From: Siphonodentalium dalli
Lineage: Eukaryota > Mollusca > Scaphopoda > Gadilida > Siphonodentaliidae
Assembly: GCA_032622095.1 (NCBI GenBank)
Contig: CP136062.1
Coordinates: forward strand, 6,758,001 to 6,822,000
DNA: 64,000 bases
Reading direction: 5' to 3'
This document shows, piece after piece, positions 1 to 64,000 of the stretch (within the stretch, counting starts at the first letter, position 1; each line of letters opens with the position of its first letter). The position numbers and the translations under genes were made by a program. A model generated the notes under the pieces. The model made no database searches, was not told the DNA's origin, and was given only the letters and a program-made list of their open reading frames with translations.

Positions 1-874
1 ATGAACAAAGAAAACCAAACAAACAACACGTGTGTAGGGAGGGGGGTCCCATATTTATTGTGTACATGTTGAATATAAAATGTATATGTGTTATGCGTGT
101 TACTGATTGATTTGTGTATTTGCAATAAAGCATTCATTTGCGTACTGGCGACTAAAAAAGATCGATAAACGCAGGAAATAGAAAAGGCTTATTAAAGACA
201 AATATACATTAAATAAGCTGTTTCCGAATTTCTAACAAAAGTGATTATACGCGGTGCTGATAGAGCCTCTATAGATGTGTGTATGTGTATATTTCATGAT
301 GTCTAGTGTAGTGATGTGAAATCAGTGTCTTCAGCGGAGACCAAATGTGTCTGGATTCTGGCCAAATTCTGACGCAAATGACGTCATGGACCATGTCATG
401 ACGTCTTCGCTGGTTTTCGTTGAGCTAAGCAACGAAATTGGCCAAAATTAAACTAATTTATAGGCCTAAATCACATAGGAGTAGTTCGGAAAAACTGAAG
501 TTGCTAATTTCATAATCACCCGCTGGTGCCATGCCGATTCCGTGATTTGACCATTTCATTGTGAGATCAATTGCACCCAGAGGTGATACCAATTCGGCCC
601 GATGAGGTTTCTATTAGGGCATTATGTACTTATCGAAGTCCACTGGGGTCCAAAACGATTGGGGCATATAGTTCCACGACCATACACACGATACTTTCCA
701 TTGTCATTCTTCTTACTATTATGTCGGGGTCGTTATATATATGCATTGCATATTATCATATTATAGGTTATTCGTAAGCATGCAATTGACTTCCCTGTGG
801 TCTTTCCAGCCACTATTTGTATGTACACATGTAACAGAACAAGAGAGAGAAGTGTGGGAGTCGCACCGAAAGTT
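1..874. other. Gene-free stretch
   Basis: No supportable gene. The open frames here are short, lack splice-site support and resemble no family I know. AT-rich sequence with scattered TATATG/ACATGT runs. The right end merges with the 5S-like sequence. Confidence 0.5.
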
Positions 875-948
875 GGCAGTACCCAGAATCCCAAGCCAGT
901 CACACATCCAAGTACTAACCGGGTTCGACGTTGCTTAACTTCGGTGAT
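875..948 (-). pseudogene. 5S rRNA-derived sequence (5S pseudogene or SINE head)
   Basis: On the minus strand this stretch reads as the 3' two thirds of eukaryotic 5S rRNA. It has ATCACCGAAGTTAAGCAACG, then the box-C region GGTTAGTACTTGGATG, then a diverged CTGGG..TACTG tail. These are the internal RNA polymerase III promoter segments (box A/IE and box C). The 5' third of 5S (beyond 948) is only weakly recognisable and a run of Ts at the 3' end is missing, so it is not a functional 5S gene. A 5S-derived SINE (SINE3-like) head or a retroposed pseudogene fits; no LINE-like tail was identified. Confidence 0.75.
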
Positions 949-999
949 AACACAAAGCATCTAACGACCGTGACCAAGAAATCTAGACCTCTCGAGCAG

Positions 1000-2240
1000 A
1001 GAAGTTATCGGCCTTCTACATTTACAATGTGACAACTACACACACAACTGCGATGACATTGAAAGTGGAAGTATCCAAGGATAAGCCACGATTTTGAATC
1101 AAAATCAAACAGTGCTTGATATTATTGATATAATTTTTTACTTGCGATTTTGACGTGAGCTACATCCTACGATGGAAATTATTCCACTTGCGATTCAATC
1201 ATGGTCGCCTTAATGTACGTTCAGACGACCATGATTCAATCGTAAGTGGAGGATTCGAACCCGACGAGATCGTGGATACCGGTAGTTTGTTCAGACGATT
1301 GCGATGTCGCGTACATTATGGTATCGTAGGTTGTTCCTAAAGCATGCGATTGACTACCCTACTGTCATTTCCAGCTACGAACGATTTTTACATACACACG
1401 ACTGCGATTACGCCGCAAGTGGAGATAACCAAGAATACGCCACAATTTCGCATCTAAAATCAAACAGAGCTTGATATTATTTTATGACCTATGATTTTGA
1501 CGTGGGCATGCACAGTCCAGCTACAAGTTACTTCCTACGACGGAAATCTGTCGATTTACGATTGTATCGTGGTCGTCTGAACGTACACTTAATGCAATGA
1601 TTCATTGATTGTTGTTGACATCTAATCAACGATTGCTGACTGATTATCAGCAAAGAAAGATCACCACGTAGAACTGTGAACAGAATCATGAGAATGATAA
1701 TACCACATGACATGGTCATGATGCGTTGATGGTGCATCGAAGTTTTCTGTTGTTTTCATTTGCAAAATTGTCATCACGTTAAAAGTATCTATGCATAGAA
1801 TAATGGAGTTCACAAACATAGCTTACCTGCTTTTCTCAGTTGGTGTGTTCAGTTTATGCTGATATGGTAATATTTCTATCACATAACATGCATATTCTTC
1901 GACGTCCTGTTCGCGAATTATTTCTGGGGCAGGACTTGGCACTTTAGAAGGGGTCCGACTAGTCAACAAGTATTCGATTACCTTGGAATTTGCAGTTATT
2001 TTGTGTCGTTAGTGAACGTTCAGACGACCACGATACAATCGTAATAGAAGGAAGTGGGGCCTCGACGAGATCATGGATAGATTGGGTGTCATCGTACATG
2101 AGTCATGATATCATAGGTTGTTCGTAAATCATGTTGACTACCCTGCGATCTTTTCAGGCATATTTTTTTTACGTACACAAGACTGCGACTACATCTAGTA
2201 CATGGCAAGTGGGGCTAGCGATTACGAATACGTGGCAAGT
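1000..2240. repeat. Dispersed repeat family with internal hairpins
   Basis: Blocks around 960-1140, 1320-1490, 1985-2110 and 2110-2240 share phrases such as gttgttc(c/g)taa, gcgattgactaccct, acacacgactgcgat and aaatcaaacag(a/t)gcttgatatta. A related copy lies in opposite orientation at about 39470-39690. Arms 1183-1207 and 1226-1250 form a 25-bp hairpin with two mismatches. No coding sequence was recognised, so this looks like an old non-autonomous repeat. Confidence 0.6.
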
Positions 2241-2324
2241 GGAGCCGTACAACATGATGTTGTCAGTATTTTGATTTTATTTAAATAAACATAAAAAATA
2301 CAATTGTATATTTTAATTGAGGTC

Positions 2325-2432
2325 GGTATGAGCCAGGGTCCGTATAAGCCAGGGTCCGTATCAGCCGGTGGTCCGTAAAAGCCAGGGTCCGTAAGAGCCA
2401 GGGTCCGTAAGAGCCAGGGTCCGTATAAGCCG
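2325..2432. repeat. Short tandem repeat, 16-bp unit
   Basis: About seven head-to-tail copies of a unit close to GGGTCCGTAAGAGCCA, with changes at the AAGA/ATAA/ATCA positions and one longer unit. A minisatellite with no coding role evident. Confidence 0.85.
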
Positions 2433-4139
2433 CATACCATTGTCAACCCCGGCTCAAAATGCGAACTCTGACGGCCCGTAACTCCGTTATTTTCCAATGG
2501 ATTTTTAAATTGTTTTCAGATTTGTGATCTGCTGCTCTCAGAGATGGTATGTTATAGATTTCATCTGATTCAGAGACGAATAATATATTTGAAATTGACA
2601 AGCATATGTGCCCAATTTTAAACTTTGAGGGATCAAATCTCCGACATTCTTCAACAGATGAACGATCTGTTTTCAGTTTAGTAATCAGCATGTATGGTAG
2701 ATATTCCAAGTTTCATCTGATTTTGAGACCAAAAACAATTTGGGACCTGGGACCACCCCTCCCCAGACCCACAATACTGAACCGAACCTGGCAGATTTTG
2801 GGGGAATACTTGCGCTCATTACTCGGGTCACATCGACGTATGACGTAATGTCTGATGGTTTAAGATGAGTTGTGGTCGCAAGCAGTTTGGTCCATAATAG
2901 TAACTGTGAAGGCACGTAACTCTGGCATTTTCTAATGGATTTTATCAATTCTTTCAGTTTCTTGATTGGCTGATGCAGGAGATATTATAACGAACCAAAG
3001 CCGGACGCTTTGGGTCGTATATAGGCTATATCTGATTTTGTGACGTCACCAATTTTTAAGTAATACGACCCTTGGATTTTGAATTTTGGAAAGCACGAAT
3101 GTCGCACATAGGATCGGTGGGCCTAAAGCATTATTGTCGTAAAACTTAAAACTATAGATATACTACTGTAGTCTATAGGCAGTAATAATATATAATGATT
3201 ATATGTAAGATGATATTTATATATGTATTTTATCTTGGATTACGCTAGAATATGGTCATAACCAATAAATAATTTGAATTTGAATATTGTCGTAATCGGT
3301 TGTCAATTTGCCCAGAAAACTAATTCCAGATAGGCTGACCACACCAGTTGGCTATATACTCCAGTGACCATACGATTCGCATCAATGCCCATGTAGAGAA
3401 TATCTTCAATTTTCTATCCGTATTTTAGCCTGATAAATTGATGCAATATTCATAAGTATAAAGCAGAGTAACCTGGGCCAGGCTAACTATGTACTTGTTT
3501 TGATTGAGTGCTCATCGATAAAATCTAAAAATAAAATCGATAAATAAAATTGGAAGATACCATATAGTTCCAAACGTATTAACAATTTAAACCCATAATA
3601 TTCTGCAATTGTATGAAACAAACTATTTATTTAATTATATTGAGTTTTAATAATGATATAAATTGTTGTATTTGTTACAACAACGGACGAAGAGATGTGA
3701 TTTTGTCCTATAAATTAATACGCAATCACAATACACAAATAGTCCTGTCCGCGCTTTCTTCGCATAGTTATCTCCCTTTATATGGAAAAATGTCATTTTA
3801 TTATCTCAGAAATTATAAGGAGCAGAGCATCGAAAATTGGACCGTATGCATACCTCGATATGCCCTACTGACCACGGACATCAAAACTTGTGTCCGCGCT
3901 TTCCCTGCGGAGTTACTGCACATAGATTGGCAAACCTGAAATTGATTGTACTCGGCTGTTCTTTCGTATCATTATAGATAACTGAATTTGGTTTTCGCAG
4001 TCCTCTTGGTCGTTGTCAGTTCAGTGCGAAAATGAAAAATGAAAGAAATTCATTTTATCATCTCGGAAATTATAAGGAGCAGAGCCGGACCCGAATATAC
4101 CGCTCAAAAATATTTTTTCCCAGGACTTTCCGCGTTACG
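2433..4139. other. Gene-free stretch with a possible LINE-like tail
   Basis: No gene seen. At 3267-3292, AATAAATAATTTGAATTTGA resembles the AATAAA plus simple-repeat tail found at LINE 3' ends, but no reverse transcriptase sequence was found upstream. From 3790 the phrase gaaatt-ataaggagcagagc is repeated near 4068, the start of the tandem array that follows. Confidence 0.4.
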
Positions 4140-5180
4140 GGGTACGGAAATATTGCAACTATTTTTCCCGCCAAATCCAAACCGGCTAATTCAAGAGCAA
4201 GATAATGTCGTAGCAGGTACGTTGACATACTGTATTTACGTCCCAAAAGTTTGACCGCTATACTTTAAAAGTAATATGTCCAACGGAGAATGCGAGTCGG
4301 GGTGGGTTGAGACTTTAGGAAAATTCCACGAAAATTGCAAAGTGGGGGGAATTCAAACATCGAGATAATTTTGTTTGACGGGTACATCTGATGGGTAGTG
4401 TTCACGCGCATCTACAGTGCGATTTTCTAATTTTCAGATGGAACGGTTAACTCGACGTGACAACGCTATATAACATAGATATGTATACTTAAGTAGTATA
4501 TCACTAACCTATTTTTAGCCCCAAATCCAAACCGGCTAATGAAGGAGCGAGTTTAATGCAGTGGCATATAAGCCGGTATACTGTAGGTGGGTCTCCAAAA
4601 TTTAACCGCTCTACTATAAACGCAACCTGCTCAATGGAGTGTTTGTGTCGGGTGGGTTCAGATTTGGCAAATTCCACCGAAAATCAAATGGGGAAAATTA
4701 CTCCGAAAATCAGACATTGAGATAAAAACTTTTCGACGAGTGGATGTGATTAGTAGTATCTAAACGCAAGATTAGTACGCTTTTCAAAGTTTCAGAGTGT
4801 ACGGTTTAACCCTGGTAGCGTGTAACGTTGTTAACGGGTGATATATATTACTCAAATTCAAACCCACTCGTTATGACGCAAATTCAAACGGACTTATCAA
4901 GGAACAATGCAAATACATGAATATGTTCACCGATATACTATAGCTATGTCCGCTTTACTATAAAAGTAACCTGTCCAACGGAGAGGTGGCGTACGCCCCG
5001 GGGTGGGTCGAGGCTTTTGGCAAATTCCACCGAAACTCGTAAACGGGAAAAAATTGTGAATCAAGTGTTTTATATTTTGAACACTGCATGTGTTTGGTAG
5101 TATATAAGGACAACATTAGTTTCAGAGCGGACGGGTTAGCACTCAGCTAGCATTATCGATTGTGATATAGTTATCTCTCG
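4140..5180. repeat. Diverged tandem array, about 347-bp period
   Basis: Three diverged copies begin with a phrase like ccgct(a/c/t)tacta-aaa-g-aacctg near 4255, 4607 and 4952. Each is followed by a caacggag segment, then gtcgggtgggtt and ggcaaattccac. A satellite-like or decayed repeat with no coding potential. Confidence 0.65.
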
Positions 5181-6520
5181 ATTACAGTTAACTCTATTAT
5201 AAAGACGTTAATGACTATAGTGTAGCGATGAGTCACTGACATACTAAATACTTAATTAACCAAGCGGTATTTCCATTAAAACTAAAATATTCTGAATCCG
5301 AAACTGATGTTCTGCTTATTTTTCTAGCTATTCTACCTAGAAAAGTTCTCATTTTAAGTTTTTTTCTTCTTGAATTTAGAAAATATTTGTGGCAGTTTAT
5401 GATTGCCATGTGGGTGGGAAGATATATAGGGTGGGGAGATATCCTAGGAATGATATCTCGTCCTGTGGTGATATGCAGGGGCGGAAGTTAAATGGGGCAT
5501 ATGACTATCATGTACCAGTTAAAAGATTACGCTATAGTGTAGTTTTCTCGGGGTAATCAATAACTGATTGTTTATAAAGAAACCGCTGGACACTCGGATC
5601 TGAAAAGTTTTACATACGGGTAATTTGACCCGATAATTCTTATTAGATAGATCCCGTTGACATCAAATGTATGAAAAGGCCACTAATAATTCATTTGATG
5701 AAATAATTAATTATATGGCATCTATTTCATTACACTCTACGGGTCAATTTATCCCGTGTTTCAATTTTCACAAACCAGATTGCAACAATTTCTGGTAATT
5801 GATCTCAGGCGACTTATCCTTAAAGTGACTATCCGAATTCAAGCAGTGTAGGGCATCATGATTAGCATAACGCTACCTGCAGTCATATGCTGATGGTTGG
5901 GTATGCATACACCATTTTATATACAACAAAGGCGACTTATAGGTGGCAAATGTGAGCAATAAATAGCTTTCTTGTGTATTAAAATTGGCACAGATCGATT
6001 ACCTGGCCAGGGGAATGTCATGGGATAGTCGCGTCTTCTCACGTCCCACCAATAATGGCTGGAATAAAGCATTGTTTATTAACATTTGACATCAGATGGC
6101 TTAAAGTGGAAATAATAAAGTATATAACCAACACAGAGCGTGTTTTATCAGCACAGAATATATGTGGGAATATTGGCCATTTTATGACAAGAAGAGTATT
6201 AGCCAGTGGTGACATGTATGCCGCGTCGTATTTATACAGGTCGTAAATCAAATCAGACCAAACCATGATAGAGTTCCGCTCTTCCATGTCCTGGATTGAG
6301 ATCACGAATGTGTGCGTGTTTTTTGTCTGTTCTCCTTAATAATCTGTGTTCTTAATAAAAAGTTAAAACAAAAAATAAAAATATTTATTTGTTAGCTGAA
6401 AAAATTATACGCCCTATAATGTCCGTGTAAATCGCAAATTACACGATAATTACATAAATTACATACGAGTTTGTATCCACCCTACGACAAAACATAGAAA
6501 CATAAATGCAGATACTTTTT
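5181..6520. other. Gene-free stretch
   Basis: No gene supported. The open frames at 6039-6305 (minus) and 6055-6246 (plus) overlap on opposite strands. Neither has splice sites, recognisable motifs or sustained coding character. Confidence 0.4.
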
Positions 6521-6542
6521 TTTCATAACTTAATTGCACTCA

Positions 6543-6841
6543 GGTATGTACGGACATATAGTTACAATTCACCATTGGAGATCATTCTATTTTGCAGACG
6601 AAAGAAATGTCACTCGATGTTCTGGAATAGACGTTATGTTGCCGGAATGCAGGACGTTTCTCCGCAGGGAAATAATGACGTGTGATGGATCACTGACTGC
6701 GCGATCTGTGGGCATCATGGGAACTAAGTACGCATCGATATTTTCCAGCACTATGCGGAAGCTAATTGGCAAAAATGGAAGTGTTGTGATCCTCGGAATA
6801 GGAATATGGGACGACTTCAACTACACGACTGTTATTCAGAA
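6543..6841 (+). CDS. Putative internal coding exon of an unrecognised gene
   Basis: The open frame is bounded by good splice signals. Upstream, a T-rich tract runs into CACTCAG just before 6543; downstream is AA|GTAAGC near 6840. The encoded ~98 residues are balanced in composition. They have a middle block with three Cys (TRCSGIDVMLPECRTFL..TCDG) and a C-terminal hydrophobic strand, VVILGIGIWDDF. This looks like an exon from the middle of a larger extracellular or esterase-like protein, but I recognise no family and found no neighbouring exon. A chance open frame remains possible. Confidence 0.35.
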
Positions 6842-7680
6842 GTAAGCACATACTGACACTTTCGCCCTAATTATAACTACATAAATAACATGACCATACG
6901 TAAACGCAATAAAACCCACTTAGATTAAATGAACATAGCTATTTGCGATCCAAAGTACAATTATTATAATATTCGCTTTTGAATATTCCCGCGGTATAAA
7001 AACAAGTCGACGAAATTGCTTTGACATCGATAAAGAAAATAATAACATTTCTTTCCGTGTTCGAAAAGAACTTTACAAGAGGTGTACTTTTGTGAGACAC
7101 TTTTCTCATAACATCTACACTATCTATCTAACAATATCCACGCGTTGGTAACCCTGAATATATGGCGTGCTTAGATATAATAAAATTACTCTGAAATATG
7201 CTCCATTGTGTGTTGAAATTCGGCAGCGTTAGAAAAATGCACACCGATAATGTGACATATATAACTAATAAGAACATGATGTGACAACCGCATTAGAGAG
7301 TGTGATGTATGGCTCAGGATAAGTTGATACACTGAGTCATATAGTCATATACGCCTATCGAATTATGAGCTGCCTATGCTTCTGTGCATAAGTTGGAAAG
7401 AGTCGGATGTCGCAAGGATATGGGCACATTTGCCGGAATATCAACACATCCAACTCGTGACATTAAGAACTAATCACGATTGAACATAGTTCCATTAACG
7501 GTTTGACAGAATCATACAATAGTGCAGGTCGAAAGTTTGCATACACTTGATAAATATATCAACATCACTTGGTATGGATTATATACACAAAACCGCGCGC
7601 GTATGACACTGTTGTTACTGTTGTCAGGATAACCGACGACGGAAATGAGTAAGGACAGTAGGGTCGGTGTAAACACCATA
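6842..7680. other. Gene-free stretch
   Basis: No gene, RNA gene or clear repeat seen. Confidence 0.4.
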
Positions 7681-8640
7681 TGTGGTAAGTCGCAATCATA
7701 TGGATGCAATTGACATGGAACCAATATTGCAAGTTTGGGATGGAATAAATACACAAAACCGCAATCGCGAGTAGTTACTGTTTTCAGAATGTTATCCTTA
7801 CGCAACCGCTTGTCCAACATTATTCTAAATGCCCCCCCCCCCCCACTACACCGTTGTCTATCAACCATCAACCCTTCAGCATGGATGTTGCCTAACCATG
7901 TTTCTGCAATGAAAACGCCAAATTTCAAGTTCAAGACTCATAGACTTAACCGCAAAACATGGAAATCTTAAGCAATTTAACGATATGTATTGCCAGTTTC
8001 TTGCAATAATAGCCATATATGTTTAAATTTAAAAGACTCCAAACACTATCGGCACCAAAACTCATGGCAGTGAAGTCATACCAGGTAGCATCGAAAACAT
8101 TGTACCCAATTACTGGTTCTGTCATAACTTTAAGACTGTATTTTTTAAATGTTTTTTCAGTACGTTCCACATCGATCATTTTTAACTGCGCTACTACATC
8201 AATAAATTACTTTCAGTTTATATTCTAGGATGCGTTGATCAATGTCGCAACCATATGGACACCCCTTCCGGAATTTTGACATACATAAAGTTTCGGCCAG
8301 TACACACGTTTGCTGTTGTGATCACCAGTCGCTCAACACACATCTCTAACTGACCCCCTTGTCTCTACATATCTGCAAGACGGGTGTTGGCTAACACGGT
8401 TCCTTCAACTGAATCGCGAAATTTAAACTTGGCAACTCATCGATTTAACCAAAACACTGGACATTTTAAGCAGTGTAGTGACATAATATCACTACAATGC
8501 TTAAAATGTCACTGATATCGTTTGTATTTGTCCTGGGATAATTTCCATGTCAACTTAAAGCCAAACACGATTGGCAACGCATTGCAAATATTGGAAACGC
8601 GACAGCAAGACAATCAAGAATGTTAAGCGCCATGTTTTCA
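7681..8640. repeat. Degenerate duplication with a terminal hairpin
   Basis: Two diverged halves, about 7690-8140 and 8230-8640, share in order cgcaa-catatgga, a C-rich patch, t-ttg-ctaac-a-g-t, aaattt-aa-tt, actcat-ga-ttaacc and gccaaacac. A poly-C run sits near 7831. A 22-bp hairpin with one mismatch (arms 8460-8481 and 8489-8510) lies at the end of the second half. Confidence 0.5.
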
Positions 8641-8944
8641 AACTGATGATTGGATGATTAAAACACGTATTTAATAGTTAGTCTTTCCATATTCGAAAGA
8701 TACCATCGCGAGATGCATGACATTGATTTTGTTTGCGGCCGATTAGCCTAACAGGCTAATCTGCTGCTATCGGCAGAATAGCGGAATTATCTTATTGTGC
8801 CGCTAGCGCCATACTAGCCATATCGTGCCATTATGTGATTCTGCCGCGGAATAAAATTCGGACCTTATTATGCCGCTAGAGGTAGCATAGCCTCGGCATT
8901 AATTTATATTATAAAAGGCTCTGCGTTAAAACACCACACAGATA

Positions 8945-9050
8945 CAGTAATGCTCTAATTAATCGACTCCTTAACCACAGCAGAATTATGGGTAACTTTT
9001 CAGGATTTAGTCGGAAATATGGCTTGCTGCCATTCATCGGAAAGCTCTCC
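8945..9050. mobile_element. MITE copy 1 (TA-flanked CAGTAATGC family), 3' truncated
   Basis: Starts with TA|CAGTAATGC and shares the internal phrase ggatttagtcggaaat with the copies at 32291 and 48194. The mirrored right half is missing, so it is truncated. Confidence 0.65.
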
Positions 9051-9180
9051 GTAGCTGTCTCATGAGAACGTATACTCGGTACAATTCCGTTGCATATAAT
9101 TTGGAAACATAATAGCAGCGATCGTGTTCTGCTTCTGTAATACACATGTACAACGGAAAATATATTATCACTGAACTCAC

Positions 9181-9799
9181 CTCTTGTTCATATATGCCTT
9201 CCTTTGCCTTGTCATCAGATATGTCTACACTGTTAGTTGTGTCAAGTTCATCAACATGTTGATGTACATATCTACGTACTATACCCTATCATCCGCTGAT
9301 AACAGAAATATCGACTGCGACACTTAACGTAAATTTTCGCCTCCTCTGCGGCATCTAAATATCAATTTCTTTCCGTGGGTTAAACACCGGACTTTCACCG
9401 CTCTACAACTCAGAGATCGGTGTATGGTTGTCCGTGGTGCCGAGTCCATTCCGTTTTAGGTCTTTCATGACAGATTGGTAAATAGAGTTACTGGTGGTGT
9501 TAAATTCAGGGTCAATGTTGTTATGGTCTTTGAAAAACGTTTTAGTACCAACCAGAGTGCCATAATTGCAGTTTTCTTAAAAGTATTCCCGTCTTGTTTC
9601 CTGGCGCCGGCATAAAAATCCCTGAGCGAAATGTTCACCTCTTTCGCATAAAAGTTTTCAAAATCTGTTTACCACATTCAATGAGGACTTGTCGGAAACA
9701 TCTCATAGCCTCATCCGTCCATCTCTTGTTATCAATAGAATTCTTGGCATCAAAAAGCTCCTTAATATAATCGTCAGTTGGATTCACAAAGGGAGTCAT
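9181..9799 (-). pseudogene. Decayed Crypton-type tyrosine recombinase, N-terminal part
   Basis: Reading minus from ATG 9799, the first residues (…DDYIKELFDAKNSIDNKR.., then MRCFRQVL) match the start of the recombinase at 33.0-36.0 kb almost position for position. Further segments match in order but in changing frames: an FYAGAR motif, a GNTFKKTAI..LKRF block, the KDLKRNGLGTTDN region, a CRRGGENLR core and YVHQHVDELD. At least three frameshifts and stops separate them. The sequence ends at a GAG|GTGAGT splice donor (9180-9175), within a codon of the donor in the better copy. The C-terminal exon with the catalytic His/Tyr was not found. In Crypton YRs this part holds the DNA-binding N-terminal domain and the first catalytic Arg. 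Confidence 0.75.
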
Positions 9800-10069
9800 C
9801 TTTTCGAGTCAGCTATTGTCGTCTGATTTTCACGAAGAGAAAGTTGGATCGGTGTAAGGGACGTTACTCAAAACAACAACGAAGCGTTAACATTGAAGTA
9901 CTCGAAACATTCGGAACATGTCTGGCCAACGCTCATTTTCCAACACCACGGGGTGCGTTTTTGTGTTTCCTTGTGTCCTATAACAAACTGAATTATATGT
10001 TCGGTAAGATTCTGGCATCTCCGGAGATTTCTCTGGAGCGGTCAATAATTCTTAACATTTTACCATCGA

Positions 10070-10345
10070 TGGTAACAACCTAGTTACCTGAAAGCACTGG
10101 AAATGGTCGTATATTACGTAGTATCATTCCTATCAATCAGGAAACGAAAATTGGGGAGAAGCAGGAAGTATAACAATACACAGTTGAAGCCCCCTTTCGA
10201 AGGATACATTACAGTTGTCGCCCGCGATTGAGTTAGACACGGTGATTTGTCGCCCGCTCGAGACCTGGAATGTCATTCCAGGTCGAGAGCGGCGACAAAT
10301 CCCCGTGTCTCAGGAACACAAGGGTGACAACTGTTTTGTTATCTG
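10070..10345. repeat. Crypton-associated flanking repeat, copy 1, with long hairpin
   Basis: Shares ordered phrases with 27530-27725 and 36200-36410: atggtaacaa, a CAATCAG/CCAAT box, ataacaatacaca, gtcgcccgc and gacaactgttttgtta. Arms 10244-10271 and 10274-10301 form a near-perfect hairpin (GTCGCCCGCTCGAGACCTGG and its complement). It lies upstream of a Crypton copy, as at 36.2 kb, so it may be that element's 5' end or promoter. Confidence 0.6.
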
Positions 10346-10687
10346 AGAAAGGAGTACACACGAACCTCCTTAATGGCAGGCCTAAATGCGCGCGTATATT
10401 CTTTAATCCAGTTCGAAGAGTTAATTTTATGTTGGAATCATTCACATTCACAATTTGGATCAATTAACACAACCATCATTTGTGCAGCTATTATCCAGAC
10501 AGTTTTCTGGTCGCGTGGTGGAAATCGGTTCAGGGAAAGAGGAGTAAAGCACTTTCGAAGTTGAGAAGCCATGCGGCGAAATGTTTGGTTTCGTTTTAAA
10601 TGAGCGTAAAGACGCATGTAGACGTGCTGATTTCAAGAACGCTAAAATGTCAAACTAACACGTTGTAGTGGTGCAAAGAGACATTGA
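10346..10687. other. Gene-free flank of the LTR element
   Basis: No gene seen. It continues across the insertion into 24665 onward; the single pre-insertion site would read acattgacaac followed by tgttacag. Confidence 0.5.
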
Positions 10688-10691
10688 CAAC
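10688..10691. repeat. Target-site duplication, left (CAAC)
   Basis: CAAC directly precedes the left LTR and recurs directly after the right LTR (24661-24664). Four-base duplications are usual for gypsy/errantivirus integrases. Confidence 0.85.
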
Positions 10692-11199
10692 TGTCCTATA
10701 ATCGGCCGTAGATCGTCTCTCCACGTTGGGAACACAGGTCCAGACACAGTTTTGTAGATACACAATCTTTTATTGTAACATCAAGAATGCATGGATATAT
10801 ATTTACCACAACAACTTTCACAAAGCTAGCAGGTTGAGAAGTCGCCTGAAGTCTGTCGTGGGGCCAATCAGTCACTTAGAGAATTACAACCGAAAAGCCA
10901 CGACCAAAAGCAAACATACTATTTTATTCCAACTTTCTCCCCAAGTCACATGACTGGTCTCTGATACGATATACTCACAGCCAATTCCAGGCCAGTAACT
11001 TCTTATTCGTTATTCTCTCAGACCAGTGAAGGGGTTTCCACGTGACATTGATCTGTTTCCAAACATATGATTCGATATACTTCTGAACCAGTAAAGTCGT
11101 GGTCCCACACTCTTATTGATCAGTTGGTAATTGGTTTTATTAACCTACTCTACACAGACCTTCAGGCAAATATTAACCCCGACATTCCACTATAGCACA
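10692..11199 (-). repeat. 3' LTR
   Basis: 508 bp, aligned to 24153-24660 with a single difference (T at 11137, G at 24598, plus strand). On the coding strand it begins TGTGCTATA and ends ATAGGACA. A polyadenylation signal AATAAA (coding strand) lies at 10774-10769. The 75-codon open frame inside each LTR is incidental. Confidence 0.95.
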
Positions 11200-11217
11200 C
11201 ACGTCCCTTTTTTTTTC
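11200..11217 (-). other. Polypurine tract
   Basis: On the coding strand, nine As and GGGA (11216-11204) sit immediately upstream of the 3' LTR. This is the expected primer for plus-strand DNA synthesis. Confidence 0.8.
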
Positions 11218-11704
11218 GAGTTTAATTATTTAAGTAAACTAACAACTCCACCGTTGCAATCGGTTTCGTTGATTAAGTTATCTGAAAATATCAAATTTCT
11301 TCATTCCACTGTTAGGGTTTGCAACCCCTTCCAGTTCTTCTTGACCATATTGAAATATCAAGCGTTTCCAACTGCTCCCAACCCCTTAACGAACATCAAT
11401 TTATAATTAAATCTCCTAACTACAATTTCATAATTTCTTTATCCTCCCTCGTTCTTCAACGATTTCTTGTACCAATTGTACAATATTCAGCTCAATTCCA
11501 CAAATTGCATATACGAATACAATTACATTTCATTACATACACAATTTCAGTACAAGAATACAATTACATGTTGTTACATACACAATGTTGAATACACCAA
11601 TATCATTACTAATAATACCTAACATTGAAATACAATAGTGCACTATATCATAATACATTCAATGTTCAATAACTGAGAGTTAAATCAGTAACAGGACTCC
11701 CACC
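11218..11704 (-). other. Element 3' untranslated region
   Basis: AT-rich sequence between the env stop and the polypurine tract. It holds two tandem copies of an aatacaattacat..cattacatacacaat phrase (about 11511-11548 and 11552-11586). No coding sequence. Confidence 0.6.
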
Positions 11705-14314
11705 TTAATTTCCTAAGAATGGGGCCCTTCTATTCTCGTTATCGATTTTATGTCTGACTTCTTCATCAGATCTGCCCTCTAACTGGGTTCGTTTAATACT
11801 CGCTAATAACGCCGCCAACGGCGATTCCACGGGCACAGGCCTTGGCTCAAGTTTCTTTCTCAAACTGGGAAGATTTATTGAGTTATACGTTAATGGCGGG
11901 AGATTAATTTGAGCCTGTGTAGTTAAAGTTGAACTTGTCCTGGCTGTCAACGGCAACTCGGGTGGAACTATTATGTCACCTCCCAGTTCCAATGGTCCTT
12001 CCAAAGAAGGATATAGTTGACTAAAAGGTTGCATTGGTGGCATCATTAACCCCGCCCCTTCTGACAAGTTATTATTAACTCTGGACTCCACATTCATTCT
12101 AGCCTCATTCTCAACCCTCGATTTAAAATCAAATATAGGGCGATGTCGTCTAGGTGGTTTTCCAGGGTAGTCATTCTTCATTTGGTGTTCTATTCCTGTC
12201 CCTTCAGCCATATCTACGTACGCGGTAGGTGAAGCTGGCGCCGCTGTTGTCTCCTGGACGTGTTCTGTCACCCTGTCATTTTTAAACACCACTAAACTAG
12301 ATTTACCCTTATTCGATTCAGTGCGTGTTTTGTTTAACATACCATTTAGCACTCTTTTACAGAGACGAAATAAGGCCCTTCGAAAACAACATACCAATAA
12401 TATTATGACAATTAATATTACACTTATTGACACTGGGTATGCATTACTTCGAAACCACACTCGGGGCTGAAAAAACTCGGCACCATGTGATACAGAACGC
12501 AGTTCTTCTACTAAGGCATTCATGGGTATCTCTTTAATTTCTTTCAACTTCCCCGGTATTGTTATGTTTTGTAAATTCGAAATCCCTTCCAACACGGGTT
12601 TCCATATTTTCAACTGTACCTCGTGATATTTCGGTAACAATTCATTTTCTACAGCACTTATTAAATTATCCGTGATATTCTCGTTTGAAAAGGCAATTAA
12701 TTTCAAATGTGCCGCTGTCGCCACACATTTACTTGGTAATATGAGAAAATCGATGGGTGGACGTATTATTTTTGTGGACAATTCCGCGCCCGAGTGTCCA
12801 CATGACATGGCAAAATGAATTCGATGTTGTGTCGCTATCGCAAACAGATTTCCCGTGAGTCGGTGTGCATATGGTAACATCATATTCGGCTGAACGACAG
12901 TCGTACACGTACGCGAAATTTGCTCGTCTGTTCCCAAGAACAATGCTACCTCGCAAATTCGGTTAGGATCTGCTCGATAAATTATTCCATTCAAATCACA
13001 AAACGGCATTTGATCCCTCAAACAGATTGCTGTATCCTCTACAAATGTATATTTCGTTTGTCCCACGTCCATAGCCAAATAATTAGCACTCAGTCTGTAA
13101 TTAGCTATCATTGTGTCAAATTTGTGCGGTAATTGTTTATTTGGATAGCCTGTTAATGGATATGGTAAACTGTGCATGCGGTGAATGGTATATTGTTCTC
13201 GGACATCTAATAATGGCACTTGAACGATCAGAATTATTTTCTTATCAGTCAACACTGTATGTACGGATAATTTTTGATAATAAAACCACATTTGTGTGTC
13301 CAAGTCAAATGGCATTTTTAAATAGTTAGGAACTTTTGGCTGCAGTGTTCTCAACGCCAATGATAATTGACTTACGCTAATCACACTTGGTGTTAGTCTC
13401 TGGGCTACCAAAGGATTTAACTGCGTATGCAAGCGCGTTAAATAAATCTTTGCATCCAGTACTTGTTGTGTTATTTCGCGGACTACAAGCTGTAGCCTAC
13501 CAAACATTTGAGTGAAAAATTCCAAATAGGTTATCCGTCTTTCTGATCGTGTTAATCTACTATCTAGTTTCCTTCTGAGATCTTCAAAATTGTCGATTAC
13601 CATATTTAATGTATGTCTATTTTGAATTACACGAGTTTGTGTTATATTAATAACACTTAAGCTTTTCTCCACAACATGTTTTATTCTTCTTTGATTGGTT
13701 TGTAATTCATGTAAGCTGTCTATAATTGGTTCTAAATCATCAGAAGATAACGTTCCAAATAAATAACTGCTAACCGTTCCAATAAAACCAAACGGGGCTC
13801 CACGTTTTTGTCGAGTACGTGTACCAGTATGAAGTTGTTTATATTCTTTAAACTGTTTTATTATATGATCCAATTCACCTTGCACCGTTTCCAATTCACT
13901 AGTTAAACCTTCAAATAATTTTATAAAATTATTCGTTACTTCCATATCCCGCATCGTTTCCTCCGCTAAATATTTATCAAAGTTCTTTTCAACAGTATTT
14001 TGAGTCCCAAACTCCGCTATGTTATGTTCGATATATTTTGCGTTGTAACTATGTTTCACATTTACTTTTGTTATTGACAACTGGGCATTCTCAATGCTTT
14101 TTTCCAAAGACTTCAAAAATGTCTGGAACGGTTGTAAATCTATTACAAATCCAAGATTCCATTTTGCTGAATTCATATAAATCAGTTTCAGCTTTTCAAA
14201 TATAACGTTATGCCTCGCTGTAATAGTCCCACTTGGTTGTTCGGGTTCTAGTTGAACGGTGTTTAATAATGCAAACAGAAGAAGTAGACTTTTTGATTCC
14301 ATCTGAAAAAACAA
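11705..14314 (-). CDS. env: Envelope glycoprotein, baculovirus F / errantivirus Env type
   Basis: An 869-codon frame; the likely start is Met5 (ATG 14302-14300). That ATG directly follows a splice acceptor and gives a good signal peptide (MESKSLLLLFALL..). A furin-type site RQKR (residues 168-171) is followed by a glycine-rich hydrophobic fusion peptide GAPFGFIGTVSSYLFGTL. This is the hallmark spacing of baculovirus F proteins and Drosophila gypsy Env. The N-terminal fragment has helical stretches. A Cys-bearing ectodomain follows, then a membrane anchor at about residues 625-648 with a basic CCFRR boundary and a long (~220 aa) proline-rich cytoplasmic tail. Expected role: type I class fusion glycoprotein mediating entry or cell-to-cell transfer. 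No stop or frameshift was seen. Translation probably needs a spliced subgenomic RNA, since env lies 7 kb downstream of gag. Confidence 0.92.
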   Translation of the reverse strand: MFFQMESKSLLLLFALLNTVQLEPEQPSGTITARHNVIFEKLKLIYMNSAKWNLGFVIDLQPFQTFLKSLEKSIENAQLSITKVNVKHSYNAKYIEHNIAEFGTQNTVEKNFDKYLAEETMRDMEVTNNFIKLFEGLTSELETVQGELDHIIKQFKEYKQLHTGTRTRQKRGAPFGFIGTVSSYLFGTLSSDDLEPIIDSLHELQTNQRRIKHVVEKSLSVINITQTRVIQNRHTLNMVIDNFEDLRRKLDSRLTRSERRITYLEFFTQMFGRLQLVVREITQQVLDAKIYLTRLHTQLNPLVAQRLTPSVISVSQLSLALRTLQPKVPNYLKMPFDLDTQMWFYYQKLSVHTVLTDKKIILIVQVPLLDVREQYTIHRMHSLPYPLTGYPNKQLPHKFDTMIANYRLSANYLAMDVGQTKYTFVEDTAICLRDQMPFCDLNGIIYRADPNRICEVALFLGTDEQISRTCTTVVQPNMMLPYAHRLTGNLFAIATQHRIHFAMSCGHSGAELSTKIIRPPIDFLILPSKCVATAAHLKLIAFSNENITDNLISAVENELLPKYHEVQLKIWKPVLEGISNLQNITIPGKLKEIKEIPMNALVEELRSVSHGAEFFQPRVWFRSNAYPVSISVILIVIILLVCCFRRALFRLCKRVLNGMLNKTRTESNKGKSSLVVFKNDRVTEHVQETTAAPASPTAYVDMAEGTGIEHQMKNDYPGKPPRRHRPIFDFKSRVENEARMNVESRVNNNLSEGAGLMMPPMQPFSQLYPSLEGPLELGGDIIVPPELPLTARTSSTLTTQAQINLPPLTYNSINLPSLRKKLEPRPVPVESPLAALLASIKRTQLEGRSDEEVRHKIDNENRRAPFLGN

Positions 14315-14322
14315 TGAGAATT
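14303..14322 (-). promoter_or_regulatory. Splice acceptor abutting the env start codon
   Basis: Coding strand reads CTCATTGTTTTTTCAG immediately followed by the ATG of env Met5. A pyrimidine tract plus AG at exactly the start codon implies a spliced env mRNA, with 23680 as the candidate donor. Confidence 0.75.
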
Positions 14323-15235
14323 CGTATCAGCTTACTAACCCACTTTTATTTTCAATTTGTTCACTACACGATCAATTCCAACATAAGATTCCATTATTTC
14401 TACACTCGACCAATTTACTTATACTTTCCAATCCATTTCCAATTTGTTTATTCCAATTTGTTTATTTGTTTCCGTTCTTGGTAAATGACTCTGTTATTAA
14501 GCCTTATTTAAGCAGATATCATTCAATTACTCCACCAAATTGTTTACGCTTTTCCATTCCACATTACCATTTACTTACCATAACTTCGTCCGTGATACAT
14601 AGCTCTTCTAAAATCTTATCTACACAGATATACTTTTCAATTATCTGACAAATTTACTTCCATACGAAAACAACTTATCTAGACTTTGCAAACCCATTTA
14701 CAATTTGCAAACCCATTTACAATCTTACCTACTTATAATATTTTTGTGTTATAAATGGCTATTTCTATGGCCTATATATAAGAATTTAATATTCAATTAA
14801 ATCTGACCCACATTACATTCAATTAATTGCTTCTTGTGACAATTTTTCTCGTTTACAATTTTTATCATACCCCCAAAACTCATTAATTTATCCTGTTTTT
14901 CGTTTCGTTAGGACAGGTCAAATATTGTTTTTCCCGAATCAGCACAAAATACACGGATTTGGATCGATACACAAAGACGCCTGTCCTAAACGCCTCCGCT
15001 ACGAGGCTACCCGCTCTCCGTATATCGCTTTGATACACGGATTTCGTGCCCTGGGAAATTCTCCCTTTTTTTCCAACTTGAATGACAAAGCATCCAAGTT
15101 TAGAATGATAGAATTAGTTGGGTTTTTTTTTCTTCTCTCTCTCGCGTTTTATTTGTTTGTTTGTTTGTTTTTCTCAATATTTATATATTGTTTTTATTTT
15201 TTGTTTTCTTTTTATTTAATAATCAGTGAAACTTG
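14315..15235 (-). other. Non-coding spacer between accessory ORF and env
   Basis: AT-rich with simple sequence (TTTG and TTCC-rich tracts near 14440 and 15150 on the plus strand). No gene seen. It would form intron sequence for env mRNA and 3' UTR for the accessory mRNA. Confidence 0.5.
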
Positions 15236-15997
15236 CTATGCCCGCCATTGTTGACCAAGTAACATTGCCACCTGAGCATCCCACATTGTGAGATATTCAG
15301 TCCTATATTCTGAGGGCACAGGAGGGCGAATCAACCCATTATGAAACCACTGTGTGTAGTCTTCATAATAAAGCGGATTCACCTGTGCCCAATAGGTGTC
15401 CATTATCTCTATTAAATGTTGATCAACATTATCTTCGGGTGGGGGAGTTAGGATGATACTCGGTCCAGTCCTAGTATAATGCATCAAACGCCCCATGATC
15501 AAAGGAGATGGGATAGTCCACAAAAATGGAGGTTGAGATTGGTCGTACGTCGGAGGTTGATATGATACGCCATCCCGCGGCGCAAAACACCACTCCGAAC
15601 GGGGACTCTCATTCCCGCTCAGTTCAGTGTCAGCGTCCAATTCCAAATCATCATCAGGGCCTACACCCCAACTCGATGGAACCGGTTCAAGGGGAGGCAT
15701 ATCAGCGAATGGATCCTCGGTATCAGAACTGGAATCTAGATCCCCATTCTGACCCGCGAATCCCGCAATATCAATCCCCAACACCGCCAACCAATCTCCC
15801 TCAATATCCCATTCCTGATCAGGGTCGCTCTCCGCATCCTCCCCGTTCAGCCCGGCCCAACCCTCCACGGGCGGTGGCAAAATATGTTCCGGGGTTATTG
15901 ACAACCAGTCAAAATCCCACCCCGAAACGAGATCAACCTGGGCAATTTGCAACGCCCTGGCCACACAATGCAAGCACAGCATTAGCAAGTAGAACAT
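15236..15997 (-). CDS. Accessory ORF between pol and env, acidic protein, function unknown
   Basis: A 253-aa frame on the element's coding strand. It starts with a hydrophobic stretch (MFYLLMLCLHCVARALQIAQ) that could be a signal peptide or anchor. Residues 50-130 are strongly acidic and rich in Pro/Ser. PPTY at 148-151 matches the PPxY late-domain consensus that binds NEDD4-type WW domains. The C-terminal third is rich in Trp and Tyr (YWAQVNPLYYEDYTQWF). I recognise no family. Its position resembles accessory genes of complex retroviruses, and a splice acceptor candidate lies about 15 nt before its ATG. The opposite strand is also open (15526-16059), but its proline/glutamine-rich product looks like a shadow frame. 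Base composition is less AT-rich than the rest of the element, which supports coding selection or recent capture. Confidence 0.65.
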   Translation of the reverse strand: MFYLLMLCLHCVARALQIAQVDLVSGWDFDWLSITPEHILPPPVEGWAGLNGEDAESDPDQEWDIEGDWLAVLGIDIAGFAGQNGDLDSSSDTEDPFADMPPLEPVPSSWGVGPDDDLELDADTELSGNESPRSEWCFAPRDGVSYQPPTYDQSQPPFLWTIPSPLIMGRLMHYTRTGPSIILTPPPEDNVDQHLIEIMDTYWAQVNPLYYEDYTQWFHNGLIRPPVPSEYRTEYLTMWDAQVAMLLGQQWRA

Positions 15998-16011
15998 GTT
16001 TTACGTCTTTA

Positions 16012-16034
16012 CTCCAGAGAGAGAAAAAAATGAA
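16012..16034 (-). promoter_or_regulatory. Candidate splice acceptor for the accessory ORF
   Basis: Coding strand TTTTTTTCTCTCTCTGGAG ends about 15 nt before the ATG at 15997. The pyrimidine tract is strong; the terminal GGAG is less typical than CAG. Confidence 0.45.
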
Positions 16035-17332
16035 TGTTTTCTCTTCTGGACAAAACTAAGTTTTAAGGTGACACCTCCCATATCTCATTTTTCTTCCTCG
16101 TCCAATCAACACACAGTACCAATATTTATTGCTTTCTCTGAATTGATTTGGGGACCTTTCATCCCCTAAATCACACCCATTGTGCCTAACTTTAGCCCTA
16201 TAGGGACTCCACACCCTTTCTCGTACACCATAGGAATGTCTCGCATTTTTCCTACAATCTGTTAATTCTTAAACTCAATTTTCCGTTGTATGTTGTAAAT
16301 TTCAGTTGGTATTTCGTGATTTATACTATTCGGTTTCGTAAATTTATCGAAACTTCCGGTATTATCGAAATCCATTCTGTAAATGAACGAAGAGCATTTT
16401 TCACTATCTTTCATTTCACTTTGCCTGTTTATTATAGTGTCTTTTCTTTTAGCATACGGAACACTATTTTTCTTCTAGTTTAACAGACAATTTGCCTCAA
16501 ACCTTTATCACCACTGCTATCGTGATGCGATCCTATATATGCCATACAACTATCACTGCTTATTACAAAAATATGCAGTGTTTTTTGCGCAATTTGAACC
16601 TTGCATGTTGGGAATTGCCATTTTTAGTGTTTTACACTATTCGGCTTCGTAATTTTATCGAAACTTTCGGTATTATCGAAATCCATTATGTAAATGAACG
16701 AACAGTACCTGTTCAGCAACTTTTGGTTCTATATGCCTTTATTTTAGTGACTTTTATTGAGCAATCTGGTCACTAGTTTTCAATTAATTTAACCGATCAT
16801 TGAACTCAAAACCAGCATCACACTGTGTTAATGCGGTGCATCGAATAACCAACGACACGTGTAACAAAAACGCTCTTTATTATATTGGTGGCCTATTTTC
16901 ACTTGTAAAAATATTTTTATTTTGCACATTTTGTATTTTATCACTTGACGGTGACATGTAGAACGATTTTTAAGCGTTTTCTACTTAACACAGCTTAGTT
17001 TAATTCACTTACACGTTATTAAGTGATTATCGAGCCTATGGCCTGAGGTGTATAGACCACTACCAATTGTATTTATAACACCTTTCAATATGACACTTGT
17101 CAACATTCTGTTCCCCTCCTTTAACACCTCTTATGATTTTACACTTTACAGGTTCTGGGCCCTTTATTTTACAATTTACACCTTCACATCTTTATGTTTA
17201 TTGCTCTCTTTTTAACGGCATGTTTTTGCTTATAGCATGTCATACAATGTACACACTCAGACAGAAAATTCGACTTTGTCGCATAGTGTAATCTGATTGT
17301 AACACTGACAACATGAGTTATAACCTGCTTTC
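16035..17332 (-). other. Non-coding spacer downstream of pol, with an internal direct repeat
   Basis: No gene recognised. A ~66-bp segment (ctattcgg-ttcgtaa.. to ..aaatgaacga) occurs at 16326-16391 and again at 16637-16701 with few changes. The remainder is AT-rich. Confidence 0.55.
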
Positions 17333-18433
17333 TTAAAATTCCTGGCTAGACATGTACACCTCATTGTCGTCTGGGTGAGTTATATGTTCTGTATATTGAT
17401 CACTTTGTGCACTCATATCGTCGGACATTACTGTATTTTTATGGCCAGATTCTCGAGGATTAGCTTTTTTCAGCCTTCGTTGAAGTTCACCCAAGGGAAT
17501 AATTTCACTGTCCATGTCCGACGTTTCGCGTTCCATATTTCTAAGTCGGTTTCTAAGCTCACATAAAGGCAAGTCGTCTTCTGAAGCACTATTCTCGATT
17601 GGTCTTTGTATTGTATGTTTATTTATTATATTCTGCATTGGATTTTCTGATTCATCTTCGCTGGACCGAATATCTTCATCGCTATCCGGACAAAGCAATT
17701 GTTGTTGTCTGGTTCGGCGCGTTAATGTCTTTTTTGGTATTTTCCATACTTCGATATTGGCGTGACGTAAATTTCTGCTATGAGACTTGAAAATTTTTCC
17801 AGTTATCAAGTTCTTAATAATAAAAGAAACAGGGCCTTTTTTTTCTAAAATCACGTGATATGGATCCCATTTTAATGACAATTTACCCGATGTTTGTCCA
17901 ATCTTATGGTAGACTTTATCACCGATATTATAATCGACTTCTGTGGTTTTTACTCTCAGCTTCTGTTTTCTTTTAGCAATTTTCATATGATGATGTACCG
18001 CGCGGAAAGCTCTGTGTTGTGCTTGAAGAGTAATCTGGTGCATTTCATCTCCCATATATTTTAGTCTGGGAGCCAAAATGTTATCCAATGGCAAAACCGG
18101 TGGATGTGAATACATTAGTTCAAAACTTGAAGTTTTAGATGAATCTGAAATCATGCATCTATGTGCTAATAATGCTTGTCCCAAAACAAGATCCCATGTT
18201 CGCTGATTTCCTTCCATAATTTTGGACAGTATGTCATTTAAAACCTTGTGAGATCTTTCATTTCTACTATTAGACTGAGGTGAATAATAATTTGTTAAAA
18301 CCAATTTTATTCCTAGATCTTTACATACTTCTTTAAAATTATTTGAAGTGAATTCCTTCGCATTATCGCTCAAAATCTGTATCGGCACGCTAAATCTTGG
18401 TATAATATCTTCCAAAAGACAGTGAATAATCAA
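17333..18433 (-). CDS. pol: Pol, integrase C-terminal part (second and third catalytic residues, GPY/F-like region)
   Basis: A 366-codon frame, out of phase with the upstream pol frame. It holds the second catalytic Asp (ILSDNAKEF) and the Glu of NSRNERSHKVL with exactly 35 residues between, the D,D35E spacing of retroviral integrases. Next comes a basic linker and a GPY/F-like module (KLSLKWDPYHVI..GPVSFIIK). The acidic C-terminal tail contains a twice-repeated motif (LPLCELRNRLR and IPLGELQRRLK), possibly a host-factor or targeting tail. There is no natural start: it is the continuation of pol after a frameshift near 18463. Unless that shift is a sequencing error, this copy cannot make complete integrase. 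Confidence 0.9.
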   Translation of the reverse strand: MIIHCLLEDIIPRFSVPIQILSDNAKEFTSNNFKEVCKDLGIKLVLTNYYSPQSNSRNERSHKVLNDILSKIMEGNQRTWDLVLGQALLAHRCMISDSSKTSSFELMYSHPPVLPLDNILAPRLKYMGDEMHQITLQAQHRAFRAVHHHMKIAKRKQKLRVKTTEVDYNIGDKVYHKIGQTSGKLSLKWDPYHVILEKKGPVSFIIKNLITGKIFKSHSRNLRHANIEVWKIPKKTLTRRTRQQQLLCPDSDEDIRSSEDESENPMQNIINKHTIQRPIENSASEDDLPLCELRNRLRNMERETSDMDSEIIPLGELQRRLKKANPRESGHKNTVMSDDMSAQSDQYTEHITHPDDNEVYMSSQEF

Positions 18434-21400
18434 ATTCGTGCTTTTGCTGGTTATTGGAAATGACTATCCAACCACTATACAAACAAAACCAAGTTAACAA
18501 ATATTTATTATTTGCCAATGTCAGCGGAAATGGCCCAGAAATATCGATACTCCATTTTGCGCCTGTAAAAGCTGGCATGTCAGTGTCTTGTAATGGAGGT
18601 CTCAGTTTAACCAGATTCCGTGATTTACAAATTACACACTTCTCACAATGTGCATATATACACTTATACATATTTTTCCAGTAATATTTTCGACGAATTA
18701 TTTGGAATGTGTGTTCAATTCCAAAATGTCCCAGTTTATCATGATATTGAGTTAGTACCTTTTCTTGCAAATGACTCGGTATATATAATCTCAACATGGG
18801 GTCATCGTCTGCATTTGATATGTAATATAAAACATCTTCTATAAGTAAATGTTTATTAGTAATTGATGGGGAAGGATTATTACTTTTATATGATGCAATG
18901 ACCTCCTGAATTTCTGAGTCTTTCCCTTGTTCAGTTTTCATATTAAATTGAGCGACTTCTTCATTTGATAATTCACCTTGGGGTAATGGATCATTGGTTT
19001 CCACTTTACATTCTGCAAATTTCGAGAAATTTGGAATTTGATTTGAATTAATCACATTTATTTGTAAATTATTATCATTTATCTCGATGTCAGACAAATG
19101 TGCCTCAGTTTCTATTGAGTCAGGAATTCTACTCAACAAATCGGCTACACTATTCTCACTTCCTGGCAGATATTCTATAGTGCAATTATAGGCTGATAAA
19201 CACAACATCCACCTCTGAATTTTCGGATTATTATATTGAGTGGTTAATAAATATTTTAAAGGTTGATGATCCATTTTAATAGTGAAGGTGGCTCCATTCA
19301 AATAATGATCAAGCTTTTTAAGAGCATAAAATATTGCATATGCTTCTTTTTCAATGACTGACATTTTGCACAGTGTAGGACTCAATTTTGCTGACAGAAA
19401 ATAGATTGGCTTTTCATTCCTACATTGTGGTATATTTATTCCTTCATTTTGATCACAATTTTGAACTAACACCGCCCCAATCGCATTTTGACTACTATCG
19501 GTATACAATGTATATGGTTTATTCAAATCTGGATAAGCCAGTTGAGGTATGACAACTAGACTTTCTTTTAAATATTCAAATGCCTCTTGGCACTGTTTAT
19601 CCCATTTGAACTTGGCATATTTCTTAGTTAAATTAATCAAAGGGATAGATATTTCACTAAAATTCGGGAGAAACCGTCGATAGTACGACATCGCGCCAAT
19701 AAATCCTCTAACGCCCCTAATCGTCGTGGGCGCTATCATGTTTTTCAATGCTTTAATCTTGTTAGGATCTGGTGCTATCCCTGATTCATTTACTATAAAA
19801 CCCAAATACTTTGTCTCTGATTTGAAAAATGAACACTTCTTTAATTTCAGTTTGATATTATGTTCCCTTAGCCTTTGAAATACCTGCTTTACATGAGTCA
19901 CGTGATTAGACATACAATCACTGAAAATCAGTATATCATCAATATAGTTGATAACGTTAGTTAACCCTTTTAAAACAATCGCCATCAACTCACTGTACGC
20001 GCTCGGAGCGTTCTTTAACCCATATGCAGTGCGATTAAAAAACCAGTTACCATAGAAACAAGTAAATGTAGTCTTTTCTCTGTCTTTTTCATTGATAGGC
20101 ATGGCAAAATAACCTTGTCTTGCGTCCAATAGACTGAATACTTTGGATCCCTTTAACTCAGAAATTATATCATCAATTATAGGCAAGGGATAACAAATTG
20201 TCTTTGTTATCTTATTTAGAGATCGAAAATCACAAACAAATCTCCATGTACCATCAGTTTTAGGAATCATAAAACAGGCATTTGACCACGGACTATTAGA
20301 TTTGGTTATTATTCCTGCATTTTCCATTGAATCAATAGCATCTCTATATAGCTGTCTTCGGTGCAAAGGTACTCTATACGGTTTTTGTGAGACCGGTTCA
20401 TGATTTCCAGTGTCTATATTCATTGTATATGTTGGTGTTTCCCCCAATTGTCTATCGTTTGCAGCAAAAATATCCTGATTTTTCAATACCAATTCAGTGA
20501 CAACTTTTAAATGCTCAGATGGGGCTTGAATTTCATTCACATCGACACGCGCTTCCCCCATTTCAAAAGAATTAGAAATTTGATTTATTTCTGCTTCTTG
20601 CATAGGACATATTTTCCCCACAACACAGCCACGTTTCAAATTGTAATGCCTGTCAGTTTGATTAATGATTTTAACAGGAATACAATCGCTATTAGTTGTC
20701 GTTATTGACTCTTCCAACGTGAGTCCGGGGTGTTCACTGAGAAATCCCTGCTCCGTACAAGTCGCCATTATGAATGGAGATTTAAACATTTTTGCTCCTC
20801 CAATAATTTTAGCCGAACAAATGGCCCCTGTCCTAGGCTTTAATTTACAATTAGCCTTCAGGCGTATTAAAGATGCGATATGGATATCTGGTACGAGACC
20901 CACTAACTGATTTTTAATTTTCAAGGCTCCCAAATCAAAATACATTCTTACTCCATTGTCTCTTAAAAAATCGCGTCCAAGTATAAGTGTCCTGTTTAAA
21001 TTCTTAGTTACATATAACCTATGAATAACCTTTAGTTTATTTATTTTAAAATCGAGGTTTATATAACCTATTATTTCTAACGTATCATTGCTCGCCGAGG
21101 TCACAGTGGCTTGTTTCTTAATAAGTTTGGGTCGTTCTTGTATTTTCTCATACAAGTTTATATTAATTAGTGAACAATCCGCTCCACTATCCACCAAAGC
21201 TCTTACCCTTTGTTTTCTAATCATTATTACAATGGAACATGGTACATGTTCCTCTAATAGTTTCGCAGTGTCTCCAGGATAATTGTAATTTGTGCTACTA
21301 ATTTTAAATTCAGGTGACTTTGTTACACAATTCATATTAATGTTTTTGTGTTTCATAAATACCCTACTTTTATTGTTCATTTCTTGTTTATGAGTGATAG

Positions 21401-21746
21401 TTTGTTTCTTTTGCTCAATTATCTTTTTCGGATTTGTTTTATCGAGTTTGATTTTTCCTGGTTCACTAGGCAACTTCTTCTGTTGAATTTTTCCTCTCTT
21501 AAAATCATTTTTACCTGATTTTATTCCAGAATACAATGGTGGCCCATTTGGATATTTTATTTTGTTATTTTTAATTGCATTACTAGTTCTCCCATTTGAT
21601 ATACGAGATGTCTTATCATCTTGTAAACTATTTGATTTATTCATTCGACATTTACCTGACTCAAAACATTTAATTTGCTCAATTATTCTAGCTTGAAAAT
21701 TTTCTATTAATTTCATTTGATTTATTTCGTTCCATTTTTCGGCCAC
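18390..21746 (-). CDS. pol: Pol: protease, reverse transcriptase, RNase H, integrase N-terminal part
   Basis: An 1118-codon frame whose first in-frame start is GTG; the frame is open back through the gag end, so it is made as Gag-Pol by -1 frameshifting. Domain order: a lysine-rich N terminus (1-150); aspartic protease with VDSGAD (186-189); reverse transcriptase with YIDD at about 600; RNase H with LYTDSSQNAIGAV at about 750 and the KMDHQPLKYL strand; integrase HHCC zinc-binding region (H..GIEHTF to CEKCVICK, about 1000-1035); and the first catalytic Asp in WSIDISGPF at about 1065. Sequence resembling the family continues to GWI near 18468, then departs into a short unrelated tail ending at 18390. 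Catalytic motifs for protease, RT and RNase H all look intact. Confidence 0.95.
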   Translation of the reverse strand: MAEKWNEINQMKLIENFQARIIEQIKCFESGKCRMNKSNSLQDDKTSRISNGRTSNAIKNNKIKYPNGPPLYSGIKSGKNDFKRGKIQQKKLPSEPGKIKLDKTNPKKIIEQKKQTITHKQEMNNKSRVFMKHKNINMNCVTKSPEFKISSTNYNYPGDTAKLLEEHVPCSIVIMIRKQRVRALVDSGADCSLININLYEKIQERPKLIKKQATVTSASNDTLEIIGYINLDFKINKLKVIHRLYVTKNLNRTLILGRDFLRDNGVRMYFDLGALKIKNQLVGLVPDIHIASLIRLKANCKLKPRTGAICSAKIIGGAKMFKSPFIMATCTEQGFLSEHPGLTLEESITTTNSDCIPVKIINQTDRHYNLKRGCVVGKICPMQEAEINQISNSFEMGEARVDVNEIQAPSEHLKVVTELVLKNQDIFAANDRQLGETPTYTMNIDTGNHEPVSQKPYRVPLHRRQLYRDAIDSMENAGIITKSNSPWSNACFMIPKTDGTWRFVCDFRSLNKITKTICYPLPIIDDIISELKGSKVFSLLDARQGYFAMPINEKDREKTTFTCFYGNWFFNRTAYGLKNAPSAYSELMAIVLKGLTNVINYIDDILIFSDCMSNHVTHVKQVFQRLREHNIKLKLKKCSFFKSETKYLGFIVNESGIAPDPNKIKALKNMIAPTTIRGVRGFIGAMSYYRRFLPNFSEISIPLINLTKKYAKFKWDKQCQEAFEYLKESLVVIPQLAYPDLNKPYTLYTDSSQNAIGAVLVQNCDQNEGINIPQCRNEKPIYFLSAKLSPTLCKMSVIEKEAYAIFYALKKLDHYLNGATFTIKMDHQPLKYLLTTQYNNPKIQRWMLCLSAYNCTIEYLPGSENSVADLLSRIPDSIETEAHLSDIEINDNNLQINVINSNQIPNFSKFAECKVETNDPLPQGELSNEEVAQFNMKTEQGKDSEIQEVIASYKSNNPSPSITNKHLLIEDVLYYISNADDDPMLRLYIPSHLQEKVLTQYHDKLGHFGIEHTFQIIRRKYYWKNMYKCIYAHCEKCVICKSRNLVKLRPPLQDTDMPAFTGAKWSIDISGPFPLTLANNKYLLTWFCLYSGWIVISNNQQKHEFDYSLSFGRYYTKI
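18455..18470 (-). other. Frameshift lesion within integrase
   Basis: Family-like sequence leaves one frame at about 18463 and resumes in another, between the first and second catalytic Asp. No slippery heptamer or stem marks it as programmed, so it reads as an inactivating indel or an assembly error. Confidence 0.8.
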
Positions 21747-21773
21747 CTTAAAAATGGAACCCTTTAGTTTAAA
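21729..21773 (-). promoter_or_regulatory. Programmed -1 frameshift signal at the gag-pol junction
   Basis: Coding strand: the slippery heptamer TTTAAAC (21773-21767) is formed by the last two gag codons (TTA AAC) and is followed at once by the gag TAA. After the 6-nt spacer TAAAGG comes a perfect 11-bp stem (GTTCCATTTTT, 21760-21750, with AAAAATGGAAC, 21739-21729) and a 10-nt loop. A one-base backward slip on the heptamer enters exactly the pol frame. Heptamer, spacer length and downstream stem are all canonical. Confidence 0.88.
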
Positions 21774-23026
21774 TGTTTCTTTCGTCTTTCATCTGCCTGA
21801 CGCAGCCAACACCAGTCTATAGAATGTCCCCCTTTTTGACAATATTCACACCGAAATGGCGTCCCGGGGCGTTGATTCCTTACAAAACCCTGTGAATTTG
21901 AAGGATTGACTGGCCTTACTGTTTCATTTCTCATTTGTAATGCCCTCACATTATGTTGTGGTGGCGACCCTCTATTTGGCCCCGACATAACGCGTGGCCC
22001 CTGGTACCTATTTTGAGCTTGCACTGGGCGTGGTCCCTGATACCTATTTTGAGTTTGCACTGGGCGTGGTTCCTGATACCTATTTGGTTGGGATCTCTGA
22101 AATCTTTCAAAACCCCTTCTTCGAACATGATCAATTTCCATCGCGATAGGTGTTTCAGTATTAACTGCATATCCTTGAGCCCTATCATATGTACCCTCAC
22201 CATACCTTAGTTTATATCGTTTATGTAAATTAGCTTCCCTCATTGCATACTCTACCGCCCTATCTAACTGTGGATGATTTTCCCTCATTAATTTAAACCT
22301 CAATGAATCATTGTATAATCCATCTACAAAATATCCCACCATTTGCATTTCAATGGCAGCATCTTGGATATGATCCTCAAATGCATCTGTAGCTATCTCC
22401 CGTAATCGTTCGGAATATACCTGAATACTTTCCTCTTTCTTTTGCCTAATGTTGCGTAAAATGGATAGAGCATGTTGATTGTCTGCTATATCACCATAAC
22501 GGGTCCTCAATTCCCTTTTAAACTCATCCCAAGTTATTCTTAGCACCCCATGCCTCGTATTTTGTTTCATAAATCTTTGTACAAATTCTGCTACTGGTCC
22601 CCGTGCCGTTTGATTAGCTAATTTAATGTGATCTTCATCAGCGGCGTCCATCGCCAAAGAATACCTTTCTATTTGTGATATCCAGTCTTTGAACCCTTTT
22701 GGGTCACCTGAATATTTTCCTATTATCGTAGCCGCGCCCAAAGCTGCCTGAACAGATGTTGACTGCCTTGAGGCCTCAGATTGTTGAACCACTGCATTTT
22801 TAAATAAATGCATTTGTTCAGTCAATTGTCCCAACACACTATTCATATTCTGATCATTTCCCTGGGAAATTTGTTCATATGAAGGTGGTCGCTCATTTGG
22901 GTTTAAATCCCTATGTCTATTTATCTCTTCTTCTCTACGCTGTCGTATTAAATTCTCATACTCCATCAGTCTTATTTCTGACTCATTTCCAAAATCTAAA
23001 CTAGGTATCTCTGGTGCTTGAGCCAT
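21764..23026 (-). CDS. gag: Gag structural polyprotein
   Basis: A 420-aa protein starting at an ATG with A at -3 and G at +4. PPSY at residues 47-50 is a PPxY late domain, expected to recruit NEDD4-type ligases and ESCRT for budding. The central region (about 95-280: YSGDPKGFKDWISQIERY.., WDEFKRELRTRYG.., YSERLREIA..) is the retrotransposon-gag capsid domain. Then come three NRYQ(G/E)PRPVQ-type basic repeats (about 315-355), likely nucleic-acid binding. A single CCHC zinc knuckle, CEYCQKGGHSIDWC (spacing CX2CX4HX4C), lies near residues 393-406. No lesions. It sits 31 nt downstream of ORF0 and overlaps the frameshift site feeding pol. Confidence 0.93.
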   Translation of the reverse strand: MAQAPEIPSLDFGNESEIRLMEYENLIRQRREEEINRHRDLNPNERPPSYEQISQGNDQNMNSVLGQLTEQMHLFKNAVVQQSEASRQSTSVQAALGAATIIGKYSGDPKGFKDWISQIERYSLAMDAADEDHIKLANQTARGPVAEFVQRFMKQNTRHGVLRITWDEFKRELRTRYGDIADNQHALSILRNIRQKKEESIQVYSERLREIATDAFEDHIQDAAIEMQMVGYFVDGLYNDSLRFKLMRENHPQLDRAVEYAMREANLHKRYKLRYGEGTYDRAQGYAVNTETPIAMEIDHVRRRGFERFQRSQPNRYQEPRPVQTQNRYQGPRPVQAQNRYQGPRVMSGPNRGSPPQHNVRALQMRNETVRPVNPSNSQGFVRNQRPGTPFRCEYCQKGGHSIDWCWLRQADERRKKHLN

Positions 23027-23057
23027 TTTATTTAATTAACACGCATACAATATTAAT

Positions 23058-23612
23058 TTATCTTTCCACTGTTACTGTGTCCTCATCTATAAACATTACT
23101 GCCTCTTCACTTTGTCCAATTTCGCGTGCTTTATTTTTAATTAATGTTTTAAGATGAATTAGACATCCATATGGTGTCGGATATCCCAAAAACGGTAAAC
23201 GGGCCACAATTCTATTGACAGTTAATGTTGGAAAATCTGCAAATGGTGTTTTAATCGATGTCCAAATTGTATATCTGTCAAAAACACAATTATCAAATTT
23301 ATTAAAAATTTGTATCTCTTGCAAAACCCTTATTCTATTGCAATGTACCTCTAATTTAATTTGCACGACTCGTTTAAATACTCTCGGCGATACTGTGCTA
23401 ATGTGTTCTTTACAAAAAGTACAATACTCTACAAATTTAAATGGTGCGTCGTACCCAATCAATGTATCTTGTATCACTGGTACTCGAGGTGGGGGATTTA
23501 GCGATTCTTTAAATGGAGTTCTATCGTTTTCAAACTCTGGTCCTGACTCCACTATTTCTGTAAGGGACGAAATCCCTGCTGTTAGGGGTACACAAGCGAA
23601 TCTACCAGCCAT
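23058..23612 (-). CDS. ORF0: conserved pre-gag protein of unknown function
   Basis: A 184-aa protein lying between the leader and gag, in a different frame from gag. I recognise no domain. It has a YCTFC pair (62-67), a central strand-rich part, and a conserved core W117..PFADFP(T)L..VNRIVARLPF..C150LIHL. The plus-strand protein at 63229-63720 in the second element shares this core in the same order (FTDYPKLIVNSIVAAIP..CQIHL) and holds the same place just before gag. That co-linearity across diverged elements argues for selection. The start codon has a weak context (T at -3, G at +4) compared with gag, but several other ATGs lie between the two starts. Role unknown: a matrix-like domain supplied separately, an RNA-binding protein or a regulatory factor are all conceivable. 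Confidence 0.8.
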   Translation of the reverse strand: MAGRFACVPLTAGISSLTEIVESGPEFENDRTPFKESLNPPPRVPVIQDTLIGYDAPFKFVEYCTFCKEHISTVSPRVFKRVVQIKLEVHCNRIRVLQEIQIFNKFDNCVFDRYTIWTSIKTPFADFPTLTVNRIVARLPFLGYPTPYGCLIHLKTLIKNKAREIGQSEEAVMFIDEDTVTVER

Positions 23613-23673
23613 TAAATAAATTTACATTGGTATGTTGTTTAAGAATGCCATATTTTCAATCTATGTAAAAGGT

Positions 23674-23680
23674 ACTCACC
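23674..23680 (-). promoter_or_regulatory. Candidate major splice donor in the leader
   Basis: Coding strand ATAGG|GTGAGTACC, a near-consensus donor between the 5' LTR and ORF0, placed where retroviral major donors lie. Joining it to the acceptors at 14303 or about 16012 would give env and accessory mRNAs. Confidence 0.65.
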
Positions 23681-24126
23681 CTATCACTACCACAGAACTG
23701 TTCAAACAACTGGAATTGTCAGTATTTTGAAATGTCAGCTGGGCACCACACCTCGAAATGTCAGATGTATACACTGATGTTCTTGGGTTTCGTTCGGAAC
23801 TGAATTGTTCACAGAATGTTTCTTCCTTGATTTTCTTCTGAACTGAATTGTTCACAGATTGTTCTGAAATTTTCTTCTTGGACTTTCTTCTGAACTGTTT
23901 TCTTCTTCTAAACTGAATGTTTATTTTCGTGAATTTTCTTTTTTCACAGAACCTTCCTGGCTTTTCTTCTGAACTAAATTTTTCTCGTAGAATGTTCTGA
24001 AATTTTCTTCTTGGTCTTTCTTCTGAACTGTATTATTCACAGAATGTTCTGATTTTATCTTCTTCCTTCTTGGTTCTTCTACCGAATTTTTGTTTTCCAT
24101 TTTCCTAATTCACCATAATTAGGAAT
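23681..24126 (-). repeat. Leader with degenerate tandem repeats
   Basis: The untranslated leader contains several imperfect copies of a 40-50 bp unit (plus-strand phrases ttcttctgaactgaa, ttgttcacagaatgttctg, aattttcttcttgg) between about 23790 and 24090. No coding sequence. It probably holds packaging or structural RNA signals. Confidence 0.6.
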
Positions 24127-24143
24127 GCTGCACACGGCAACCA
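24127..24143 (-). other. Primer-binding-site candidate
   Basis: Coding strand TGGTTGCCGTGTGCAGC begins 9 nt inside the 5' LTR. The TGG start fits a tRNA CCA end, but I could not match the tRNA. The second element has TGGTACCGTG at the same 9-nt offset. Confidence 0.5.
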
Positions 24144-24152
24144 AAAAACATG

Positions 24153-24660
24153 TGTCCTATAATCGGCCGTAGATCGTCTCTCCACGTTGGGAACACAGGT
24201 CCAGACACAGTTTTGTAGATACACAATCTTTTATTGTAACATCAAGAATGCATGGATATATATTTACCACAACAACTTTCACAAAGCTAGCAGGTTGAGA
24301 AGTCGCCTGAAGTCTGTCGTGGGGCCAATCAGTCACTTAGAGAATTACAACCGAAAAGCCACGACCAAAAGCAAACATACTATTTTATTCCAACTTTCTC
24401 CCCAAGTCACATGACTGGTCTCTGATACGATATACTCACAGCCAATTCCAGGCCAGTAACTTCTTATTCGTTATTCTCTCAGACCAGTGAAGGGGTTTCC
24501 ACGTGACATTGATCTGTTTCCAAACATATGATTCGATATACTTCTGAACCAGTAAAGTCGTGGTCCCACACTCTTATTGATCAGTTGGTAATTGGTTGTA
24601 TTAACCTACTCTACACAGACCTTCAGGCAAATATTAACCCCGACATTCCACTATAGCACA
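24153..24660 (-). repeat. 5' LTR
   Basis: 508 bp and, by my reading, one base different from the 3' LTR. As the 5' LTR it carries the promoter for the genomic RNA. Confidence 0.95.
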
Positions 24661-24664
24661 CAAC
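24661..24664. repeat. Target-site duplication, right (CAAC)
   Basis: Matches CAAC at 10688-10691. Confidence 0.85.
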
Positions 24665-25907
24665 TGTTACAGACTGTTACGCAACATATTGGTATTCTTG
24701 TGAAGTCTGAGGAATCTACAGCCGAAAGGAAATTGTCAATTGATAAACAGTAAAGAAAAGTGGCTATTTGATCTGTAGAGCTCAGTACAGAAACGTATTT
24801 GTAACGTATGTACATCGTGTGTGCAATTGTCTGCAGTACATACCAACGGCATAATACGGTCTAACTATTTGTTCCACGGTATTTATTATTGATATAAAAT
24901 GGTCCAATATGAACATTTCAACTTATAACGGGTATATGTCTGTGATAACACCATTTATGCAGCTAGCCCATAGTAGGACAGACTATCTGAATTAAGAAAA
25001 ATACGCGACCCCAGCTCCTAAATGTTTGTCTCAACTCGAGAGTAGTGAGGATGACCCAACAACCAGTTCTAGAAAGAACACTCTCATTGTGGTCAGTCCG
25101 TTTACTATAAACGCCTCCCACCTTCTCACACACGTCCTAGCTTCAACACAATTTCCATGTATACACAGTTCATTCCCTCATCTTATCATTCCCAGGTTGC
25201 ACCCAGATACACTAATGAGCATAGTATTGATGAATGAGGTAATGTGGTATAAAGTACATAAGATAATGTTCAACAAAGTGAAAGACATAAATGACAGACA
25301 TTAATATATATATATGATTATCTATCCCTGTAGTGAGCAGAAAAAGAAGGACTTTATCGTGGGACTGTGATGTTTTCAATTATAACTTGGGAGGGAGGGT
25401 GGGTAAAATTGATGTTCCAAAATTGACTGACACATGTTGATTTCAAAGAGCTAGCAGGGATGGCTATTTTCGTCCCTAAATAGGGAAAGTTTGTAAATAT
25501 AAAACATATTACCCGTTTTCCAAGAATTTAACAAAGCGAATGATTCTTCTTAGTAGACGCTACCTCGCGTGGGTTCCAAGAATGCCCACACTATCTGATT
25601 GGCTCCCTGCTGCCATCTTCTAATTAAAATTTCTTCAAAAGGTATTTCATGAATATTAATGAGCGTTTCTTGGTATTGGTTAATCTTCCAAGAATCTATA
25701 ATCTGACACATGCGCATTGGTAGTGTTTACATTCCTAATATGGCGAGTTCTAATTCTGACTTATCCTGGGTATTCCCCGGAAGTTCATTTATTTAGTTCG
25801 TTTATTCCTCGGTTTGATGATCATTACATTAAGTCTTGTTTTGCTGCATAAATCATGTTATGATTTAGACATAACTTGCATTTATACATAGCGTGCTTTA
25901 AACCCCT
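24665..25907. other. Gene-free stretch
   Basis: No gene supported. The 92-codon frame at 25026-25304 lacks recognisable features. A short AT-dinucleotide run lies near 25302. Confidence 0.4.
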
Positions 25908-26600
25908 GTCACACTCAGGCCGGCGCTCTCACTGCGCTGCAAAAGTACCAACATATGACTAACACGCAGGAGGAGCGCCGAAAACTTTAGAAATTGTCAA
26001 ACTTTTAAAACAAAGTATGCTCCTATTGCGTTCCTACTTTGTCAAGTCTCACGCTCTTAGTGCGTTCAAGTCGCTGTCATTGTGATGCTAGTACGTTCTC
26101 AATAAGTTCACAAAACGCTCTCTGCGCGGGCGCGGAGAGTATAGATAGCGCCTCCTGCGTTCTCAGTCATAGTCAGTTTTTAGGTTGTGGGGAAAATACC
26201 CAACACTCCGCAATGAATTACCTGTCCGATTAAACTACTGTCACACTCCGCTGCGATCAGGCCGGCGCTTGCATTGCGCTGAAAAATAATCAAAGCGCCA
26301 ATCAAAGCGCAGTAAGGTATCCAAGAACGTATTGGTGACGCAGTGGACACTGGATAGGACGGGAGAGGGTCTCTGACTCTCTGTGGTCGCTCCAGAGCGC
26401 CGGAGCGCCGCGCTTGTTTTGTGCATGCACAAAACAAGCGCAGAGGTTCGGCGTTCTGACCAGGCGTATTACCGTCGCCATGACAGCGCAAAGCGTACTA
26501 ACAACGCAATGACAACGACTTGAACGCATTAAGAGCGTTTACGGCGTGGAGGAAACGCAGTGAGAGCGTGTGAGAGCGTGAGACCTGACAAAGCAGGAAC
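25908..26600. repeat. GC-rich foldback sequence with a perfect 30-bp palindrome
   Basis: Locally GC-rich block of interleaved inverted phrases: cgctctcactgcgct near 25925 against cgcagtgagagcg near 26557, and cgctcttagtgcgttcaagt near 26052 against its complement near 26518. A second start-like segment (ctgtcacactccgctgcg) lies at 26238. CGCTTGTTTTGTGCA and its complement form a perfect palindrome at 26411-26440. Probably a composite of foldback or MITE insertions. Confidence 0.6.
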
Positions 26601-27399
26601 GAAATGGGTCGTACACACAGAGACGTGGCTAGAGGGTTTCCGTTGGGGGTGTCAACCTTGGGAAATTCCAACTGCACCCCCTTGAGTTAGAATCAGACCG
26701 ACCACAAGTTTTGCATACTTCCATTTGCACCCCCTTGCACCTTAGTGTTTAGGCCTAATATCCTATATCTTCATAAACCATGGTTCTATATTCCCGGTAT
26801 GAGAACATTCAGATATTTTAACCTGAAACATTGCATACATCCTAATATATAGTGGTCTAACTCCATACAATTGCACGCGGCTACGGGCAAGAGACCACGA
26901 CATCACTGAGCTGACCATCGTTGTTCTGCCGGTGTGAGAAAATTTTGAAATTCGAACAAGAAAATCGCAAATCCTAGCATCCAGACTGGCCTCAACTAAA
27001 GCTTTTATATATAGTGTTGGACATTTCAAACCTCATACCCCCCTCAGGTTGTAAAATTCTCCAACTGATGACCACAAGTTTTACCAAATGAAGTAAATTA
27101 TTGTTAAACTTATTAGCATTTTTGTATTGGCCACAGGGGAGAGGCAATGACACACCAGGCCGATCATGGTTCGGCCCGGTGTGCGAAAATTTTGTAATCT
27201 CAACAAGAAAATCGCAAAATCCTAGCATCTAGACTAGCGTCAAGCATTCTTAGAGTTGGAAATTTCAAACCTGACACCCCACTTAGGTTGGAAAATTTAC
27301 AACTGATGACAATTCCAATAACAATGTTGACCAAATGTATGAGAATATTGAAAATTAAAAACAACAATTATGCACATTAGCAAACACCGCAGTACGCGG
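26601..27399. repeat. Direct repeat of about 240-bp period
   Basis: Segments about 26925-27110 and 27165-27345 share, in order, ccggtgtg-gaaaattttg, aacaagaaaatcgcaaa-tcctagcatc, gacatttcaaacct, accccc-t-aggttg and caactgatgac. A weaker third relative lies near 26790. No gene. Confidence 0.6.
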
Positions 27400-27529
27400 T
27401 TGTTACGAAACAGTGGGGTTTATAAAAAGAGTGTTTCTGAAATTATTAGAGAGTTGTGAGGTGATCTCTGCATGTTGAGTTCTTCGAAGTACTATGTTTA
27501 CTGAAAATCGCTGAGCCTTCAACAACGTT

Positions 27530-27725
27530 AAAATGTCACACTCGATGGTAACAAGTGATCGCGGCCCGCCATGTGACTCACCCTCAGCCAATCAGAAGAT
27601 AGGAAATGGGATGAAGGATAACAATATACAGCGAAGCTCCTAGGGAGACATTCCGTTCTCGAGCGGGTGACACATCTCAATGTATCCCGAGAAGAAGGGC
27701 GACAACTGTTTTGTTACCCATATCA
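27530..27725. repeat. Crypton-associated flanking repeat, copy 2
   Basis: Shares cgatggtaacaa, cccgccatgtga, agccaatcagaag, ggataacaatatacag, gacattccgttctcgagcgg and gcgacaactgttttgttac with the copies at 10.1 and 36.2 kb. No recombinase sequence was found beside it. Confidence 0.6.
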
Positions 27726-28000
27726 TTCACTCACCGAGACACCCCTGGATAGTTGAACTCTTACTTTACAAATGCTTTACAGAGAATATATTTTGCAGTG
27801 TGCACTTTCCTTTGTGCATAGACGAGCCAGTCGTATTCATAATTTATTGAACAAGATACATTCAACAGAAACAACTAGAAGAACATTTGACCATAGAAAC
27901 ATAATTAGTATATTAAAGTCCCTATTCCAACAGCATTGAAAAACACAAGTTTGTTTCAGCCAACGATACTGCATGTATGTGAATTTTAGTTATCCTTATT
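27726..28000. other. Gene-free stretch
   Basis: Nothing recognised. Confidence 0.4.
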
Positions 28001-29949
28001 ATACTTCCATATTTTAATATGGAAGTATATTGTTATTCAAATTTGTATTTTTCTCTATTATTATTTATTATTCTTAATATATTTTAAAACCCTTATATCT
28101 CAGAAAGTTTAAAAGATAAAGCATTGAAATTTGGTAGGTATACGCACCATGCCAAGATGCGTGGTAATGAAACATTTAGGTTTGTGTCCTAACTTGCATA
28201 CCAGAGTTATGGCCCTTAAACAAAAAAATTGGAAAAAGTTTGTACGCAGATCTTCTCCTATAATAAGTCAAGCAGCTGAATTCGGTTCTCGTGATCGTGT
28301 TAACTAACGAAAGGGCACGAATCAGGGAAATTTTCACCAAGGTCCGAAAACAATTTATCGACCTGGGGAGGGGTGCAAAATTTGTCAATTTTTTTCTTGT
28401 CATCGATTCCAACCATTTTTACTGTCGTGTATCTTTTCGACCTACTGATGCTAATCGTGAAAGAATTTTGTAAATCGGTTGAGAAATGACCAAGTTATAA
28501 CACATCTAAAAATGTACTAATAAAGTCCATGTGTAGAAAGTGCTTGTTCGCAGATCTTCTCCTAGACGAAGCGCAACAGCTGGATTTGCTCTATGTGAGC
28601 GTCTTAAAGATAGACAGAAGACCAAACCAGGAAATTTTGACAAAGGTCCGCTCAATTTTTTTCTGGGCTAGGGGAGGGGCAAAATTTGTCAATTTTTTTG
28701 TCGCCGATTTGAATCAAAATACTTGTGAAGTATCTATAGGATGTACTAAGTATTATCGTGCGTGAAGTTTGTGAATCGGTTGACAAATGTAGAAATGGTG
28801 GCTCTTTCCTTTTTTCAAGTTTACAGGGAAAGAACTATGAATTTATATTTCTTCAACCAATCCTGACGTGTTTGGTATCATTCGATGGGGAATTTTTAGT
28901 TCTTTTAAACGGTTATTCATTTGCTGCATTATGTCGAATGAGTCCGGAGATATTCAAAAAAGTATGAACCAGAAACATACATATTGGCCTACATAGTAAA
29001 ATATCGCCACAAAACCTTACCAAAACCCGGCTAAATATTAAAGGGGCATCAAATACGAACACAATGCCGCAAAAAATAACTCGATATCTCGAAAATTGGC
29101 CGATATATGGCGACTTTTCTATACGCGTCATAAAATTTCGAGGCATGGTGGGGGTCACACCAGAACGTTCCAACTGAACACAGAAATGTCAATAAACCAT
29201 ACTATCGACATTCCAATCAATTCCGCGCGATTCCCTTATTATACTTCCATATTTTAATATGGAAGTATATTGTTATTCAAATTTTTATTTTTCTCTATTA
29301 TTATACTTCCATATTTTAATATGGAAGTATATTGTTATTCAATTTTTTTATTTTTCACTATTATTATTTATTATTCTTAATATATTTTGTAACCCTTATA
29401 TCTCAGAAAGTTTAAAAGATAAAGCATTGACATTTGCTTACCAAAGTTATGGCCCTTAAACAAAAAAAAAGGAAAAAGTTTGTGCGCAGACTTCTCCTAT
29501 AAGAAGTCAAGCAGCTGAATTCGGTTCTCGTAATCGTGTTAACAAACGAAAGGGCACGAATCGGGGAAATTTTCACCAAGGTCCGAAAACAATTTGTCGA
29601 CCTGGAGAGGGGTGCAAAATTTGTCAAATTTTTTCTTGTCACCGATTCCAACCATTTTACTGTCGGGTATATATACGACGTACTGATGCTAATCGTGAAA
29701 GAATTTTGTAAATCGGTTGAGAAATGACCAAGTTATAACACATCGAAAAATGTACTAATAAAGTCCATGTGTAGAAAGTGCTTGTTCGCAGATCTTCTCT
29801 TAGACGAAGCGCAACAGCTGGATTTGCTCTATGTGAGCGTCTTAAAAATAGACAGAAGACCAAACCGGGAGCTGCCAATTAAAAAAATTGTATCAATGAC
29901 CACTGGCGATATATTTCAATATCCATTCCTGTCTGGCGCAATGCGTTAA
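28001..29949. repeat. Palindrome-headed repeat blocks, duplicated
   Basis: A 28-bp palindrome (ATACTTCCATATT, two bases, complement) occurs at 28001-28028, 29241-29268 and 29303-29330. The sequence after the first (28029-28640) recurs after the third (29331-29880) with small changes. Within each block the unit containing gcagatcttctcct..aaattt-gtcaattttttt is itself repeated about 355 bp later. The short open frames here are copies of each other with no coding features. Confidence 0.75.
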
Positions 29950-32290
29950 TTGTTATGTTGGCTAACGGGTAATCACTCAAAACATTGTCGGCTGTCTGTC
30001 TTGTCAATCGGTCGTCATTCTGCGGTTGTATCAAGATGTGGCTGGAAAATGACATATATTGAGTCCAGAAACGGGCAAAATTCGTTAGTTTTTAAATAGT
30101 AGTTCGTTTTGTTTTCACTTTTTTTTAAACGCCCATTTTTTACAAAAAAAATTCTCGACTTTGACACTTGAGAATTAACAAAACTGGTGTCCGTCGTATA
30201 ATGTTATAACACTTCCCCGCATGGACCACGTTTTCATAAAGCACAATCCGTCTTATGCACGGACTTTCGCTTGCAGATCTCAATTGAATTGAAACTATTT
30301 TCTATCCGATCACGTGCCCGTAAACCATTTTAATATATGATATATTTAAATTGAATGAATGGGAGTCAGCGTATCCCGCCCGACGCCCCAACCTTGCCAC
30401 CCCTAAGTCGCTAATTTTGGTATCATAATTTCCGAACGTAACTATCTAAGGTTTGGTATTAAATCCCATCTGGTATATGACATACGTTTGTTGAATTTAG
30501 ATCTGACCATTTAAAAACTGTCTCTTTATCATCTGTATGTGTCACAAGTGAAAATGTATGACTTTATTGCCCGTTTGTTATGAACGCGGATTCCATATTT
30601 CGCATTAATTGGACGAGACGCAATGTTAAGTGCTATAACTTAGGAAGAGTCCGACAACGACGTCGTACGTTCTTCCGTTAATCGGAAAATAAACACAAAT
30701 ATGTCTTAAAGCGCCGACTAATTCACCACCTGCGTGTATTCAAGAATATTAATCACACCAAAATTAAGCGAATTGTATATGGAATGTGTAGGTATAAGCT
30801 GCCATGTATATATCATTCCAAGAATGCTACCATAGCATGACAATCTACTAGTTAAAATAAAACACCTTCAACTGTTGGGACCATCGCGATATATCCAAGC
30901 GAGCAAAGAGAGTTTAATGTCATCATACGATATTTCGCTGTTGCGAAATGGGTGATCGTTCTATGTAGCATAACTACATTGAACAAGATGTTTAATTATG
31001 TTTTTGTGTGAATAACGATTGTTAACTTGTGAAGACTTGCAATAACATATTAAATGGTAAAATACGCGCGTTCGTATCCGTATATTCACAAGAATATCCG
31101 TCTATTTTACAAGCTCGACATGCCATGTTTGTTTATGGTATACTACCGTTCCAACACATCGGCTATTTATCATGTTGCTGGTGAGAAAGCGTATGTTCAC
31201 TTTGGTGCTATTTATATGCACAGAAAAAGGCACCATTACTCGGGAAAGCAACCTACTGAAATGCATGTAGATGTACGCGAATCATGTTGCGTTCTCACAT
31301 AATGCAGTTATACCAAATCCGCGCTCTTTAAAATAGAATTGGCTGCATGGCTGGCCTACTTCTGATGGCACAGTGTGTTACGCACCTGTCCGACTTTGAA
31401 CCCAAAATGTATACAAAATTCGCACAAGCTGTGGAAAAGTTCGCGATCTTTGACAGTCAGTACAATCGGTATAAACATTTGTAATGACATAACGTGTCTT
31501 GACAGCATTACCTGTTATGCTATATTGATATGGTTCTGAATTATATTTAATGCTTGATTCCTGACACACATATATAGTGACATTTCAGTGATCTTTCCTG
31601 AACGTTCCCGAGCATGATAGAACTTCAAATAAAACATATTCGCCTTTGTCCCATTCTGGTGATTTGGGCTCGTGTTTAGCATGTTACTAATTTTATAATA
31701 AGACGTAATCAAGACATGTGTTATCAGTTGTGTGAGTGATTTCCATTCGCGCATAATTATTTCATAAATAAATATATCCGCTGCACGTAGATATAACCGT
31801 CACTTATATTACTGGCCGTTGAAATCACCGACCCAGCACACTGATAAACCAAGACTTAACACTTGGCAAATTACAGATCGGCATTGATTTAAAACTTCGC
31901 ACTTAATTGTGGACAGGATATAACTATCCGTATCTTTCACGAGAATATACCATCCCATTGCAGTTATAATTTTTAACATCTCAAGTCTTTAAGTTGGAAT
32001 ATAGAGATAGACACATGCGTGTATGTGGAACTCGTGCATGTTCTTTATTCACATTGCCAATTAAATATACACATGTGTGTATCTATACTAATAAAACCGA
32101 ACTGTGTGTGTGTTCATTTGTTTGTCGGTCTGACCTGTTATTGGTGACCAACCGGTTGGATCATGACAAACACAAATTGGAACACACGGTGAATTGTCAC
32201 GTGGAGTGTCATGGGATAGGTACATCTGACGTCATGTGATTTAATTTGGAAATCATGAATAATTTAATAAAAAAAATTCATCTATATCTA
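29950..32290. other. Gene-free stretch
   Basis: No gene or clear repeat supported. The frames at 31054-31302 and 31994-32239 show no recognisable features. Confidence 0.4.
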
Positions 32291-32460
32291 CAGTGTGCCC
32301 TAAGTAATCGACTCCTTAAACATAGCAGAATTTTGGGTAACATTTCAGGATTTAGTGGGAAATATAGCCTGCTGACATTCATCCGAAAGCTCTCCTGAAT
32401 CCCGAAAAGTTACCCATAATTCTGCTGTGTTTAAGGGGTAGATTACAAAGGGCATTACTG
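32291..32460. mobile_element. MITE copy 2 (TA-flanked CAGT..ACTG family), complete
   Basis: 170 bp flanked by TA on both sides, beginning CAGTGTGCCCTAAGTAATCG and ending GGCATTACTG. Long inverted halves share atagcagaatt-tgggtaac and its complement. The TA target and CAGT terminus point to mobilisation by a Tc1/mariner-type transposase. No coding capacity. Confidence 0.8.
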
Positions 32461-32982
32461 TATATTTGCGATTTTCTGTCTCTCTGCCTGTGTCTGTCTT
32501 CTATAAAAATTACAGGAGACCAAAGGGGTCTACTAGGGGTAATTTTTTACGAGAAATATAATTTCAAAACTAGCCTCATTCTTCATCTTTTATTTTTGCG
32601 AACTGATGTGTTTATGATGTCCATGTATCATAATATAAGGTCTGAAGTATACATGGTTGTAACTAAATAAATACTTCAATAGTTGTGGAACGGATTAATC
32701 GAGATAAACAAAATTATGATCGAAAAGATGAGCCACTACTTATATTCCATGACTTTTTAAAGATATAGATATAGTTAGAATTATTGTGGTTATGGTTACG
32801 GCTAGAGCATGGTTATGCTTATATACACATTTAGTATTGGGACATGGTACGGGTTGCCGATAGGTATGGTTAAGATTAAGGTTTGGGTTATGGGAAAGGT
32901 AATGATTGAGAGGGGATTTGGATAGGAATATATATGATAATTATATGGAAGTATCAAACTTCCAATTGGAAGTTTAAAATTT
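32461..32982. other. Gene-free stretch downstream of the recombinase
   Basis: Nothing recognised; simple ggttatg-type runs near 32780-32900. Confidence 0.4.
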
Positions 32983-33533
32983 CTAGTTTTGATTGTTATT
33001 AATGTTAATTGTGACACTGCAGTTACTTGAGAACACAGGTGTGAAATTGAAGCTTCCCTCTGGTTTCACACATAGAGCTTTAGATACAGGTTCAGTATCA
33101 ACATTTTCTTCCGAGAAATCATTTATCAGCTCAGATATGGGGACATTCTTCTTCGTCATCAGCGCATTGTTCAGTGTTCCAGATATCTCTCGTTTCTGTC
33201 TGTCAGTAACATGTTGTGAATAGTGTTTGAGACTGGTTTCACTTCGATGTCCTGATATGCGCATAATACGGCGATCACTTATTCCAGCGCGATCCATAAT
33301 AGTGATGCTTGTTGCTCGAATAGAATGGTTGGTGTATTCCCGGGATAACTTCCCTGCTTTGGAAATAGTGCACATGAGAACTCCAAGGGGATTTTTCCCG
33401 ACAGGTGCAGCACAGTACCACTCAGCATCGTCGTCTATGAATGAATCGCGTGGTCGCTGCCACAAACAGTCAATGTCACCATTTAGCTTTGATATATATT
33501 TCCTGAACGAGGCCACAGGACATTGTGCTTCTC
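32983..33533 (-). CDS. Crypton-type tyrosine recombinase, C-terminal catalytic exon
   Basis: Begins after a TTTTCAG acceptor and reads EAQCPVASFRKYISKLN.., WQRPRDSF.., then YTNHSIRATSITIMDRAG..RRIMRISGHRSETSLKHYS. H-x-x-R in HSIR, the His of SGH and the Tyr of KHYS are the catalytic residues of tyrosine recombinases. The surroundings are those of the Crypton-derived (DUF3504-like) family seen in many invertebrate genomes and in vertebrate KIAA1958/QRICH1/ZMYM relatives. The family cuts and joins DNA through a covalent 3'-phosphotyrosine. The C-terminal ~60 residues are low-complexity (Ser/Asn-rich). The exon joins in frame to the middle exon at 33972. The exon is open, but the upstream stop at 34242-34240 makes the gene as a whole defective. 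Confidence 0.88.
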
Positions 33534-33971
33534 CTGAAAACAGAGTCGAATAAGGCTATTAGAGTCCAATCTAGCAATGCAAAGATGTATATTCGGTAAA
33601 AGAAAATCAAACAATTTAGGAATTGACCTACAAGAGCTGCCTTCGCCTTGTGGATATTTTTGAGCACGTCGATGTTAATTTCCGAATGTACATGTCGATT
33701 TCCAGGGCAGTGGGGCACAGACATGTCGATTTCACAAACGCAGGTGCATCTTATGTGGCGTCATATTTGGGATACTGGCATTGCTGAAGAATTGGCTCTG
33801 TGAATAAAATTGTGTGTACAGTTGTACAGGCATACGCATTCATAGATTCACGGTGATGTCGACTGTCATTTGAGAAAACCATTCATCACGCACACACTGC
33901 ATATACATTTAGACATAACTATATATTGTACCATTGGGAATGATTTGTTGATAATATGAAAAGACACATAC
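33534..33971 (-). other. Intron between recombinase exons
   Basis: Starts at the donor G|GTATGTG (33971) and ends with a TTTTCAG acceptor (33534). Joining AAA-G to GA-GAA keeps the frame and yields ..ELKGEAQCP.., which supports a real intron. Confidence 0.7.
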
Positions 33972-34444
33972 CTTTCAATTCGTATATCCTGCCTTCAGTT
34001 GGTAAATCATTTGAGCAACTTTCCCCACAGTGATTTTTATCAAGCTCATCCTTATGCTGGTAAACATATTCCAACCCGTCGTCATCTCTGGCTATTCTGA
34101 ATGTATCTCGGGACATTTCTCTGAGATTTTCTCTTCCCCTCCGACACAAGTACAACATCAGTTCGAACCATACCTTTCTTTGAAGTCCAACTGGAGTGTT
34201 GATGTCGAATACATGTGTTTGTCCGCTGTACATTTTTTTTCAGATCTCCTCGGAAATCGGGGGATTGTGATCGACACTTCCAAGGCCCTTTTTCTTCAGA
34301 TCAGTCACCACTGCACGGAATACGGAATTGCTGGAAGCAAATGAACTATCCGTAACGATATCAATGTCCCGTTGGTCCTTAAGAAAACGCTTAAGGCCAT
34401 ACCTAATGGAAACGATAGCAGATTTCTTAAACATTTCTCCATCA
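33972..34444 (-). pseudogene. Crypton recombinase middle exon, with an in-frame stop
   Basis: Reads DGEMFKKSAIVSIRYGLKRFL..LKKKGLG.. then, after a TGA at 34242-34240, continues in the same frame with MYSGQTHVFDINTPVGLQRKVWF, LYLCRRGRENLREM and ending ..RIYELKG. It carries the first catalytic Arg (CRRGRENLR). The single TGA beside an eight-base A run is the visible lesion. The same blocks are recognisable in the decayed copy at 9.2-9.8 kb. Confidence 0.82.
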
Positions 34445-35781
34445 CTGTTTTATGGTGCCCATATTCAGAATGAGCAATGGGTGATGCCACAGTGTCCTGG
34501 GCTAATGATGAACAGACAGTCTGCCGTCAGAGCAGTTTTAGCCAGTCAAAAATAAAAATAGTATAAATAAAATTGTAGAGAACCCTGAATCTCATGAATT
34601 GCTTACAAAGCACAACATGTGCAACTTTTAATCCCACTCGCAGTCGTGGCCAGGTTATTTTGTTTATATAATCTTCGGAGGTGCCGTTGTTGTCAGCGAG
34701 AGGTATCGGAATCCACCGAGATCGCAGCGGCCGCACGAATTACTATATTTTACAGATTCCCGCGTTATCATAACAGCCACGTTTATATCTCCGTGGCTGA
34801 TATTTTAGTATTATATGCATATCACAAAATTCCCCGGACTATGTATAGGTTATATCAATCAATAATGATCTCTTGGACCGAAGAATCATAGTTGTGGTAT
34901 GTCCGTCAAAATTGGGAGGTATAGAACCTGTCCGAAAATTCAAATTGGCCGCGTTCCCGTTGTATAATTGTAGCATGTCCGTCATCAATGGGAAGTAACG
35001 AACTTTTCCGAAAATGGCCGAATTCCCGCGATATCTTTCCGATGCCGTGCCGTTTGTTATGTCGCCGCCTATGTATATATCATATGGTGGCAGTAAGACA
35101 GTCTAGCCTAACTTTGCCACCCATCGAATATACAATACAATATTTGTTAAATGTATTATGCATTGATATATGTATATTAAAATAAAATATCCTATCCTAT
35201 CCTATGGTGTCGAACCTGGAACATTTCGCTGTACAATCCGCAAATATCCCCGTGTTATTTCATGAGTTAATTCATAAGTATCGTCAGAACGGAGGACGGA
35301 CTGACGGTCGTAACGAACCACAAAGCCTTTCTATCCATCAAAATAAGAATAGTGAAAGAAACAATAGCTCACAACATATCCGTCACATAATTTTCCCACA
35401 TAATGAAGGTGGTGCACAAATGTATGGATGTCAAAAGAAAGGGGAGGTTGTCTGCTATAGGCATATTAAAGAAGATTCGAGGCTAAATGTGATGATGACC
35501 ATGGTCACAATTTCTCGCAGACAAATTGCTCCTCGTTCTGATGACATGAATTTTGAGGTGGAAGCTGGATCCCGGAGCGGTTTATTGGAATTTTGAAAAT
35601 AGTTTTAGAACGTATCCTTCAAAATCAGAATCATTTAATGCCAAAAGTAGAATTTATAAATTTTTGAAACATTCTCCCAATCAGTTAAAAAGATGCCAAA
35701 ATGTTTTGATAAGACCATCATCAGTTGCAGTTTGCTGACTATATGCCATGCTAAGCGCATGTCATATTATGTTTCGACTCG
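34445..35781. other. Interval between recombinase exons (intron or insertion)
   Basis: About 1.3 kb separates the N-terminal and middle recombinase segments, which are contiguous in the 9.7-kb copy. It may be an intron or inserted repeat DNA. Near 35180-35205, aaaataaaa followed by tatcc pentamers resembles a retroposon tail. The 130-codon frame at 35204-35596 has no recognisable features. Confidence 0.45.
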
Positions 35782-35997
35782 TTACTTGGCACCTGCGTAG
35801 AACTCCCTGAGAAACATGTCAAGTTCCTTCATCTCAAAGTTCTCAAAAGTAGGATCCCTGCCAGTTTCGAGAAGATACTGTCTAAAACATTTCACGGCAC
35901 CTGAAGTCACCCTCTTTGTATTTATGGCATCCTTTGTGTCCAACAACTCTTTTATATATTCCTCGGAAGGTTTCGTGAATCGAGCCATGATGATCAC
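35782..35997 (-). CDS. Crypton recombinase N-terminal exon
   Basis: Reads MARFTKPSEEYIKELLDTKDA.. through VKCFRQYLLETGRD..FENFEMKELDMFLREFYAGAK; the likely start is Met4 (35988). This is the N-terminal helical domain of the family and matches the start of the 9.8-kb copy. The FYAGA motif is followed by TAA. The nearest donor-like GT lies one codon inside it, so how it joins the next exon is unclear. Confidence 0.75.
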   Translation of the reverse strand: MIIMARFTKPSEEYIKELLDTKDAINTKRVTSGAVKCFRQYLLETGRDPTFENFEMKELDMFLREFYAGAK

Positions 35998-36199
35998 TCG
36001 TCTGCTCTGAACAGACCGCGGGGAAACAATATTGCGAAATAGTTGCTACGGGAGATAACTCTAATGATAGTTCTGACAGAAGTAGACTCAGAGATTTGTA
36101 TTAATAGTAAACGGACACCTCGGGGTTGGTTTCTCTGAAAGCGTTGGGGTTATAAGCACATCCAAAAATGTGTTTATTGAGAACTCGGCAACTACCCAT

Positions 36200-36410
36200 G
36201 TTGATAGAAGTATTGCTACATACAGCACACCGGGCCACAGTGTATTTGTCGCCCGCTCAACCGGGCGACAGCGTGATTTGTCGCCCGCCATGTGACCTGG
36301 TTCCAGCCAATGAAAAGTGGGTAGTAGGGTAACAATGAAATTTGTCACCCGCTCAGAACTGAATGTCTCCCGGACACATTCCGTTCTCGAGCGGATGATA
36401 AAATAATTAT
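36200..36410. repeat. Crypton-associated flanking repeat, copy 3
   Basis: Located just upstream of the recombinase start. Contains gtcgcccgctcaaccgggcgac (its own small hairpin), cccgccatgtgac, a CCAAT box (agccaatga), gggtaacaatg and acattccgttctcgagcgg, as in copies 1 and 2. Confidence 0.6.
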
Positions 36411-37104
36411 ATGATCACAATGGAGACACAGCGGAGAGGTCTGATATGGTACAGGATAATTCATTCCCGACAAACGTATACATTATGTTGTAGACCAGCA
36501 AGATTATTTTATAATCAACCTACCTCGAGGAATCGACTCGTTCAATATCAGTAGTTAAGGGACTACAGTGGTCCACTTTAGACGTTATTTGCACACGTTG
36601 ACCACGTTAGCTGACCACAATAATGTCTGCGGTCGTAGTAGACGTTCCTACGTTGATGTATCAACGTTATTTGAACTTGTTTGACCTTACAAGACTGACA
36701 ACTAGATGTGTATACGTTGATGATAGTTATTTGACGTTATTCGTGCTCATTGTGCGAACAATATGAACGTCTGGCGTAGATCAACTGACCTCGGCTGACT
36801 ACAGCAACGTGTCTTAGTGACGAAACGATCATGTAACTAGTAAAGTTTCGTAACTAGTTCACGAACATAGCGCACCACCACCCCACCCCAACGTTTAAAG
36901 GGGGATAGGGATTTTTTTAAAGTGGGAGGTAAAACAAACAGTTAGAAAAAAAACATTGTTTAACCCTGTTTCAGAATATGAGGAGAGTGTTATTTGATAA
37001 GTTTGTTTCTGATATCCATAAGAATGATTCCGAGAAGATTGTCACCGATTCATCTCTCTTGATAATATGCACGTGGATCTGGTGAGTTTTTCATCAGAAT
37101 TTTT
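36411..37104. other. Gene-free stretch
   Basis: Nothing recognised apart from recurring acgtt/gaccacgt words at 36560-36800. Confidence 0.4.
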
Positions 37105-38250
37105 CTAGTCCTCGTTAGACGATTTTGGAGCACAGAATGATCCCCCCGCCAATTGTACCAAATAATTAACTAGAAAATGGAAATCGAATCCTCCGCCATT
37201 GATAGCAATAACGGTTATTGACCGCTTGATCTTGTACCTTCCATTTAAATTGCTCAAACAAGATATCAATTCACCGATAGAGCCTATTACCTGGAAACGA
37301 ACCAATTCGTCACTTCCATGTGATTGACATTTGTCCATGGAACAAATTGCACACTGTTGATTATTGCCACCTATTTCACATGAGTCATCCGAAGGTATAA
37401 ACATCTCACAGCACAGTTTGGCGCTTACTAGAACAGGTATATGCCTTCCAACTTTCAGAATAGTTTCAATGTAAAAAAGTTTCGAGTGTTGTATCATTAT
37501 TTTGTGTCATTTTATAAAACAAGAATGGTCCTGTCCAGTCCTCTTGTAAGTTGTGTTACATTTCAAACAGTAAGCTGTACTACATTCGTGTTTTCTCCCT
37601 TTTGTGGAAGTAGGTAGCATCACGATTTTTGCAAACTCCAAATAAGTTACAATGCCCATTATCGGCATGGTTATGACAACACGTCTTGATCGTATACATC
37701 ATTTGACACGTTGAACACCTCCAATTGTTGTTTTAATCTCGCTGTCATTCTCCAGTATTGTTAATCATTCGACATTTAGATGGACACCTGTGTGAGAATG
37801 AAGAATAAGAGTTGTTACACCGGAAACAATGCTTCCTCTTGTCAGATAGAGCAACAACGTTTTTTTATAAAGTCATAATGTCCATCACTGAAAGAGAGTG
37901 CAACATTGGGTGTATTTTCTGCAGCGCCTCTCGTTCTACCATTAAATATAAGATCCTTGTTATCTTGAAATACAGAAATACACATTTTGTCTTTGAAGTA
38001 TGTCTGGAATCGGGCTACATTATTCATATACATAGGTCAATTGCGATCGATTCCAACAGCCAAACAATGTTGATATGCTTCTACGCATATGTCTGGAAGA
38101 CTCATCTTATCGCATCGTTTTTTCCATTCCTTGTTCAACTCTTCCTTGTTATTAGGTTTGGTGCTCGAATAAAATTCACCCAACTGGAGTACTAACGGAA
38201 GATACATGTAATGGCCTGCATCCCTCTCGTGTACATGGATAACAGCTCGG
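37105..38250 (-). pseudogene. Relic of a protein-primed family B DNA polymerase (Polinton/Maverick-like)
   Basis: Minus-strand segments in shifting frames follow the family's order: ARAVIHVHERDAGHYMYLPL near 38240; F..YF.DKMCISVFQDN and NVALSFSDGHYDFI (38033-37842); Cys/His pairs including HRCPSKC and HECSTAYCLKC (37800-37570); then HIPVLVSAKLCCEMF, a C..C..C pair and the exonuclease-like strand VIAINGGGFDFHFLVNYLV (about 37165). The HYD-plus-zinc-ribbon-plus-exonuclease layout is that of DNA_pol_B_2 polymerases of Polintons and related elements. At least three stops or frameshifts are present and no polymerase palm motifs were found, so this is an N-terminal relic. Confidence 0.65.
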
Positions 38251-39469
38251 GATTTAATACTGAATTAATTGGGTTTAATAATTTTTCCATATCCTGGTGG
38301 CACCTCAGCAATTATAATATCGAGTGTCATGCACAGATCAGTCGATGTGCAACATTCTCCTATTTATATAAACGTCATAAAGTTATTTATTTGGTTTTAT
38401 TTATAAGGGAAAGTAGGTCCATAGTGAGTTTCTAACGGGTCTACCCCGGCACTCTACTGGATCAAATCATAAATAAACTAAAATCATCACAACTCAATAC
38501 GATCTACGTTTATCTCAAAGCTTTATTTTCCATCCGATGCACAGCAGTTGATCAATACTGCATGGTTATATAGAGACTATACCGTGCGAAAGGAAATAAG
38601 ATAATAGCAACCACCAAGGGTGCTTTTTACCTAAATGCGTGTGAATTATGACGTCATATATTTTTTCTATATTTCTATACCAAGAGCGAAAATAGCGTGT
38701 ATGCTTTTTTGTAAATTTCACACGTGACTTCCGGGAGGTTACTGCGCAGAATCCAGCTCAATGACAGCTCGCGAGTAGATTAATTACTCGCTTGATTTTG
38801 TTTTCTCCACTTCACTTCCACTTTTCAGCATAATCGACATTTTGGGATATCTGGAGAAGTCGGATTAACCTCACAAAAAAGGTGAGTTTGACACCTGAAA
38901 TTCTTGTCATGTCAGCGCTTATCTGCAATTAGACTCATGTCAGCATTCGCTGTTTTATGAAAAAGTCACTCTTAAAATGCACCCTAATCGGTCAAATTAT
39001 TTCGATAATTCTAAGTCTGAGTGAGGCTGAGAGTTGAGACTGACTCCTGCGTGTACCTGGCCTGCAGTAAAAAGTCAGTGATTCCAACTTTGGTGTATAC
39101 ACTTGATTAATTTATAAACACAGCTTTGTGCCGGTGTTTGTAACAACGACCGAAAGTTTATCGACAAACCGGAAACTCATTGTCGAAAAAGTTAACTTTT
39201 CTAATGATATTCAGAATTTCAGTGCTAGAAAACACACCGGCGAAGATGATAACATGGATTTCATGGTGATAAGCGGGTTGTGAAAGTATGGAATAATACA
39301 ATTGTCTTCAGTACAGTTTATTAAAAGTTGAGACTTAAGTAAACATTTTTGGTAAAAATTTAAATGATGGGTGTCAAACATGTGCAAAATTTTCAGCACG
39401 CGAAATTAGGAAAATGTCCAATAGTCTAGAAAATTCAATGCTATGGCATAAAACTTAGGGTACGTCCAT
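38251..39469. other. Gene-free stretch
   Basis: No gene supported. TTTTCCATCCGATGC-type sequence near 38525 and a gt-rich tract follow; nothing clear. Confidence 0.4.
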
Positions 39470-39690
39470 GATGCAATCGTAAGTGCAATGATTTCCGTAA
39501 AATAATATCAAGTGCTGTTTGATTTTAGATGCAAAATCGTATCGTATCCTTTGTAAAGTTTATTACCTCCACTTTCGACGGAATTGCAGTCAGAAGAAAG
39601 ATCGTACGGTAGCAATCAGGAGGTTAACCATAGCTTAAGAACAACCCACGATACACTCATCTGCGACAACATTGCGATCGGGTGAATTCG
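39470..39690 (-). repeat. Inverted copy of the 1-2 kb repeat family
   Basis: Read on the minus strand it shares aacctacgatac-like, gattgct-ccg, actgcgat/acctccact and aaatcaaacagcacttgatatta phrases with 1320-1490. Confidence 0.55.
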
Positions 39691-39954
39691 TTGTTCATAT
39701 TTAAATCCGCGCATAATTATATTTTGCTTAGTTTTAAATTTGGCAATTTTGCGCAATTTGAATTTGTGAATTTGGTCAAGGCTGGTGCATGTGCAGTTCT
39801 TTATCGATGCTGAAGATAGATTTGTTCTCCATGCACAAATATCGGTATAAACTGGCCTATACTATAATACATGGCATTTTTCTCGGTGGCATTTACATGC
39901 ATTCAAATTAAGTAAACGGGGTGACTAAAATAAGGTATACAGGTACTGCTCTTT

Positions 39955-40690
39955 AGCACTGAGGGCTAAAGAACGTTATACCTCTCTTTAGCGATGAGGG
40001 CTAAAAACTAGTAAAGAGCAATACTGATTATAACGTTATACATTGGCGCAATGCGCAGAATATCTTGGCAACAAACGTGATGCTCGTCCAACATGGACCG
40101 CTCTTTAGTGCTGAGGGCTAAAGAATGTCACACCGCTCATTAGCTATGAGGGCTAAAAAGCGTTATGTTTTATAACATTATACGTTTGGTGCAATAAGCA
40201 AAATATCTTGGCAACACACATGCCGCTCATCCAACATGTACCGCTCTTTAGCACTGAGCGCTAAAGAATGGCACACCGCTCTTTAGCGATAAGGACTAAA
40301 GAGCGGTATGGATTATAACGTTGTGTGTTGGCGCAATGCGCAAAATATTTTGGCAACGCGCGTGCTGCTCATCCAACATGACCGCTCTTTAACACCTACT
40401 GCTAAAGAGCAGTATACCGTTCTTTAGCACCAAACGCTAAAGAGCAGTATGCCGTTCATTAGCGTATCAGGCCCATATACATGTAGCTAAGGCATGGTAT
40501 ACTGCCTTTTAGCATTTGCCACTAAAGAGCAGTACCGGTATACTGTTCTTTAGCACCAAACGCTAAAAGAGCGGTATACTGTTAATTTAATAGCGTATCA
40601 GGACCACATAGCTAAAGCGTGGTATACCACTCATTAGCATTTGGTACTAAAGATATGTACATGTATACCGTTCTTTATCCACGGCCATAT
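39955..40690. repeat. Hairpin satellite built on CTCTTTAGC..GCTAAAGAG
   Basis: Some ten to twelve copies of a 30-40 bp unit in which ctctttagc and its complement gctaaagag alternate around a short centre (actgag, gataag, accaaac). They are spaced by larger units that also repeat (ggcgcaatgcgcaaaatatc-ttggcaac). Each unit can fold. Confidence 0.75.
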
Positions 40691-41269
40691 ATAAGTAAAT
40701 CTGAAATGACATCAATGACCATCGATAGGCTGCTGACTTTAAAAAGTTGGAGTTACCTCGTACTCTTAATTTTGGAGAGAATTTCCAACAATACCCGGTA
40801 GCTATTATTTGGCTTTGAGACATAGAGAAAAAATTGAAAATTGCCATCACTATTATCAAATTCAGCCTAAATCCCTGCAATCACGATTATCAGGCAATCA
40901 TGATTATTGGCACCTGAGAGTATGTTACATATGATTAGTATACAAGTAGATGATATCACATGAGTTTCTATTTTATACAAAATTTATGAACCAAGTTCAC
41001 TAAATTAGATTTAAGCCGAGGTTTACTGAGGCTCAAATATAATTCAGTGGACGAGGTTGATAAATTACGTATAAAATAGAACGAGTTTGAGAAATCTTTT
41101 ATCATATGATCAAATAAACGCGAATTATTCATCGAATACAATTTTACAGCAATCAGGCCAAAACAAAATGAATGCATGTTTCCCTTATCAAACATAAAAA
41201 ATAGGGGCGGGTGGTAGGCTTTTCATTTTATTTTATTTTTCCATTTTTTTTGTATAGTCTCGTGTGGGC
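40691..41269. other. Gene-free stretch
   Basis: No gene. The segment 41154-41190 (ggccaaaacaaaatgaatgc) also appears inside the large inverted repeat at about 46233. Confidence 0.4.
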
Positions 41270-41870
41270 CATGCCTAATCACCATCAAACACAATACAAT
41301 GACCCGAGCAACCAACAAATTGGTGATAAAACTGATATATGGAAACAAGATATAATTATATATATTTTTACGAAATAAGTTTAATTATTTACCAAACAGT
41401 AAATATATCGTAGATATAAAATATCTAGTTTAATCAGCTGGTTTGATGCCAACACAATGGGAATGACAATTTTGTGTCCCCAGTGAGCAGTATTAAAAAC
41501 AATATCTCCACGATAAGAAATGTTGTCAAGAGTCGGGGTACATTGTTTACTTTAGTGATAGCCGCCATTCATTTCCCTGGCTGCTGTAGCTTCCTACTGC
41601 GCATGTCTTATAAGTCACAGCTTTTTATGCTCAAATACATGTACACTCAACAATAGTCCATATCAACACGTGCTTCCTGTCAGCGAAGGGGAACAATAAC
41701 CTGTAATCTTCCTGTATTGCGTCTGGTCGTAATTTGACTTTCTGTTTGAAGAGTGACGATGTGGCTTTGCGAAAAAAATATTATCTCGCGAGGTGAATCA
41801 GATAAAATGGAACCACGCGTACATAGTTTGGTTATCAGTATGGTCGGTCGGTTTATAGATTGATTTTAAT
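41270..41870. repeat. Large inverted repeat, left arm
   Basis: Reads as the diverged reverse complement of about 46300-46937, from catgcctaatcaccatcaaac at the outer end to ggtcggtttatagatt at the inner end. After a satellite insertion (41880-43130) the similarity resumes at 43135-43230 against 46225-46300. No transposase was found. Confidence 0.75.
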
Positions 41871-41942
41871 CTCAACTTACTTTTGTAAGTTTGAGCTATT
41901 GCCATGGTTTGGCATCCGTCGTCCGTGTGTGTGTGTCCGTCA

Positions 41943-42880
41943 ACAATTTCCTTTGGCGCAGACTACAGGTTGTACCTTTGGTCTAATCTTTATGAAATTT
42001 GTCATGAATGTTCACATTGACATGTAGATGGGAACGAATCATTGTGGAGTCATTCGGCCAAAAAACATGGCCGCTGGCGGCCATCTTAGATTTCAAAATT
42101 AAATCCATTGGCGCGGTCCACAGGTAGTACTGTTCGTCTGATCATCATGAAATTTGTCATGGATTTTAACAATGACAAGTAGATGGGAACGAGTAATTTT
42201 GGGGTCATTCGGCCAAAAAACATGGTCGCCAGCAGCCATCTTGGATTTTACTCTTTGTATGACTAAATCCTTTAGCACGGACTACAGGTCGTACCTTTAA
42301 TCTGATTATCATAAAATTTGTCATGGCTGTTGAAATTGGAATGTAAATGGGAATGAGTCATTTTGGGGTTATTCGGACAAAAAACATGGCCGCCAGCAGC
42401 CATCTTGGATTTCAAAATTTAATCCATTAGCATGGGCCACAGGTCGTACTGTTCGTCTGATCATCATGACATTTGTCATGGATGTTAATATTGACATGTA
42501 GATGGGAACGACTAATTTTGGGGTCATTTGGCCAAAAAACATGGTCGCCAGCAGCCATCTTGGATTTTACTCTTTGTATGACTAAATTCTTTAGCATGGG
42601 CTACATGCCTTACCTTTAGTCTGATCATCATAAAATTTGTCATGAATGTTAATAATGACATCGAGATGGGAACGAGTCATTTTTTGGGTCATTCGGCTAA
42701 AAAACATGGCCGCAGCAGCCATCTTGGATTTTACTCTTTGTATGACTAAATTCTTTAGCATGGGCTACAGGGCGTACCTTTAGTCTGATCGTCATAAAAT
42801 TTGTCATGGATGTTAACGATGACATGTAGATGGGAACGACTCATGGCCAGCAGCCATCTTGGATTTTACTTTTCCCTTCA
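41943..42880. repeat. Tandem array, about 160-bp unit, six copies
   Basis: Units begin near 41943, 42103, 42263, 42421, 42583 and 42747 with tt-gc--g-ctacagg-cgtacc. They continue through atcatcataaaatttgtcatg and gtagatgggaacga to gccgccagcagccatcttgg. A diverged single copy lies inverted at about 55739-55835. Confidence 0.85.
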
Positions 42881-42895
42881 TGTCTATAAACTAGT

Positions 42896-43130
42896 ATTAG
42901 ACATTCAACTTTCCACATTCCCAATCGCTCCATTGACTGTAATACATTAAATTATTCCCTTTCCAAGTTGAGCTACAGTGTCATTGACACTTTCATATTT
43001 TACTCTTTGCATCACTAAATCCTTTGATGCAGGTTAGACATTTCAAGTAGCACCTTTCCTATTCCTCCATTTACTGTCAACCATTAAATTATTCCCCTAC
43101 CTAAGTTGAGCTACAGTGTCATTGACACTC
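42896..43130. repeat. Two-copy tandem repeat
   Basis: About 105 bp at 42896-42998 and 43024-43130, both ending ttgagctacagtgtcattga followed by cact. Confidence 0.75.
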
Positions 43131-43230
43131 ATTTTATTTAAAACCAATACAATGAACTTGGGTCGGGGGTTTGAAGACTGTCGGTCGGGTTATGGGAAAC
43201 ACGCATTCATTTTGTTTTGGCCTCATAAAC

Positions 43231-46224
43231 TTCAGCGATCGCAAGTCATTAAATAATGGCATGATGTCATGATACATCGCACGCGTTAATATTACACGTG
43301 TGTCTTCACCAATAATAATGAAGTTGTTTGTGTGGGTTAATTATGTGATAAACCACTTTATTCCCACCAGTTTGTGCCTAATTCTTTAAATTGTACTATT
43401 ATTCAGTCAGTTTTAAATTAGCGCACTTCAAATCAGCCCTTGAAATTAGGAAAAAGTTCCAGCTAATTTAATACTGTGGCATGTTAGATTTAACAATTTG
43501 GCAATGGCATTTCCCACGGCATTGCTTATTTCCATGGCCAATTTCGAGGACTGGTCAATTAATACCATTCATGAGTATTGCAGGCTTTGAGCAAAACTAG
43601 TTTATATGTTAACTTAAATGTTATACGGGGTAAATCTAATTTAAAAAAATGACATGTTATAATCCCACATACAGGTATGTACATGTAAATGATATGCAAA
43701 GGAATATTCTTAGGTAAGCATGACAGCAGGGGCATGTCTGAGAATATTTTGGGGACAACTATTGTTGTGCCAAGGATGTCCCAATAGATTATGGAGTATT
43801 AAACTATTAATATTTCTCAACACCACATAAGTGTTGTTCCTACTTGTTACAAATTGAACCATACAGGTTGTGGATAAAAACTGAAACAATAAAATTTCAT
43901 AATTATACCAGTTGTTGATCAATATCCATGAGAATCTATATACACTAAGCCTAAATGTATAAATTCCCATGGATATTGATCAACAACCGGTATAAATAAT
44001 AAAATTTCAATTAATTATTTTGTTATAAAGAGTTAATTTGGACTTGGACATTTGTTATAGAATTAATTTGGACGTGCAAAATTTGGGCATACATGTATTT
44101 CAGGTACATTATATATGTCCTGGATATGCGTGACAAGTATAAAGATATAATTCTACCTGTTCCATCTCACAAGCCTTGGGGAGAACACTCTAGAGAACAG
44201 AAAGTATCAACCAGACGCTGTTTCATGCAAACGCTCATATGTGTTATCTAATTCTGAGAACCAGTTATTTTGTTGTGTTCAGTTTAGAGGAATCACTGAA
44301 CTAAATGGTTTTCCATAGCGATAGTGTTAAGGGGATGGTAAAGTCTGGTCAAGATGGCCACCGCGGATTGCACACTACCTCCAGATGATCAATAATTACT
44401 CACCGGCCATAGAATGGATAAACTTCATATTTTTCACACATAATAATCAATAATAAACAAAGATCTTGTCATTAGTAGAGAAATTATAGCTGTTAGAATT
44501 TACTCGCGGAAGAGTGACAAAAAATCATGTCCCCAAACGGCGTTTCTCCAGTTCCAATGGTTAACTTTTTGTACAAACTGAACAGTCAAAATGGTCCTAT
44601 AAGAATCTGGCTAGAGACAAGGAGACATCATTTTGAGGAAAAACAAGAACTATCCCAAATACCCTGCCTGTGAAAATAGTACTGTCATCCTGAATAATGG
44701 CAAAATGTCCTCCATTTGCATTGTTTACATTCTTAGGAACTATTTTTCTTGGTATGGGAGACCATAATATCCTAACATTATTTTGCGATAGCCGATACTC
44801 AAGCCATGGGGGCGGGGCGGCCATGATTACAAACAAACCCATCCGTCAATACTAGAATACGATTACGAATGGAAATCGATCAGTATAGACAATCGCGCAT
44901 GGGATCAAGCTTTTGATTATGCCCATCAATATATATGGATTATAAGCAATATGATTGTACCTGATAACCGACAATTTCTCGATTAATTTACATTCAAATG
45001 TTATTAAACGTATTTTTCTCCACAATATTTTTAATCCCAGTGCACCAAAATAGAATTGACCGGAAGTGAACTCGCACAAGGAGTCCGTCGTAAAATATGA
45101 CATATTTCGTCGGAATACGGTACTTTCCTATTCATAAATATGTTTTTATATAGGCTAATTGATTTTAGAATAATACAATATTCTGAAACATCTATGTTTT
45201 CTATTTATGTGATTTGCGTACTAATACGACATCTTGTAATCTCGCTTTCGACTATAGACTGGTAATTCTAAAAATAAAATATCAACATTTCCATCTGTAA
45301 ACAGCACAAAACTTCATAAATCGTGGGTAATCAAGCAACTAAATTAATTCCAACAACTTAAATAAACTGAAAGCATCGATTTCATATCATAAACTTGCCC
45401 GATTGCAGGATCGGATTGCTTTTCTGGTCGATTATCATGTACCTGCCGCGAATTAAAAAATGACAACAACGTCATGAACATGTGTTTACAATTGAAATAT
45501 GGCGACTGGCTCCCAATAAAAACTGACACGTTTTAGCGGACGTTTTGCAAACGATACAGTGAACATTAATCTAAAGCATAGCTCCTTGGCTCTTAACGGT
45601 ATGTCACTTATCATAATGGGCTGCCTAATGATACTGTTGAAGTTATAGTTTTTCACATTTGAATGCCAAAACAATGACATAATATTGCAGATATACTCTG
45701 TTTCAAAGTCATTTTTCTGGTACAAAAAGCTTTTTAGCTCACATCTATTCGTGGCACCTCCTTTAACGATATATGCTCTATATATTATCTCCGTGTTGTT
45801 ATATCTATTTCTGTCTGCTTTTATGTGAAAAATACCAATTTTGTCAGCCCGTTTCCAGACATTTTTTATGAAACAGACTTTGCCATCCCCTCAACGTTTC
45901 GACCGAATTCTCTGAATTTAAGCCTACAGGCTATTCCATCTACCCAGCTAGATTGACACTAGTTGATCACAAAAGTGCAAGAAAAATCAAAGGTTATGTG
46001 TTTACTTTTTATTAATAAATCCACACCGAATTGTGTTGAAATTGTACGACAGGGCTATCCCACAGCTAAATTTTGACTGGAAAAAGCAAGAACTACAGTA
46101 GCTAGATAAATCAATTTCTCTCTCACAAAAAAGTCCATTCCCCCATTAATTCACCAATTTAAATTATTCAGATATGATGTACAAATCAAATAAACACGAT
46201 GTCATACTTTAATATAGTCCACCT
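43231..46224. other. Interior of the large inverted repeat; no gene seen
   Basis: No transposase or other protein recognised. A hairpin of about 33-bp arms (about 43904-43936 and 43965-43997; core tgttgatcaatatccatg) lies at 43.9 kb. A ggatggtaaagtctg segment at 44335 is mirrored near 45873, so the interior is itself partly palindromic. Confidence 0.5.
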
Positions 46225-46937
46225 TTAATAATAAGGCCAAAACAAAATGAATGCATGTTTCCCGTAACCCGACTCAAGTTCATTTTATTTGTTTTAAATA
46301 AAAAAAAAATCTATAAACCGACCAACCACACTGATATTAACCAAACTATTTACGCGTGGTTCCATTTTTTCTGATTCACCTCGCGAGATAAATGATATCT
46401 TTATATATTTTTCGCAAAGCCACATCGTCACTCTTCAAACAGTTCTAGTCAAATTACGACCGACCGGACTCAATACCAGAAGAGTACAGGTTATCGCTCC
46501 TCTTTGCTGACTGGAAGCATGTGTTTGTGTTGATATGGAGTACCGGTATTGTTGAGTGTACCGGTATTTGAGCAAAAAAGCTGTAGCCGGCTGTTACTTA
46601 TAAGACATGCGCGGTAGGAAGCTACAGCAGCCAGGGAAATGAATTCGACTATCACTAAAGTAAACATTGTACCCCGACTCTGATAGGAGAATTTCTTATT
46701 GTGGAGATATTTGTTTTAAAACTGCTCCCTGGGGACACATACATTGTAATTGTCATTCCCATTTTGTTGACATCAAACTAGATATTTTATATCTATGATA
46801 TATTTCCTGTTTGGTGGATAATTAAACTTATTATCGTAAAAATATATATAATTATATCTTGTTTGCATATACCGGTTTTATCACCAATTTGTTGGTTGAT
46901 TGGGTCATGGTATGGTGTTTGATTGTGGTTAGGCGTG
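46225..46937. repeat. Large inverted repeat, right arm
   Basis: Partner of 41270-41870 plus 43135-43230. Shared landmarks include acctcgcgagat, gcaaagccacatcgtcactc, gcttcctac-gcgcatgtctt (as its complement) and ttatcaccaatttgttggtt. Confidence 0.75.
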
Positions 46938-46959
46938 TCAGAGTTTGTAAATTCTGCAA

Positions 46960-47330
46960 TTGAGTACCACGGCCGATCGGCAAGTACACCTCGGCCGAAC
47001 GACAAGTACACATGTACACCGTGGCCGAAAAGCAACTACATGTACAACAGGGCCAGATGGCATGTACACCATGGTTAGATTTCTGGTTTGTATTGTCTTT
47101 TTTCAGTTTAATGAATGTACAATGTACATGTACACCGCAGCAACTACATTTACACCATGGCCGAATGGCAAATACACCACGGCCCAACTGTAGTTAGCCG
47201 TTGGAGCCGCGGTGTACATGTAGTTGCATTTCAGCTGTGGTGGCAATGCTAACCGCAACGTGGTTAAGTGGACACTTGTTTTGCCTAGCAGGGTACATGT
47301 ATTAGTACATGTATGTACCAACCTTGCCAG
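46960..47330. repeat. Short interspersed tacacc/ggccgaa repeats
   Basis: Alternating phrases (ggccgaa-ggcaa, acatgtacacc, caactacatgtaca) in both orientations. Low-complexity and not coding despite several open frames. Confidence 0.6.
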
Positions 47331-48193
47331 GTCTATTACAAAAACTCAAAATAGTGTGCGACGACAAGGAAGTTTCAATTGTATTTAAAGGTACTCAATC
47401 TGATTTGATAGTCCCCATATCATTAGATTCGAACAACATTTAAAAAAAATATGCCTCAGTCAGAATCTATTAAGGGGAAGGTCAAGTGAACAATTTTGAA
47501 AGGGGATTTCCATGCAAATCTCTTTAACAGAAGTTACGTACATGTAGGTGCATACATGAATAATTCTGAGTGATTTGGTGTGGTAATTAAAACAACGGAT
47601 TGTCAAATATCAGATACACAAAAGCCACTTGACTTTAGAGTTATCCATCTTCATACGCAAATTTGATCCGCGAACTTCTTCTCGTTTACTTTTTGCCAGG
47701 CCACTAAAAAGTACCGGTGGTGAAAAATAATGGATTGCAAAAATTTATATCTGATCACTCTGAGCTTTGATGGGTGGGTTCCTCGACTCAAATCAAATAT
47801 TTGTTTCCCCAAAGCCAAAGAAATAGTAATTGGCGAGCGTTAATTCGGATTATGCATCTTTAAATAGGATAATCGCATTAGAGCTGAAATGAGGGAATGA
47901 ATAAATAAATGAATGTATACAAAGTGAAATAAAACATTGCTTTTTGTTTGAGAATATTGCCATTTGATTGAAAGAATTATAGATTTCTGAAAAATGGATG
48001 AATATATACCGGTATCAGGAATAATGTTTTGTTTATTAGTCTCACTAATCGTTCTCAGTGTTTCTCAAGTTAAATCAGCGACTTCATCACATGTACTGTC
48101 ATTTCATGTTCATGTACAGAGAAAATTACTGTTCAAACTTACAAAAGTTGTAGGTGATTTCATTTATCAGGTCTTTACTGTATGTTACATCTA
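47331..48193. other. Gene-free stretch
   Basis: Nothing recognised. Confidence 0.4.
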
Positions 48194-48299
48194 CAGTAAT
48201 GCCATAATTAATTGACTCCATAACCATAGCATAATTATGGGTAAATTTTCAGGATTTAGTCGGAAAGCTCTCATCGAGTCATTAATTAGGGCATTACTG
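48194..48299. mobile_element. MITE copy 3 (TA-flanked CAGTAATGCC family), internally deleted
   Basis: 106 bp, TA|CAGTAATGCC..GGCATTACTG|TA, with the same internal ggatttagtcggaaa as the other copies. The shortest of the three copies. Confidence 0.8.
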
Positions 48300-48301
48300 T
48301 A

Positions 48302-49937
48302 CATGTACATGTATACTTATTACAGTGTTTTTTTTCCTATTTTTCCAGATTGTTCAGAGATGCTTCAGATCTACATGTACCGGTACATCCTGTTCATCAC
48401 ATGCACTATCTATCAGAAGTTCAATTCTGTGATCTGAGATCTCACATGTACTGGTTTCTGAATAAATTAGCAAATTTTGTCAGACAACTTCCTTGAACAG
48501 GTGTAAAATTCACATTAACAAGCAGTGATTAAATGGAACTGTAAAGCCAATATGGTTTGTGTGACCCTGCGAGCTCGCATGATGGAAAGACAATATCTAC
48601 AACAAGGACCAACGATTTTCAAGAATTTGCATCTTATAATACTAGAATGAAGTTTTGGGAAACTCAAGATTCTTACCAAACTATTTGAGTTTTTCAAGAG
48701 TGCAATGGATGTCTTTGGGGGAGAACCCATTTGTATACTGTACAGTGATTCTTGAATCTGTAGTCACTAAGGAATCCACTCCATGAAGCTGATGCAGATT
48801 TCTTTCTCCTGTGCAACAAATCTTAGCATGGCATAGAACAATCTTATATACATGTATGTTTGGAAAGCGCCATACGTTACACGTGAAGGTGTATGTCTAA
48901 CAGAAAGTGTACTGTTAACCAAAGAAGACCCGAAGACTCCACCATGATGTAATTGCCTTCTGATTAATAAAATATTGGTGCCAACTATGTGAACATAATA
49001 TTTTTAACTAAATCCAAATTTACCAACAACCATAATATCACAGTGGGTTATTTTATTACTAGAATGACATGCCCGGTGGTGTCATTTTTAAAAGAAGGTG
49101 TACCTGGTAATTTCTTGCTATGTTTGTCATGTTCCAGGATACAGAGTGTGTTGAGAAGTTTGTCCATATGCTCGCTACATACATTTGTATAACATTGTTT
49201 TGTCCTGTAAAACTACTGGTGGTGTATGGTGTCTTTTAAGTTTAAGCATATATGGAACTTATCCCAAGACAAATAATATCACAAAAATTATTAAAATTTC
49301 CAGTTTTGTGGTTAAGTATATGTGTTTTTAAATACAAATTTTGCGATTTCATTGATATTTAAGGCACAGTGTTAGGCAACATACATCTTATACAAATGTC
49401 GACATGATGGGGGGGGGCTTGGGAGATGGTGTTCTATCATATCACAAATACAACCGCTCATGTACCGGTATATTACTGGTGGAAAAGTTGACACTCCTGT
49501 AACAACGGAAGGACATTTGATAGGTCAAGCAGGGACATGGCGATTGGGGGGGGGTGTCCCCAACTCAGGTCAAATTTTTCAATAGTTGGAAATTGCATGT
49601 CTGACGGAACAGTAGGTTGCAATTGTTCTTGTAGTTTTATTTTATTAATGGGAAATTGTTTTTAGAACAACATTTGTATATTTCCTACTTTTGATCAATT
49701 TGTTTGATCAATTTGTTTTAATGAAATTGCTATCAGTTGGAAATTTATTGTCATGAATCTCTACTTTGGCTACGTGCCTTGTGTGTAGAAAAGAGTAGAT
49801 ATTTGTGACATGATCTAGGTCCCTCCCTGTCCGACTTTAGACATCAGTTGGACATTTTCCAACCGTCGGGGGTGTCAGTTGGAAATTTCGCTTGCACAGT
49901 TTGAGGCCAGTCTAAATGATAGATATTCTAGCCACGT
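48302..49937. other. Gene-free stretch
   Basis: No gene supported. Poly-G runs near 49409 and 49546. A block near 49796-49915 (gtcagttggaaattt..) resembles, inverted, sequence near 26610-26690. Confidence 0.4.
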
Positions 49938-50753
49938 CCCCGATAAAAAATCTTTCAATCACGCCATTACAATCGTGCGATAAACTGACAACCGGAATAC
50001 AAACATGCATTATTATTGTTATGTATATTATCTCATACCAAGCATGCACCCATATGCTTGTGACATACACAACGACAATAGTCTTAATTTGTTACTGGTA
50101 CTTAGTTCAATCATTGCAAGTTCTTAATTTCACAATAAGTTTATTGTTAACCTCGATTTAGGAGAGTATATATACAAATGATAAATATATACATGTTATA
50201 TAAATATGCATGCAAATGTTATACTAATCACAATATTAATCATACAGTGTTTATGCTATCTCACGCGCATGCGGCCAGGTTCTGACATTTTCAAGTTTTA
50301 AGTGTTAGTGTGGTCGGTGATAATCTAGAGGATTTAGAAATGGGAAGGCATTCACAGAGGTGCCCGAATATCAGTTGCCCTTTTAAAACCTGATTAGCAA
50401 TATCACATGCGTGTGATCGAGCAAAATAAAATTTCCAAATAAACTATTTACTGGACATCAAAGTTGAGTATAACAAATTGAGAATGTTTGCCTCATATTA
50501 CATTCTCGAGTGAATTTAGACAACGGTTTGAGACATCGAATTCACCAATATAATATGTATCAAAAGTGAGTTATTCTCATTTTGATGTTGAAAGTTAATT
50601 GAAAAGAGCAAGTAAATTAAATTAATATTTAGTTCTTGTACATGTATATACATGTATCCATTTTGAGCCTCTTCAGAGTGGATAACGTTATACAAATGTT
50701 TACTATAATTTTTTCTGACCTACATGTACCACTAACTAAATTCCTTAACCATG
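49938..50753. repeat. Segmental duplication, copy A (left of the palindromic element)
   Basis: From ccccgataaaaaatc to ttaaccatg it matches 53823-54391 closely, apart from about 240 nt (50471-50710) present only here. The copies are direct repeats. Confidence 0.8.
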
Positions 50754-50941
50754 TGTTACGCCAGCTTTTTAAGTAATGACCACTTTTGAAGTAGTTCTCC
50801 ACTTTTGAAGTAAAAACGCCAGCTTTTGAAGTACCTCACCACTTTTGTAATAAAATCGCCAGCTTTTGTAGTAAAGTGAGGTCTCCGCTTTTGAAGTAAA
50901 AAACGCCAGCTTTTGTAGTAAAAAAAACTAGGTCTCCACAC

Positions 50942-51500
50942 CTGTAATCGACCATACGAGTGTGATGTGGTTTGAATAGCTTTCAGTCATACCAACAAGA
51001 AATCAGTCAATCGCCCATACACGTGTGACATGTACCAAAAAGCACTTAGTGAATCCGGTTGCGTGACAAAAGAATACACACCGGTAATCGACCATACGAG
51101 TGTGACGTGGTTTGAATAGCCTCCAGTCATACCAACACAAGATAAATCAGTCAATCGCTTTACACGTGTGACGTGTACCAAAAGGCACTTAGTGAGTCCG
51201 GTTCCGTGACAAAACAATCCACACCGGTAATCGACCACATGCATGTGATGTGGTTTGAATAGCCTTCAGTCATACCAACACAAGATAATTTACAGCGTCA
51301 TCGCCCATACAACTGTGACGTGTTCCAAAAGGCATTAGTGGGTCCGTTTCCCTGCCTAAGCTTATTAACACACTTAGGTGACCAATCATACGAGTATATA
51401 CGATTGTTCCCAGTCAGCCTGACAACCCACATCATTGAATGCCCTTACAAGTGCGACCTTTGCCAGAAGAAGTTTGATGTGACATTGAGTGAGACAAGAC
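50942..51500 (+). pseudogene. Decayed C2H2 zinc-finger array (left arm and beyond)
   Basis: Plus-strand fragments read as finger remnants: RPYTCDMYQKALSESG, NRPYECDVV, HRPYNCDVFQKAL, and, clearest, ECPYKCDLCQKKFDVT at about 51437-51484. Linker-like (N/H)RPY precedes each C-x2-C or its remnant. Two-finger units recur every ~142 bp. Frameshifts and stops are frequent. The final finger lies beyond the mirrored arm and keeps an intact C-x2-C. Confidence 0.6.
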
Positions 51501-52675
51501 GTTTTGTCAGTCCAGTAACATGCAACATATATAGTTCATCGAAATTAGGTGATGTAGTAGTTCCAACGGAACATAGTTGGTATATTTGGCCTCACTTTTA
51601 ATTGCATATTCATACCCTCGAAATTATGTGATCCGCCGACGCTTTAGGGACAGCAGAAAATGTTCGGTTTATTAGCTTCGTCTCTGGAAGGCGACATTAA
51701 CAACAAATTTCGATCATTGAAATTATGTCACATAACCGAAGTATTAGAACTACGTCAAACGTGGCCAGCTATAAAACACGGGGTCCAGTAATGTGTTGTG
51801 TGGAAACCATTGGGTTCACATATCCTCTGATGATTGAGTATATAAAATAACGGAGTCGATGGCGTTATGTCGCTATACAGGGAAAGTTAAACTTTCAAAT
51901 CTCAATGTTCTTGACGCCAAAGGTTCAGTCTCCTTTCAAAATTTATTCAACACAATATACGAATACAAATAATTTTATAGTCAATTTTCAGTCACAGCAA
52001 TATATAATGAAACGCATAACAAAATTAAGAATGAATGGAACGATGTTGTTGATATAGTTAAATAATAATTAGTCAACTTTATCCTTAACCTCCCCTTGGA
52101 CGCTATATTTCTTGAATAGTTATGTATAATATTGTATATCTTGATCCCTTATCGCCTCTCATCTACATCAACAATTCTGCTATCTAAATCTTTTTTGTTT
52201 ATTATGGTCAATAAATTAAATCAATATTCTATCATGAAGACAATATATGATGGTATACATATTTACTATTGCTATGTTGCACCTATCAATTGGGGTCAGA
52301 CTAAGTGGTGTACTATATACAGGGAAGGTTGAGGTGTCTCGTTGACTGATAACTTAACATAAAAACAATGATAAATTATTTTGAAATATCTCAGAACACA
52401 ACAAAACACACATACCAAAACACAATATATGTAGGTACATATTCTAGTTGGTAGTCTATATTGTTAATGGTCACTGATCCGAAATATTGCATGCACTTAT
52501 ATTTCAGCAATTAGTTTAAATCTTGAAGTGTGTAGTTTATAAAGAAAGTCTTATAATTTTAGTAATATACCAGATCTCTAAATCTACCAGCCATGCAAAT
52601 TCGTCCACTGATTCACGTTTACTGAAGCCAAAATATAATAAATCAAGTTCACAGTTCACCCAGAAACATTCCTCA
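51501..52675. other. Centre of the palindromic element; no gene seen
   Basis: AT-rich; short open frames only, none with recognisable features. Confidence 0.45.
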
Positions 52676-53080
52676 AGCCTTTTGGTACACGTCACACGTG
52701 TATGGACGATTGACTGTGATTTGTCTTGTGATAGTTTAACTGAAAGCTATTCAAACCACGTTACACTCGTAAGGTCGATTACCGGTGTAGATTCTTTTGT
52801 CACCGAACGGACTCATTAAGTACCTTTTGTTACACGTCACACGTGTATGGACGATTGACTGTGTGATAGTTTAACTGAAAGCTATTCAAACCACGTCACA
52901 CTCGTATGGTCGATTACCGGTGTGTATTCTTTTGTCACGCAACCAGACTCACTAAGTGCCTTTTGGTACACGTCACACGTGTATGGGCGATTGAATGTGT
53001 GATTTCTCTTGTGTTGGTATGCCTGAAAGCTATTCAAACCACATCACACTCGTATGGGCGATAGCGACAATGTATTATCG
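52676..53080 (-). pseudogene. Mirrored decayed zinc-finger array (right arm)
   Basis: On the minus strand it repeats the RPYTCDVYQKAL / RPYECDV remnants of the left arm with the same ~140-bp periodicity. Confidence 0.55.
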
Positions 53081-53345
53081 GGTTGACTTTGTCATGAAAA
53101 TCGTTCAGCGCCCGTCAAAATGTATTGAGTCAGTTTACTTCAAAAGCTGTAATTTTGTTATTACAAAAGTGGAGACCTACAAAAGCTGGCGTGTTTTACT
53201 TCAAAAGCGGAGACCTCACTTTACTACAAAAGCTGGCGATTTTATTACAAAAGTTGTGAGGTACTTCAAAAGCTGGCGTTTTTTACTTCAAAAGTGGAGA
53301 CCTACTTCCAAAAGTGGTCAGTTACTTCAAAAGCTGGCGTAACAA

Positions 53346-54830
53346 CCATGACAACAAAAAGCAATTATTAATAGGTTCAATTAGATTATCAAAGAAAGAA
53401 TATACGCCAATGAAGTATTCCAGTCAATCCCCCTTGCAGGTAGATGTTATATGTTATGCACATCAATTTGAAAGCATGCGATATTTTAAAGGAGACAAGT
53501 TTTGTAATACAGCCTTACGGTTTTGACATACAAATATTGTTAGTAAAATGCTTATATTTTCCATTTTGTGTTGTTAAATCTATGTATCATGGTTCGGATA
53601 TATCGATATTCCGGAAGATTCGTCCATATAGTTTAACGACCTTGATAACGCATCTTGCATATTGACCGGACAGTCCTTTATTGATGCAGTAGCGCATTGT
53701 AAAATGATAAGTGCCGGAACGAATTGTAAAAACAGTTTTAAAAAATACAGCTTTACGATTGTGACATAGCCAGTAATTGGGTACCGTTACAGTATTCTCG
53801 ACGCTACCTGGTATGACCGAGACCCCGATAAAAAAATCATTCAATCACGCCATTACAATCGTGCGATAAAACTGACAACCGGAATACAAACATGCATTAT
53901 TATTGTTATGTATATTATCTCGTACCAAGCGTACGCCCATATGCTTGTGACATACACAACGAAAATAGTCTTAATTTGTTACTGGCACTTAGTTCAATCG
54001 TGGCAAGTTCTTAATTTCACAATAAGTTTATTGTTAACCTCCATTTAGGAGAGCATATATACAGATGACAAATATATACATGTTATATAAATATGTATGC
54101 AAATGTTATACTAATCACACTATTAATCATACAGTGTTATGTCATGTCACACGCATGCGGCCATGTTCTGGCATTTGTATGTGTTAGTGAGGTCGGTGAT
54201 AATCTAGAGGATTTAGAAATGGGAAGGCATACACAGAGGTGTCCGAATATCAGTTGCCATTTTAAAACCTGATTAGCAATATTACATGCGTGTGATCGAG
54301 CGAAATAAAATTTCCAAATAAACTATTTACTGGACATCAAAGTTCAGTATTTCTGACCTACACGTACCGCTATCTAAAATTCCTGAACCATGACAACAAA
54401 AAGCAATTATTAATAGGTTCAATTAGATTATCAAAGAAAAAACATACGCCACTGAAGGATTCCAGTCAATCCCCCTTCCAGGTAGATGTTATATGTTATG
54501 CATAGCAATTTGAAAGCATGCGATATTTTAAAGGAAACAAGTTTTGTAACACAGCCTTACTACCATTTTCTGTTGTTAAATCTATGTATCATGGTTGCAT
54601 GGATATATCGATATTCCGGAAGATTCGTCCATATAGTTTAACGACCTTGATTAACGCAATGAACGCATATTGCATATAGATCTGACAGTCCTTTATTGAG
54701 GCAGTAGCGCAGTGTAAAACAAGTTTTAAAATATACAGCCTTACGGTTGTGGCATAGCCAGTAAATGGGTACCGTTACAGTATTCTCGACGCTACCTGAC
54801 ATGCCCGAGTATTTGGTGTCGATTATATTT
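53346..54830. repeat. Segmental duplications, copies B
   Basis: 53346-53820 (from acaacaaaaagcaattatta to gtattctcgacgctacctg) matches 54392-54800. 53823-54391 matches copy A at 49938-50753. Order: B1, A', B2, so the locus grew by duplication of an A-B unit. The palindromic element then entered the first unit. The open frames inside are shared by descent and show no coding signature. Confidence 0.75.
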
Positions 54831-56310
54831 TGTGAGATATGACAATTATCCCAAGAAATATTGTCACTATAAAATGCTTAAATTTTCCATTCGTGTGGTT
54901 AAATCTATGAGTTTCCAACTTGAAATTTCCCGCTTCCATTGAACCACTCACATTTCTGTCATGGATGTAGAGGGAATCATATAGCATAATGATATCAGTT
55001 CAGTGTGAGATAAACGCAGAACCGCATATGTGTGTTACCTGTCAAGTGGGAAATGACATAGTCGTGATATGGCCTAGCGGCTGAAACGACGTTAAACCCT
55101 CAGTCAAACAAAGTTACCTGTCAATAGGTTATGAGATGCATGCGATTTTGTGTATAATTATCTTTCGTACCAAGCGTGCGGTATTGATATAGTGGCAGGT
55201 GCGTCCGTATGCTTGCGACATGCAATGTGATAACAGTCGACACATCTGTTAATTGCTCCTATTAATTCATGGCTATTTCTTAATTTCACAGTGCGTTTCA
55301 GAGTTGTTGATATTCCCGGAAGTTTGTCCGTATGCATGCTTGCTACATGTAACAGAGTGTTACACCAAATACACGTAACAGGGGTACGCGCCGTTCTGCT
55401 AAGTACGCTCACCCAACTACTCTTGTGGATCTAAATAAGGATACATGTATGCTTCTATGTCCACCCTGTACTCTTATACTTGTATGCTTAATTATGTTTT
55501 TAATTTGCTGCCCTATATAGCAGGGGGGATTCTTCCGGCACGTATGCCGGGGTGGGTGGGTGGTCAAAGCGACCAACAAGCAATTTTGTCCGCAACTAAA
55601 AAAAAAAATTCGTGCTTGTTTTTTTAGTGTTTTGGCAATGGGTTGGGCTTCAAAACCACTTTGAATGAGAGAAATAATGTAATTCTAACTGGTAAACTGA
55701 CTGCAGGCAGTTATCGTGTTGTATTTTGTTGCAAATTTTGAAATCCAAGATGGCCGCTGGCAGCCATGTTTTTTTTGGCCGAATGACCTCAAAATGACTC
55801 ATTCCTATTAACATGTCCATGTTAACATCCATGATAAATAGTATGCACAGAAATCCATATACAGCTGTTTACAGTGAATTTCCCCCCGCAAATCTCTGTT
55901 TTAGTGTTAAAAGGGGGGGGGTGGGTGTCAAAAAATGGTCGAAAAAAACTGCCGAAAACAGAAAATAAATTGGAGGTGGGGGTGGGTGGGTACAAAAAAT
56001 GATCGAAAGGGAAAAAATGCCATACGTGCCTGAAATATTTTTCCTCCCCTCCCCCTGCATATAGTGTGTATTTGTGTCCGTATGTTTATTTAAACTGTGG
56101 GATTGTCAGGCAGACTATATATACTAAAGGCCAATCAGAATGGATTATTTACTCAGATCAAGAAATGATGTTGCTGTTTGGTAAAACATATTTTCGACAA
56201 AACATTTCTGAATTTGGGACATTTATATGATTGACATAATAGAGCTTTCCAGGCTGACTTTATGCTATGTTGGGAATTGCTACCGTGTCGCCCCGTATAC
56301 TCGTATCGAC
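54831..56310. other. Gene-free stretch
   Basis: No gene. Near 55070, gcggctgaaacgacgttaaa followed by ccctcagtcaaaca resembles a dispersed SINE-tail sequence common in invertebrates. A single inverted unit of the 42-kb tandem array lies at 55739-55835. G-rich runs at 55900-55995. Confidence 0.4.
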
Positions 56311-56318
56311 ATTGCGTT

Positions 56319-56352
56319 GCCTGAGAACTATAATGTCGTAAGTCCATTTTGG
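56319..56352. repeat. Inverted partner of 61600-61634
   Basis: tgcctgagaactataatgtc followed by gtaagtccattttt is found as its exact complement at about 61600-61634, 5.3 kb away. The word atgtcgtatctcc also recurs near 56507, 61352 and 61408. Confidence 0.7.
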
Positions 56353-56359
56353 CGGAAAA

Positions 56360-58460
56360 ATGAGATATTGGTATCGTTGGAATCGTCTCGGAATTCTCTT
56401 TCGAATGATGCCCATGAAACGTGCATTCGCACCCAGTATACACGTTAAATGATGTGCAATATTGTTGTAAGTCCATGTGCGCAATATTTTTTTCCGTTCT
56501 ATAATGTCGTATCTCCTTGGCCAATTGCATCACCCACAATCGTCACGTGGGCACACTTTGACGAATGGCGGATTCGGAAGTTTGGATGAAAAGGTATCGC
56601 GAGAAAATCATATTTTTTCAATATTTATCTCACACTTGTTAATTAGTGGTTTGCTATGTTGTATTTAGAAATGTTTAGTCGAATAACTATGTCTGTTTTA
56701 ACGCATGGTATTAGATATGAAGCATCTTATGTGCAATACTGGAGATACGACAATATTGCACTGCCGTTAATGCAAGCTCCAGTTCGCTCGTTGTGACGTT
56801 ATGGAGATACGACATTAAAGCACGTATGGTTGTTGCAAGTATTCTATACATAATGTATATTTTCTCAATAGTATACAAGTCATGGTGTACCTAGGTACTT
56901 TTCTAATAAACCCAGTAGAGTGTCATTGTACCTCAGCACCATACCCTGTACCAATCATGATGTACCTGAGTAAACCGTGGGTTGTCCCCAGTACATACAT
57001 TGTACATTTAGTGTTCACAATACCACAGTACACCACAGTACACCATGCTACATAATAAAACAAACCTTGGCATACCACAGTACATGGTCTTTGTCATCAG
57101 ACGTGTACCACGGTTACCATGGTTTGAAATAGCCAAGTATATGGTACTAGGCAGGTCAGGTAATATCCTTGAATACTGGGTCTTTTATATTAAAACACCA
57201 AGTATACAAGGGTATTACCCAGGTATACGAGACTAACAATGCACCCGAAATGTATGAGCGTATTAAACAACCAAGTATCTCCCTACCCTGAATATATGCA
57301 TATGATGTTGGCCAAAAATAAAATGAAATGTTTCAGTATTTGAACTTCCAGAATAATTTCAACATACCTTTCAGTGTGATATTTCAATTTGCTAATATCT
57401 AATGTTCCACCCCCACCCCCTAAACATGTATATGTCGTTTAAAAAAAACGGAATGTATCATTATTGGTTCGTCCGTCCGTCCGTCTAACCCAATGACCGT
57501 TCGCTTTTTTGTGTTTCCCGATGATAACTTTATTAAGGATGGACTGAATTCAATGAAATTGGTATGTGAATTTACTGTCACAAAATATATTCCAGTTCGA
57601 ATTTCAACCCAAAAGGGCCCGTAACTCTGGTAAAATTCCGCCCTCTAATTTTCACCAGAGTTACGGGGCCCTTTTAGTTGAAATGTGCACTCAATTGTCG
57701 TTTGCGGATGATAATTTTAGTAAGTTTGTAATGATTGGAATGAAATTTGGTATGTGAGATTACTAGCATACAATATATAGGTCTATTCTTACCGGAATGA
57801 AGGTCATTGTTGACTTAAAATTCGCCAATTAGTTTGATTTTCAGGAAGATAACTTTTGTCTTGCTGTTTTCAAATTTGGTACATGTATATGAAAATACAG
57901 GTCGTTCAACTTTAGGTTCCATCCGTCTATTTTAACTGGAGTATTGGTCCTTGTTGACTTATAGTTTGAATATTATTTATTGTTGGTTTCTGTGTGATTG
58001 CTTTGGTTATGGCTATCTGTTTTTTTCCAAATGTGGCACATGGGAGGGTATCGCCCCCTCCCCATTTTCAGTACGCGGGATTCAGGGTGTTTTGAAGCCG
58101 TACGCGGGATTCATACCCCCGAATTAACTGGTATTCGGCTTCAAGCAAAACATCTTGGACGCATGTTTTGATGGCGCAAAATAATATTTTGTGCTAGTTA
58201 TCTGTAGGAATGAGTGGGTAAAATAGCTTCTTGGGCATATTCGACCACCATGACATCATAAAGTATGATTAATCGTATCACAACGGCATCATAACCCCCA
58301 GAATGCGATATTTTGTTTGGGAACGGATGGGACAAGAAATCCTGGCAAACGCCTAGAAACTAAATGCTGTCCATTTTTTCTGGGGCCATGGATACAGAAT
58401 TATGTCTATTTTTTCTGGGGGTGGGGGTGGGTGATTTTGTTTAGGAACGTTGTTTTGTTC
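56360..58460. other. Gene-free stretch
   Basis: Repetitive words (accacagtacacca, gtaactctggtaaaatt and its complement near 57620-57670, a small hairpin). No gene supported. Confidence 0.4.
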
Positions 58461-58463
58461 CAG

Positions 58464-59007
58464 GTCGGATGCTCCGGGTATATTAGATCTTCCTGACGAC
58501 ATCATCATCATCATCATTCTAGAAAACATCTCATTGTACGAGCTTGTGACCAATGTTTCACTGACTTGCAAACGCATCAACAGTATCGTAAGAGATTCTT
58601 CTCATTTATGGAAAATCTTCGAGTTCCCATATGTTTTGATGTTGGGTGCACAGGGCCTTCAGATCATAATGAGACATTCAAAATCATTCCGTCGATTCGA
58701 GATAGCTTACGCAACGATAGATGCCCCTGTTCAGGACATTGAATTCTGTATCACCCGCGGCTTAATTAAAGCCAATAAACTGATTTCTTTAAACATAGCT
58801 GGATGTGCAATCGGAACTCTGTGCTTTTTACCAGCATTGCATAACTTCCTCGACATATCAGACTGTCTGAACATATCCGACGAAAACTTTTTATTCATCA
58901 AAAACTGTGCTGCACTACGTTCTGTGTACGTTTCTTTCACTAAAGTGACACCTGCCCAAATAACTGCACTCTATGACGCACACTTGTGCGTATGTGGTGC
59001 AATATAA
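58464..59007 (+). CDS. F-box / leucine-rich-repeat-like exon
   Basis: Starts after a TTTTGTTCCAG acceptor; no ATG is needed because it reads as a terminal exon. ILDLPDDIIIIIILENISLYEL..VSLTCKRINSIVRDSSHLWKIFEF is a full F-box (LPDD..I..L....L......VC/TCK..N......LW), which would bind SKP1 in an SCF ubiquitin ligase. Leucine-rich segments follow, FEIAYATIDAPVQDIEF and LISLNIAGC..LDISDCLNISDENFLFIKNC, as in FBXL substrate-binding repeats. The last ~20 codons (from about 58951) lie inside the first unit of a 175-bp satellite, so the stop at 59007 is supplied by satellite DNA. An upstream exon was not identified. The CAT repeat encoding the isoleucine run is unusual. Either a real gene whose end was overrun by satellite or a truncated copy. 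Confidence 0.65.
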
Positions 59008-60120
59008 GATCAAACACGTCAGAACCATCAAATATCGTTCATCAATCATACTATCTTCTCCCGTGGTGACCTATTTCTGAAAATACCAGCTGCGTCCCAT
59101 CATTCTTAGATGCTAGGGTTGTGTACCTGCCCAAATAACTCCACTGCATGACGCACAGTTGTGCGTATGTGGTGCAATATAAGGTCAAACACGTCAGAAC
59201 CATCAAATATCGCGATCGCGCATAGTATCTTCTCCCGTGGTGACCTATTTCTGAGAATCCCAGCTGCGTCCCATCATTTTTAGTTGCTAGGGTGGTGCAC
59301 CTGCCAAAATAACTGCACTCTATGGCGCACACTTGTGGGTATTTGGTGCAATATAAGATCAAACACATCAGAACGAACCATCAAATATCGTTCATCAATC
59401 ATAGTATCTTCTCCCGTGGTGACCTATTTCTGGAAATACCAGCTGCGTCCCATCACTTTTAGATGCTAGGGTGGAGCACCTGCCCAAATAACTACACTCT
59501 ATGACGCACAAGTTGCGTATGTGGTGCAATATAAGATCAAACACATCAGAACCATCAAATATCGTTCATCAATCATAGTATCTTCTCCCGTGGTGACCTA
59601 TTTCTGAAAATCCCAACTGCGTCCCATCATTTTTAGAGTCTTGGCTGGTGTACCTGCCCAAATAACCACACATAATGACGCACTATTGTGCGTAGATCGT
59701 GCAATATAGCCTCAAATACGTCAGAACCATCAACTCTCGTGATCACGCATATTATCTGATCCTGTGATCACATATTTCTGGAAATCCCAGATGCGTCCCA
59801 TCATCATTAGATGCTTGGGTGGAGTACCTGCCCGAATAACTGCACTTTATGACTCTTAGATGTGGGTGGGTGGTGCAATATGGCTTCAGATGCATCAGTA
59901 CCATGAAATCACGTGATTAAATTATAGTATCGGCCAGATACTATAATTTAATCACGTGATTTCATGGTACTGGTGCATCTGTGCATCCGTGGTTATCTCT
60001 TGAAAATGACAGTTGCGTCCATCAATTCTAGGTGCGTGGATGATAGACCTACTCAAATAACTTAACTTTATGACCCATAGTTGTGCGTAGGTGGTGAAAT
60101 ACATTTCCAGGTATTCATCC
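58951..60120. repeat. Satellite, about 175-bp unit, about seven copies
   Basis: Units begin cctgcccaaataact at 58951, 59126, 59300, 59479, 59653 and 59827, with a diverged unit near 60049. Shared phrases: tatgacgcaca-ttgtgcgta, gtggtgcaatata, tcagaaccatcaa, cccgtggtgacctatttctg and gctgcgtcccatcat. The last interval is longer because of the hairpin at 59896-59972. Confidence 0.9.
59896..59972. repeat. Perfect 36-bp inverted repeat
   Basis: Arms 59896-59931 and 59937-59972 are exact complements (CAGTACCATGAAATCACGTG.. outward) around GGCCA. Sits inside the satellite, replacing part of a unit by its own mirror image. Confidence 0.9.
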
Positions 60121-60149
60121 ATGCTGTAAAATGAATTGCCACCCCAACA

Positions 60150-61100
60150 TTGAGCCTGTATATCCGTTATCACACCACTGCCGTAATAATAAGTAAGCCC
60201 CCACAGACTCCATTATCGGTCCTTGTGTCCAACATAAGTATGCCCCAATGCAAAGTAGCAATTTCTGGCAAATACCCCTGCATTAAAAGCAGTAGCCCCA
60301 TGCACAGGGTCCCCACTTTGATACACCCCTGCATTAAACAGTTGTTCGACCCTACAAACACACAGCCCTGTATTAAATAGAAACGTTCCTGGCCAAAACA
60401 CTTTATTTCTAATTATTTATCAATGTAATAGAAAGTATCCCCCACATAGACCCCCATTTCCGGAGACACATCCCTTCATTAAACATAAGTATGCCGCCCA
60501 ACCGAACCACAATTATGGTACTATCGTCCCTGTAGTAAAAATCCGGGGTCATAAACCGAATTATACATCCCTGCATCAAATAGAATCGCTCCCATTCAAA
60601 ACACAGGATTCATTTCAAGTATTCACTCTCGTGTCGAACGGAATTGCTACCCCCCCCCCCCCAATAAGTGCCCCCATTTCCAGTAATACAACACTGCATT
60701 AAATATATGTAGCCCCAGATAAACCATTACCGCTAATGTGTCCTTGTATCAAACATGAGTATGCCCCAACACAAAATAGCCATTTGCGGTGGCTATCCAC
60801 GTATATAAAACAGTACCCCGGCGCACAGTGTGCCCATTTTGTTACGTCCCTGAATTAAACAGTAGAGCGCCCCACGCACACACACACATATCTGTGATAA
60901 ATAGAAGTGTTCCTACCCAACAAAGTCTTCATTTCCGATTATTTATCAATGTAATATAAGACATTGCCCCCCCCCAACATAGAGCCCACATTTCATTTGA
61001 CACATCCCTGTTTAAACATAAAGACCCCCCCCCCCCAAAAAAACCAAACCCCATATGAGGTGCTACGTCCCCGTATTAAATAGTCGCGGACATATACTGA
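60150..61100. repeat. Degenerate tandem sequence (cctgcattaaa / gtatgcccc words)
   Basis: Recurring phrases ccctgcattaaa(c/t)ag, aagtatgcccc, aacgttcct-gcc-aaaca and tgtaatagaa-gta spaced irregularly, with poly-C runs (60650, 60968, 61025). No coding role. Confidence 0.6.
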
Positions 61101-62080
61101 ATAGTTCGATAGAGTAAGGTATGTGAACGCGCGAATATATGTACGTTACCAGATCGCGCCGATCGCGCTGGGCGCGGGGCGCGTTTGACTAACGAAATAC
61201 TCTATATCTATATATATATATATATATTTAGGTATTCAAAACCCATAACCACATTGAGTCCATTGTTTATTGCGTACATATACAATGACAAATTGTGAGT
61301 ATTATATTACAGACAGTATTGCACACATAACATATATATGCATATGTATGCAAGAGTGTCGTATCTCCTTCGACATTATAATCCGGAATCGTGACGACTA
61401 TTATTTGCGCAGAATGTCGTATCTCCAAACACGTTTTCGTCATTTAATCGTAAACGTGCGAATAATTAGTCACGATTTTCCACACTAGTGTATATATTGA
61501 TGTTTTCCATCATATGGTCACGATTTCCAATATGTACAAACTGTTTATATCCGGAAACAGACCATTCGAAATTTCAAACTCGATTTTCTCGGGAAATGGA
61601 AAAATGGACTTACGACATTATAGTTCTCAGGCAACGATTGGCAGAATTATCCACCCTGTACTCTTATTCCGCACTGCATGTATGCTTATTTAGACCCCGC
61701 GAGGGTACCTCCAATTTATGCACAGAAGCATTGGCAGCTCAGATTTGAATCATGCGCTGAAAGTGCTGGGATAAATTGATATTCCGTGACTATATGTACG
61801 ATTACGAATATATCAATCCAAGTTGTAACATGGTATTTTAGTTTGATGACACAGACATTTCTCCGAGTGGTCTAGCACATGTAGTACCCTGTACGTAACA
61901 TCCTATAATTATTGTAATATTGAACTTAATGATCAACTTGGTGGTTGCTCCATTACGTGTCACGTACGATCATATTAGTAAATGTGGATGTGATTTTTAT
62001 CATAAGTCTGCGTACTTACATGCATCTGATAATCCATATGTATCCTAGTTTCTTGAATAGAATGAAAACACATACTTATG
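61101..62080. other. Gene-free stretch with AT microsatellite
   Basis: TA-dinucleotide run near 61203-61230 and a GC patch (gatcgcgccgatcgcgctgg) at 61153. No gene. Confidence 0.5.
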
Positions 62081-62537
62081 ATGTGAGATAACTACCCATT
62101 ATAATCTCACAACTTGATTCAAACTATACGAATGTCCCAATATATAAAACCCCAAACTCAGATATTCGTGTTCGGTTCTCGAAACCTCACACGTCTTAAT
62201 CTCAGCGAAGATATACACACAATGAAGATGGCTCCCAAATATGGTCAAGGGAAATGCCCATAACGAAGGAACCAATCCCGATGTGTATTGCCAAACGCCT
62301 CATCTAATATGCGTCCCAAATAGTATATAAGAGACAACCACATCCCATCACCTCATGCTTTCACTAGACTCATCTCCTCCCTAGATCATATCCAGGCATC
62401 ATTCACACCAGGCATCACCCATTCGGGGACATCATTTCGCGGCGACTATTGATCATTATATTTGTACACACTGCATATCTTATTCACAACATAATAAAGA
62501 CTTGTACCTACTATATCTATGTGTTCATTACCTCACA
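62079..62537 (+). repeat. Candidate 5' LTR of a second retroelement (left edge uncertain)
   Basis: Promoter-like TATATAAG at 62324-62331, polyadenylation signal AATAAA at 62493-62498 and a CCTCACA end at 62531-62537, followed 9 nt later by a TGG primer-site candidate. A TGTGAG start at 62079 is only a guess, because the partner LTR lies outside the window. Confidence 0.45.
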
Positions 62538-62546
62538 TAGTATTAA

Positions 62547-62561
62547 TGGTACCGTGAACAG
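62547..62561 (+). other. Primer-binding-site candidate of the second element
   Basis: TGGTACCGTGAACAG, starting 9 nt after the presumed LTR end, echoes TGGTTGCCGTG at the same offset in the first element. Confidence 0.45.
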
Positions 62562-62728
62562 TTCTACGTCTCACCACACAACTTGAAGTCTCGGCCACTA
62601 GACGATCACTACAGAGCAGAAACAATCTCAAACCGCTACTCAACCACGGGGATATAGCCTTACACTCCAGCCACGGATAGACAGCCTCACACACTAGACC
62701 ACTGCACCGGTCAACCATAACTCAGCCA

Positions 62729-62912
62729 TTCGGACACACAGGAACCCTTCGGACACACAGGACCGCATACCAACCCTTCGGACACACAGGACCGCATACC
62801 AACCCTTCAAACACACAGGACCGCATACCAACCCTCAGACACACAGGACCGCACACCAACCCTTCGGACACACAGGACCGCACACCAACCCTTCGGACAC
62901 ACAGGACCGCAT
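62729..62912 (+). repeat. Tandem repeat in the leader, 29-bp unit
   Basis: Six to seven copies of a unit close to acccttcggacacacaggac plus cgcatacca. Like the first element, the leader is repeat-bearing, though the sequences differ. Confidence 0.85.
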
Positions 62913-63136
62913 ACATACTCATCTGATATAGACGAATCAACCTTTTATTCTCATACAACCAGCTCACATCGTGTATCCAGCTAAAAACATTACTCACGCC
63001 TCTTGCAGACCTGATTCAGATCCACATAAACATTAACATCCGATTTGGACATCCTTCGGCTTCCAATAAACACGACAAGAACATTCTGTACATCATTCAT
63101 CACCACAGACTTGTGCACATTATTCTTCTCGGAAAT

Positions 63137-63143
63137 TGGTGAG
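63137..63143 (+). promoter_or_regulatory. Candidate major splice donor of the second element
   Basis: AATTG|GTGAGTGACC, 86 nt before the ORF0 start, paralleling GG|GTGAGT about 62 nt before ORF0 in the first element. Confidence 0.6.
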
Positions 63144-63228
63144 TGACCATCTTTTCTTTCCCATTTGCTGTCAAATTGCACACCCCCTATTTTTAGCATT
63201 CTTTTACTCCTTTTTTTTCACGTGGGTT

Positions 63229-63720
63229 ATGGACACATCACCTGATTCTACTACACCTACACTACCTACCCATCCTACTACAATACATGCTTCAAACGAT
63301 CAGCCCATACCACCCACCTCTTACAAACAACATTCAGTTCTTAATTTTAAAACTTACTGTAGATACGCTTTACCCCACCAAATAACTTTATCGCCACAAC
63401 TCATTAAATATTGCAATCCCATTCGCATTGATATAACGCAAGATACAATCCGCTTATACGTGCGTTGTATGATTACAAATAACTACTCAGGACATACACT
63501 AGATTCTTGGAACGAGTGGCATACATTTCCGGCTCATTTTACGGATTATCCAAAACTTATTGTCAACTCTATAGTTGCGGCAATTCCCATAAAACATCCT
63601 AATAAATCACCTGAATCGTGTCAAATACATCTGAATCGCATAATACACCGCCACGGCACTTGGAAAAAAATACAACATATTTCGCACACATACCATAGAT
63701 CCCAAAACAGACACCGTTAA
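63229..63720 (+). CDS. ORF0 homologue of the second element
   Basis: 163 aa from ATG 63229; the open frame extends 31 codons further upstream, but those codons overlap the donor and are hydrophobic, T-rich and unlike the partner. After a Thr/Pro-rich N terminus it carries FKTYCRYA.., SP.LIKYC, an IRI strand, then W..HFTDYPKLIVNSIVAAIPI..CQIHLNRII. This matches the YC, SP, W, F-D-P-L, VN-IVA-P and C-IHL positions of the 23058-23612 protein. Low overall identity with conserved spacing indicates long divergence under constraint. It ends 14 nt before the gag ATG. Confidence 0.75.
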   Translation: MDTSPDSTTPTLPTHPTTIHASNDQPIPPTSYKQHSVLNFKTYCRYALPHQITLSPQLIKYCNPIRIDITQDTIRLYVRCMITNNYSGHTLDSWNEWHTFPAHFTDYPKLIVNSIVAAIPIKHPNKSPESCQIHLNRIIHRHGTWKKIQHISHTYHRSQNRHR

Positions 63721-63734
63721 TCCTTAATAACATA

Positions 63735-64000
63735 ATGGAGTCCCCACCTCCGCAGAGCAGCGATTATTTTCATCCAAGCCAAAATTATCAGCATCACCTT
63801 GAATTAAACAGGGAAATGGACCGATCAACCGCAAGATCCCCCACACAGACATTACTAATGAAATGGGCAAAGATGCTCAAAACTTGCTATTGTCACGGCT
63901 TACCCATGAAATTAGCCATTTCACTAGTTCTATCCGCGACCAGACTGAAAGTTTAAAAACACAAACAACAATGACAGCACTGTTGGGGATGAATTCCATT
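63735..64000 (+). pseudogene. gag: Gag N terminus of the second element, with a frame change, cut by the window edge
   Basis: Starts at ATG 63735 (MESPPPQSSDYFHPSQ..) 14 nt after ORF0. From about 63845, gag-like sequence continues in another frame (NLLLSRLTHEISHF.., QTTMTALLGMNSI), comparable to the VLGQLTEQMHLF.. and VQAALGAATI region of the first gag. The switch lies at a run of five Cs (63838-63842), so a one-base homopolymer indel is likely, either real or an assembly error. The capsid region lies beyond the window. Confidence 0.65.

Follow-up and report, generated by a model that had tools for sequence, protein, structure and literature searches.

The accessory genes of vertebrate retroviruses have been studied well, those of enveloped gypsy elements much less. 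Several LTR elements that encode an extra protein, mostly from an open reading frame (ORF) ahead of gag, have been described. In the MDG1 group of Drosophila Ty3/gypsy elements (412, Mdg1 and Stalker), which are reported to lack env, two ORFs with low dN/dS lie upstream of gag: sORF1, of ~110 aa, has a predicted helix-turn-helix and in 412 yields a product found in a subnuclear compartment, and sORF2, of ~70 aa, is a membrane protein resembling the FAST fusogens (PMC11952523). In WDSV, an env-bearing epsilonretrovirus, the accessory ORF Orf C lies directly 5′ of gag with a gap of 7 bp; no dedicated transcript is reported, translation is presumed to occur from the full-length genomic RNA, and the protein localises to mitochondria and has a link with apoptosis (PMC3185748). 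The Cer1 element of C. elegans encodes CERV, a nuclear protein of 517 aa with no obvious homology reported outside nematodes, which is produced from a spliced mRNA of five exons, the first three of them in the gag frame, and which exports unspliced RNA from the nucleus (PMC10309623). In plant Tat elements with an ORF before gag, this ORF is an additional RNase H, and in errantiviruses, the insect endogenous retroviruses such as ZAM and gypsy, the upstream exon belongs to the env message.

Two pre-gag genes, here termed ORF0, are present in the window analysed, a 64,000-nt stretch of contig CP136062.1 of Siphonodentalium dalli, each ahead of the gag gene of a retroelement. ORF0_1 (P0002, 184 aa) occupies 23058..23612 on the minus strand (23612 to 23058) and ORF0_2 (P0001, 163 aa) occupies 63229..63720 on the plus strand; both are supported by their translations, their mutual similarity, their codon usage and their copies elsewhere in the genome. 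A preliminary description of this DNA had placed both proteins at the right coordinates, ORF0_1 being on the minus strand (translation of the plus strand of 23058..23612 meets 8 stops), and the order leader, ORF0, gag that it proposed is real in both elements. The ordered residues that it listed, YC..SP..W..F-D-P-L-VN-IVA--P..C-IHL, are present in both proteins and were recovered in 0 of 20,000 shuffles of ORF0_2. BLASTP aligns the two proteins at 31% identity over 104 aa (E = 9e-16), and their local BLOSUM62 score of 144 is well above the scores of 5000 shuffles (mean 29.1, maximum 60); chance likeness is ruled out by the shuffles of both score and ordered residues. The similar region spans approximately residues 58–160 of ORF0_1, residues 1–57 being without conservation, and when every stop-to-stop frame of 60 codons or more in the window (276 in all) was compared with the two proteins, no frame other than those of ORF0 itself scored above 49 against either. 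ORF0 is also ruled out as an extension of gag, since the ORF0 and gag frames differ in both elements with a stop in between (the gap to gag is 31 nt in element 1 and 14 nt in element 2), and as a non-coding leader, since frame 0 beats the five other frames in codon usage for both genes, the score of ORF0_2 being only -0.04 bits per codon.

Element 1, which harbors ORF0_1, extends on the minus strand from 24660 to 10692 and has the order ORF0, gag, pol, a 253-aa ORF and env, 5′ to 3′, between LTRs. Comparison of the LTR pair delimits a 5′ LTR of 508 nt with TG..CA ends (24153..24660) and a 3′ LTR (10692..11199), with 1 mismatch in 508 sites, and a 4-bp target duplication, GTTG, is found at 24661-24664 and 10688-10691. 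A candidate primer-binding site beginning with TGG was read 9 nt inside the LTR (24126..24143), to which no tRNA was matched, and a polypurine tract, likewise by reading, lies ahead of the 3′ LTR (11202..11216). The gag gene (21764..23026, 420 aa) carries a Retrotrans_gag domain (37.6 bits, over the Pfam cut-off of 24.1), a Ty3_capsid match under its cut-off (24.5 versus 29.1 bits), a CCHC-like knuckle identified by reading, and a PPSY motif. The pol gene (18390..21746) encodes protease, RT, RNase H and the integrase zinc domain according to Pfam, in the order found in Ty3/gypsy (Metaviridae-type) elements, and the integrase (rve) runs on in another reading frame (17333..18433); pol is therefore interrupted at 18390-18433 in this copy, which is otherwise very young as judged by its LTRs. 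Downstream of pol, env (11705..14302, 865 aa) has a signal-peptide-like start and a furin-like RQKR site and belongs to the Baculo_F family (E = 3.1e-17), so that an F-type envelope follows pol, an errantivirus-like feature. The acidic 253-aa ORF between pol and env (15236..15997) has a hydrophobic start and a PPTY motif, and is a candidate second accessory gene, with no match in Pfam or in the family-2 stretches L016 and L050–L053. Local direct repeats were observed at 16286-16810, between pol and this ORF, and recurring GAAGAAAA- and CAGAACATTCTGTGAA-like stretches were read in the leader (23800-24080).

Element 2 lies on the plus strand at the right end of the window. Its 5′ LTR is placed at 62082..62540, with an approximate right end, from the LTR pair of a family-2 copy (L016/L053; 459 nt, 99.6% identical). 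Downstream of ORF0_2, the start of gag is located at 63735..64000, with a frame change early in the window copy; the segment from 63722 matches residues 43–101 of the element 1 gag with a score of 61, and none of 1000 shuffles scored above 47. The window stops at 64000, and the remainder of element 2 therefore lies beyond it. An array of similar units with CGGACACACAGGACCGCATACC was read in the leader of element 2 (62730-62920). A family-2 element at C6:39557191 repeats the family-1 order of ORF0, gag, pol and env between 459-nt LTRs (99.6%); its env is spread over two frames and is 27% identical to the env of element 1. Both ORF0 families are thus LTR elements with gag, pol and an F-type env, the order of these parts being taken from the full-length reading of one element of each family. 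Elsewhere in the window, an ORF at 32983-33516 (minus strand) shows a weak Phage_integrase (tyrosine recombinase) match just under the Pfam cut-off (E = 3.3e-05) and is possibly a remnant of a YR-type transposon, an ORF with an F-box-like domain at 58450-59007 (plus strand) runs into a local repeat array at 58949-59931, and local direct repeats occupy 41949-42844.

A search of the host genome, whose 9 contigs total 2.23 Gb, with ORF0_1 yielded at least 152 matches in two families, one close to ORF0_1, with many degraded copies, and one at 28–31% identity, and a search with ORF0_2 yielded at least 150 matches at 92–100% identity; 150 of 304 and 150 of 335 candidates, respectively, were scored, and the two lists overlap. 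Among the family-2 matches listed, some of them partial, 138 of 150 have no in-frame stop and 12 have one or more. Of the family-2 loci, 20 were retrieved with flanks of kilobase length (L010–L029), and every one of them has a gag relative just downstream on the same strand. At the family-1 loci fetched (L030–L049), gag was matched in 18 of 20; it lies 1.8–2.5 kb beyond ORF0, not adjoining it, in L033 and L034, and no match was found in the flanks of L043 and L049.

Compared with the window copy, family-1 ORF0 has a dN/dS of 0.36 or less in 15 of 20 copies (0.16–0.36 in 14 and 0.00 in L030) and of 0.39–0.75 in the other five (L036, L037, L042, L046 and L049); the window copy enters all 20 comparisons, stop codons were passed over, and any decay since insertion raises the values. 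Four further family-1 pairs gave 0.34, 0.35, 0.39 and, for the alike copies L033/L034, 0.58, and gag in the same copies gave similar values (0.17–0.79, 13 with a value). ORF0 is therefore under selection in family 1. In family 2, polymorphism was counted in 36 sequences (35 loci plus the window copy), of which 32 were gap-free and L026, L027, L028 and L055 were dropped; changes common to copies comprise 3 synonymous and 3 non-synonymous (pN/pS 0.28) and singletons comprise 15 synonymous, 25 non-synonymous and 3 stops (0.47), numbers too sparse to be strong evidence of selection. A crude NG86 comparison of ORF0_1 with ORF0_2 is near saturation (dN 0.83, dS 1.78). The preliminary description had named three outcomes that would speak against its proposal, namely an absence of further homologues beside gag genes, a dN/dS near 1, and an alignment score at the level of shuffled sequences, and none of the three occurred. 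Its separate, unrecognised cistron before gag is supported, with evidence of selective maintenance, in two families whose pol proteins are only 30–35% identical.

Between family 1 and family 2, identity is 33% for gag, 30% and 35% for two pieces of pol, 27% for env and ~31% for ORF0; ORF0 is thus about as conserved as pol. The pol of family 1 is nearer to database pols than to that of family 2: its best 120 hits are 49–54% identical over RT–RNase H, except for one at 39%, and its best full-length alignments reach 45–48%, whereas family-2 pol is 27–39% identical to the same database pols. Named sources of the family-1 hits include the molluscs Haliotis asinina and Patella caerulea, the pseudoscorpion Cordylochernes, and Candidatus Thiodiazotropha assemblies, the last of which are taken for host contamination. 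In a pol tree of 58 tips, for which alternate hits were taken from the 109 that were usable and a partial sequence served as root, family 1 falls within a clade of 55 that lacks family 2 (support 77), with several inner supports of 43–74.

Four other pol groups of the same genome, A–D, set by identity and aligned range among 92 of 4802 pol candidates, have an RT 50–53% identical to that of family 1 (51% for group A and 52% for group D). The list has dozens of pol genes 52–53% identical to family 1, and in many of them the frame is open over more than 1400 codons, which suggests recent amplification in this genome. With a further genome search added (52 of 632 candidates), env lies within a few kb at 5 of the 7 listed places of group A and was not found near groups B–D among the matches listed; nor was an ORF0 match found near groups A–D among those listed, both absences being weak at such coverage. 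For groups A and D, a single copy each was read. In the group A copy (L070), a GGTGAGT donor at 836 is followed 30 nt on by the ATG of a 143-aa candidate ORF (866-1294, plus strand) and by gag (1759-2982), and this ORF has no detectable similarity to ORF0 (hhalign probability 0.3). The group D copy (L071) has gag and pol; the 4.5 kb read from it contain neither GGTGAGT nor GGTAAGT and give no ORF0 match. The suggestion that ORF0 is a lineage-defining component is accordingly doubtful.

These comparisons bear on whether the leader–ORF0 module was inherited from a common ancestor of the two families or exchanged by recombination between two gypsy lineages. Exchange is a possibility to be taken seriously, although we hold it to be the less probable course. 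The closer relationship of family-1 pol to database pols (nearly all of the best 120) and of family-1 RT to groups A–D than to family 2, with which the tree agrees, and the single copies of groups A and D without an ORF0 homologue, are as exchange would predict. However, joint descent predicts that ORF0 should have diverged about as far as gag, pol and env, as is observed; losses in groups A and D would explain the rest, and the supports in the tree are low, including that of the clade without family 2.

The position of ORF0 relative to splice-site-like sequences suggests how it may be expressed. In element 1, a donor-like GG/GTGAGT, a match to the consensus only, has its GT at 23678..23679 (minus strand), 67 nt 5′ of the ORF0_1 ATG, and in element 2 a donor-like G/GTGAGT has its GT at 63139..63140 (plus strand), 90 nt 5′ of the ORF0_2 ATG. 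The sequence GGTGAGT begins 90–93 nt 5′ of ORF0 in 33 of 35 family-2 copies, and it is absent within 140 nt 5′ in 6 of the 10 family-1 copies with the ORF0 start aligned. An acceptor-like tract ending in TTTTTTCAG (14303..14323, minus strand) abuts the env ATG of element 1, and in one family-2 copy an acceptor-like tract is followed, 13 nt on, by an ATG of env. Env would thus be translated from a spliced RNA in which the leader donor upstream of ORF0 is joined to an acceptor that adjoins env or lies shortly ahead of it, and ORF0, gag and pol would be removed together from this message. Located within this predicted intron, ORF0 would be made from unspliced genomic RNA with Gag and Pol, that is, as a "late" product, and not with Env alone. 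It would be the first long coding ORF on that RNA, and gag, which starts 31 or 14 nt downstream in a different frame, would need to be reached by leaky scanning or reinitiation. ORF0_2 contains 3 ATGs including its start, versus 6.9 expected (0.95% of synonymous shuffles are that low), and ORF0_1 shows a weaker deficit, with 5 versus 7.2 (7.6%); two upstream ATGs between donor and ORF0 make translation of ORF0 in element 1 more complicated.

No recognised relative of ORF0 was found: nothing exceeded the cut-off in Pfam (best COPI_assoc, E = 0.19), there was no match in PHROGs, the best PDB sequences were not significant (E = 0.95 and 0.74), and no relative was found in BFVD or in a set of 5.8 billion proteins, which yields 1211 relatives of pol at E ≤ 1e-10. 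Two AlphaFold2 runs on a two-sequence alignment gave low-confidence models (mean pLDDT 53.9 and 53.4), both with three to four long strands arranged as a meander (approximately residues 70–121 of ORF0_1 and 58–101 of ORF0_2); the ORF0_1 model adds two helices, and its first 59 residues have a pLDDT below 50. Comparison of the models with a structure library gave no meaningful match. Kyte-Doolittle hydropathy over 19 residues peaks at 1.11 and 0.87, which gives no sign of a membrane span in either protein. ORF0 thus has the look of a small, soluble protein in which a disordered N-terminus precedes a core rich in beta-strands.

In its position ahead of gag, ORF0 resembles sORF1 and sORF2 of the MDG1 group and Orf C of WDSV, the likeness to each being one of position. 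These precedents and the plant Tat ORF qualify the earlier statement that a cistron ahead of gag is unusual because Ty3/gypsy elements normally begin with gag. ORF0 differs from the MDG1 sORFs in its size (163–184 aa), in being beta-rich in the weak models, and in belonging to env-bearing elements, and it lacks the central transmembrane span of the FAST-like sORF2. Like Orf C, it is a separate ORF 5′ of gag in an env-bearing element; WDSV is a retrovirus, whereas the ORF0 elements are Ty3/gypsy, and genomic-RNA expression of ORF0 is predicted from donor and acceptor positions only. CERV is similarly an extra protein of an LTR element; it derives from a spliced mRNA, whereas unspliced RNA is the predicted source of ORF0. 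ORF0 matches no RNase H model, in contrast to the Tat ORF. It is situated 3′ of the donor, so that splicing is predicted to remove it, whereas the errantivirus env leader peptide lies on the other side of the donor. A pre-gag accessory ORF is therefore a known kind of gene; the ORF0 protein family is unrecognised by the tools used here, the comparison extending to these systems.

Taken as a whole, the explanation that we favor, and to which we give roughly an even chance, is that Ty3/gypsy (Metaviridae-type) elements of an enveloped, retrovirus-like kind carry in ORF0 a true accessory gene, expressed late, whose product would act as a cofactor of Gag or genomic RNA, most plausibly in particle assembly, packaging or trafficking during an infectious, env-bearing cycle. 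Predicted synthesis with Gag from unspliced RNA favors a partner of Gag or genomic RNA first and an antagonist of host defence next, and it is this predicted timing alone that points to assembly. An antagonist directed at RNA silencing, at the piRNA pathway or at some restriction factor, produced alongside Gag and conceivably packaged, is an appreciable though distinctly less probable alternative. Vif of lentiviruses is a packaged host-defence antagonist and offers a parallel. A small soluble accessory protein predicted to come from genomic RNA, with 57 unconserved N-terminal residues in ORF0_1, would suit such a role, as would the dissimilar ORF in the group A slot, which fast turnover would give if that candidate is not a chance ORF. 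The ORF0 core has nevertheless diverged about as far as pol, more slowly than expected for an antagonist, and is similar to no family in the libraries searched (Pfam, PHROGs and PDB).

A regulatory or RNA-export protein, with a role like that of CERV or of the subnuclear sORF1 of the MDG1 group, is unlikely. The predicted env intron implies that unspliced RNA must leave the nucleus, as it does in Cer1 with the aid of CERV (PMC10309623), and sORF1 of 412 provides a pre-gag product in a subnuclear compartment (PMC11952523). However, CERV comes from a spliced mRNA (PMC10309623), and ORF0, being inside the predicted intron, could appear only after unspliced RNA had already been exported, which disfavors a strict Rev- or CERV-like role. 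Least probable is the detached matrix that the preliminary description had envisaged, here taken as a domain of retroviral type that would target Gag to membranes: retroviral matrix is helical, and despite the location of ORF0 before gag in env-bearing elements and the PPxY motifs of gag and the 253-aa ORF, there is no positive evidence for it, both low-confidence models being beta-meanders that do not support a helical bundle, with no meaningful structural match, no fusion to Gag and, by reading, no N-terminal myristoylation motif in either protein.

A wider reading, less likely than not, is offered tentatively. ORF0 may be a protein family not described before, associated with gypsy elements that bear env from a time when their pol genes had yet to diverge to about one-third identity, and the pre-gag site may be a "late accessory" position occupied by varied proteins, as in complex retroviruses. 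A donor precedes the first ORF in three env-bearing families; in two of them this is ORF0, and in the third, group A, represented by a single copy, it is the dissimilar candidate. ORFs of such size arise there anyway, since a 121-aa ORF begins at an ATG at 418 in L070 and a 119-aa ORF at an ATG at 842 in L071, and these chance-sized ORFs in the two stretches read weigh against a dedicated slot and lower the likelihood of this reading. If it is true, enveloped gypsy lineages would keep a dedicated pre-gag position behind the env splice donor. With a high-copy, mostly open ORF0, an env and a fixed donor position, an independent "complex retrovirus" organisation becomes testable in this system, as does the function of pre-gag proteins in enveloped gypsy elements.
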